A DNA stretch of 38,823 bases from the NCBI GenBank assembly GCA_026992315.1, contig JALXAG010000237.1:1-38823 (forward strand), given 5' to 3'. Shown one piece after another: positions 1-38,823 of this stretch (the stretch's first letter is position 1; every line of letters starts with the position of its first letter). The DNA comes from Sneathiellales bacterium. GTDB taxonomy: Bacteria; Pseudomonadota; Alphaproteobacteria; Minwuiales; Minwuiaceae. Made by a program: the position numbers and the translations under genes. Under the pieces are notes generated by a model. That model made no database searches. It had not been told where the DNA came from and saw nothing but the letters and a program-made list of their open reading frames with translations.

Positions 1-241
1 GGATACCGATATGTCGTTCCTCGGGGGCGATCGCGGTCAGATCCGCCCCGTCGAGGCTGGCCCGCCCCGTAACCGTGAAATCGGGCCCCAACCCGCCGCA
101 GAGAAAGGCAAGAAGCGAGGATTTGCCACTGCCGCTCGGCCCCATCAGGGTAACGATCTCGCCCGCATCGACCCGCAGGCTCAGCGGCCCGAGCAACGGG
201 CGGCCATGCAGCAGCAGGCAGATCTCCTCCAGTTCCAGCAT
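1..241 (-). CDS. ynjD: YnjD-like ABC transporter ATP-binding protein (partial, 3' end outside window)
   Basis: The first 80 codons of an ABC ATPase, read leftwards from ATG at 241-239 and cut by the window edge. The protein starts [18 protein letters not shown] and carries a clear Walker A motif, GPSGSGKS, near residue 40; the Q-loop, signature and Walker B lie outside. It follows the two-domain permease at 299-2002 by 57 bp on the same strand and completes a substrate-binding protein / permease / ATPase set of the E. coli YnjBCD type. It would energise import by that transporter at the inner membrane. Family assignment rests mainly on the neighbours, because the visible part is generic. Confidence 0.85.
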
Positions 242-298
242 TGAGGCCGTGCTCCTGTTTTCTCGCCTGGTTTACGAATCAGAGGTCCGATCGGGACA

Positions 299-2002
299 TC
301 AGCGGCTCACCTGCATGGCGCGACGGCGGCGATACAACAATGCCGGCACGATCTGTGCCAGGGCAAAGACGGCGAAAGGCAGCACCGCCTGCAACAGCGC
401 ATAAACGCCGATGGTACGCCGGTTCCCTCCCGCCGCCAGGCTGACCGCTTCCGTCGTCAGGGTCGGCACCCGCCCGGCCCCGGCAAAAACCGTGGCCAGA
501 TATTGCCCCATGCTGACGGCAAAGCCAACGGCAAGGGCAATCAGCACCGGGCGCAGCATCATCGGCAGGCGAATCCGCCAGAACACCCGCCAGGGCGGCG
601 CCCCCAATGTTGCCGCCGTCAGACTGTAGCGGCGGTCCTGGCGGCGCCAGGCTTCGGCCAGGGACAGGAAGACATAAGGCAGCACGAATACCAGATGCAT
701 CCAGATTACCGCCAGCCAGCTGCCGTCGAGCGTCAGGACGACGAACAACATCTGCGCCCCGAAGAGAAACGCGATCTGCGGCACCAACAGCGGCAGATAA
801 AGAACGTAAAGCCCGTTATAGCCGCCCTTGCGCGGATGGCGGAATTCATATTCCAGGCAGGCGATGGTCAGAATGGCAGCGATCAGGGCGGTGATCAGGC
901 CGATGCCGACACTGTTGAGGAACACCCAGTTTCCCGCATTGCCGTAGCGTATCCAGGCATCTGCCGTCCAGCGGGCAGGCAACAGGTCGGGGAAACGCCA
1001 GCTACGGGCGAAGGACCATATGGCCATGGACAAAAAACCGGCAACCGCCAGCCCGGTACTTGCCGCAACGGCCGCCGCGCTCAGCCACGACACCGGCTTT
1101 TCGGCAAAACGGCGGTGGCCGGAGGCGATCCACCACCGGCCGATATGGGCCAACAGCCGCTCCATGCCAAGCCACAGCGCCACCGCCACGGCTGAAAGGG
1201 CGAATTGCAGCAGCGCCCCGGCCGAGGCCATGAAGCGCATCGACAGATCGGGATCGGAAAACCAGCCCATGATCATGACGGCAAGGGTCGGCGGTCGGGT
1301 CGGCCCCAGAATGAGGCTGACATCGACCACCGAGGTCGAAAAGACCAGCACCGCCAGAACCGGCAGACGCAGATGCGCATAGAGGCTCGGCAACACCCCC
1401 TTGAGCCAGGCGGCGACGGGTCCGTAGCCGAAAGAACGGGCGAGAACGCGCAGATGTGCCGCAGGCACGTGGTTGAGCGCCGCCAGCATCATCAGAAACA
1501 AATAGGGAATTTCCTTGACCGCCAGCGCCGCCACCAGGCTGAGGCCCCAGCCGTCCTGCACCGTCAGCAGATCGGGCGGGCGCTGCCAGCCCGTCAACCA
1601 GGGCGAGACGATGCGAAACAGCCAGCCGCTGGGGCTGAGCAAAAAGAGCATCCCCAGCGCCACGGTCACATGCGGCACCGACAGAAGCGGCGAAAGCAGT
1701 CGCTGAAACCGGCGAAAGGCCGGCCGGCCGTGCCAGGCGGCCGTGAACAGAACGACGACAAGGGTGCTGACGGCGGTGGCGGCCAGACCGCTGAACAGCG
1801 ACAATGCCACCGCCCGCCATACCCCCGGCCAATGGATCAGCCGGTGCCAGGCATCCAGCCCGATCCTCTCGCCGCCCAGAACCGGCAGATAGCCGAAGGC
1901 GGGCAATACCGTTCCCGACAGCCCGGCAACGATCGGAAACAGCAGCAGCAGCAGGGTCAGACGCGGCGCCCAGCGCAGCAGTGGCCCGTCCCCCTTAACC
2001 AT
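299..2002 (-). CDS. ynjC: YnjC-like ABC transporter permease with two fused permease domains
   Basis: A 567-residue, very hydrophobic protein with about twelve predicted membrane segments in two homologous halves (roughly residues 10-280 and 300-560). This is the fused architecture of YnjC, ThiP and FbpB-type importers. Each half has an EAA-like cytoplasmic loop: AALNHVPAAHLRVLARSFG in the first and LAEAWRRQDRRYSLTAATLG in the second. The start is ATG at 2002, 47 bp after ynjB stops; the ribosome site is weak, so coupling to ynjB translation is possible. It forms the inner-membrane channel for the YnjB-type binding protein and is energised by the partial ATPase downstream. The substrate is not known for this family; ThiP-like thiamine transport is only an analogy. 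Confidence 0.87.
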   Translation of the reverse strand: MVKGDGPLLRWAPRLTLLLLLFPIVAGLSGTVLPAFGYLPVLGGERIGLDAWHRLIHWPGVWRAVALSLFSGLAATAVSTLVVVLFTAAWHGRPAFRRFQRLLSPLLSVPHVTVALGMLFLLSPSGWLFRIVSPWLTGWQRPPDLLTVQDGWGLSLVAALAVKEIPYLFLMMLAALNHVPAAHLRVLARSFGYGPVAAWLKGVLPSLYAHLRLPVLAVLVFSTSVVDVSLILGPTRPPTLAVMIMGWFSDPDLSMRFMASAGALLQFALSAVAVALWLGMERLLAHIGRWWIASGHRRFAEKPVSWLSAAAVAASTGLAVAGFLSMAIWSFARSWRFPDLLPARWTADAWIRYGNAGNWVFLNSVGIGLITALIAAILTIACLEYEFRHPRKGGYNGLYVLYLPLLVPQIAFLFGAQMLFVVLTLDGSWLAVIWMHLVFVLPYVFLSLAEAWRRQDRRYSLTAATLGAPPWRVFWRIRLPMMLRPVLIALAVGFAVSMGQYLATVFAGAGRVPTLTTEAVSLAAGGNRRTIGVYALLQAVLPFAVFALAQIVPALLYRRRRAMQVSR

Positions 2003-2049
2003 GTCCGTGCCGGCTTCCCGCTTCCGCCCATGGCGCGGTCATGGGGAAA

Positions 2050-3273
2050 TCAGCCGTTCTGACCGTAGCGACGCTGCCATTCCGCCTCCAGCCGGGTCAT
2101 CCAGCTCGGATGCGGCTCGGGCAGCACCTTGCCCAGCTCCGCCGGGGACAGGGTGGCGATACCGCGGGGCAGCGCCTCGAACAGGGCCCGGGCATCGGGC
2201 GGCAGCTTGTCCATGGCCAGAACCGTGCTGTCCCCCCAATAGCGGGCATCCTGCTTGCGGGCCTGCGCCTCCGGCGACATCAGGAAATTGGCCACGACCA
2301 TCGCCCCTTCCTTTGCCCGGGCATTGAAGGGGATGGCGACGAAATGGGTGTTGCCGATGGTGCCCCCTTCCAGCACGAAGGTGCGCACGGTATCGGGCAG
2401 TTCGCCCTTCTCGATGGCATTGGAGGCATCGGCCGGATGAAAGGACAGGGCGATATCCACCTCGCCATCGCCGAGAAGCTGTTTCAGCGCCGGGCCGTTC
2501 TTGGGCAGAACCGCCCCCTTGCGCCACATCAGCGGATGCAGCGCATCGAGATAGGGCCACAGAGGCGCCGTTACCCGGGCGAAATCGGCATCGTCAGCCA
2601 CCGGGCGCTGCAGGGCGGCACGATCCTCGGTCAGTCCGATCAGCGCCTGTTTCAGAAAGGTGGAGCCGAGAAAATCCGGCGGTTGCGGATAGGAAAACCG
2701 CCCCGGATTGTTCCGGGCCCATTCCAGCAGCGCCGGAATGGAACGGGGCGGGGTCTCGATGGCGGCAGTATCGTACATGAACAGGAACTGCGCCATGCCC
2801 CAGGGGGCTTCCAGCCCGTCCGTCGGCACGGTGAAATCATTGCGGGTCGTCGGCTTGTTTTCGACATCGACATATTTGAAATTGGGCAGGGATTCGGCAA
2901 AAGGACCGAACAACAGCCCCTTTTCCTTCATCGAAGCGAAATTCTCGCCATTGATCCAGATAAGATCGATGGAACCGTCCGCGGTTTTCCCTGCCGCCTT
3001 TTCGGCAATGACGCGGGCGACGGCATCGGCCGTATCGGTCAGCTTGACATGGCGCAGGGTCACGCCGAAACGCTGCTTTACCTGCTGGCCGACCCAGGCG
3101 ATATAATCGTTGATGGTTTCCGACCCGCCCCAGGCGTTCCAGTAAACGGTCTGGCCGCGGGCCTTGGCCTTGACGTTTTGCCAGTCGAAGGCTTCTGCTG
3201 CCCGCCCCTGCGCCGGCACAAGCAAAACCGCCAGCGACAATACCGAAAACAATACCGAAAGCACCGAACGCAT
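2050..3273 (-). CDS. ynjB: YnjB-like ABC transporter substrate-binding protein
   Basis: A periplasmic solute-binding protein of 407 residues. I chose ATG at 3273 because a strong ribosome site (AGGGAGGAGA, 3278-3287) lies just upstream and the protein then opens with a clean signal peptide (MRSVLSVLFSVLSLAVLLV...AEA). The longer reading back to 3399 lacks both. Landmarks recalled from the YnjB family (COG4134) are TVYWNAWGGSETINDYIAWV after the signal, SIDLIWINGENFASM, GRFSYPQPPDFLGSTFLKQA, GGTIGNTHFVAIPFN and, near the end, LPEPHPSWMTRLEAEW. It sits between a phosphotransferase gene (3383-4459, 109 bp upstream) and the fused permease. Ligand unknown. Confidence 0.88.
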   Translation of the reverse strand: MRSVLSVLFSVLSLAVLLVPAQGRAAEAFDWQNVKAKARGQTVYWNAWGGSETINDYIAWVGQQVKQRFGVTLRHVKLTDTADAVARVIAEKAAGKTADGSIDLIWINGENFASMKEKGLLFGPFAESLPNFKYVDVENKPTTRNDFTVPTDGLEAPWGMAQFLFMYDTAAIETPPRSIPALLEWARNNPGRFSYPQPPDFLGSTFLKQALIGLTEDRAALQRPVADDADFARVTAPLWPYLDALHPLMWRKGAVLPKNGPALKQLLGDGEVDIALSFHPADASNAIEKGELPDTVRTFVLEGGTIGNTHFVAIPFNARAKEGAMVVANFLMSPEAQARKQDARYWGDSTVLAMDKLPPDARALFEALPRGIATLSPAELGKVLPEPHPSWMTRLEAEWQRRYGQNG

Positions 3274-3382
3274 CACATCTCCTCCCTGTTCCGGCCACGA
3301 ATAAACGCCGTGGCATCTGCTGTTTCTTACGCGTCCGGCCGGCACTTTGCCAGTGCCGGAACGCCCTGTCACACGGTTTTGA

Positions 3383-4459
3383 TCAACCCGCCCCGGCATC
3401 GGCCCAACGGGCCAGGGGCCGCCCCGGCGCCCAGTCCCGGCAGCGTTCCATCACCGCCGGTTCGAGATAGTGATCGACCCGCCCGCGAACGTGATCGACC
3501 AGCGCATCGCTGCTGTTATCCCGCGACCAATCCTCCCCGTCGCCGCTGCCGGTGCTTCTTCTGTCGCTCAGCACCCGCCATTTGGCGCACCAAGTCACCG
3601 ACCACAGCCACATCAGCGCCCTGAGCGGCAAGAGCAATGCCCGCCATGATTGCGCCAGCCGGGGCGGCACGCGACACATCCACCGGCGATAAAAAGCGAC
3701 CACCTCCCGGTCATCGAGATCGGCGCGAATATGCATATCCCAGCTTGTCGAGGTGTAGAGACTGGCATGGGCCAGGTCCAGCGGCGGCGCGCCGTAGCGG
3801 GCTTTTTCCAGATCGACCAGGACGGCGCGTCCGTCATTGCGGAGCAGGAAATTGCCGGGATGGGCATCGAAGGCAACCAGGCAGGGCTGCCCATTCCCAG
3901 CATGGCGAAGGGCATCCTGCACCATGGCAAAGGTTTTCTCGATCTGCGTCAGCGCCGCCGCTGCCAGGCCGGCGCGCGGCAGAAAGGCTGCCTGGGCGGA
4001 AACCTCCGCCACAACGGCCTGTAGCGGATCGGCCGGGGCCAGCAACGGCGCCCGTGCCGCTTGCGCCGGCAAAGGCAGGGCGTGAATGGCCGCCAGCGCA
4101 TCGGCCAGCGCCGCCATATCCCGCGGCAGACGGGGCGGGCGGCCATCGATATGATCGACGATCAGCCCGCCGCGCGGCAAATGGGACGAAGGCGGCAGAA
4201 TGCCATGCAACGCCGGGCTGTGCCCCGCCGGGGCGGCACGGGCAAAGCAGGCCTGCTGATAACGCAGGTTTTCGCCGGCGCCGAGATTCATCTGACTTTG
4301 CTTCGGTATGCGCGCCAGCAAGCCGCTGTCGCCGAGGCGGAAATGGGCATGGGCCAGTCCCGTATCGGGCAAGGGAGAGATTTCACCCTCGGCCAGGGCG
4401 CAGAAAGCGCGACTTTCCCGAAGGGCCGCGCGCAAGGATATGCTCAGTTCATCGCACAT
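3383..4459 (-). CDS. APH/choline-kinase-family phosphotransferase
   Basis: About 358 residues with the fold signature of the aminoglycoside phosphotransferase / choline-thiamine kinase family (PF01636). The catalytic loop reads LVAFDAHPGNFLLRN, with the Asp and Asn of the Brenner motif kept, although the usual leading His (HGDxHxxN) is replaced. It is followed by the metal-binding strand AVLVDLEKARYGAPPLDLA. The N-terminal lobe is divergent. ATG at 4459 is chosen; an in-frame GTG at 4483 is an alternative and neither has a convincing ribosome site. It is the first gene of a likely operon with ynjBCD, so it may phosphorylate what that importer brings in. That is inference. A resistance role is not suggested by the context. 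Confidence 0.75.
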   Translation of the reverse strand: MCDELSISLRAALRESRAFCALAEGEISPLPDTGLAHAHFRLGDSGLLARIPKQSQMNLGAGENLRYQQACFARAAPAGHSPALHGILPPSSHLPRGGLIVDHIDGRPPRLPRDMAALADALAAIHALPLPAQAARAPLLAPADPLQAVVAEVSAQAAFLPRAGLAAAALTQIEKTFAMVQDALRHAGNGQPCLVAFDAHPGNFLLRNDGRAVLVDLEKARYGAPPLDLAHASLYTSTSWDMHIRADLDDREVVAFYRRWMCRVPPRLAQSWRALLLPLRALMWLWSVTWCAKWRVLSDRRSTGSGDGEDWSRDNSSDALVDHVRGRVDHYLEPAVMERCRDWAPGRPLARWADAGAG

Positions 4460-4549
4460 GCAGCCAAGGTAGATTTTTCTCACCCCACAGCAAGGGGCAG
4501 CAAAAGGCGCTCATACCGATTTCATCGTCACGGGGAATACGGATGGGTC

Positions 4550-4578
4550 TTGATCGGCAGCCAAAAGCGGATTACATA
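4550..4578 (+). promoter_or_regulatory. Putative sigma-70 promoter of tRNA-Gly
   Basis: TTGATC (4550-4555) and TACATA (4573-4578) are separated by exactly 17 bp, and the tRNA begins 11 bp after the -10 element. Spacing and position fit a housekeeping promoter driving the tRNA. Confidence 0.6.
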
Positions 4579-4588
4579 TGCCGCTGAA

Positions 4589-4662
4589 GCGGGTGTAGCT
4601 CAATGGTAGAGCAGGAGCTTCCCAAGCTTAAGACGAGGGTTCGATTCCCTTCACCCGCTCCA
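4589..4662 (+). tRNA. tRNA-Gly (anticodon CCC)
   Basis: A 74-nt cloverleaf with encoded CCA. The acceptor stem GCGGGTG (4589-4595) pairs with CACCCGC (4652-4658). The D-arm GCTCAATGGTAGAGC, the anticodon loop TTCCCAA and the T-arm with GGTTCGATTCC are all intact. The CCC anticodon decodes GGG. The outermost anticodon-stem position looks like a G-A mismatch, which does not prevent the fold. Confidence 0.95.
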
Positions 4663-4748
4663 TTCCTCCCCCGCTTCGGCCTGAATCCTTTCTGTCTTTC
4701 ACAGCCCCCTGCCTTCGGGCAATCGTCGCGAAACCGGGCTGTCATCAT

Positions 4749-4780
4749 AAAAAAAGCCCCGCCGGATACGGCAGGGCTTT
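4749..4780 (-). terminator. Rho-independent terminator of the PEP-CTERM gene
   Basis: On the minus strand AAAGCCC-TGCCG pairs with CGGCG-GGGCTTT around a four-base loop and is followed directly by a run of T. It lies 30 bp past the stop codon of the PEP-CTERM gene. Confidence 0.85.
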
Positions 4781-4809
4781 CGTCGTTTGCTGCTGGGTTA
4801 CTGTGCGTT

Positions 4810-5364
4810 TCAGGCCCGCTTGCGCCGCCGGCTCAGGCCCAGGCCAAGCAGCCCGATGCCAAGCAACGCCATGCTGGCCGGTTCGGGTACAGCCGTAGCA
4901 TTGCCCCAGGCACCGGTTTGCGCTGAACCGGAATCGTCGGGGAAAAGCTGGCCGATGGCCCATGAGCCGTCCAGAGAAGTCTGGAAGAAAAACGGCAATT
5001 CATAACCAGCGGAGAAGAAGGAAATGGAAAAATCGGACGTACCGTTACCGCCGGCCGGCAGGCTACCGCTGACCGAAAGCAGCCCCTCCGTATCCACAAA
5101 ACCGACGGGGGTACTGAGGACGATGCTGGTAGGCGCCGGATTGTAAACAAAGGAAACGACGTCCTCAAAGTTGATATTCGTCCCGGCAACATAACTGCCG
5201 GTCGTTATCAGAATGGCACTGCCGGTGCTGGGCACAGGACAGTCCTGATCGTTACACAGGCCGGAGAAAGTGAATGTCTGCGTCCCTATTGTCACGGCCT
5301 GGGCATTGAATGCCAGGGCCGACAACAGAACCGCGACGAACAGGCCACTCAGCTTGCTTATCAT
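4810..5364 (-). CDS. PEP-CTERM sorting-domain exported protein
   Basis: A 184-residue secreted protein of unknown function. Residues 1-23 form a signal peptide (MISKLSGLFVAVLLSALAFN, cut after AQA). The last 26 residues are a textbook PEP-CTERM tripartite tail: VPEPASM, a hydrophobic helix ALLGIGLLGLGL, then the basic SRRRKRA. Proteins of this type are recognised by an exosortase (EpsH/XrtA family), which cleaves near the PEP motif and is linked to exopolysaccharide production. The middle is Ser/Gly/Thr-rich and beta-like with a Cys pair (CNDQDC). An AAAGGAC ribosome site lies about 10 bp before ATG at 5364. It stands alone with its own terminator; no exosortase gene is in the window. Confidence 0.9.
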   Translation of the reverse strand: MISKLSGLFVAVLLSALAFNAQAVTIGTQTFTFSGLCNDQDCPVPSTGSAILITTGSYVAGTNINFEDVVSFVYNPAPTSIVLSTPVGFVDTEGLLSVSGSLPAGGNGTSDFSISFFSAGYELPFFFQTSLDGSWAIGQLFPDDSGSAQTGAWGNATAVPEPASMALLGIGLLGLGLSRRRKRA

Positions 5365-5668
5365 GTCACGCTAGTCCTTTGTCCCTATCGTTATTATTGA
5401 TCGTTGATCTTCAGGCTCTGCCGTCCGTCGCCATGCGGTCGTTTACGGCATATTTCCTGCCTGAAACAAAACCAAGCAATCTTTATGCCACCGCGGCAAA
5501 TATTATGATTAACAATGTGTTAAGGAAGATCGCCCCGAAGATGACATTGCGACACAAACGAAACTGTAAAGGATACCGACACCCCATCCGGCCGCGGCCG
5601 GCAGAACGGGACGCCGGGAACAGCCTTCAGAAGGTCCGGCTGGAATGCAAGGGGTGCGTGTGCCCGCC
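5365..5668. other. Intergenic region between PEP-CTERM gene and dppF
   Basis: 304 bp with no convincing gene. It holds the 5' region of the PEP-CTERM gene, with an AT-rich patch around 5455-5530, and the 3' flank of dppF. A GC-only palindrome, CCGGCCGCGGCCGG at 5588-5601, lacks a T-tract and cannot be called a terminator. Confidence 0.6.
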
Positions 5669-6682
5669 TCAGTCATAGAGATGGCAGGAAACGGCGCGCC
5701 CGTCCCCCTGCGGGTGCAATCGGGGAATATCCTGCGCGCAGCGGTCGAATGCCTTCGGGCAGCGCGGATTGAACGGGCAGCCGGGCGGCGGGGCAATCGG
5801 CGAAGGCATTTCGCCCTTGAGGATGATCCGTTCGGACACATGATCGGGATCGGCCACCGGCGTCGCCGAAAGCAGCGCCTGGGTATAGGGATGGGCGGGC
5901 GTGGAAAACACCTCCGCCGCCGGTCCGTGTTCCACCGGGCGGCCCAGATACATGACCATGACCGTATCGGCGATATAGCGCACCACCGATAAGTCGTGGC
6001 TGATGAACAGATAGGCCAGATTCAGCCGTTCCTGCAGATCGACCAGCAGATTCAGCACCTGCGCCTGGATCGACAGATCCAGCGCCGATACCGGCTCGTC
6101 GAGCACCAGAATATCCGGATCCAGCATCAGGGCCCGGGCGATGGCGATGCGCTGGCGCTGACCGCCGGAAAACATATGCGGATAACGGTTGTAATGCTCG
6201 GGCCTGAGGCCGACATTTTCCATCATTGCCATGGCCCGGCGGCGGCGTTCGGCCGCATCGAGATCGGTGTTGACCAGCAGCGGCTCCTCCAGCGCCGCGC
6301 CGATACGCTGGCGGGGGTTGAGAGATCCGTACGGGTTCTGAAAAACGATCTGAACCTTCGGACGCAGACGGGCCCGTTCCGTGCGGTCGAGCCTGGCGAC
6401 ATCCTCGCCGCCGATGATGAGAGAACCCGAACTCGGCGCTTCGATCATCGTCACCAACCGCGCCAGGGTGGATTTGCCGCAGCCGCTTTCGCCGACCACC
6501 GCCAGCGTCCGCCCGCGCTGCAGTTCGAAGCTGGCACCATCCAGCGCCTTGAGCACCGCTGCTTTCTGAAACAGACCGCCGCCGACCGGGTAATGGCGGG
6601 TCAGATTTTCCGCCACCAGAACCGTTTCCCCCGCTGCGGCTTGCCTTTTCGCCTCTTCCTTCATCGCTGCCCCGGTATTCAT
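5669..6682 (-). CDS. dppF: Dipeptide ABC transporter ATP-binding protein DppF
   Basis: 337 residues, the second ATPase of the dipeptide importer. Walker A GESGCGKS is near residue 65, Q-loop VFQNPYGSLNPRQRIG follows, then signature SGGQRQRIAIARAL, Walker B ILVLDEPVSALD and H-loop LFISHDLSVV. The C-terminal oligopeptide-transporter domain carries the HPYTQALLSATP motif and the Cys-containing GCPFNPRCPKAFDRC segment, which in relatives binds an iron-sulfur cluster. ATG at 6682 overlaps the dppD stop by 4 bp (ATGA), so translation is coupled. It is the last gene of dppABCDF. Confidence 0.95.
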   Translation of the reverse strand: MNTGAAMKEEAKRQAAAGETVLVAENLTRHYPVGGGLFQKAAVLKALDGASFELQRGRTLAVVGESGCGKSTLARLVTMIEAPSSGSLIIGGEDVARLDRTERARLRPKVQIVFQNPYGSLNPRQRIGAALEEPLLVNTDLDAAERRRRAMAMMENVGLRPEHYNRYPHMFSGGQRQRIAIARALMLDPDILVLDEPVSALDLSIQAQVLNLLVDLQERLNLAYLFISHDLSVVRYIADTVMVMYLGRPVEHGPAAEVFSTPAHPYTQALLSATPVADPDHVSERIILKGEMPSPIAPPPGCPFNPRCPKAFDRCAQDIPRLHPQGDGRAVSCHLYD

Positions 6683-7692
6683 GCCACCTCGCCCTTACTG
6701 TCTGTGCCTTCACCGGGATGGCCCGTCGGATGCCCGTCCACCAGCGGATAGTGGCACAAGGCCTCTCCGAGATCGGCGGAGGCCGCTTTCGGTGCCACCC
6801 GCCGGCACAGATCGGTGGCATAACGGCAGCGCGGTGAAAACAGGCATCCCTGCGGACGGTCGAACTGCCCGGGCACCACGCCGGGTATATAGGCGAGGCG
6901 CTTGCCCTTCGCCCGCTCCGGCAGGGCATCGAGCAGGGCCCGGGTATAGGGATGATGGGGGTTATGGAACAGTCCCTTGATGTCCTGCCCTTCCACCTTC
7001 TGGCCGGCATATTGCACCGATACGCGCTGCGCGGTTTCGGCCACCACCCCCATGTCGTGGGTGATCAGCACCAGCGCCATCCCCGTATCGCGCTGCAGCT
7101 TCAGCAGCAGATCGAGGATCTGGGCCTGAATGGTCACATCCAGCGCCGTCGTCGGTTCGTCGGCGATCAGCAGCTTCGGCTGGCAGGCAATGGCCATGGC
7201 AATCATTACCCGCTGGTTCATGCCGCCGGAGAGCTGATGCGGAAAGGCAGACAGGCGCTTTTCCGGGGCAGGCAGACCGACCTGGCGGAACAGTTCGATG
7301 ATCCGCTCCCGGCGTTGTTTGCGGTTCAGGTCGAGATGGGTCTTCAGCGCTTCATCCACCTGAAAGCCGATGGTGAAGCAGGGGTTGAGGCTGGTCATCG
7401 GCTCCTGAAAGATCATCGCGATATCCTTGCCGATGATCCTGCGCCGCCGATCGGCGCTCATGCCGAGGATATCCTGTCCGGCAAAGGTCATGACATCGGC
7501 GGTGATCGTCGCCGTCCAGGGCAGCAGCCCCATGACCGCCAGCATCGCCACCGACTTGCCGGAACCGGATTCCCCGACCACGGCCAGCACCTCGCCCTCG
7601 TCGACATGCATCGACACACCGTCGACGGCACGGAAACGGCCATGGGCGGTGGCGAATTCCACCGTCAGATTGCGGATTTCAAGTAGCGCCAT
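6679..7692 (-). CDS. dppD: Dipeptide ABC transporter ATP-binding protein DppD
   Basis: 337 residues from ATG at 7692, preceded by a GGAGGTCC ribosome site inside the end of dppC. The frame stays open far upstream, but the homologous region starts at [13 protein letters not shown]. It has Walker [10 protein letters not shown]-loop [16 protein letters not shown], signature [16 protein letters not shown] (a typical DppD variant), Walker [14 protein letters not shown]-loop LITHDMGVV, and the C-terminal [12 protein letters not shown] plus GCLFSPRC segment. It pairs with DppF to power the DppB/DppC channel. Confidence 0.95.
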
Positions 7693-7694
7693 GA

Positions 7695-8606
7695 TCAGGA
7701 CCTCCGCAGCTTGGGATCCAGCGCATCGCGCAGCCCGTCGCCCATCAGATTGATGGCCAGAACCGTCAGCAGGATGGCAACCCCCGGAAAGGTGACCACC
7801 CACCATGCGCGCAGGATGAATTCGCGTGCCTCGGCCAGCATGGTGCCCCATTCCGGCGTCGGCGGCTGGGCCCCCATGCCAAGAAAGCCGAGCGCGGCGG
7901 CATCGAGAATGGCGGTGGAAAAGGACAGTGCCGCCTGCACGATCAGCGGCGACAGGCAATTGGGCAGGATGGTGATGAACATCAGCCTGAGCGGCCGCAC
8001 CCCGGCAACGCGCGCCGCCGTGACGTAATCCTTCGATTTCTCGCCCATCACGGCGGCACGGGTCAGGCGGACGTAATGCGGTTGCTGCACGATGGCGATG
8101 GCGATCATGGCATTGATCAGGCTGGGGCCGAGAATGGCAACCAACGCCAGGGCCAGCAGCAGCGAGGGAAAGGCGAGAATGATATCCATCACCCGCATGA
8201 CCGCAGTGTCGAGCCATCCGCCCGCATACCCCGCGATCATGCCGATAATGATGCCGACAAACAGCGACAGCGAAACGACGATCACGCCGACGAACAGCGA
8301 AAAGCGGCTGCCGTATATCAGCCGCGAAAGCATGTCGCGGCCCACCGCATCGGTGCCGAGAATGAAACGCCAGTCGCCGCCTTCCTGCCAGACGGGCGGC
8401 GCCAGAAAGGCATCGCGGAACTGTTCCGTCGGACCGTAAGGGGCAATCAGATCGGCGAAGACGGCCAGCAATACGATAAGGGAGAAAAAGCACAGCCCGA
8501 TCACCGCCCCGCGGTTCTCGCTAAAATAGCGCCAGAATTCGGCCAGCAAGGCCAGCCGCCCGGCATCGCGGCTGTCGATCGGTTCCGCTGACGTGATATC
8601 GCTCAT
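7695..8606 (-). CDS. dppC: Dipeptide ABC transporter permease DppC
   Basis: 303 residues with an N-terminal cytoplasmic stretch and about six membrane helices. The segment LGTDAVGRDMLSRLIYGSR is the hallmark of DppC/OppC permeases, and the coupling EAA-type loop reads YVTAARVAGVRPLRLMFITI. It starts one base after the dppB stop region and ends 2 bp before dppD begins. It forms the inner-membrane pore with DppB. Confidence 0.95.
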   Translation of the reverse strand: MSDITSAEPIDSRDAGRLALLAEFWRYFSENRGAVIGLCFFSLIVLLAVFADLIAPYGPTEQFRDAFLAPPVWQEGGDWRFILGTDAVGRDMLSRLIYGSRFSLFVGVIVVSLSLFVGIIIGMIAGYAGGWLDTAVMRVMDIILAFPSLLLALALVAILGPSLINAMIAIAIVQQPHYVRLTRAAVMGEKSKDYVTAARVAGVRPLRLMFITILPNCLSPLIVQAALSFSTAILDAAALGFLGMGAQPPTPEWGTMLAEAREFILRAWWVVTFPGVAILLTVLAINLMGDGLRDALDPKLRRS

Positions 8607-8607
8607 C

Positions 8608-9621
8608 TCAACCGCCTGTATGTCTGATCTTGGGATTGACGAGGCCGTAAAGCAGATCGACCAGCAGATTGACCGTCATGACGATGGCGGCAATCAGCAA
8701 TAGCCCCCCCTGCACGGCCGGATAGTCGCGACGGAAGATCGAATCGACCATCCACTTGCCGATGCCAGGCCAGGAAAAAATGGTTTCGGTCAGAATCGCG
8801 CCGCCCAGCAACACGCCGACCTGCAGGCCGATGGTGGTGATCACCGGCACCAGGGCATTGCGCAGGGCATGAATGCCGATAATGCGCGCCGGTGCCAGGC
8901 CCTTGGCGCGGGCGGTGCGCACGTAATCTTCGCCCAGCACTTCCAGCATCGCCGAACGGGTCTGCCGGGCGACCACCGCCAGCGGAATCGTACCCAATAC
9001 GATCGTCGGCAGGATCAGATGCGACAGGGCCGAGATGAACGCCCCGTCCTGACCCGAAAGCAGGCTGTCGATCAGCATGAACCCCGTGACCTCGGGGAAG
9101 AAATACATCAGCGACATGCGCCCTGAGACCGGCGTCCAGCCCAATATGCCGGAAAACAGAATGATCAGCAGCAGCCCCCACCAGAAAATCGGCATCGAGT
9201 AACCGACAAGGGCCGTGCCCATGACCGTCTGATCGAACCAGCTTCCCCGGCGCACCGCGGCGATAACCCCTGCCGTAACGCCGAGGACGGAGGCAAAGAC
9301 AATGGCGGCCAGCGACAATTCCAGTGTTGCGGGGAACAGGGCGAAGAATTCCTGCAGAACCGGATTTTTCGTCACCAGGGAATTACCCAGATCCCCCTGA
9401 AGAATGCCCCCGACATAATCGAGAAACTGCTGCCACAGCGGCCGGTCGAAACCGAACTGACGCATCAGCGCCGCATGACGTTCCGGTGTCAGCCCCCGTT
9501 CGCCCGCCATCAGCAACACCGGATCCCCCGGCAGCAGGCGGATGAAACTGAATGCGGCTATGGTAACACCAAAGAATGTGGGTATGAGAAGGCCGAGACG
9601 GCGCAGCAGATAAAAAAACAT
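8608..9621 (-). CDS. dppB: Dipeptide ABC transporter permease DppB
   Basis: 337 residues starting MFFYLLRRLGLLIPTFFGVT, typical of DppB/OppB N-termini, followed by FIRLLPGDPVLLMAGERG and five more predicted membrane helices. The EAA loop is RTARAKGLAPARIIGIHAL. ATG is at 9621. A 66-bp gap separates it from dppA and contains a strong hairpin that could lower its expression relative to the binding protein. Confidence 0.95.
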   Translation of the reverse strand: MFFYLLRRLGLLIPTFFGVTIAAFSFIRLLPGDPVLLMAGERGLTPERHAALMRQFGFDRPLWQQFLDYVGGILQGDLGNSLVTKNPVLQEFFALFPATLELSLAAIVFASVLGVTAGVIAAVRRGSWFDQTVMGTALVGYSMPIFWWGLLLIILFSGILGWTPVSGRMSLMYFFPEVTGFMLIDSLLSGQDGAFISALSHLILPTIVLGTIPLAVVARQTRSAMLEVLGEDYVRTARAKGLAPARIIGIHALRNALVPVITTIGLQVGVLLGGAILTETIFSWPGIGKWMVDSIFRRDYPAVQGGLLLIAAIVMTVNLLVDLLYGLVNPKIRHTGG

Positions 9622-9641
9622 GAAGGTCCCGATCGCATAAT

Positions 9642-9670
9642 CCCCGCCGGCACAGAAAGCGCCGGCGGGG
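9642..9670 (-). promoter_or_regulatory. Intercistronic hairpin between dppA and dppB
   Basis: A perfect 10-bp GC inverted repeat, CCCCGCCGGC (9642-9651) and GCCGGCGGGG (9661-9670), with a 9-nt loop, placed between the dppA stop and the dppB start. It has no T-run, so an mRNA-stabilising or partial-termination element fits better than a full terminator. Such elements let the binding protein be made in excess of its membrane partners. Confidence 0.7.
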
Positions 9671-9687
9671 GGAAATAATCGCTTCAG

Positions 9688-11283
9688 CTATTCGATGTCA
9701 ACGCCATAGAAGACGTGACCGCCGAAGGGGTCGATCTTGAAGTTCTTCACGTTTTTGCGCATGGCCTTGAAGACCACCGAATGGGCAATCGTCGCCCAGG
9801 GGGCTTCGCGCTTGAAGACGACCTGCGCCTGCTTGTACAGCTTGGTGCGCTCACCCATGTCAGAGATCACCTTGGCCTTCTTGATCAGATCGTCGAATTC
9901 CTTGTTGCACCACTGGGCGCGGTTGGAACCGCCGACCGCATCGCAGCCAAGCAGCACGGCCAGGAAGTTGTCCGGATCGCCGTTATCGCCGGTCCAGCCC
10001 AACAATACCGCACCGTCGCGATCCTTGGCCTTGGAGCGTTTCAGATATTCGCCCCATTCATAGGAGACGATTTCCGCATCGACGCCGACCTTCTTGAAGT
10101 CGGCCTGAATCAGTTCGGCCATGCGGCGGGCATTGGGGTTGTAGGGGCGCTGCACCGGCATCGCCCAGATCTTCATCTTCAGCCCCTTGACGCCGGCTTC
10201 TTCCAGCATCTTCCTGGCCGCGACCGGATCGTAGGGGTCGTCCTTGATTTCGTCGTTATAGGACCAGATGGTCGGCGGAATCGGATTCTTGGCGATCTTG
10301 CCCGCCCCCTGGAATACCGCATCCAGAATGGCCTGTTTGTTGATGGCCATGTTCAGGGCCTTGCGCACCTTCACATTGTCGAAAGGCGGCATCAGGGTGT
10401 TATAGGCCAGATAGCCGACATTCAGCCCTTCCTGCTCCATCAGCTTGAGGTCGGGATCCTTGCGGATGGCCTCCAGATCGGCGGGATTCGGATACGGGTT
10501 GAGTTGACATTCATTCGCCTTCAGCCGCTGGTGGCGGACAGAGGCATCGGGGGTGATGGCGAAGATCAGATCGTCGATCGCGGCCTTGCCCTTCCAGTAG
10601 TTCTCATTGGCCTTGTAGCGGATGACCGCATCCTTCTGATAGGCGACGAACTTGAACGGGCCGGTGCCGACCGGCTTCTGGTTCAGATCTTCCTTCTTGC
10701 CCGCAGCCGCCAGCTTGTCGGCATATTCCTTGGACAGGATGGAGGCGAAATCCATCGCCAGATTGGCGATCATCGGTGCTTCCGGACGGGTGAGGATGAA
10801 TTTCACCGTATAATCGTCAACCTTGACGACATCCTTGAGCAGCGAAGGCATCGACATGCCGTTGAAATATTCCCATGACGTGCCGGCGGTGTATTCGTGC
10901 CAGGGATGATTCTTGTCGAGCTGGCGCTTGAAGGAGAACACCACGTCATCGGCGTTAAAATCGCGTGTGGGGGTGAAGAAATCCGTGGAATGGAATTTCA
11001 CGCCCTTGCGCAATTTGAAGGTGTATTCCAGGCCATCGTCGGAAACGCTCCAGCTTTCGGCCAGCGCCGGCGCAATGGTCGTGGTACCGCGCTTGAATTC
11101 AACCAGGCGATTGTAGACCTGGCGGGACGAAGCATCGAATGTGGTTCCGGCCGTATACAGCGCCGGATCGAATCCTTCCGGCGAACCTTCCGAACAATAG
11201 ACGAAGGTCTTGGACTGCGCAGCCCCGGCCATCAGGGCCGTACCCATCAGCGCAGACAGAATAAGGGCTTTTGTTTTCATCAT
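9688..11283 (-). CDS. dppA: Periplasmic dipeptide-binding protein DppA
   Basis: About 531 residues, SBP family 5, with overall organisation like E. coli DppA. A signal peptide (MMKTKALILSALMGTALMAG, cut after AAQS) precedes KTFVYCSEGSPEGFDPALYT. Conserved family stretches include ALAESWSVSDDGLEYTFKLR, VGTGPFKFVAYQ, NVKVRKALNMAIN and LLGWTGDNGDPDNFLAVLLG. A GGGAG ribosome site lies 3 bp before ATG 11283 and 6 bp before ATG 11280; either may be used. The frame continues upstream to 11352 without a signal peptide. It captures dipeptides, and possibly haem or delta-aminolaevulinate as in relatives, for DppBCDF. Confidence 0.95.
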   Translation of the reverse strand: MMKTKALILSALMGTALMAGAAQSKTFVYCSEGSPEGFDPALYTAGTTFDASSRQVYNRLVEFKRGTTTIAPALAESWSVSDDGLEYTFKLRKGVKFHSTDFFTPTRDFNADDVVFSFKRQLDKNHPWHEYTAGTSWEYFNGMSMPSLLKDVVKVDDYTVKFILTRPEAPMIANLAMDFASILSKEYADKLAAAGKKEDLNQKPVGTGPFKFVAYQKDAVIRYKANENYWKGKAAIDDLIFAITPDASVRHQRLKANECQLNPYPNPADLEAIRKDPDLKLMEQEGLNVGYLAYNTLMPPFDNVKVRKALNMAINKQAILDAVFQGAGKIAKNPIPPTIWSYNDEIKDDPYDPVAARKMLEEAGVKGLKMKIWAMPVQRPYNPNARRMAELIQADFKKVGVDAEIVSYEWGEYLKRSKAKDRDGAVLLGWTGDNGDPDNFLAVLLGCDAVGGSNRAQWCNKEFDDLIKKAKVISDMGERTKLYKQAQVVFKREAPWATIAHSVVFKAMRKNVKNFKIDPFGGHVFYGVDIE

Positions 11284-11561
11284 TTTCTCCCGGGAAAATT
11301 GACCTGTTATTGTTTGTTCACAAAGGAAAAATTCCTCGTTACCCCTGACCATAATCGAAAAAAAACGACTTATAAAGAAGATGATGCCGATATCACAAAA
11401 CCCCAGCCCGCCCCTGCGTCACCTATGGCGGCGGTATCCGCAGCCGGTTTCCGCCCCGGGGCACGGGGCCGCCATCGATTCACCGGAACACATGAACGCC
11501 ACGACGGACCTGCACGCATAAGGAGAAATATATCCGACAGCAGCCACGCCGTATCGAAAAG

Positions 11562-12788
11562 TCAGGAAATGATTTCGGGCAAGGGCCTGTCGACGGGTTT
11601 TTCCTTGATCGGCCAATGAACCACGGCGGCGAAAATTCCCAAAGCGACGCCGAGCCACCAGACGGGATTATAGCTGCCGTAAATATCGTACAGATACCCG
11701 CCCAGCCATACGCCGAGAAAAGAGCCGATCTGGTGGGTGAAAAATACGATGCCGCCCAGCATGCCCAGATAGCGCGTGCCGAACATCACGGCGACCAGAC
11801 CATTGGTCGGCGGCACGGTGGACAGCCACAGCACCCCCATGACGCTGGCGAAGATCACCACACTGGCAGGTGTTTGCGGCAGCAGGACAAAGGCCGCGAT
11901 GGCCGCGGCCCGGGCCAGATAGATCCAGGTCAGGAAACCCGGCTTCGAATAACGCTGCGAGATCATCCCCGAACCGAGGGAACCGGCAACATTGAACACA
12001 CCGATCAGCAGCAGGGCCACGCCCGCCCATTTCATGTCGATGCCGATATCGGAAATATAGGCCGGGAAATGCGCCGTAATGAATGCCAGATGAAAACCGC
12101 AGACGAAGAAGCCGGCAACCAGCATCAGATAACTCTTGTGGCCCAGCGCTTCCTTCAAGGCCTCCAGAACCGATTGTTCGAATTCATTGCGCGATATCTC
12201 CGACGTTGCGGCATTACCGGCAAGGGGGATGCCCAGCAGCGGGATGAACATCATGGCCAGCGCCAGCCAGACCAGGGTATCCTGCCAGCCCAGCGCCGAG
12301 ATCATGGCAACGGAAAGCGGCGAGAAAATCGCCATTCCGGCCGATCCGGCCGCGGTGCTGATTCCGAACACGAATGTATGTTTCTCCACCGGTACGTTGC
12401 GGGCGAATGACGACATGACAATGGTGAAGGAACCCGATGCGATTCCCAGCCCGACAAGAACCCCGCCCCCGATATGCAGGTAAAGCGGTGTCGCCGAAAC
12501 GGACATCAGGAAAAGCCCCAGCGCATAGCTGAGGCCGGAAAAGGCCAGCACCCGCCAGGTGCCGAATTTATCCGCGATAAGCCCGAAAAACGGTTGTCCG
12601 ATCCCCCAGAGCAGGTTCTGTATGGCCATCGCCAGCGCGAATGTCGTCCGGTCCCAGCCCCGGGCCTCGAGAATCGGCAGCTGAAAAAAGCCCATGGAGG
12701 AGCGGGCGCCGAAGGTCATCAGAGCGATCAGGCAACCGCCCGTCAGCAGCAGCAACGGTACATTCGTTTTGGACTTTGCAGCGGACAT
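11562..12788 (-). CDS. MFS transporter, monocarboxylate/oxalate-formate antiporter-like
   Basis: 408 residues with twelve predicted membrane helices in two bundles of six. The motif between helices 2 and 3 reads GLIADKFGTWRVL, a form of the MFS signature GxxxDRxGrR. The central cytoplasmic loop (around residues 195-225) contains the acidic stretch SEISRNEFEQSVLEALKEAL. The start MSAAKSKTN at 12788 has a GCAGGA ribosome site, and a TATAAT-like -10 lies further upstream. General resemblance is to the oxalate/formate antiporter and monocarboxylate group; substrate not deducible. It is separated from dppA by 278 bp holding no gene. Confidence 0.85.
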   Translation of the reverse strand: MSAAKSKTNVPLLLLTGGCLIALMTFGARSSMGFFQLPILEARGWDRTTFALAMAIQNLLWGIGQPFFGLIADKFGTWRVLAFSGLSYALGLFLMSVSATPLYLHIGGGVLVGLGIASGSFTIVMSSFARNVPVEKHTFVFGISTAAGSAGMAIFSPLSVAMISALGWQDTLVWLALAMMFIPLLGIPLAGNAATSEISRNEFEQSVLEALKEALGHKSYLMLVAGFFVCGFHLAFITAHFPAYISDIGIDMKWAGVALLLIGVFNVAGSLGSGMISQRYSKPGFLTWIYLARAAAIAAFVLLPQTPASVVIFASVMGVLWLSTVPPTNGLVAVMFGTRYLGMLGGIVFFTHQIGSFLGVWLGGYLYDIYGSYNPVWWLGVALGIFAAVVHWPIKEKPVDRPLPEIIS

Positions 12789-12908
12789 TGGGCAATCCTG
12801 CCATACTTCTTATGACATATCCAGTTAGATTATATTATAGGTACGAGCATATGGCCCCCACCCGCGACAGAACGGTCGTATACAGGCAACAACCGCAGGA
12901 CGGCATAA

Positions 12909-12985
12909 GCGCATTCATCAGTGGTCATCGCCGTACGCGCCACCAGCAGACCATGCAGGAGAAGCGGATCAGGCCGAAAGATCGC
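12909..12985 (-). pseudogene. Decayed fragment of a DsbA-like / HCCA-isomerase gene
   Basis: Read on the minus strand, this stretch gives AIFRPDPLLLHGLLVARTAM. It aligns without gaps to AISRPDPFPQHSLLAARAAI of the intact isomerase-family gene at 17088-17759. The DNA match over about 75 bp looks near 75 % by eye. No start, active-site region or C-terminus remains. The surrounding 12789-13128 interval has no intact gene and looks like a graveyard of displaced sequence. Confidence 0.6.
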
Positions 12986-13023
12986 GGATCATTCGCACGA
13001 CAGCTTCCATCGGTTCGGAGCGT

Positions 13024-13116
13024 TTATGGGCAAGACAGGGAACAGGTTCCGAAGACTGCAGCCGCAAGAACCAATGCCGGCAGAATCAGACGGCATCCCG
13101 AATGCATCTTGAACAT
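13024..13116 (-). CDS. Short ORF with signal-peptide-like N-terminus, possibly a truncated partner of the exporter operon
   Basis: Thirty residues (MFKMHSGCRLILPALVLAAA... ending SLSCP), beginning 12 bp after the ATPase stop. The hydrophobic stretch followed by FGTC resembles the export signal of a small lipoprotein. The frame then ends abruptly, and another frame stays open across the following bases to a stop at 12969-12971. It could be the remnant of an outer-membrane factor, a small exported peptide, or chance. There is no good ribosome site. Confidence 0.3.
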   Translation of the reverse strand: MFKMHSGCRLILPALVLAAAVFGTCSLSCP

Positions 13117-13128
13117 AGCAATTATTCT

Positions 13129-13842
13129 TCAGGTCGAAGGGGCCTGATCGTCCAGCCGCCCGTCCCGTAAATGGAAGATACGGTCGAAACGGTCGAAGAT
13201 TTTTTCGTCATGTGTCACGGCAAGGATCGCGGCCTCCTGCTCGAGAGCAACCTTGCGCAACAAATCCATCACAATCCCTGCCCGCAGGGAATCCAGTGCC
13301 GCCGTAGGTTCATCGGCAAGGATGATCCGGGGGCGGTTGGCAAGCGCGCGGGCAATCGCCACCCTCTGAGCCTCGCCGCCGGAAAGGTTGGCCGGCATGG
13401 CATCTTTACGGTGCCCGACTTCCAGATATTCCAGCAGTTCAATAGCCCTTCGTTTCGATTCATCCTTGTCAAATCCGGCCAGGCTGAGAACCACGGCAAC
13501 ATTCTCGGTACAATTCAGGAAGGGCAGCAGATTGTGAAACTGGAATATAAAGCCGATTTTCTCCAGCCGGAGCCTGCGCAGATCGGAACGCAGCCAACGC
13601 CCGTCGTAAACCACTTCGCCATCGAGGCTGACCCAACCGCTGCTGGGCTCGACAATGCAGCCGATAACATTCAGGAGCGTGGTTTTTCCCGATCCGCTGG
13701 GTCCGAGCAGTGCCACCACCTCACCGGGATGGACTTTCAGACTGACATCGCGCAGGGCATCAACACGGGTTTCACCTTCGCCAAAATGCTTGGAAACATT
13801 GCGCACATGGACAAGCGGCATTTCGCCTTGAGATGCGCTCAT
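13129..13842 (-). CDS. ABC transporter ATP-binding protein (MacB/DevA/LolD type)
   Basis: 237 residues from ATG at 13842, supported by a GGGAGGG ribosome site; the longer reading to 13917 overlaps the permease gene and is unlikely. It has Walker A GPSGSGKT, Q-loop FIFQFHNLLPFLNCTENVAV, signature LSGGEAQRVAIARAL, Walker B IILADEPTAALD and H-loop AVTHDEKIF. These are typical of ATPases that drive FtsX-type permeases in the MacB, LolD and DevA group. It is the last gene of the TetR / fusion protein / permease / ATPase operon and starts 2 bp after the permease stop. Confidence 0.9.
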   Translation of the reverse strand: MSASQGEMPLVHVRNVSKHFGEGETRVDALRDVSLKVHPGEVVALLGPSGSGKTTLLNVIGCIVEPSSGWVSLDGEVVYDGRWLRSDLRRLRLEKIGFIFQFHNLLPFLNCTENVAVVLSLAGFDKDESKRRAIELLEYLEVGHRKDAMPANLSGGEAQRVAIARALANRPRIILADEPTAALDSLRAGIVMDLLRKVALEQEAAILAVTHDEKIFDRFDRIFHLRDGRLDDQAPST

Positions 13843-13844
13843 TG

Positions 13845-14978
13845 CTACCCTCCCAGTGCCGTTGCCGGATCGACCTTGAGTGCCAGGCGCACGCCGAGGG
13901 CACTGGAGAGAACACAAACGACAATCACCGCAGCCGCAAGCGCAAGCCCGTCTTCCGGCAAGAGCACGACACGGCGCGGGAAATAGTCCTTGACGCTCGA
14001 GATCAGCAGTGCCCCGAATCCGAAGCCGATCGTTCCCATTGCAAGGGCCTGTTGCAAAATAAGCCCGACAATGGTGCGATCCGGCGCGCCAATCAGCTTG
14101 AGAGTGGCGATCTCCCGCAACTTGTCCATGGTCATCGTATAGAGGATCAATGCGATAATAACGGCCGAAACAATCAACAGCAGGGCCGTAAACAGCCCGA
14201 TCTGCTTGCGCGCGCGCTCGACAACGGAACGCGTCAGGATGAGTTCCTGTTCAGCCTGGCTCATGGCCGCAAGATGTTTCCAGCGCCGCGCCGCTTCAGC
14301 CACGCTTTTCGGCAGCACATTCGGCAAGACACGGGCCACAACGGCATTGATTATATCCGTGTTGCCGGGGCCGGCACCTCGTGCAAGCTCCCGTCGAGCC
14401 GCAGGCGGGGCCAGCTCGAACTGAAGCTGTTGGGAATCCTTCAGTGTGATGTATATAACCGGATCACCACCAGAAGAAACCTGCCCGTCTGTCAGGCCGA
14501 CAACCGTGAACGTATCGCGTCCAAGCTCGACCCGGCTACCGATGGAAAGGCCCGTCCGTACGTCCGCCACCATTTCATAATGGCTGCGGCCGATAGACCG
14601 CCCGCGGACAATATGATCCGGCCCGCCGGGGCGCCCGGGTTCGTAACCAACGACATAGAGCCGCAGCTTCCTCGCGCCGTAGAGCGTCTCCACGGATTGA
14701 TAGGTCACACTGCCTGCCACAGCAACCCCTTGCAAACGGGCAATCGCCTCACGCGTATCGCCCGGAATACGCGATGACTCGGCAAACGGCCCGCGCGTTC
14801 CCGATTCCACAACCCAGACATCGGCCTTGGGGGTGCGGACCAGCGTTAGCGCATCTTCGACCAGACCCCGGTAGATCCCGATCATGGACAGGACAACACC
14901 GAGCAAAAGACTCAGGCCGAAGCAGGTGAGCAGAAAACGCCCCAGATTGTGCCGAATATCCCGATACGCCAGATTCAT
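13845..14978 (-). CDS. FtsX-like ABC permease (DevC/MacB type)
   Basis: About 377 residues with one N-terminal membrane helix (around 18-38), a long periplasmic domain (to about 250) and three C-terminal helices. This is the four-helix FtsX/MacB/DevC topology. The N-terminal MNLAYRDIRHNLGRFLLTC is characteristic of the group. ATG at 14978 overlaps the stop of the fusion-protein gene (ATGA); ATG at 14984 is a second option. Such permeases work by mechanotransmission with a periplasmic adaptor, exporting lipids, peptides or small hydrophobic compounds rather than importing. Confidence 0.88.
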   Translation of the reverse strand: MNLAYRDIRHNLGRFLLTCFGLSLLLGVVLSMIGIYRGLVEDALTLVRTPKADVWVVESGTRGPFAESSRIPGDTREAIARLQGVAVAGSVTYQSVETLYGARKLRLYVVGYEPGRPGGPDHIVRGRSIGRSHYEMVADVRTGLSIGSRVELGRDTFTVVGLTDGQVSSGGDPVIYITLKDSQQLQFELAPPAARRELARGAGPGNTDIINAVVARVLPNVLPKSVAEAARRWKHLAAMSQAEQELILTRSVVERARKQIGLFTALLLIVSAVIIALILYTMTMDKLREIATLKLIGAPDRTIVGLILQQALAMGTIGFGFGALLISSVKDYFPRRVVLLPEDGLALAAAVIVVCVLSSALGVRLALKVDPATALGG

Positions 14979-16138
14979 GGCCATGAACCTTCTTGCACCC
15001 TGGCCGCGCGTCCTTCACGCAAGCCCGGCCGCAGTACAGTGACCACATATGCCCCATCCGGCAGGCCATCGGCGATTTCAAGGCGGGAATCGAGCGTTCG
15101 GCGACCTAGTGTAACCTCGCGGCGGCGCAGTTTGCCATCCTCGACGGTCCAGACCGTACCTTTGGTTCCAGAGAAATTCTCGATAGCCGTTTCCGGTACC
15201 AAAAGCGCTTTATCCAGATTGCCGGTCGTGACGATGACTTCGGCCTGTTCGCCGAGATGAAAACTGTCCGGGCAGCGATCACAGGCGATATAGACACGGC
15301 GTTCTTCGCTAACCCGGTCACTTTCAATACCGATGCGGGCCACATACCCCTCAAACATATGCCGGGGAAGGGAACGGAGGCGAATCTCGGCAGGCTGACC
15401 GACGCGCAGGTCCCCCGCACGCGCTTCATCGACATAGGCAAGCACCCAGACGGTTTCCGGGTCGACTAATGTGAAGAGCACTTCGCCGGGGCCGAGAACA
15501 GAGCCGAGCTCTTTGTGGCGCTGGACGACGATGGCATCATAGGGTGCTGTGAGCACATAATGATCAAGCAGCACTTTTTCCACATCGAACTGCGCACGGG
15601 CATCTTCAAGAGCGGCCCTGGCAACATCAACATAACTGATCGCGACAGCCAGATCGGCGGCAGCCACGTCCTGCTCCATCTGCGCTTCTTCGGCAATTTC
15701 GACCGATACTGTTTGCCGGGAAAACAGCGCCTGCTTACGCTTGTTTGCCTGTTTCTTCCGGGCAAGAACGGAGCGCGCCCTGCCGACGGCTGCCTTTGCC
15801 GCTCTCACCGCCGCTTCGGCACTGACCACGCCGGCCCTGGCCTTGGCGACGCGGGCTTTCTGCTCGGTACTGTTCAGGCGCGCCAGCACATCGCCTTCTT
15901 TCACCCGGTCGCCATGATCGACATTCAGTTCGACGAGCGCCGCCCCGACTTCAAAGCCTATCTTTGAGATGATGCGTGCCTCAACCGTGCCGAGACCGAA
16001 AACCCTGACCGGTATGTTTTCTGCGGGCTGCGCGATTTCCACCGTCACCGGACGGAAAAACATGAACAGAAATACGGCTGCCCCGACACCGCCAATCCCC
16101 AGCAGCGGCAAAAGATACCGGAAAAGACGTTTTCTCAT
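14975..16138 (-). CDS. HlyD-family periplasmic membrane fusion protein (DevB-like)
   Basis: 387 residues. One N-terminal membrane anchor (about 8-30) is followed by a split lipoyl domain (FEVGAALVELNVDHGDRVKE and later LTAPYDAIVVQRHKELGSVL), an Ala/Lys-rich alpha-helical hairpin between them (about 90-170), then beta-barrel and membrane-proximal domains. ATG at 16138 overlaps the TetR stop (ATGA). Together with the FtsX-like permease and ATPase it forms a DevBCA/MacAB-style efflux unit. An outer-membrane TolC partner is not encoded intact nearby. Confidence 0.9.
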   Translation of the reverse strand: MRKRLFRYLLPLLGIGGVGAAVFLFMFFRPVTVEIAQPAENIPVRVFGLGTVEARIISKIGFEVGAALVELNVDHGDRVKEGDVLARLNSTEQKARVAKARAGVVSAEAAVRAAKAAVGRARSVLARKKQANKRKQALFSRQTVSVEIAEEAQMEQDVAAADLAVAISYVDVARAALEDARAQFDVEKVLLDHYVLTAPYDAIVVQRHKELGSVLGPGEVLFTLVDPETVWVLAYVDEARAGDLRVGQPAEIRLRSLPRHMFEGYVARIGIESDRVSEERRVYIACDRCPDSFHLGEQAEVIVTTGNLDKALLVPETAIENFSGTKGTVWTVEDGKLRRREVTLGRRTLDSRLEIADGLPDGAYVVTVLRPGLREGRAARVQEGSWP

Positions 16139-16764
16139 GATGCGTCTCTTTCTCCGTCAGGCCCAAAACTTCTGTAAGAGAAACCGCTTAGCTGCAGCTC
16201 AAGAAGACGGCTTCCCTCTTCTGTCAAATCGAAGTTCCGCCCACTGATCGACCACCTTACGGCAAGCCCCTGCACCAGCCCGACGATAAGGAAAGCGGCA
16301 TCGTCGGGATCGATATCCTTACGCAGCTCTCCTGCAGCACAGGCTTGCGCCACTTGCCCGGCAATCAGCCTGTGAAAGCGGCTCATGAGTCCGAAGAAGG
16401 CATTCCGCAATCCCTTGTTCTTGGTGTGCAGTTCTCGCGAAAAAAGAATGGCGGGAATCGCCGGTGTGGATTGGATTAACCTCAACTGTGTACCGATGAG
16501 GACGCGTATCCTGTCCGTTGCCGGGCGGTCGCCATTCCCGGCCTTCTTCCAGCGCGCTTCCATCATCGATCCGATGTGCGAGGCCACCGCCTCCCACAAG
16601 TCCTGCTTCGTCGGGAAATGCCGGAATATCCCCGGCTGGGTCAGTCCCACGGCCTCCGCAATCTTGTTGGTCGTCAACCGGTCAGGGCCAACCTTGTCGG
16701 CCAGGTGAAGGGCGGCGTCTACGATTTCAGCCTTGCGTGCCTCGGCAGATTTACGAATGCGCAT
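16135..16764 (-). CDS. TetR-family transcriptional regulator
   Basis: 209 residues. The N-terminal HTH is clear: AEIVDAALHLADKVGPDRLT, then TNKIAEAVGLTQPGIFRHFP. The remainder is the helical ligand-binding and dimerisation domain. It is the first gene of the exporter operon and overlaps the fusion-protein gene by 4 bp, so it controls its own synthesis together with the pump. A palindrome lies 13-36 bp upstream of the start over the promoter, the expected place for autorepression relieved by a pump substrate. Confidence 0.93.
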   Translation of the reverse strand: MRIRKSAEARKAEIVDAALHLADKVGPDRLTTNKIAEAVGLTQPGIFRHFPTKQDLWEAVASHIGSMMEARWKKAGNGDRPATDRIRVLIGTQLRLIQSTPAIPAILFSRELHTKNKGLRNAFFGLMSRFHRLIAGQVAQACAAGELRKDIDPDDAAFLIVGLVQGLAVRWSISGRNFDLTEEGSRLLELQLSGFSYRSFGPDGERDAS

Positions 16765-16776
16765 GGGAAATGCCTT

Positions 16777-16823
16777 TAGTTAGTTATTAATTGCTAACTA
16801 TAAACAGATACGAACGTTGTCAA
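16777..16823 (-). promoter_or_regulatory. Promoter with palindromic TetR operator
   Basis: On the minus strand a consensus -35 TTGACA (16823-16818) is followed by TAGTTA at 17-bp spacing (16800-16795; a TATAGT at 15 bp is an alternative). The -10 is the outer arm of a perfect inverted repeat TAGTTAG-N10-CTAACTA (16777-16800). Repressor binding there would block RNA polymerase. Confidence 0.75.
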
Positions 16824-16832
16824 GAGGACGCC

Positions 16833-16934
16833 ATGAAAAAACAAACGGCATCCGGGAAATCAATGTGCTTTAAAAATTACAGAATGTTTCTTTTTGGCAT
16901 CGCTGTAGCGGAAGAACGGCCGGGACGCTGTTGA
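16833..16934 (+). CDS. Possible 33-residue small protein divergent from tetR
   Basis: A short ORF (MKKQTASGKSMCFKNYRMFL, then a hydrophobic FGIAVAEE tail) with a credible AAGAGGA ribosome site 5 bp before ATG 16833. It is divergent from tetR. No family is recognised and coding character cannot be shown at this length. The rest of the 16801-17087 gap, up to the isomerase gene stop, holds nothing I can name. Confidence 0.25.
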   Translation: MKKQTASGKSMCFKNYRMFLFGIAVAEERPGRC

Positions 16935-17087
16935 TGCACCCCCGAAGACAACAGCGGCTTGCCGGTAACCGGTCAGGTCGCCGGAACAGGGCACGATGAC
17001 ACATCGCACGCCAAGGGCGGATATCTGAAATCATCGTCGCGCCGACCAAACGCGCCGCAGATATAAATTAAAGATCATTATGACCCG

Positions 17088-17759
17088 TTACATTGGATTG
17101 CCGGGACCGGTCAAACGGTCCGACTGCGACACCCGGTCGCAGCCGCTGGCCGCATATTCCAGCGCCTGTTCCAGACGGTCGTCGCCCCAGAACAATTCCC
17201 CGTCGGCGAGGAAGCTGGGCGCACCGAAGATGCCGATTTCCCCGGCCCTGCCGACAGCATCCCTCAGCTTGCCCTTGATCTCTTCCGATGCAGCGCGGCG
17301 CAGTATTTCTTCGCCATCCGCCCCGGCCTGCCCCAGACAGGAAAGAATGTTTTCCCTGTTGGCGATGTCCTTGCCCAAACAGAATTCCTGACGGAAGACC
17401 AGTTGGCTGAAACGCCGGCGCTGCGCCGCATCGTCGATGGCTATCGCCGCACGCGCCGCCAGCAGGCTGTGCTGGGGAAACGGATCGGGCCGGGAGATGG
17501 CGGGCAGACCATACCGCCCCGCCAGGCGCTGAACATCGCGCCACATATATTCGCCCTTTGCCTTGTAGAGAACGAAAGGCGACGTGCTCCAGCCCTGTTC
17601 CCTGAAAATCGGGCCCAGCAAAAACGGCCGCCAGATCACCGTAACGCCGCAATCCGCCGCCAGATCGTCGATGCGCATGGCCGAAAGGCAGGAATAGGGG
17701 CTGGCGAATTCATACCAGAACTCGATCATCCGCTCTTCACCGTAATGCGTTTTCTCCAT
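17088..17759 (-). CDS. DsbA-like thioredoxin-fold protein, 2-hydroxychromene-2-carboxylate isomerase family
   Basis: 223 residues. The thioredoxin-fold start IEFWYEFASPYSCLSAMRI has Ser-Pro-Tyr in place of a CxxC pair, as in HCCA isomerases (NahD) and kappa-class glutathione transferases, where a Ser activates glutathione. Later landmarks are VTVIWRPFLLGPIF, AISRPDPFPQHSLLAARAA and the cis-Pro loop IGIFGAPSFLADGELFWGDD. An AAGGAGG ribosome site stands 7 bp before ATG 17759. The likely role is glutathione-dependent isomerisation in aromatic breakdown, but no other catabolic gene is adjacent. Bases 17651-17733, inside its 5' part, recur at 19400-19482, and a decayed piece of a relative lies at 12909-12985. 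Confidence 0.88.
   Translation of the reverse strand: MEKTHYGEERMIEFWYEFASPYSCLSAMRIDDLAADCGVTVIWRPFLLGPIFREQGWSTSPFVLYKAKGEYMWRDVQRLAGRYGLPAISRPDPFPQHSLLAARAAIAIDDAAQRRRFSQLVFRQEFCLGKDIANRENILSCLGQAGADGEEILRRAASEEIKGKLRDAVGRAGEIGIFGAPSFLADGELFWGDDRLEQALEYAASGCDRVSQSDRLTGPGNPM
17651..17733. repeat. 83-bp direct repeat, copy A (inside isomerase gene)
   Basis: This copy is codons about 10-36 of the isomerase-family gene. It matches 19400-19482 in the same orientation with four mismatches by eye over 83 bp. Confidence 0.9.
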
Positions 17760-18103
17760 TACCTGCCTCCTTCTCAGCAGGACAGGCTATCCCAAATTCG
17801 GATAATATCCCGAAAGCAATAATGCATAAACAATAGATTGATGCTGATTGCCGAAGCATCAAATAGCCGCCAGAGAAACCGTTTGACGCTTTTCAAGCGC
17901 AGGAACCGTCTCGCCGCCATCCAGCCGCGCCATGGCGAAAGCCTTTGAAGCAGCGGAAGGCGAGGGAGGGCAATTACCGGGAGAACCGAAGCAGCCAAGA
18001 TATCCACAGTATCCCGGGGCAGAGCGAAGGCAGCAATCCGCATGCCCTGTTCAATCCCCGGGCAGCACGATTGTGGCATCGCTCTTCAGGGTTCACATCC
18101 GCA
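17760..18103. other. Intergenic region upstream of the isomerase-family gene
   Basis: 344 bp without a credible gene; open frames here have no ribosome site and an odd composition. It should hold the isomerase promoter. A short inverted repeat TTCGG-N8-CCGAA at 17797-17814, about 40-55 bp upstream of the start, is a possible operator. Confidence 0.5.
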
Positions 18104-18427
18104 TTACGGCGTTTCGGTGTGCTTCTCCCCCCAATCACGCATGGCCCGCACGATCGGTCCAAGCTCACGGCCTTTCGGGGTCAGGACATACTCCGCACGG
18201 GGCGGGTGCTCAGTATAGAAACGCCGCTCGACAATGCCGTGCCGTTCCAGAGTCTTAAGACGCTCAGAGAGCGTTGTCGGCGCGATACCATCGAGCGAAT
18301 TCTGGAAATCCTGAAAACGGCAGCCGCCATGTACCAGCAGATCGCGCAGAATCAGCAAAGTCCAGCGTTGCCCGATAACGTCAAGTGTTCTCGCAACCGG
18401 GCATTTGACTAACGGCATATCGGCCAT
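18104..18427 (-). CDS. HxlR-family winged-helix transcriptional regulator
   Basis: 107 residues from ATG at 18427 (AAAGG ribosome site about 10 bp upstream; a GTG at 18460 is less likely). HxlR landmarks are KCPVARTLDVIGQRWTLLIL, then FQNSLDGIAPTTLSERLKTL, then HPPRAEYVLTPKGRELGPIV. The lone N-terminal Cys in KCPV sits where redox-sensing HxlR members such as HypR/YodB have their reactive Cys, so oxidative or electrophile sensing is plausible. It is divergent from the membrane protein at 18524 and shares a palindromic promoter with it. Confidence 0.92.
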   Translation of the reverse strand: MADMPLVKCPVARTLDVIGQRWTLLILRDLLVHGGCRFQDFQNSLDGIAPTTLSERLKTLERHGIVERRFYTEHPPRAEYVLTPKGRELGPIVRAMRDWGEKHTETP

Positions 18428-18460
18428 GACCCAGAACCTTTCTTCTCTTTCCCTCAGCAC

Positions 18461-18495
18461 ACGATATTGACTATTAAAAATATAGTCAATACACT
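18461..18495. promoter_or_regulatory. Overlapping divergent promoters on a perfect palindrome (HxlR operator)
   Basis: A perfect inverted repeat ATTGACTAT-N7-ATAGTCAAT (18466-18490). Each arm contains a TTGACT -35 element facing outward: rightward TTGACT 18467-18472 with TACACT at 18490-18495 (17-bp spacer), leftward TTGACT 18489-18484 with TATCGT at 18466-18461 (17-bp spacer). One bound regulator dimer would control both genes. Confidence 0.8.
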
Positions 18496-18523
18496 AATTG
18501 TAGTTACAGACCAGGAGCAAACC

Positions 18524-19291
18524 ATGAATTTGATTATTCCAGATTATCTCTCCGCCTTCGACCCCGTGATGCGTGCGCTACCCGTCTTACTTACACTCAT
18601 GCTGATCTGGGTTGGTTCATTCAGAATTCCGGCTCATGCAGCAGGACGCATCGCGAATGCCGTTATCCTGTCGGGGATACTGCTGGGATGGCTTGCATTA
18701 GCCGAGTATCTCGGTGCGCAAAACGTCTACTGGACACCGAACCACCCAAACGTACCGACGATTGCCTTCGGAATTCTTATCCCGATTGTTGCAGGCCTCT
18801 GGTTCATGTTCCGGTCTGAACGTGTCACCCGACTGATTGACGCGCTTCCCTTGTCCTGGCTCGTCGGCATTCAGTTCTATCGTGCCTTGGGGATTGTGTT
18901 TCTGGCACTTTGGGCGGACGGATATCTGCCATGGCAGTTTGCCTTGCCTGCAGGTATCGGCGATGTGGCTACGGGTATTCTTGCCCTGATCGTCGCCGCC
19001 ATGCTGTTCAGAGGCATGCCAGGTGCAAACCATGCGGCCTACGCCTGGTGTTTGTTCGGCATTGCCGACTTGGTGGTCGCCATCGCCATGGGCGCGCTGA
19101 CCTCACCGGGGCTTTTGCACTTTGTCTCTTCCGACAATCCCAACATGCTGGTGACGGCATATCCTCTGGTGATGATCCCGACATTCGCCGTACCCTTGTC
19201 AATCATTCTTCATGGCGCATGTCTGTGGAAACTGCGCCGGATGAGAGAAGGAAGAGAAGGAAATCAATCCTCGGTTATTTTCGGGACGTGA
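18524..19291 (+). CDS. Multi-pass integral membrane protein of unknown function
   Basis: 255 residues with about seven or eight predicted membrane helices and short loops. ATG at 18524 has an AGGAG ribosome site; upstream in-frame codons lie inside the promoter and are rejected. Recognisable pieces are ALPLSWLVGIQFYRALGIVF and LPWQFALPAGIGDVATGILA, which I cannot tie to a characterised family. The C-terminus is basic and cytoplasmic (WKLRRMREGREGN). It is divergent from the HxlR regulator and probably its target. Confidence 0.8.
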   Translation: MNLIIPDYLSAFDPVMRALPVLLTLMLIWVGSFRIPAHAAGRIANAVILSGILLGWLALAEYLGAQNVYWTPNHPNVPTIAFGILIPIVAGLWFMFRSERVTRLIDALPLSWLVGIQFYRALGIVFLALWADGYLPWQFALPAGIGDVATGILALIVAAMLFRGMPGANHAAYAWCLFGIADLVVAIAMGALTSPGLLHFVSSDNPNMLVTAYPLVMIPTFAVPLSIILHGACLWKLRRMREGREGNQSSVIFGT

Positions 19292-19399
19292 GACATCAAA
19301 AGAGATGGAAATTGGGCGGGATGAACGACCGCTCGCGCAGTCCCTACCAGAGGCCAATCAGTTGCCGTTTCAGGGTAAAAGCGCTGATTATTCACTGAA

Positions 19400-19482
19400 A
19401 ATCAGCCGCCAGATCGTCGATGCGCATGGCCGAAAGATAGGAATAGGGGCTGGCGAATTCATACCAGAACTCGATCGTCCGC
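19400..19482. repeat. 83-bp direct repeat, copy B (orphan 5' fragment of isomerase gene)
   Basis: A displaced piece of the isomerase coding sequence on the minus strand, about 95 % identical to 17651-17733, without the start or remainder of the gene. It supplies the last codons and stop of the neighbouring peptidase gene. The preceding 19292-19399 holds no recognisable gene. Confidence 0.9.
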
Positions 19483-20961
19483 GGCATCGGCCGTTCCCCC
19501 CGTCCCTTCGAATATCTGCCTGGCCTGCCTGGCCAGACCGGCCGCATCCCAGGAGACAGCCGTCACCCTTCCGACCTTTCGCTTCCAGTCTTCGGCGCTG
19601 CCGGCGGCATAGAAATTCTCTATGAGAAAACCGGCCATTTCCGGAGCGAACGGATAGGAAGGTGCAAATCCGGCCTGCATCTCCCTGTGGATCAGCTTAG
19701 CAAAAAACTCCCCCAGAAGCATATGCATAAAGTGAAAGGGGGCGTTGAGAAAATAGTGATAGGGAAACGTGTAATTCCGCACCCTTTGCCTGACCCGCAA
19801 AAAGCCGATCCCCTCCCCCTCGGGACAGCGGTAGATATCGCGCTCCATTTTCGCATTGGCCAGCCAGTCGCCGTAGCGGTAGATATCGGCCTGCTTGTCA
19901 TATTCGCCGATCTTCGCCCCCGCCGTGCCGAAGTAACGGGACAGCCAGCGCCCGTTACCGGCAAACAGATTGAAAACCTGCGCCATGCACTCGTGATAGC
20001 AAGGCGAATCCTCCCACTGATAGGCATAATCGTCCTGCGCGTTATAGCGGGCACAAAGGAAGTGGCCGAATTCGTGATAGAGGATTTTCCATACCCGCAA
20101 GCCATCCGTCTGATTGCACAGAACATGGATCCTGTCGGGAACACGCTCGATGAACGTCAGGGCGTTATAAGGCATGTCCAGCGGATGAACGGCCAGCCGC
20201 CGCGCCCGCCCGTCGAACCCGGCCCTGCGGGTGAAATCATTATATACCGGCATGAGATTCCTGAAACTGAACAGCCGGTCGAAGGGGCGCAGCGGCCGGT
20301 TGACCGCATAAAGCATATCCCACGGCGCCAGGCTTCCGCCCTGACCGCGCCATTTTTCGGCAAGGCGCGCATAAGCCGGTTCAATCGCGGTAGCGGCCGC
20401 ATTGAGGATGGCATCCGTCTGCGCCCCGCTCAATCCGCAGATATCGGCCCATAATTCAGCAAAATCCTCATAGCCGAGGTCACGGGCAATCCGGTTTCTC
20501 CGGTCGATGCAGGCCGTCACCAGCGGATGCAGTCTCTCTTCAAGCCGCTCGCGGCGCTGCCAGACACCCTGCCTTCTCTTCCTGTCATCGTCATTGAGAA
20601 GACAATGCAATGTATTCTTGTGCGTATCGCGGCCATGCCCCCTTTCAAAGGCGCCGATCAGTCCGTTGGCCCGTTGCAGGATCCGGCTCAATTCCGGATC
20701 CGTCTTCAGATGGTTTCTTATGATCAGGCGGTAATACAGGCCCTGTCTGCTCTCCGCGCCGCCGTCAGCGCGCCATGCCCCGCTTCGGATGGCTGAAAGA
20801 TATCTGCCGTCGCTCAACAATGCCTGAAGCCGCTGCCCGGCCCGGCTTCCTCCCCCGCCCCGCGCGGTCGCGCGTCTCCAGACATCGCGGTTGTGTTCGT
20901 CCCTGAGCGCCTTCAGCCGCCTGCTGAATTCCCCGGAAAACTGCGCGACACCGTCATCCAC
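19459..20961 (-). CDS. M2 (ACE-like) zinc metallopeptidase of the peptide-maturation locus
   Basis: About 500 residues, starting at GTG 20961, four bases after the radical SAM stop, so translation is probably coupled. The gluzincin site is complete: H296-E-F-G-H300 and third ligand Glu324 in CYHECMAQ. The 24-residue spacing from second His to Glu equals that of angiotensin-converting enzyme, and the C-terminal NYTFPYHYFLNAPFHFMHML followed by GSAEDWKRKV also fits M2 rather than M3. No signal peptide is seen, so it acts in the cytoplasm, presumably removing the leader or trimming the modified peptide. The last six or seven residues (ADDRVLV) and stop come from the 83-bp repeat, so the natural tail may have been replaced; the catalytic body looks intact. 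Confidence 0.82.
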   Translation of the reverse strand: MDDGVAQFSGEFSRRLKALRDEHNRDVWRRATARGGGGSRAGQRLQALLSDGRYLSAIRSGAWRADGGAESRQGLYYRLIIRNHLKTDPELSRILQRANGLIGAFERGHGRDTHKNTLHCLLNDDDRKRRQGVWQRRERLEERLHPLVTACIDRRNRIARDLGYEDFAELWADICGLSGAQTDAILNAAATAIEPAYARLAEKWRGQGGSLAPWDMLYAVNRPLRPFDRLFSFRNLMPVYNDFTRRAGFDGRARRLAVHPLDMPYNALTFIERVPDRIHVLCNQTDGLRVWKILYHEFGHFLCARYNAQDDYAYQWEDSPCYHECMAQVFNLFAGNGRWLSRYFGTAGAKIGEYDKQADIYRYGDWLANAKMERDIYRCPEGEGIGFLRVRQRVRNYTFPYHYFLNAPFHFMHMLLGEFFAKLIHREMQAGFAPSYPFAPEMAGFLIENFYAAGSAEDWKRKVGRVTAVSWDAAGLARQARQIFEGTGGTADAADDRVLV

Positions 20962-20965
20962 CGCT

Positions 20966-22633
20966 TCAGCCTATGGTCAGGACCTTGTCCTCGGCATAGG
21001 TTTCGATTTCCCCGTCCTCCTCGATCGGATTGAGGTAAGGCATTTTCTGCAGCAGCCCTTTCTTCAGGCATGCCTCGATAACGACATCGACCTTTCTTGC
21101 CGCATCGTCACGGCTCAGATCGAACAGCTTGGCAACGATTTCGCTGATGTGCTCCTTGTCGTTATAGCCATCGCAATGCAACAGAACCTCATAATGAAAG
21201 GCGCTGATCTTCAGGCAGTTCTGATAGAGATCGGTGGTCTTTCTTTCAGGGGGATTCTCTGAATTGTACAACAGCCCGCCATCGCTGGTTCTGATCAGCA
21301 CGGCGCCCTTGACGCGGCGGTAGCATTCCCCGTCCTGCAGGCGCGCGCCCTTGGTCCGGAAGAAATAGCTGCACAGCATCCTCGCTTCGATGATCTCATG
21401 CTCATCCATGATCGAAGTACGGTGAATCGGCTCGTCATGCTGCGACCAGCGGCTGTAATCGTTATTGAAGATATGAATGTCCGAGGCCTGGGGATTCCTG
21501 AATTGCGGCGTGCCCGGATAGGGCTTGTAGGTAAAATCCCGGACCATCGACGGCCTGATGTCCTGCAGATAGCGGATAGTGGCGATATCGCTCATGAACG
21601 TCGATTCCGGCAGTCCGAATATGGCGAAGGCGAGCGGCCGTATCCCCGCCTCCCGCGTCATTTCGAACACTGCCTTCGGATTGCTGCCGTTCTTGCGGCC
21701 CACATCCTTCAGTGTTTCCGGATCGCCGCTCTCGACCCCGTAACCGATCAGATCGCAGCCGGCGGCGGCCATCTTCGCCAGCAGCTCCGGATCGACATAT
21801 TCGAGTCGCGTCATGCAATGCCAGGCAAATTCCATATCGGAGGCCGCTATCCTGTCACACAACGCCCCGGCCAGTTTCTTGTCTATGGTGAAGATATCGT
21901 CGTGAAAGTAGAAATAGCGGAACCCCTTGTCATAGGCCCAGCGCAATTCCTTCATGACCCTGTCCAGCGGATATGTACGGTAAGCCCCGCGCTGGAAGGA
22001 CGACGTGCAATATTCGCATTTGAACAGGCAGCCCCGGGTCAGGGCCAGAATATAGCGCTCCTTCCTCTCGACATAGACGTCGATCGGCAGCAGATGATTG
22101 GCGGGGAAAGGCTCCTCGCTCAAATCCTGGATAAGACGGGCCGGCGGCGTTCGCCTGACCTCCCCCTTGCTGCCGCGATAGGCAATGCCATTGACCGTGG
22201 AGGCGTCGCCCCCGCTCAATAAGGTTTCAATCAGTTCGGGGCCTGAATAATCCCCCTCGCCGACAATGACGTAATCGACCTCCGGGGCCCGTTTCAGGGC
22301 ATCCTCCGGCGCCCAGGTGACGTAGGTGCCGCCAACGATAACGGGCACGCTTTCGTCTATCTGTTTCGATATCTGCGCGACCCTGCGCACCATCGGATAA
22401 TTATAGGTGGAACGGTTCGAGATACCGACAAGGCGGGGCCGTATGCGGCGGATTTCCGCTTCGACCTCTTCGAAGGACATTTCCAGAATCGCCGCATCCA
22501 GTATCCGGACATCGATGCCCCGCCGTTCGAGCCAGGCCGCAATGATCGTCAAATTGCGCGGCGGATCGATCATGTTGTACCTGAAAGGCGGATTGATCCG
22601 GAACGGAGGATTGATCAGCAGGATATCGGTCAT
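20966..22633 (-). CDS. B12-binding-type radical SAM enzyme with C-terminal PqqD-like recognition domain
   Basis: 555 residues from ATG 22633 (GGTGGAG ribosome site; GTG 22645 is an alternative). Residues 1-150 form a cobalamin-binding-like Rossmann domain (ILLINPPFR, IIVGGTYVTWAPEDAL-like segment, VDYVIVGEGDYSG), without an obvious DxHxxG motif. The radical SAM core begins at TRGCLFKCEYC, with cluster ligands Cys202, Cys206 and Cys209; FYFHDDIF and YGVESGDPETL are further core motifs. Residues about 437-530 resemble PqqD: AVLIRTSDGGLLYNS, CLKISAFHYEVLLHCDGYND, then helices ending ACLKKGLLQ. Such a domain binds leader peptides (RRE). No SPASM Cys cluster is seen. It likely modifies the 43-residue peptide encoded just upstream, for example by C-methylation or a carbon-centred crosslink; the reaction is unknown. 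Confidence 0.85.
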   Translation of the reverse strand: MTDILLINPPFRINPPFRYNMIDPPRNLTIIAAWLERRGIDVRILDAAILEMSFEEVEAEIRRIRPRLVGISNRSTYNYPMVRRVAQISKQIDESVPVIVGGTYVTWAPEDALKRAPEVDYVIVGEGDYSGPELIETLLSGGDASTVNGIAYRGSKGEVRRTPPARLIQDLSEEPFPANHLLPIDVYVERKERYILALTRGCLFKCEYCTSSFQRGAYRTYPLDRVMKELRWAYDKGFRYFYFHDDIFTIDKKLAGALCDRIAASDMEFAWHCMTRLEYVDPELLAKMAAAGCDLIGYGVESGDPETLKDVGRKNGSNPKAVFEMTREAGIRPLAFAIFGLPESTFMSDIATIRYLQDIRPSMVRDFTYKPYPGTPQFRNPQASDIHIFNNDYSRWSQHDEPIHRTSIMDEHEIIEARMLCSYFFRTKGARLQDGECYRRVKGAVLIRTSDGGLLYNSENPPERKTTDLYQNCLKISAFHYEVLLHCDGYNDKEHISEIVAKLFDLSRDDAARKVDVVIEACLKKGLLQKMPYLNPIEEDGEIETYAEDKVLTIG

Positions 22634-22656
22634 TGCGGGCTCCACCAGAACGGCTT

Positions 22657-22689
22657 GAAATAAAAGGCTGCCAGATTTCTCTGGCAGCC
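22657..22689 (-). terminator. Attenuator-like terminator between precursor and radical SAM genes
   Basis: Minus strand: GGCTGCCAG-N6-CTGGCAGCC followed by TTTTATTT, a proper intrinsic-terminator shape 16 bp after the precursor stop and before the radical SAM start. Partial read-through would give many precursor copies per enzyme. Confidence 0.85.
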
Positions 22690-22704
22690 GAACCGAAACC
22701 CGGA

Positions 22705-22836
22705 TCAGTAACCGGGGCCCACGGGCAGGGCGTCTTCCTGCAGGATGACTTCCATTTCGTCATCCATTTCAAGCGCCTCGTGCTCGGTCGCGGTTTCCTC
22801 TTTGACCTTGTCGTGCTTCACATCGATTTTCGACAT
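22705..22836 (-). CDS. Putative RiPP precursor peptide, 43 residues
   Basis: The small ORF runs from ATG 22836 to TGA 22705 with an excellent ribosome site (AAGGAGAAAG). It reads MSKIDVKHDKVKEETATEHE, then ALEMDDEMEVILQED, then ALPVGPGY at the C-terminus. The first 35 residues are charged and strongly acidic, as expected of a leader. The last eight are neutral, Pro/Gly-rich and end in Tyr, as expected of a core. It is the first gene of the locus and is followed by a terminator-like hairpin and the RRE-bearing radical SAM enzyme, a typical RiPP order. No known precursor family is recognised. Confidence 0.8.
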   Translation of the reverse strand: MSKIDVKHDKVKEETATEHEALEMDDEMEVILQEDALPVGPGY

Positions 22837-22900
22837 AGCTTTCTCCTTCCTGGCTATGCGGCAGACAGTCCGCCGCACAACCATTCTGCTACCAAGGGTT

Positions 22901-22929
22901 TTATTATCAACAATGTCACACTATTGTAA
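22901..22929 (-). promoter_or_regulatory. Putative promoter of the peptide locus
   Basis: Minus strand TTACAA (22929-22924) and TAATAA (22906-22901) at exactly 17-bp spacing, 65 bp upstream of the precursor start. A short inverted repeat ACAAT-N8-ATTGT (22910-22927) overlaps the -35 and spacer and could be an operator. Confidence 0.45.
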
Positions 22930-23092
22930 CTTGGGAAGAGCCCCGAAGGACGGCGCAGCATCCGAACAGGGAAAGACACGGCTCTGCCGGATGGCGCGGC
23001 AGCAGAAAACGCCGGAAGCCGGGGATTGAGGATGCAACGACACACCGCCGGAAAGGGAGGGTGGAGAATACAGGGATGAAAAATGGAAAAAA

Positions 23093-23169
<77 letters not shown>

Positions 23170-23177
23170 CTGGCGCC

Positions 23178-23206
23178 TTGATAGCGCAAGCGGATTGACC
23201 TGACAA
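23178..23206 (-). promoter_or_regulatory. Promoter of tRNA-Arg
   Basis: Minus strand TTGTCA (23206-23201) and TATCAA (23183-23178) with a 17-bp spacer. The mature tRNA starts 8 bp after the -10 element. Confidence 0.65.
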
Positions 23207-23258
23207 TGCCTTTGTTTTCCGAACCGCCGCCACGGGAAGCGCAAAAGGCCGCTCCGAT

Positions 23259-23300
23259 TTGATTGAGGTCAATGTGCCTGTCCGAATGCCTTCCTATCTT
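23259..23300 (+). promoter_or_regulatory. FNR/NNR-type box and -10 element of the nos operon
   Basis: TTGATTGAGGTCAA at 23259-23272 matches the Crp/FNR-superfamily anaerobic box TTGAT-N4-[AG]TCAA. A -10 TATCTT follows at 23295-23300. If transcription starts near 23307, the box is centred at -41.5, the exact class II activator position. Between here and the nosR start (23301-23532) lies a long leader with no convincing gene. Confidence 0.85.
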
Positions 23301-23532
23301 GCCTGCCAGAACCTCTAGTCAGGGTTGAAGTCATGTTTGCACATCCTTTTCTCCCGTCTCTTTGTAACAGCGGGCATCGCCGGTTCCGAACGACGCCGGG
23401 CATTTTGCCGCCCGGGCCTTAACCTGCCGCACGAGGCCCGGCCCTTCGCAATTCACGCCCACGACGGCGAAACGATATTCAATCCCTGCCGGTATCTTGC
23501 AGGAACCGGCACCTGGAACAGGGACAACACCC

Positions 23533-25746
23533 TTGAGTAGAAAAACCATAATATTCTGTCGCGCATTTTCCGCCGTCTGCCTTTTGCTGGCGGTACTGGT
23601 TCTTGCCGCCTCCGCCATGCCTGCACAGGCGCGGACGGGGCCGGTAATCGCTCATTACATCAAGAAAATTCCCGCCGGGGAACTCGTTGCCGGGGCCACG
23701 GCCTATGGGCCAATGGAAAAGGACCTGCCTGTGGTGCCCATCCTGAAAGGGCATGAGCGCATCGGCTATGCCTTCATCACCTCCGATTTTGTCAGCACCA
23801 CCGGCTATTCTGGCAAACCCATTCACGTGATGGTCGCCATCGATCCCAATGGCGTGCTGCTTCGCGCACTGCTGGTGAAACATTCCGAACCGATCGTTCT
23901 GGTCGGGATTCCGAACAGCAAGATGAAGGCCCTGACCGAAAGCTATCGCGGCATGAATGTCGTCAGCGAAGCCGCCGCCGGTGGCTCCGCCCACGATCTG
24001 GACATCATCTCAGGGGCGACCGTGACGGTGATGATCATCGACGATTCCATCGTGCGCGCCTCGATCAAGGTGGCCCGGGCGCTGGGCTTGGGCGGCCTGA
24101 AGGCCGAGGCCGAAAACACCGGCCCCGCCTATGTGCTGAACACGCAGGAAACCACCATCAAGGACTGGGCGACCCTGACCGGCGACGGCTCGGTACGGCG
24201 CCTGACCCTCGATGTCGGACAGATCAACAAGGCCTTTGCCGAATCCGGCGATCCGCGCGCCCAGAAAAACCCCGCGAAGGGCGATCCCACGGATACATTC
24301 ATCGACCTGAACGTCGCCCTGGTATCGGTTCCCGGCATTGGCCGCAGCCTGCTGGGAGAGGCCGAATACGCCAATCTGCGCAAGTGGCTGAAGAAAGGCG
24401 ATCAGGCGATCCTCGTCATGGGGCGCGGACAATATTCCTTCAAGGGATCCGGTTATGTGCGCGGCGGGATCTTCGACCGTATCAAGCTTGTCCAGGGCGA
24501 TATATCGGTGCGCTTCCGCGACCGCGATCATCGGCGCGTCGGCAGGCTGGCAGCGGAGGATGCGCCATCCTTCAAGGAAGTGGATCTGTTCAGGATACCG
24601 GCGAAATCGGGCTTCGACCCCACCAAACCATGGCGGTTGCAACTGCTGGTGCAACGCGCCGTCGGCCCGGTGGAGAAAACCTTCCTGACCTATGACCTCG
24701 GTTATTCGCTGCCATCACAATACCTGACGAAAATCATGCCGGCCGCCGCCCCTGCTGCGACCGCGGCCCCCGCGGCGGCAGACAACGGCAATGGCCGGGC
24801 CCTGCTGTGGAAACGCATCTGGCAGGACAAGATCGTCGAAGTCGGGCTGCTCATCGCCATGCTGACGATTCTGACCGGTGTGTTCTTTTTCCAGGTTCAG
24901 GCCACACGCAATGCCCGCGCCTTCTATTGGTTCCGCATGGGCTTTCTCGCCGTGACCCTCGTCTTCCTGGGCTGGAGCCAGAATGCCCAGCTTTCCGTGG
25001 TCAATCTGATGGCGCTGGGTTCGTCGCTGGTTCATGGCTTCAGCTGGGATGCCTTCCTCATGGATCCGCTGGTCTTCATCCTGTGGACATCCGTGGCCGT
25101 GACCCTGCTGTTCTGGGGTCGCGGCGGCTTCTGCGGCTGGCTGTGTCCTTTCGGCGCCCTGCAGGAAATCACCAACCAGATCGCGCGCTTCTTTAAGGTT
25201 CCGCAGTGGAAGCTGCCCTGGGGGCTGCATGAACGCCTCTGGCCGATCAAATACATGATCTTCCTCGGCCTTATCGGCGTTGCCGTTGTCTCCATCCCCC
25301 TGGCCGAACATCTGGCCGAAGTCGAACCGTTCAAGACCTCGATCATCCTGAAATTCGCCCGTGGCTGGCCCTATGTGCTTTATGCCGCCATCCTGCTGGG
25401 CATCGGCCTGTTCATCGAACGTTTCTACTGCCGCTATCTCTGCCCGCTTGGCGCGGCCCTCGCCATTCCGGCCAGAATGCGCATGTTCGACTGGCTGAAG
25501 CGTTACCGCCAATGCGGCAACCCCTGCCAGACCTGTGCCAATGAATGTTTCGTTCAGGCGATCCACCCCACGGGAGAGATCAACCCGAACGAATGCCTGT
25601 CCTGCCTGCATTGCCAGGTTCTGTATCAGGACAGGAAAAAGTGCCCGGTGGTGATCAAGCGTCTCCGCCGGCACGCAGCCGTAGCAAAATCAAACGAGGC
25701 TCTGAAAAAGAGCCTCACCCACCCGCAGCAACCGAAGGGGAACTAA
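23533..25746 (+). CDS. nosR: NosR, membrane flavo-iron-sulfur regulator/electron donor for N2O reductase
   Basis: About 737 residues. I prefer TTG 23533, since it yields [20 protein letters not shown] as signal peptide; TTG 23497 is the other option and there is no ATG before the mature part. A periplasmic FMN domain carries the covalent-flavin motif SGATVT (near residue 160). After it come membrane helices and two polyferredoxin-like Cys motifs in loops ([11 protein letters not shown] near 533 and CRYLCPLGA near 632). The C-terminal cytoplasmic clusters are [12 protein letters not shown] and CLSCLHC. NosR passes electrons to NosZ and is needed for its expression. It is the first gene of nosRZDFYLX; nosZ starts 2 bp after its stop. 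Confidence 0.93.
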
Positions 25747-25748
25747 CC

Positions 25749-27659
25749 ATGGCTGACAGTAAAGACAAAAAAACGGCTCTCACGCGTCGTGACATCCTGA
25801 CCGGCCCGGTGAAAGGGGCCGTACTGGCAGGGGCCGCCGCCGCCATTGGCGGCGGGGCCGCCCTGACGCCGTCACCCGCCAAGGCCGCCCGTTCCACCGA
25901 GGTCGCCCCCGGCGAACTCGATGAATATTACGGTTTCTGGTCTTCCGGGCAGTCAGGCGAACTGCGTATTCTTGGCGTACCCTCCATGCGCGAACTGATG
26001 CGCGTACCCGTCTTCAACCGCGATTCGGCCACCGGCTGGGGCATTACCAATGAATCCAAAAAGATCCTGACCGAGGGCCTGACCCAGGAAACCAAGGAAT
26101 TTCTGGCCAAACAGGGCCGGGAAACCTACGATCACGGCGACCTGCATCACCCGCACATGTCCTTTACCGACGGCACCTATGACGGGCGTTACCTGTTCAT
26201 GAACGACAAGGCCAATACCCGCGTGGCCCGGGTACGCTGCGACGTGATGAAGCCGGACAAGATCATCGAAATTCCGAATGCAAAGGACATCCATGGCCTG
26301 CGCCCGCAGAAATACCCGCGCACCGGCTACGTCTTCGCCAATGGCGAGCATCGGGTCCCGCTGATCAATGACGGCACCAATATGGATGACGTCAAGAATT
26401 ACGTCTCCATCTTCACCGCCATTGACGGCGATACCATGGAAATCGCCTGGCAGGTGATGGTTTCCGGCAATCTCGACAATGTCGATTGCGACTATCAGGG
26501 CCGCTATGCCATGTCCTCATGCTACAATTCGGAAGAGGCCACCGATCTGGCCGGCATGATGTCTTCCGAAATGGATCATGTCGTCGTTTTCGACATTGCC
26601 AGGATCGAAGCCGCCGTCAAGGCCGGCAAATACGAGGTCCACAACGGGGTGAAGGTACTGGACGGCCGCAAGACTTCGGACCTGGGCATCACCGTCTACA
26701 TCCCCATTCCCAACAGCCCCCATGGCGTCAATACCGCCCCCGACGGCAAATACGTCATGGTCAACGGCAAACTGTCGCCCACGGTTTCCGTGATCGAATG
26801 GGACAAGATCGAGGCGGTCTTCCAGGGGGCCGAGCCGCGTTCGGCCGTTGTGGCGGAGCCGGAACTCGGCCTTGGCCCGCTTCACACCGCTTTCGATGGC
26901 AAGGGACATGCCTTCACCACCCTGTTCCTCGACAGCCAGGTGGTGAAGTGGGATATCGAAAAGGCCATTCGCAAATACAAGGGCGAGGATGTCGATCCGA
27001 TCATCGAGAAGGTCGATGTGATGTACCAGCCCGGCCACAACCACACTTCCATGGGTGAAACCAAGGAGGCTGACGGCAAATGGCTGGTTTCGCTGAACAA
27101 GTTCTCGAAGGACCGCTTCCTGAACGTCGGCCCGCTGAAACCCGAAAACGACCAGTTGATCGACATCTCCGGCAACAAGATGGAAGTCGTTCATGACGGC
27201 CCCACCTTCGCCGAACCGCATGACTGCATCATCGTGCGCCGCGATATCGTCAATCCGGTCAGCGTCTGGGACCGCAACGATCCCATGTGGGCCGAAGCCC
27301 GTGCCCAGGCCAAGGCCGACGGCGTTGTCCTGGAAGAAGGCCATGACGGCGTTATCCGCGACGGCAACAAGGTCCGTGTCTATATGTATTCGTCGGCACC
27401 GACCTTCTCGCTGAGTGAATTCAGGGTCAAACAGGGCGATGAGGTCACCATCTACATCACCAATATCGACGATGTGGACGACCTGACCCATGGCTTTACC
27501 CTGGGCAATCACAACATCGCCATGGAGATCGCGCCTCAGGCCACGGCATCGGTCACCTTCACCGCCGACCGGCCGGGCGTGCACTGGTATTATTGCCAGT
27601 GGTTCTGCCATGCCCTGCATATGGAAATGCGCGGGCGCATGCTGGTCGAACCGGCATAA
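25749..27659 (+). CDS. nosZ: TAT-dependent nitrous-oxide reductase NosZ (clade I)
   Basis: 636 residues. It reduces N2O to N2 in the periplasm using a CuZ cluster and a CuA site. The N-terminus has a twin-arginine signal (TRRDILTG, then an Ala/Gly-rich stretch to PAKAA), which marks clade I. CuZ ligands are visible in DLHHPHMS (near residue 132) and in the later His residues of EHRVPL, SPHGVN, PLHTAF, GHNHTS and EPHDC. The CuA domain at the C-terminus has [12 protein letters not shown] with both Cys, the His and the Met ligands. ATG 25749 is chosen; the frame stays open upstream through the end of nosR only by chance. Confidence 0.97.
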
Positions 27660-27671
27660 GGAAAGGCTGCC

Positions 27672-28931
27672 ATGCTGCGCCATCTGCTGACCGTCGCCGT
27701 TTTTCTGTTCCCGGTCCTGGCCGGGGCGGAGGAGCGTTTCGTTCCGGCAGCGGATGGCGCGCTTGCAGCCGCGCTGCAATCGGCCCGGGCGGGGGATATT
27801 CTCCGCCTGGGCCCCGGCACCCATCGCGGCCCGGTCACGATAACGACGCCGCTGACCCTGGAAGGCAGCAGCGCCGTTATCGATGGCGGCGGCAAGGGAT
27901 CGGTCATCACCGTCAGGGCCGCCGATGTAACGATCAGGGGGCTGACGATCATCGGATCGGGTTCCGGCGGTAACGGGCTCGATGCCGGCATTACCCTGAC
28001 CCAGGCGGCAACGCGCGCCCGCGTGGAAAACAACCGGCTCATCGGCAATCTGGTCGGGATCGACATTCACGGTGCGAAAGACGCCCTGATTCTGAACAAC
28101 AGGATCGAAGGCCGCCGGGATCGCAGAATGAACGACCGGGGCAATGGCGTCTATGTCTGGAACGCCCCCGGCGCAAGGGTCATCGGCAACGATATCCGCT
28201 GGGGCCGGGACGGTATCTTCGTCAACACCTCACGCGACAATGAATTCATACATAACCGCTTCCGCGACCTGCGCTTTGCCGTTCATTACATGTATGCGAA
28301 CAATTCCACCGTTGCCCGGAACATCTCGACCGGCAATCACCTGGGCTATGCGGTGATGTTTTCCGATCGCGTCCGCATAGAAAACAATCTCTCACGCGGC
28401 GACCGCAATTACGGCATTATGCTCAATTACACCAACAACAGCACCATTTCGGGCAACCTCATTGAAAATGTGAAGAATAAATGCGTTTTCATCTATAACG
28501 CCCACAAGAACGTCTTCCGCGGCAACCGCTTCGAAGGCTGCGGCATCGGCATTCACTTCACCGCCGGATCGGAACGCAACGTCATGAGCGGCAATGCCTT
28601 TATCCGCAATCGGGTACAGGTGAAATATGTCGGTTCCAAATGGGTCGACTGGAGCAAGGACGGACGCGGAAACTACTGGTCGGACCATCCTGCCTATGAC
28701 CTGAACGGCGACGGCATCGCCGATGCGGCGTACCGTCCCAACGACATCATGGACAAGGTGCTCTGGAGCCAGCCCTCGGCGAAGCTTCTTCTCGGATCGC
28801 CCGCCGTGCAGCTGATCCGCTGGGCACAGGCCGCCTTCCCCGCCATTCTTCCCGGCGGGGTTATCGACCGGGCGCCGCTGATGCAACCGCCGGCCATCGC
28901 GGCCCCGGCATGGAAGGATACCGTGCAATGA
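27672..28931 (+). CDS. nosD: NosD, periplasmic right-handed beta-helix protein for CuZ maturation
   Basis: 419 residues. A signal peptide (MLRHLLTVAVFLFPVLAGAE) is followed by repeated parallel beta-helix coils of the N-x-I-x-x-N type (VENNRLIGNLVGIDIHGAKD, VIGNDIRWGRDGIFVNTSRD and more). The end DWSKDGRGNYWSDHPAYDLN is typical of NosD/CASH proteins. It works with the NosFY ABC transporter to supply sulfur or copper for building the CuZ site. Confidence 0.95.
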   Translation: MLRHLLTVAVFLFPVLAGAEERFVPAADGALAAALQSARAGDILRLGPGTHRGPVTITTPLTLEGSSAVIDGGGKGSVITVRAADVTIRGLTIIGSGSGGNGLDAGITLTQAATRARVENNRLIGNLVGIDIHGAKDALILNNRIEGRRDRRMNDRGNGVYVWNAPGARVIGNDIRWGRDGIFVNTSRDNEFIHNRFRDLRFAVHYMYANNSTVARNISTGNHLGYAVMFSDRVRIENNLSRGDRNYGIMLNYTNNSTISGNLIENVKNKCVFIYNAHKNVFRGNRFEGCGIGIHFTAGSERNVMSGNAFIRNRVQVKYVGSKWVDWSKDGRGNYWSDHPAYDLNGDGIADAAYRPNDIMDKVLWSQPSAKLLLGSPAVQLIRWAQAAFPAILPGGVIDRAPLMQPPAIAAPAWKDTVQ

Positions 28932-29833
28932 GCTGCCTGCGCATCGATAATGTCAGCAAGACATACGGCACGCTGCAAACCGTGCGCGGGGTCAGCCTGC
29001 GCATCGTGCCGGGCGAACGCGTTGCCCTGCTCGGCCACAATGGCGCGGGTAAAACGACGCTGATGCGGATGATTCTCGGCCTTACCGCCATCACTTCGGG
29101 CATGATCGATGTCCTCGGCCATGCGCCCGGATCGCGCGCCGCCCACGCGCTGACGGGTTTTCTGCCCGAAAGCGTGGCTTTCCACGGCGCCTTGAGCGGA
29201 CGGGAACAACTTCATCATTTCGCGCGGCTGAAATCGGTGCCGGTGACGCAGGCCGATGCCCTGCTCGAACGGGTCGGCCTGGATCATGCCGCGGACCGCA
29301 AAATACATACCTATTCCAAAGGCATGCGCCAGCGTGTCGGCCTGGCGCAGGCTCTGCTCGGGCGGCCGCGGCTGGCCCTGCTGGACGAACCGACCAGCGG
29401 CCTGGACCCGATCTCCCGTCATGAATTCTACGACATCATCGATGAACTGGCCGCGGGCGGCACGGCGGTGCTGCTTTCTTCCCACGCACTGACCGAACTT
29501 GAAACCCGCACCGACCGCATCGCCATTCTGAGCAAGGGCCGCCTCCTGGCTGACGGCAGTCTGGCCGATCTGCGCCGGCAGGCGCATCTCCCCGTCAGAA
29601 TACAGGTGACGGCCCGCCGCGAAAGCGCGGAAAACATTGCCAGAACCCTTGGCGGGCAGCGCATCAACGGCGCCTCGGTACTGTTGTCCTGCCCGCAGGA
29701 GGAAAAGCTGGCCCTGCTCGAACGGGTGACCGGCTTCGGCGAAGCGGTCCGGGATGTCGATATCATTCCCGCCAGCCTTGAAGAGCTATACCGCCATTAC
29801 AGCGCACCGGAAGGGGGAGGAGAGACGGAATGA
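28928..29833 (+). CDS. nosF: NosF, ABC ATPase for NosZ maturation
   Basis: 301 residues; ATG 28928 overlaps the nosD stop (ATGA). Walker A is GHNGAGKT, signature YSKGMRQRVGLAQALLG (the NosF variant with SKGM), Walker B LALLDEPTSGLD, H-loop SSHALTELE. It energises NosY and is required for CuZ assembly. Confidence 0.95.
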   Translation: MSCLRIDNVSKTYGTLQTVRGVSLRIVPGERVALLGHNGAGKTTLMRMILGLTAITSGMIDVLGHAPGSRAAHALTGFLPESVAFHGALSGREQLHHFARLKSVPVTQADALLERVGLDHAADRKIHTYSKGMRQRVGLAQALLGRPRLALLDEPTSGLDPISRHEFYDIIDELAAGGTAVLLSSHALTELETRTDRIAILSKGRLLADGSLADLRRQAHLPVRIQVTARRESAENIARTLGGQRINGASVLLSCPQEEKLALLERVTGFGEAVRDVDIIPASLEELYRHYSAPEGGGETE

Positions 29834-30648
29834 AGGCCTTCGCCATCGCCAGGCTGGAACTGCTGATCGCCCGGCGCAACATGTGGGTGGCGACATCGGT
29901 CATCCTCATGGCCCTGTTCACATTCGTGCTGACCCTGGCCGGCGGCGCCCCCACCGGCACATTGGGCGCCGATCCGCTGACGGTCGCCGCAACCTCGGTC
30001 ACCACCCTGTCCGTCTATCTGATTCCGCTGATCGGCCTGCTGCTGTCCTTCGATGCCATCGCCGGCGAGGCCGAACGCGGCACCCTGGCCCTTGGCCTGA
30101 CCTATCCGTTGTCGCGCAGGGAAATCCTGCTCGGCAAATTCGCCGCTCATCTTGCCGTGCTCGCCTTTGCCGTGGCCATCGGCCTGCTGGTCATGGTGGG
30201 GCTGATCCTGTGGCGCCACGGCAGCGCAGGCCTGTCGCCGGAACGGCCGCTGAAACTGTTCGCGACGTCACTGGCCCTCGGCGCTTCCTTCCTCGGTATC
30301 GGTTACTTCGTATCTGCGCTGGTACGCCGCTCGGCCGTGGCTTCGGGAATCGTCATCCTGATTTGGCTTGTATGCATCGTTCTTTACGATCTCGGCCTGC
30401 TCGGCATTCTCATCGCCGATGAGGGCGGGACGTTCACCAGGGACGTTTTCCCCTGGCTTCTCGCCGCCAATCCGGCGGACGCCTTTCGCCTGATCAACAT
30501 GCCCGCTGAAACCGTCTCGGTGCTGAGTTCCGACCTCGGCGCCGCGGGCAGTGTCGTCGGTACGGGTATGGCGCTTGCCTCGCTGATGCTGTGGCCCCTG
30601 CTGACCCTGTTCGCAGCCTGGCTGGTCTTCAGGAGGCTGGAACCATGA
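29830..30648 (+). CDS. nosY: NosY, ABC-2-type permease for NosZ maturation
   Basis: 272 residues with six predicted membrane helices and a conserved cytoplasmic stretch after helix 2 (DAIAGEAERGTLALGLTYPL SRREI). ATG 29830 overlaps the nosF stop by 4 bp. It is the channel partner of NosF and docks to NosD in the periplasm. Confidence 0.94.
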   Translation: MKAFAIARLELLIARRNMWVATSVILMALFTFVLTLAGGAPTGTLGADPLTVAATSVTTLSVYLIPLIGLLLSFDAIAGEAERGTLALGLTYPLSRREILLGKFAAHLAVLAFAVAIGLLVMVGLILWRHGSAGLSPERPLKLFATSLALGASFLGIGYFVSALVRRSAVASGIVILIWLVCIVLYDLGLLGILIADEGGTFTRDVFPWLLAANPADAFRLINMPAETVSVLSSDLGAAGSVVGTGMALASLMLWPLLTLFAAWLVFRRLEP

Positions 30649-31190
30649 AGCTTGGAACCTTGAAGCCGCTGCTGATCCTGGCCCTGCCCCTGGCATTGCT
30701 GGGCGCCTGCAACGAACAGGCCGCGCAGAACGAATTGCCCGCCCCCCGCCATCTGAGCGAGGAAGCCGCCGGATATTACTGTCAGATGGTCGTGCTCGAT
30801 CATGCCGGCCCCAAGGCACAGCTTTTCCTTTCCGGCATGCCGGAACCGCTGTGGTTCAGCCAGGTGCGCGACGGCATCGCCTATCTCAAATCGCCAGAAC
30901 GGGACGGCGAGCCGCTGGTGCTCTATGTCAACGACATGGGCAGGGCCCGCTCATGGGACGATCCGGGGGCGGATAACTGGATCGACGCCGCGGACGCCTT
31001 CTATGTCGTCGGATCCGATGCCCGCGGCGGAATGGGCGCGCCTGAACTCGTCCCCTTCGGCAGCTGGCAGGGCGCAGAAACCTTCATCCGCGATCATGGC
31101 GGAAAAATCATGCGGCTCGATGAAATTCCCGCCGCAACCGTTCTTTCCCCTGTTGAAATCGACCTTTCAGCCAAGGAGGCTGCCCAATGA
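30645..31190 (+). CDS. nosL: NosL, outer-membrane-type copper(I) lipoprotein chaperone
   Basis: 181 residues; ATG 30645 overlaps the nosY stop by 4 bp. A lipoprotein signal ends at lipobox LLGAC (Cys22). The mature part contains YYCQMVVLDHAGPKAQLFLS (Cys-x-Met copper site region) and the NosL fold to DHGGKIMRLDEIP. It delivers Cu(I) to NosZ via the NosDFY machinery. Confidence 0.94.
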   Translation: MKLGTLKPLLILALPLALLGACNEQAAQNELPAPRHLSEEAAGYYCQMVVLDHAGPKAQLFLSGMPEPLWFSQVRDGIAYLKSPERDGEPLVLYVNDMGRARSWDDPGADNWIDAADAFYVVGSDARGGMGAPELVPFGSWQGAETFIRDHGGKIMRLDEIPAATVLSPVEIDLSAKEAAQ

Positions 31191-32092
31191 TCACCCGCCG
31201 CCGCTTACTGACCATACTGGCCGGCGCCGCCGCCATGCCCGTTACCGCCGCGCGGGCCGCGCCGCAACCGGCACAATGGAAGGGCATCGCCCTCGGCGCG
31301 CAGGCACGCATCATCGTCGATCACCCCGACGCGCCGGCTCTGATCGCCCGGGCCACCGCCGAAATCCGCAGGCTGGAAAACATCTTCAGCCTTTATCGCC
31401 GCGACAGCGAATTATCCCGCCTCAACCGGACGGGGGTGCTGGAGGAACCCTCCTTCGAGATGGCCGAGCTGCTGTCGCTTTGCGCCGCCCTCCATATACG
31501 CACCGGCGGTGCCTTCGATCCGACGATACAGCCTTTGTGGGCCGTCTGGGCCGAAGCATCCGTCAAGGGCGCCAGCCCCGATAAAGACCTTCTGGCCCGG
31601 ACCCGGGCACGCACCGGCTGGCGTCATGTCCGTTTCTCCGCCGAACGGGTTGCCTTTTCCCGCCCTGCCATGGCGCTGACACTGAACGGCATCGCCCAAG
31701 GCTATATTGCCGACCGGGTCGCGGCGATATTCCGTGAAAGCGGCATCAAGGACGTGCTGATCGACGCCGGTGAAATCGCCGCCCTTGGCCATGGGCCGGA
31801 CGGCCGGGACTGGCAGATCACCCTCGGCAGACCGGGGGGGCGGAAAATCGCCCTCAGCAATCTTGCCGTCGCCACATCGGCGCCTTTGGGCACCACCTTC
31901 GATGATGACGGCACCCTTGGCCACATCATCGATCCGCGCACCGGCAGGCCGGGGGGGCGGTGGGCCGGCGTCAGCGTGGTTGAACGCTCGGCCGCCGTGG
32001 CTGATGGGCTGTCCACCGCCTTCTGCCTGATGGAAAAGTCGGAAATCGAGGCTGCGAAAGGGTCCGCCCGCGTTTATCTGCGCCCGGCATAG
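31187..32092 (+). CDS. nosX: NosX (ApbE family) FAD:protein FMN transferase
   Basis: 301 residues; ATG 31187 overlaps the nosL stop by 4 bp. A twin-arginine signal (MITRRRLLTILAGAAAMPV) directs it to the periplasm. ApbE landmarks are ENIFSLYRRDSELSRLNRTG, GGAFDPTIQPLW, LNGIAQGYIADRV, DAGEIAALG and GHIIDPRTGRPG. It attaches FMN to the Thr of the NosR motif SGATVT, so the modifying enzyme and its target are at opposite ends of one operon. Confidence 0.95.
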   Translation: MITRRRLLTILAGAAAMPVTAARAAPQPAQWKGIALGAQARIIVDHPDAPALIARATAEIRRLENIFSLYRRDSELSRLNRTGVLEEPSFEMAELLSLCAALHIRTGGAFDPTIQPLWAVWAEASVKGASPDKDLLARTRARTGWRHVRFSAERVAFSRPAMALTLNGIAQGYIADRVAAIFRESGIKDVLIDAGEIAALGHGPDGRDWQITLGRPGGRKIALSNLAVATSAPLGTTFDDDGTLGHIIDPRTGRPGGRWAGVSVVERSAAVADGLSTAFCLMEKSEIEAAKGSARVYLRPA

Positions 32093-32096
32093 GCCA

Positions 32097-33101
32097 TCAG
32101 GCAGCGGTGCTGCCGCCTTCGTGGGCGCCGCTGGTCAGCGACAGGAACACATCCTCCAGATCGGCTTCCTCCGTGCTCAGATCGGTGATGGTCAGCCCGG
32201 CCTCCCCCATGGCGGAGAGGATGTCCTGAACCCTGATCCGCGACGGGCTGTAGCTGACGGCAATCTGGCGGCTGCCGCGGATTTCGGGATTGTAGCGGCG
32301 CAGGGATTCGGGCAGCTCAGCGATACCGGCAATATCCCGGTCCACCGTCAGCACCAGCCCCTTGCGATCGAGGCGGCCGAGCAGATCGCGCTTGTCCTCG
32401 CAGGCCACCACCTGGCCGTGATTGATGATGGCGATGCGATCGCACAGGGTTTCGGCCTCTTCCAGATAATGGGTGGTCAGCACGATGGTCACGCCCGCCT
32501 CGTTCAGGCCGCGCACGTAATCCCACAGCTGCTGGCGCAATTCGATATCGACCCCGGCCGTCGGCTCGTCGAGGATAAGCACCGGCGGCTCGTGCACCAT
32601 GGCCTTCGCCACCAGAAGGCGGCGGCGCATCCCGCCCGAAAGATTGCGGGCATAGCTTTCGGCCTTGTCGGTCAGGCCGACAGCGGCGAGAATCCTGTCC
32701 GTCTGTCTCTGCCCCTTGGGCACGCCGTACAGGCCCGCCTGCATCTCCACCACCTCGCGCGGGGTAAAGAAGGCATCCAGATTCAGCTCCTGCGGCACCA
32801 CGCCGATACAGGCCTTGGCCCGGCGGGGGTTGCTGTCGATGTCATAGCCCCATACCCGCGCCTGACCGCCGCTTTTCACCACCAACCCGGCCAGAATATT
32901 GATCAGCGTCGATTTGCCGGCCCCGTTCGGCCCCAGCAGGGCAAAGAAGGATCCGCGCGGAACATCCAGATCGACATCGATCAGCGCCCGTTTTGCCGGG
33001 CTGCGCCCCTGAGCGTCATAGGTTTTGGACAATTGCCGCAATTCGATGGCGTTATCGGGGTTCTGCGCTTCGCGGGCGGCCTGGGCAAAGTGTTTCTTCA
33101 T
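32097..33101 (-). CDS. YadG-like ABC transporter ATP-binding protein (orphan)
   Basis: 334 residues. Walker A GPNGAGKS, Q-loop VVPQELNLDAFFTPRE, signature LSGGMRRRLLVAKAM, Walker B VLILDEPTAGVD and H-loop LTTHYLEEAE place it with YadG and other ABC-2-type exporter ATPases. The C-terminal 90 residues form the small extra domain of that family. No YadH-type permease is adjacent: the gene converges on nosX (4 bp between stops) and is divergent from the zinc-finger / polA pair. The partner permease must be elsewhere. Confidence 0.88.
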   Translation of the reverse strand: MKKHFAQAAREAQNPDNAIELRQLSKTYDAQGRSPAKRALIDVDLDVPRGSFFALLGPNGAGKSTLINILAGLVVKSGGQARVWGYDIDSNPRRAKACIGVVPQELNLDAFFTPREVVEMQAGLYGVPKGQRQTDRILAAVGLTDKAESYARNLSGGMRRRLLVAKAMVHEPPVLILDEPTAGVDIELRQQLWDYVRGLNEAGVTIVLTTHYLEEAETLCDRIAIINHGQVVACEDKRDLLGRLDRKGLVLTVDRDIAGIAELPESLRRYNPEIRGSRQIAVSYSPSRIRVQDILSAMGEAGLTITDLSTEEADLEDVFLSLTSGAHEGGSTAA

Positions 33102-33265
33102 GGCTCACAAGGGCTTCTCGGACCGTTTATGGGGTTTTCGCTCTCCCCCCGGCAGTCTATAACAGGGCGGCGGGACCCATCCCCGCCCGGCAGCCGGCAT
33201 GGTGCAGAGGCTTATATAAAGTCTTTTGGGTTATACAGGAACTTTTACAGGGATAGGCCAGAAAA

Positions 33266-33430
33266 ATGGAAGCGAAAGAAATCGTTGAAGTAGCGGCAGA
33301 TCAGCAGACCGTGGCCTGCGATGGCGGCCGGGAAGGTCATCCACGGGTCTATCTGGCCTTCGGCGACAAAAACGAGGTGACCTGCCCCTATTGCGGCACC
33401 GTTTACCGCCGGAAAAATACCGGCCGGTAA
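33266..33430 (+). CDS. CHCC zinc-finger protein (zf-CHCC / NDUFS6-like)
   Basis: A 54-residue protein from ATG 33266. Zinc ligands are Cys18 (VACDGG), His25 (GREGHPRVYLAF), Cys40 and Cys43 (VTCPYCGTVYRR), the CHCC pattern of PF10276, which includes the complex I subunit NDUFS6. It lies 25 bp upstream of polA in the same direction, an arrangement I recall from other alphaproteobacteria, between the YadG-type gene and polA. The role in bacteria is not established; a complex I accessory or assembly role is the likely one. Confidence 0.88.
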   Translation: MEAKEIVEVAADQQTVACDGGREGHPRVYLAFGDKNEVTCPYCGTVYRRKNTGR

Positions 33431-33455
33431 GGCCCGGGACAAGGACGGATAAAGC

Positions 33456-36353
33456 ATGAGCGACGACGGGCAGCAGGAAAACCGCCGCCAGGGCGCGGGG
33501 CGGCACGAGGACGGGCACCGGAACGGCAGCCACGATGACGCCCGCCGCCGGGAACGGCTGGTCCTGATTGACGGTTCGGGATACATTTTCCGTGCCTATC
33601 ATGCCCTGCCGCCGCTGACACGGCCCGACGGCACCCCCGTCAACGCCGTCTACGGCTTCTCGAACATGCTTTACAAGCTGATCGACGACATGCTCGAAGA
33701 CGGGGTGACGACCCATGTTGCGGTCATCTTCGACAGCGCGCGCAAGACCTTCCGTTCGGATATCTATCCCGAATACAAGGCCCAGCGCCCACCGCCGCCG
33801 GAAGATCTGGTCCCGCAGTTTCCCCTGATCCGCGAGGCCGTGCGCGCCTTCGGCATTCCGGCGCTGGAGATGGAGGGGTACGAGGCCGACGATATCATCG
33901 CCACCTATGCCCGCCGTGCCCGCGAAGCGGGGATGGAGGCGGTGATCGTCTCCTCCGACAAGGATCTGATGCAGCTTGTCGGCGACGGGGTAGTGATGCT
34001 CGATCCGATGAAAAACCGCCTCATCGATGCCGAACAGGTGCGGGAAAAATTCGGCGTGCCGCCGGAAAAGGTCGTCGATGTCCAGGCCCTGGCCGGCGAT
34101 TCGGTCGATAACGTGCCGGGGGTGCCGGGCATCGGCGTCAAGACGGCGGCGCTGCTGATCAACCAGTATGGCGATCTGGAAAACCTGCTGGCCCATGCAG
34201 AGGAAATCCCGCAGAAAAAGCGGCGGGAAAACCTGCTCGAATACGCCGATCTGGCGCGCATCAGCCGCAAGCTGGTTCAGCTCTGCGACAAGGCCCCGGT
34301 CGATGACAGCATTGCCTCCACCGCCATCAGCCCGCCGGATCCGAAGGTGTTGATTCCCTTTCTCAGCGAACAGGGTTTCAACAGCCTGCTGGCCAAGGCC
34401 CGTGCCCGTTTCGGCGGCAGCGGCGGCGGGGATGGGGCCGAGGCCGGCACCAGTGCCGAGGCCGAAAACCGCATCATCACCGCCGAAAGGCAATATCAGA
34501 CCATCTTCGACATCGCCGAACTGCAGCGCTGGGCCGATGAAGCCCGCCGTCAGGGCTATGTCGCCATCGACACCGAAACCACCGGGCTGGACGCCATGCA
34601 GGCGGCGCTTGTCGGTGTTTCCCTGGCCCTGGCACCGGGACGGGCCTGTTACATCCCCCTGGCCCACCGCCAGGCGGAGGAAGGCGGCGACGGCGGGCTC
34701 GATTTCGGCGGCGATGAAAAGGACGACGGCGGCAACGCCGCCGAAGCCCGGCAGATTCCGCTTGAAGCGGCGCTGGAGGTTCTGCGCCCGCTGCTGAGCG
34801 ATCCGGGGGTGCTGAAAATCGGGCAGAACCTGAAATACGACGATCTGCTGCTGTCGCGCCATGGCATCCGCATTGCGCCGCTGGACGATACGATGGTGAT
34901 TTCATTCGTCCTCTTCGCCGGGCTGCACGGTCATGGCATGGACGAACTTTCCGAACGCTATCTCGGCGTCAGGCCGATCCCGATCAAGGAACTGATCGGC
35001 AGCGGGCGCAAGCAGATCACCTTCGATCTGGTGCCCATCGACAAGGCCGCGGAATATGCCGCCGAGGATGCGGACATCACCCTGCGCCTGCATCAGATCC
35101 TGAAGCCGCGCCTGGTGCGCGAACATATGGTTTCCGTCTACGAAACCATCGAACGGCCCCTGCTGCCGGTTCTGGTGGATATGGAACGGGCCGGCGTGCG
35201 TGTGGACCGCATGGAACTGGCCGCCCTGTCGGAGGATTTCAGCGCCCGCGCCCGGGCACTGGAAAAGGAGATCCACAAACTGGCCGGTGAGGAATTCAAC
35301 ATCGCCTCACCGAAGCAGCTTGGCGAAATCCTGTTCACGAAACTGGGGCTTGAGGGCGGCAAGAAGGGCAAGACCGGCGCCTATGGTACCGGTCACGATG
35401 TGCTGGAGAAACTGGCCGCCGACGGGCACGAACTGCCGGCGCGGGTGCTGGAATGGCGGGCGCTGACCAAGCTGAAAAGCACCTATACCGATGCGCTGCA
35501 GAAACAGATCAACCCGCAAACCGGGCGGGTCCACACCTCCTATTCCATGGTCGGCGCGGCAACGGGAAGGCTGTCCTCCACCGATCCCAACCTGCAGAAC
35601 ATTCCCATCCGCACCGAAGACGGGCGCAAGATCCGCCGCGCCTTCGTCGCCGAGGAAGGCAACCGCCTGATCAGCGCCGATTATTCGCAAATCGAGCTGC
35701 GCATCCTCGCCCATGTCGCCAACATAGACAGCCTGAAACAGGCCTTTCATGAGGGTATCGACATCCATGCGCTGACGGCATCGCAGGTTTTCGGCATCCC
35801 GGTGGAGAATATGGATCCGATGATCCGCCGCTCCGCCAAGGCGATCAATTTCGGCATCATTTATGGCATCAGCGCCTTCGGCCTGGCGCGTCAATTGGGC
35901 ATCTCGCGCAGCGATGCCCAGAAATATATCGACACCTATTTCAAACGCTATCCCGGCATTCGGGAATATATGGACAGAACGGTGGAAACCTGCCGCAAGC
36001 AGGGCTATGTGGAAACGGTCTACGGACGCCGCTGCCATCTGCCCGGCATCAACGACCGCAATCCCATGCGGCGCAATTTCGCCGAGCGGGCCGCGATCAA
36101 CGCCCCGATACAGGGCACCGCCGCCGATGTGATCAAACGGGCGATGATCCGCCTGCCCGAACGCATCCGCGAGGCCGGGCTCGATGCCCGGATGTTGCTG
36201 CAGGTGCATGACGAACTGGTCTTCGAAGCACCGGCGGATCAGGCCGAAGCGGTCGCAGCCCTTGCGCGCGAGGTGATGGAAGGGGCCGCCCGGCTCTCCG
36301 TGCCGCTGGAGGTGGAAACCGGCATCGGCCAAAGCTGGGCGGAGGCCCATTGA
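33456..36353 (+). CDS. polA: DNA polymerase I
   Basis: 965 residues with all three domains. The 5'-nuclease starts LVLIDGSGYIFRAYHALPPL and contains EYKAQRPPPPEDL and the helix-hairpin-helix DNVPGVPGIGVKTA. The 3'-5' exonuclease keeps its acidic residues: VAIDTETTGLD (near 369), NLKYDDLLL and YAAEDADITL. The polymerase has motif A DYSQIELRILA (near 742), O-helix RRSAKAINFGIIYG and motif C LQVHDELVFE (near 918). It is slightly long for the family because of an acidic Gly-rich insert in the exonuclease domain (EEGGDGGLDFGGDEKDDGG). AAGGA ribosome site before ATG 33456. It repairs DNA and removes Okazaki primers. Confidence 0.97.
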   Translation: MSDDGQQENRRQGAGRHEDGHRNGSHDDARRRERLVLIDGSGYIFRAYHALPPLTRPDGTPVNAVYGFSNMLYKLIDDMLEDGVTTHVAVIFDSARKTFRSDIYPEYKAQRPPPPEDLVPQFPLIREAVRAFGIPALEMEGYEADDIIATYARRAREAGMEAVIVSSDKDLMQLVGDGVVMLDPMKNRLIDAEQVREKFGVPPEKVVDVQALAGDSVDNVPGVPGIGVKTAALLINQYGDLENLLAHAEEIPQKKRRENLLEYADLARISRKLVQLCDKAPVDDSIASTAISPPDPKVLIPFLSEQGFNSLLAKARARFGGSGGGDGAEAGTSAEAENRIITAERQYQTIFDIAELQRWADEARRQGYVAIDTETTGLDAMQAALVGVSLALAPGRACYIPLAHRQAEEGGDGGLDFGGDEKDDGGNAAEARQIPLEAALEVLRPLLSDPGVLKIGQNLKYDDLLLSRHGIRIAPLDDTMVISFVLFAGLHGHGMDELSERYLGVRPIPIKELIGSGRKQITFDLVPIDKAAEYAAEDADITLRLHQILKPRLVREHMVSVYETIERPLLPVLVDMERAGVRVDRMELAALSEDFSARARALEKEIHKLAGEEFNIASPKQLGEILFTKLGLEGGKKGKTGAYGTGHDVLEKLAADGHELPARVLEWRALTKLKSTYTDALQKQINPQTGRVHTSYSMVGAATGRLSSTDPNLQNIPIRTEDGRKIRRAFVAEEGNRLISADYSQIELRILAHVANIDSLKQAFHEGIDIHALTASQVFGIPVENMDPMIRRSAKAINFGIIYGISAFGLARQLGISRSDAQKYIDTYFKRYPGIREYMDRTVETCRKQGYVETVYGRRCHLPGINDRNPMRRNFAERAAINAPIQGTAADVIKRAMIRLPERIREAGLDARMLLQVHDELVFEAPADQAEAVAALAREVMEGAARLSVPLEVETGIGQSWAEAH

Positions 36354-36390
36354 AAACGCACACAGGCAGGTAGATTCCAGAATCCGGGAC

Positions 36391-36824
36391 CTAGGATCCG
36401 GATCCGATGCGCCGCGACATGACAATGCGCTCTTCCACGCCGTAGCCGCAGCGCTCATAGAAGGCGCGCACGGCCTCGTTCTCTGTGCGGATCATCAGCA
36501 TGGCCTTGGCCAGGCCGCGATGCCGCAACCAGTCTTCGGCCGCCTGCACCGCCTGCCGCCCCAGCCCGCCCCTTCGGTAATCGGGATCCACCGCCAGATA
36601 ATAGATCCAGCCGCGATGACCGTCATGACCGACCATGACGGTGGCAAGCACCGGCCCGCCCGCCGCCAGACGGCCGATCAGCAGGGTTCCGTGGCCGCTG
36701 CGCTTCACCAGATCGATATCGTGGCAAGGGTCGTCCACGGGCGCAGCAGGTCGCAACGCCGCCACAAATCGATGACGGCTTCGGTATCGGCAGCGGCATG
36801 GGATGTGAATATAATCCCGCTCAT
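36391..36824 (-). pseudogene. ypeA: YpeA-like GNAT acetyltransferase, interrupted by a one-base frameshift
   Basis: The reading begins at ATG 36824 (GGGAGGG ribosome site) as MSGIIFTSHAAADTEAVIDL then WRRCDLLRPW, which matches the start of YpeA-type acetyltransferases (E. coli LWERCDLLRPWNDP). The frame then fails. The continuation DDPCHDIDLVKRSGHGTLLI, with the acetyl-CoA loop VDPDYRRGGLGRQAVQ and YERCGYG, is in another frame to the stop at 36391. Loss of one G near 36736 (TGGGAC to TGGAC) explains it. The downstream piece alone (36765-36391) could be called as a 124-residue gene but would lack the first strand. It could be a true mutation or an assembly error. Confidence 0.82.
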
Positions 36825-36865
36825 GCGCTTTCCCTCCCCTGCCCCGGACAAGGCCGGAAGGCGGG

Positions 36866-37594
36866 TTACTGTTTCTGCGGCTTGTCGTAATTGATCTTGA
36901 GCGCTTTTTCGCGCATGCGCTGCAACAGCCCGTCGATCCTGCCGTTGTCGCGCTGGATCACGGCAGCGAATTCGGAACGATGCGTGATCGCCATGCTGAC
37001 CCCTTCGACCACCACATCGACGATGCGAAGACGCCCGTCCTTGCCCTTGCGCACCCGCCAATCGACACGGACGGGGGGGCGGTCCGGCATGATCAGCTTC
37101 GAATGCACCATGGTTTCCTTTGCATTCAGGCGCTTGGCGCCGGTGATTTCGATCTTCTGGCCTTCATAAACGCCAAAGCGGGCGGCATAGGTATTGACGA
37201 TGAAATCGGCAAACAGCGCCTGATACTCAACCCGCTTCGGGGCCGGCGTCGTCCGCCAATAACGGCCGAGCGCAAAACGCGCAATGCGATCGACATCGAA
37301 ATTTTCGCGAAACAGGCGGCCGAATTCGGCGATACGCTGCTTTTCCGTCAGATCCGTGTTCTTCAGCAGGCTGAAAGCTTCATGGCTGACATGATCGATG
37401 AAGCCCTGGGGAGTGTCAGCACCCTGTGCCGCCTGCGCCCCGTTTTGCAGCGCCACCGCGCCGAGAAACAGCACCAATGCCATGATTGCGGCAGCATGAA
37501 AGGAGACGCCCCGACGCGGCAGCACCGCCACCGGCAGCCAAATCAGGCGCAGGCCCTGCCGCGGGGAACAAACTGTCTGGAACATGTCGCGCAT
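36866..37594 (-). CDS. mlaC: MlaC/Ttg2D-family phospholipid-binding periplasmic protein
   Basis: 242 residues, PF05494. The N-terminus has a long positively charged stretch before the hydrophobic signal AAAIMALVLFLGAVALQNGA. Family landmarks are FGRLFRENFDVDRIARFALG, RYWRTTPAPKRVEYQALFAD and VRVDWRVRKGKDGRLRIVDV. ATG 37594 is used; ATG 37585 is possible. MlaC shuttles phospholipid between the outer-membrane MlaA complex and the inner-membrane MlaFEDB transporter, which is not in the window. It lies 25 bp downstream of mlaA, same operon. Confidence 0.92.
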   Translation of the reverse strand: MRDMFQTVCSPRQGLRLIWLPVAVLPRRGVSFHAAAIMALVLFLGAVALQNGAQAAQGADTPQGFIDHVSHEAFSLLKNTDLTEKQRIAEFGRLFRENFDVDRIARFALGRYWRTTPAPKRVEYQALFADFIVNTYAARFGVYEGQKIEITGAKRLNAKETMVHSKLIMPDRPPVRVDWRVRKGKDGRLRIVDVVVEGVSMAITHRSEFAAVIQRDNGRIDGLLQRMREKALKINYDKPQKQ

Positions 37595-37619
37595 CTTTCA
37601 GGTGACGGAAGCCGCCCCG

Positions 37620-38438
37620 TTATTCGGCCACGGCCGCGGTTTTGTTTTCCATGGAGCGGTCGTCCTCGAATTCGAAGGAAACCGGCTCCAGCTCCATTTC
37701 AGGGGTGACATCGCCATTGCTGATCAGCGCGGCGCGGCGCTGACGGTACAGACTGCGGACCGTCGCATAGAAATCGATCGACGAACGTTCGATCTCGTCA
37801 ATGGCTTCGATATTGCGCGAGCGGGCATCGACGCCCTCGGCAATGAAACGCACGGTCTGTTCGGGGAAGTCGATATCGTTGCGCCGGGCCAGATAGTTCC
37901 AGGGGTCGATATAGGTATCGGCAACCATGCCGGCCAGATCGCGCGGCGGACGCGGGCCGATGACCGGCAGCACCAGATACGGCCCTTCGCCCAGGCCCCA
38001 GACCCCCAGGGTCTGGCCGAAATCCTCTTCCTGACGATCGATGCCGGCAACATCGAACAGGCCGCCGACACCGATAAGGGTATTGGCCGCGAAACGACCG
38101 AAGCTCTTGCCGGCATTATCCGGATCGCCCTGCAGCAGGCTGTTGGTGAAAACGATCGGCTCGTTCAGATTCAGCAGGAAATTATGCACCATCTGCTGAA
38201 CCATATCGGGCACGGCACCGCGGTAAATCTCGGCAGCGGGGCGAAGAAGAAGCTGATCGAGGCCGCGATTGACCTCGAAGAAATAGCGGTTCATCGGCTC
38301 CAGCGGGTCGTTCTGGGCCTCGTATTCGGCGCGGGCTTCCGGCTCACTGGGCGCCGATGCGCAGGCACCGAGGGTCAGACCGATCACCAGAACCCCGAAC
38401 AATCTGGCCGTGTTCTTCAGGAGATTATCTTTTTTCAT
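37620..38438 (-). CDS. mlaA: MlaA/VacJ outer-membrane lipoprotein
   Basis: 272 residues from ATG 38438; an upstream extension exists but lacks a signal. The lipoprotein signal MKKDNLLKNTARLFGVLVIG ends at lipobox TLGAC (Cys26). The VacJ signature NDPLEPMNRYFFEVNRGLD starts at residue 43, followed by NLNEPIVFTNSLLQGD, RFAANTLIGVGGLFDVA, EEDFGQTLGVWGLGEGPYLV and LPVIGPRPPRDLAG. The C-terminal tail is acidic. MlaA removes mislocalised phospholipid from the outer leaflet of the outer membrane. Confidence 0.95.
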   Translation of the reverse strand: MKKDNLLKNTARLFGVLVIGLTLGACASAPSEPEARAEYEAQNDPLEPMNRYFFEVNRGLDQLLLRPAAEIYRGAVPDMVQQMVHNFLLNLNEPIVFTNSLLQGDPDNAGKSFGRFAANTLIGVGGLFDVAGIDRQEEDFGQTLGVWGLGEGPYLVLPVIGPRPPRDLAGMVADTYIDPWNYLARRNDIDFPEQTVRFIAEGVDARSRNIEAIDEIERSSIDFYATVRSLYRQRRAALISNGDVTPEMELEPVSFEFEDDRSMENKTAAVAE

Positions 38439-38823
38439 GACCACCCAGTCTGTTCCCCAACTAATTGAACCTGCTTGCCCTGCCGGACCTGCTTGCATTT
38501 TCGCACTCGCTTACACTTCCGGACTTGCGCGCCCCGCGCAAACCGCCGGCCTGCGTAAAAGTGCCGGCACGGTCGCTCCGGACATCCCCCGACCGGATCC
38601 GCGGGCAGGGCCAAACTATAATGCCAGCCACTAACGCAACCTTAACGGAGGCGCTGAATCCAACTCCCTGCCTATCACAGGGAAAAATAACTTTCCACAA
38701 TTTGAAGGCAAAAATGTGTGATTATTGTCACCCTGTGCCCAAAAGGCCGCATTTTCTTTGGCCGAAAGCCAAAAGCGAACCCCGGAAGCATCCTCCGGTC
38801 CCCTGCCGGCAAAGCTTCTTGCC
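38439..38823. other. Upstream region of mlaA to window end
   Basis: 385 bp with no supported gene. It should contain the mlaA promoter, but I see no clear pair of elements. An imperfect 18-bp tandem array lies at 38470-38541. Confidence 0.5.
38470..38541. repeat. Imperfect 18-bp tandem repeat upstream of mlaA
   Basis: Four 18-bp units, each built from two 9-mers: cctgcttgc-cctgccgga, cctgcttgc-attttcgca, ctcgcttac-acttccgga, and a weak fourth. Units one to three align well; the fourth is doubtful. Confidence 0.5.

Follow-up and report, generated by a model that had tools for sequence, protein, structure and literature searches.

Gene content and layout of the operon

The locus was occupied by a tight operon on the minus strand (22836 to 19459), in which a precursor peptide gene, a gene for a B12-type radical SAM enzyme, and a gene for an ACE-like zinc metalloprotease were all co-directional. 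This arrangement agreed with the original prediction, which had placed the three genes in a single tight operon. No gene for a transporter or for immunity was identified within it. Coordinates below refer to the window, i.e., the whole 38.8 kb stretch of DNA that was analysed.

22903..22930 (−): sigma-70-like promoter (GTTACA, 16 nt, GATAAT), a weak match, ahead of the precursor gene
22843..22850 (−): GGAAGGAG, a Shine-Dalgarno sequence six bases 5′ of the precursor ATG (direct sequence reading)
22705..22836 (−): precursor peptide gene, 43 amino acids, MSKIDVKHDKVKEETATEHEALEMDDEMEVILQEDALPVGPGY (ORF and coding score)
22666..22689 (−): intrinsic terminator or attenuator between the precursor and enzyme genes (folding z −3.47)
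20966..22645 (−): B12-type radical SAM protein, 559 amino acids (Pfam, AlphaFold2, Foldseek)
21041..21325 (−): part of the radical SAM protein (approximately residues 441–535), most likely a PqqD-like RRE domain (Pfam, model, Foldseek, hhalign)
19459..20961 (−): M2-like (ACE-fold) zinc metalloprotease, 500 amino acids (hhalign to M2)
19990..20076 (−): zinc site HEFGH-x22-HE of the metalloprotease, with the spacing of M2 enzymes
19400..19489 (−): truncated gene start of the DSBA/2-hydroxychromene-2-carboxylate isomerase type (MPRTIEFWYEFASPYSYLSAMRIDDLAAD), which overlaps the 3′ end of the protease gene
17088..17759 (−): intact DSBA/isomerase-type gene (Pfam DSBA, 6.3e-31)

The precursor gene looked real because it combined a strong ribosome-binding site, the top coding score, and a terminator directly after it, which substantiated the predicted short acidic peptide gene with an ALPVGPGY end. 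Its coding score of 0.517 bits per codon was reached by none of the 189 ORFs of 35–70 amino acids in the window, and its GC content by codon position was 0.68/0.25/0.73. The encoded peptide consisted of an acidic leader with 13 Asp/Glu residues and the C-terminal ALPVGPGY, the sole Tyr being the last residue. The gene was present in one copy in its own genome. The terminator had a 10-bp perfect stem with a GAAA loop (TTTTATTT); a perfect stem of 9 bp or more followed by a T run occurred at a single site in the window, directly 3′ of the precursor gene, and at none in shuffled sequences. The promoter was suggestive only, since three sigma-70-like sites were observed in the region vs. 2.0 expected.

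At its downstream end, the metalloprotease ORF (end at 19459) overlapped the truncated fourth gene, of which 83 bp shared 95% identity with positions 17651–17733. The intact copy of this gene, located 1.7 kb away, is possibly a displaced fourth member of the operon.

Domain structure of the two enzymes

The radical SAM protein was assigned a GTG start at 22645, with an alternative ATG at 22633 being possible. It contained a B12-binding domain (Pfam, 8.8e-24, residues 28–138) and a radical SAM core (Pfam Radical_SAM, 2.5e-20, residues 202–349) with the CxxxCxxC motif present as CLFKCEYC at residues 206–213, the domain combination that marks cobalamin-dependent radical SAM enzymes. Both the N-terminal cobalamin-binding domain and the absence of a SPASM domain, for which the Pfam scan gave no match, were as predicted. 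The AlphaFold2 model had a pLDDT of about 90 across most of residues 31–430, and the top Foldseek matches of the protein were TsrM, AprD4, OxsB, CysS, TokK, and MgmA. Among NCBIfam models, BchE scored higher than ApyD (148 vs. 115 bits); the 115.5 bits obtained with the ApyD model (NF050148) were under its curated cut-off of 750. In a 28-row tree, the protein clustered with ApyD-like proteins (SH-aLRT 88), but this grouping is tentative and had no support in a 112-row tree. CobN was encoded by the host, so that cobalamin synthesis is likely, and the BtuF-type binding protein family (PF01497) had no member in the same genome.

The C-terminal domain (residues 425–559) is most likely a PqqD-like RRE, because its helix-strand order, fold-search matches, and profile comparison agreed, each being weak alone. 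Its model showed a strand-strand-strand-helices order at low confidence (pLDDT 43 for the domain alone; below 50 over residues 431–495 in the full-length model). In Foldseek, TbiB1, lasso B1, and PqqD were the best matches (best E 0.025), and hhalign against 28 PqqD domains gave a score of 27.6, compared to at most 14.0 for 60 shuffles. The predicted built-in RRE was thus favoured by three concordant lines, but the Pfam PqqD match (E = 0.022, 15.5 bits) stayed below the cut-off of 23.4. A weak match to this domain in Indioceanicola was dropped, being an HU-type DNA-binding protein.

The metalloprotease gene started four bases past the radical SAM stop codon, and the N-terminus of its product was neither hydrophobic nor signal-peptide-like. 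Pfam gave weak matches to M3 (0.014) and M2 (0.018), the PF01401 score of 14.1 bits not reaching the cut-off of 23. Profile alignment with eight M2 enzymes scored 65.8 (probability 94.6, residues 4–478), while 30 shuffles reached at most 28.6. Together with the intact HExxH...E zinc site, this bore out the expected M2-type zinc peptidase. The likeness to family M2 (ACE) extended over a full-length alignment, the HExxH-x22-HE site, and an equivalent of His513, whereas the relationship was very distant (about 20% identity) and counterparts of ACE Gln281, Lys511, and Tyr520 were absent in this distant alignment. Because these residues, which anchor the free C-terminal carboxylate in ACE, are missing, the enzyme is probably something other than a plain ACE-type dipeptidase, and it may be shaped for a modified peptide end. 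The M2 and M3 matches of the metalloprotease in the phylum were ordinary M2/M3 peptidases and were used solely as profile material.

Proposed pathway and alternative readings

A short ribosomal precursor gene adjoined modifying enzymes, as in RiPP clusters, and the locus is a probable RiPP-type pathway. We assign a probability of roughly 0.7 to the three genes forming a peptide-modifying cassette. Given the terminator sequence, a short transcript ending there would provide abundant 43-residue precursor, and read-through would supply fewer copies of the enzymes. Judging from domain identity, the acidic leader would bind the C-terminal RRE domain, allowing the PVGPGY core to enter the radical SAM active site. 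By analogy with ApyD, a radical modification would then take place at or beside the terminal Tyr. C-methylation is the leading candidate for this reaction, at a little under even odds, and Tyr itself as the modified residue is a slightly more tentative proposal from the same analogy. The M2-fold zinc protease may subsequently cleave the modified peptide, either to free a short product or to trim the leader, and the isomerase/DSBA-type fourth enzyme may formerly have been part of the operon. It appears unlikely that the locus represents a new RiPP class, with an RRE-fused B12 radical SAM enzyme rebuilding a C-terminal Gly-Tyr and an ACE-fold protease, its carboxylate grip lost, releasing this altered end as a small Tyr-derived cofactor or signal.

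A somewhat unlikely special case would resemble mycofactocin: the C-terminal GY or PGY would be modified and then set free as a small signal or redox cofactor, with the protease acting as MftE does and the last step falling to the isomerase/DSBA-type enzyme. The lone Tyr at the end of the precursor fits this reading, as MftA likewise ends in Gly-Val-Tyr, MftC acts on Val-Tyr, and MftE releases the product (PMC7491314, PMC3023750); the lost ACE carboxylate anchors would also suit a C-terminus with an altered carboxylate. Both systems share a short Tyr-ending precursor, a radical SAM enzyme, a peptidase, and most likely a leader-binding component (PMC7491314). However, a B12-type radical SAM enzyme stands here in place of the SPASM type of MftC and PqqE, the binding protein MftB is a separate protein, and MftE belongs to another peptidase family. 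In addition, MftD and MftF had no counterpart in the cassette, the operon showed no recognisable gene for a dehydrogenase partner, and GPGY differs from CGVY. The Tyr-derived small molecule suggested originally is a conjecture.

The radical SAM enzyme could instead act on a small molecule, as BchE/HpnJ-like enzymes do, next to an unrelated short ORF and protease and with an ordinary winged helix at its C-terminus. This would match the top score of the core (BchE), the PqqD/RRE score under the cut-off, and the fact that most relatives found lacked the C-terminal domain and were B12 radical SAM enzymes of a generic kind. It is nevertheless quite improbable, considering that RRE and PqqD were the best solved structure matches of that domain, that the domain exceeded shuffles in the profile test, and that the short ORF was strongly coding and followed by a terminator. 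A decaying, horizontally acquired islet that no longer makes its product would agree with the tRNA-Arg gene (23093–23169) just upstream of the cassette, the truncated downstream gene, the somewhat lower G+C content (55–59% vs. 60.6%), the protease coding score of just 0.084 bits per codon, and the absence of relatives from the class and phylum sample. Yet both enzyme frames were open over their full length with intact active-site motifs, the truncated gene had its intact copy nearby, and no repeated tRNA 3′ end that would have pointed to integration was detected. Decay is very unlikely.

Distribution and relation to known systems

Searches of 385 Alphaproteobacteria, 399 Pseudomonadota, plasmids, and viral contigs yielded no relative of the whole cassette, and none was among the matches listed from a scan of 85,000 species. 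A full-length relative of the radical SAM enzyme or the metalloprotease likewise did not emerge from these searches. A GTDB genome scan for close enzyme relatives returned 16 pattern matches, none of them true relatives; HEFGH-x22-HE matches in viral contigs were chance matches only.

The combination had originally been described as unfamiliar. This did not hold for the fusion of an RRE to a B12 radical SAM enzyme, since ApyD of the aminopyruvatide pathway is such an enzyme and methylates a Tyr close to the C-terminal end of its substrate (PMC10635010, PMC11002830), but it did hold for the M2-type protease in the cassette; the novelty is limited to the short cassette with this protease. If real, it would constitute a minimal B12-dependent system of three genes for peptide maturation, of a simplicity that would allow reconstruction in E. 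coli, and would contain the first known ACE-fold protease to act in the maturation of a ribosomal peptide (none was found in open papers). RRE-fused B12 radical SAM enzymes would then range wider than the ApyD type.

The apy pathway has in common with the cassette a short precursor with Tyr at or near the C-terminus and a B12 radical SAM enzyme, fused to an RRE in ApyD and most likely so here. It differs by a precursor with a terminal Asp and by the addition of a P450, a methyltransferase, and an MNIO with its partner. The biphenomycin-like pbs pathway likewise pairs a dedicated metalloprotease with a B12 radical SAM enzyme whose targets are aromatic residues (PMC12257519). It differs in having an MNIO, an arginase, and a hydroxylase, a TldD-type protease, and the RRE on a separate protein. 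ApyD-type B12 radical SAM genes with a peptidase gene nearby also occurred in Streptomyces (L150), Mesorhizobium (L205), and Sinorhizobium (L206), and the Streptomyces ApyD-like protein resembled the enzyme described here in its weak PqqD-like C-terminus. Unlike the present operon, these three loci had a second, SPASM-type radical SAM gene adjoining, and their peptidases were of the TldD or CPBP type.

Operon layout and candidate precursor

Three genes on the minus strand make up what is probably (roughly 0.7) a peptide-modifying cassette:

22836-22705, minus strand: precursor peptide gene, 43 codons
22645-20966, minus strand: B12-type radical SAM gene, 559 codons
20961-19459, minus strand: metalloprotease gene, 500 codons

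The tight operon of a short acidic peptide, a radical SAM protein and a zinc peptidase described in the original prediction was recovered in full, with 4 bases separating the radical SAM and protease genes. The precursor product has 43 residues, 13 of them Asp or Glu, and ends in ...LQEDALPVGPGY, the final residue being its single Tyr. GGAAGGAG lies 6 bases 5' of the ATG, and the coding score (bits per codon, trained on the window's long genes) was 0.517, a value reached by none of the 189 window ORFs of 35-70 residues. The hairpin between the precursor and radical SAM genes (GGCTGCCAGA-GAAA-TCTGGCAGCC-TTTTATTT) was the sole perfect stem of at least 9 pairs with a T run across the 38.8 kb window. 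Terminators directly 3' of the precursor gene are familiar in RiPP operons, where precursor is required in excess of enzyme; by analogy, this operon may be regulated through its terminator to yield more precursor than enzymes.

The radical SAM protein and its C-terminal domain

The 559-residue protein contains B12-binding and radical SAM domains (Pfam), and its AlphaFold2 model (26 relatives in the alignment) was confident across most of residues 31-430. The best solved-structure matches, TsrM, AprD4, OxsB, CysS, TokK and MgmA, are all cobalamin-dependent radical SAM enzymes, in agreement with the B12-type assignment proposed earlier. CobN is encoded by the host genome.

Residues 425-559, not covered by the relatives found, likely constitute an RRE (PqqD-like leader-recognition domain). 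Folded alone, this region gave a low-confidence model of three strands followed by helices, the element order of RREs (PMC10635010, PMC12710340). All but one of the nine top PDB matches were RREs (TbiB1, lasso peptide B1, PqqD itself and the PqqD portion of PqqCD), with a best E-value of only 0.025. Against a profile of 28 PqqD domains from other genomes it scored 27.6 (probability 67%), with controls (60 shuffles and other parts of the two proteins) at 14.0 or below. The built-in RRE of the original prediction is likely on element order, structural matches and profile score; the Pfam PqqD match (15.5 bits) was below cut-off. A weak match of this region to Indioceanicola (L030, 9004-9408) was rejected as an HU-type DNA-binding protein, a caution on short-domain matches.

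Fusion of an RRE to a B12 radical SAM enzyme, one part of the combination initially regarded as unfamiliar, already occurs in ApyD (PMC11002830), which methylates the beta-carbon of its precursor's penultimate Tyr (PMC10635010). The window enzyme grouped with ApyD-like proteins in a 28-row tree (88 SH-aLRT) and had no settled position in a 112-row tree; it scored far under the ApyD family cut-off and was not assigned to that family. Among the matches listed, the closest sequence with a PqqD-like C-terminus was an ApyD-like (265 bits) Streptomyces protein (L150; 36% over 102-388), adjoining a SPASM-type radical SAM gene and a TldD-type gene; comparison of the two C-terminal regions gave no direct match. 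ApyD-like loci were located as follows:

Streptomyces (L150), 5638-10519
Mesorhizobium (L205), 4808-11223
Sinorhizobium (L206), 2847-9841

In all three, the ApyD-like enzyme adjoins another radical SAM protein, nearest to the mycofactocin maturase in L150 and L206. PLP-fold genes (L205, L206) and a peptidase of TldD (L150, L205) or CPBP (L206) type lie nearby. These loci possibly represent a separate, undescribed pathway.

The protease and the proposed pathway

Pfam M2 and M3 matches of the protease were below cut-off. Residues 4-478 aligned to a profile built from eight bacterial M2 enzymes with a score of 65.8 (probability 94.6), compared to 49.2 for three M3-type enzymes and 28.6 for the best of 30 shuffles. 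By these profiles the protease is M2-type, as anticipated. In this distant alignment the protease keeps the HEFGH motif, the second Glu with the spacing of M2 enzymes and a residue equivalent to ACE His513, and has no counterparts for Gln281, Lys511 and Tyr520, which in ACE grip the ligand's C-terminal carboxylate (PMC9796954); specificity is therefore not transferable from ACE. The N-terminus has no signal-peptide-like start, which fits intracellular action.

Genes, domains, iron-sulfur and zinc motifs and the terminator are read from the sequence; we infer that the RRE would bind the precursor leader, the PVGPGY end would be modified and the protease would cleave the peptide. Mycofactocin, whose precursor likewise ends in Tyr and has this end modified and then cut off, offers an analogy for the window peptide, although that pathway uses a different type of radical SAM enzyme. 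The reaction could be C-methylation, at slightly under even odds; Tyr as the modified residue is a slightly more tentative suggestion. RRE-fused B12 radical SAM enzymes being known, the element that looks unreported is the M2-type protease within such a cassette: no paper describing one was found among the open-access papers searched.

Across 385 class genomes, 399 phylum genomes and plasmids, no protease relatives other than ordinary M2/M3 enzymes were found. Radical SAM matches in the class and phylum genomes all ended near residue 380-430, and no full-length relative was found in plasmids or among the matches listed from GTDB genomes. Either the cassette is rare or these searches did not reach deep enough.

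Genomic neighbourhood

17088-17759: intact DSBA/2-hydroxychromene-carboxylate-isomerase-type gene
17651-17733 and 19400-19482: 83-bp direct repeat (95% identical), first codons of the DSBA/chromene-isomerase gene
23093-23169: tRNA-Arg(CCG), immediately 5' of the cassette
23497-32092: nitrous oxide reductase cluster (nosR-like, nosZ, nosD/F/Y/L/X-like ORFs), beside the cassette in opposite orientation

The operon may formerly have held four genes. The start of a DSBA/chromene-isomerase-type gene overlaps the last protease codons and breaks off after about 29 codons, and the repeat copies flank 1.7 kb with an HxlR-like regulator ORF and a membrane-protein-like ORF, a layout that looks like a rearrangement displacing the operon end. 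tRNA genes are common integration sites; a search across the window found no repeat of the tRNA-Arg 3' end. The host is probably alphaproteobacterial, since the window nosZ is 75% identical to that of Ruegeria.
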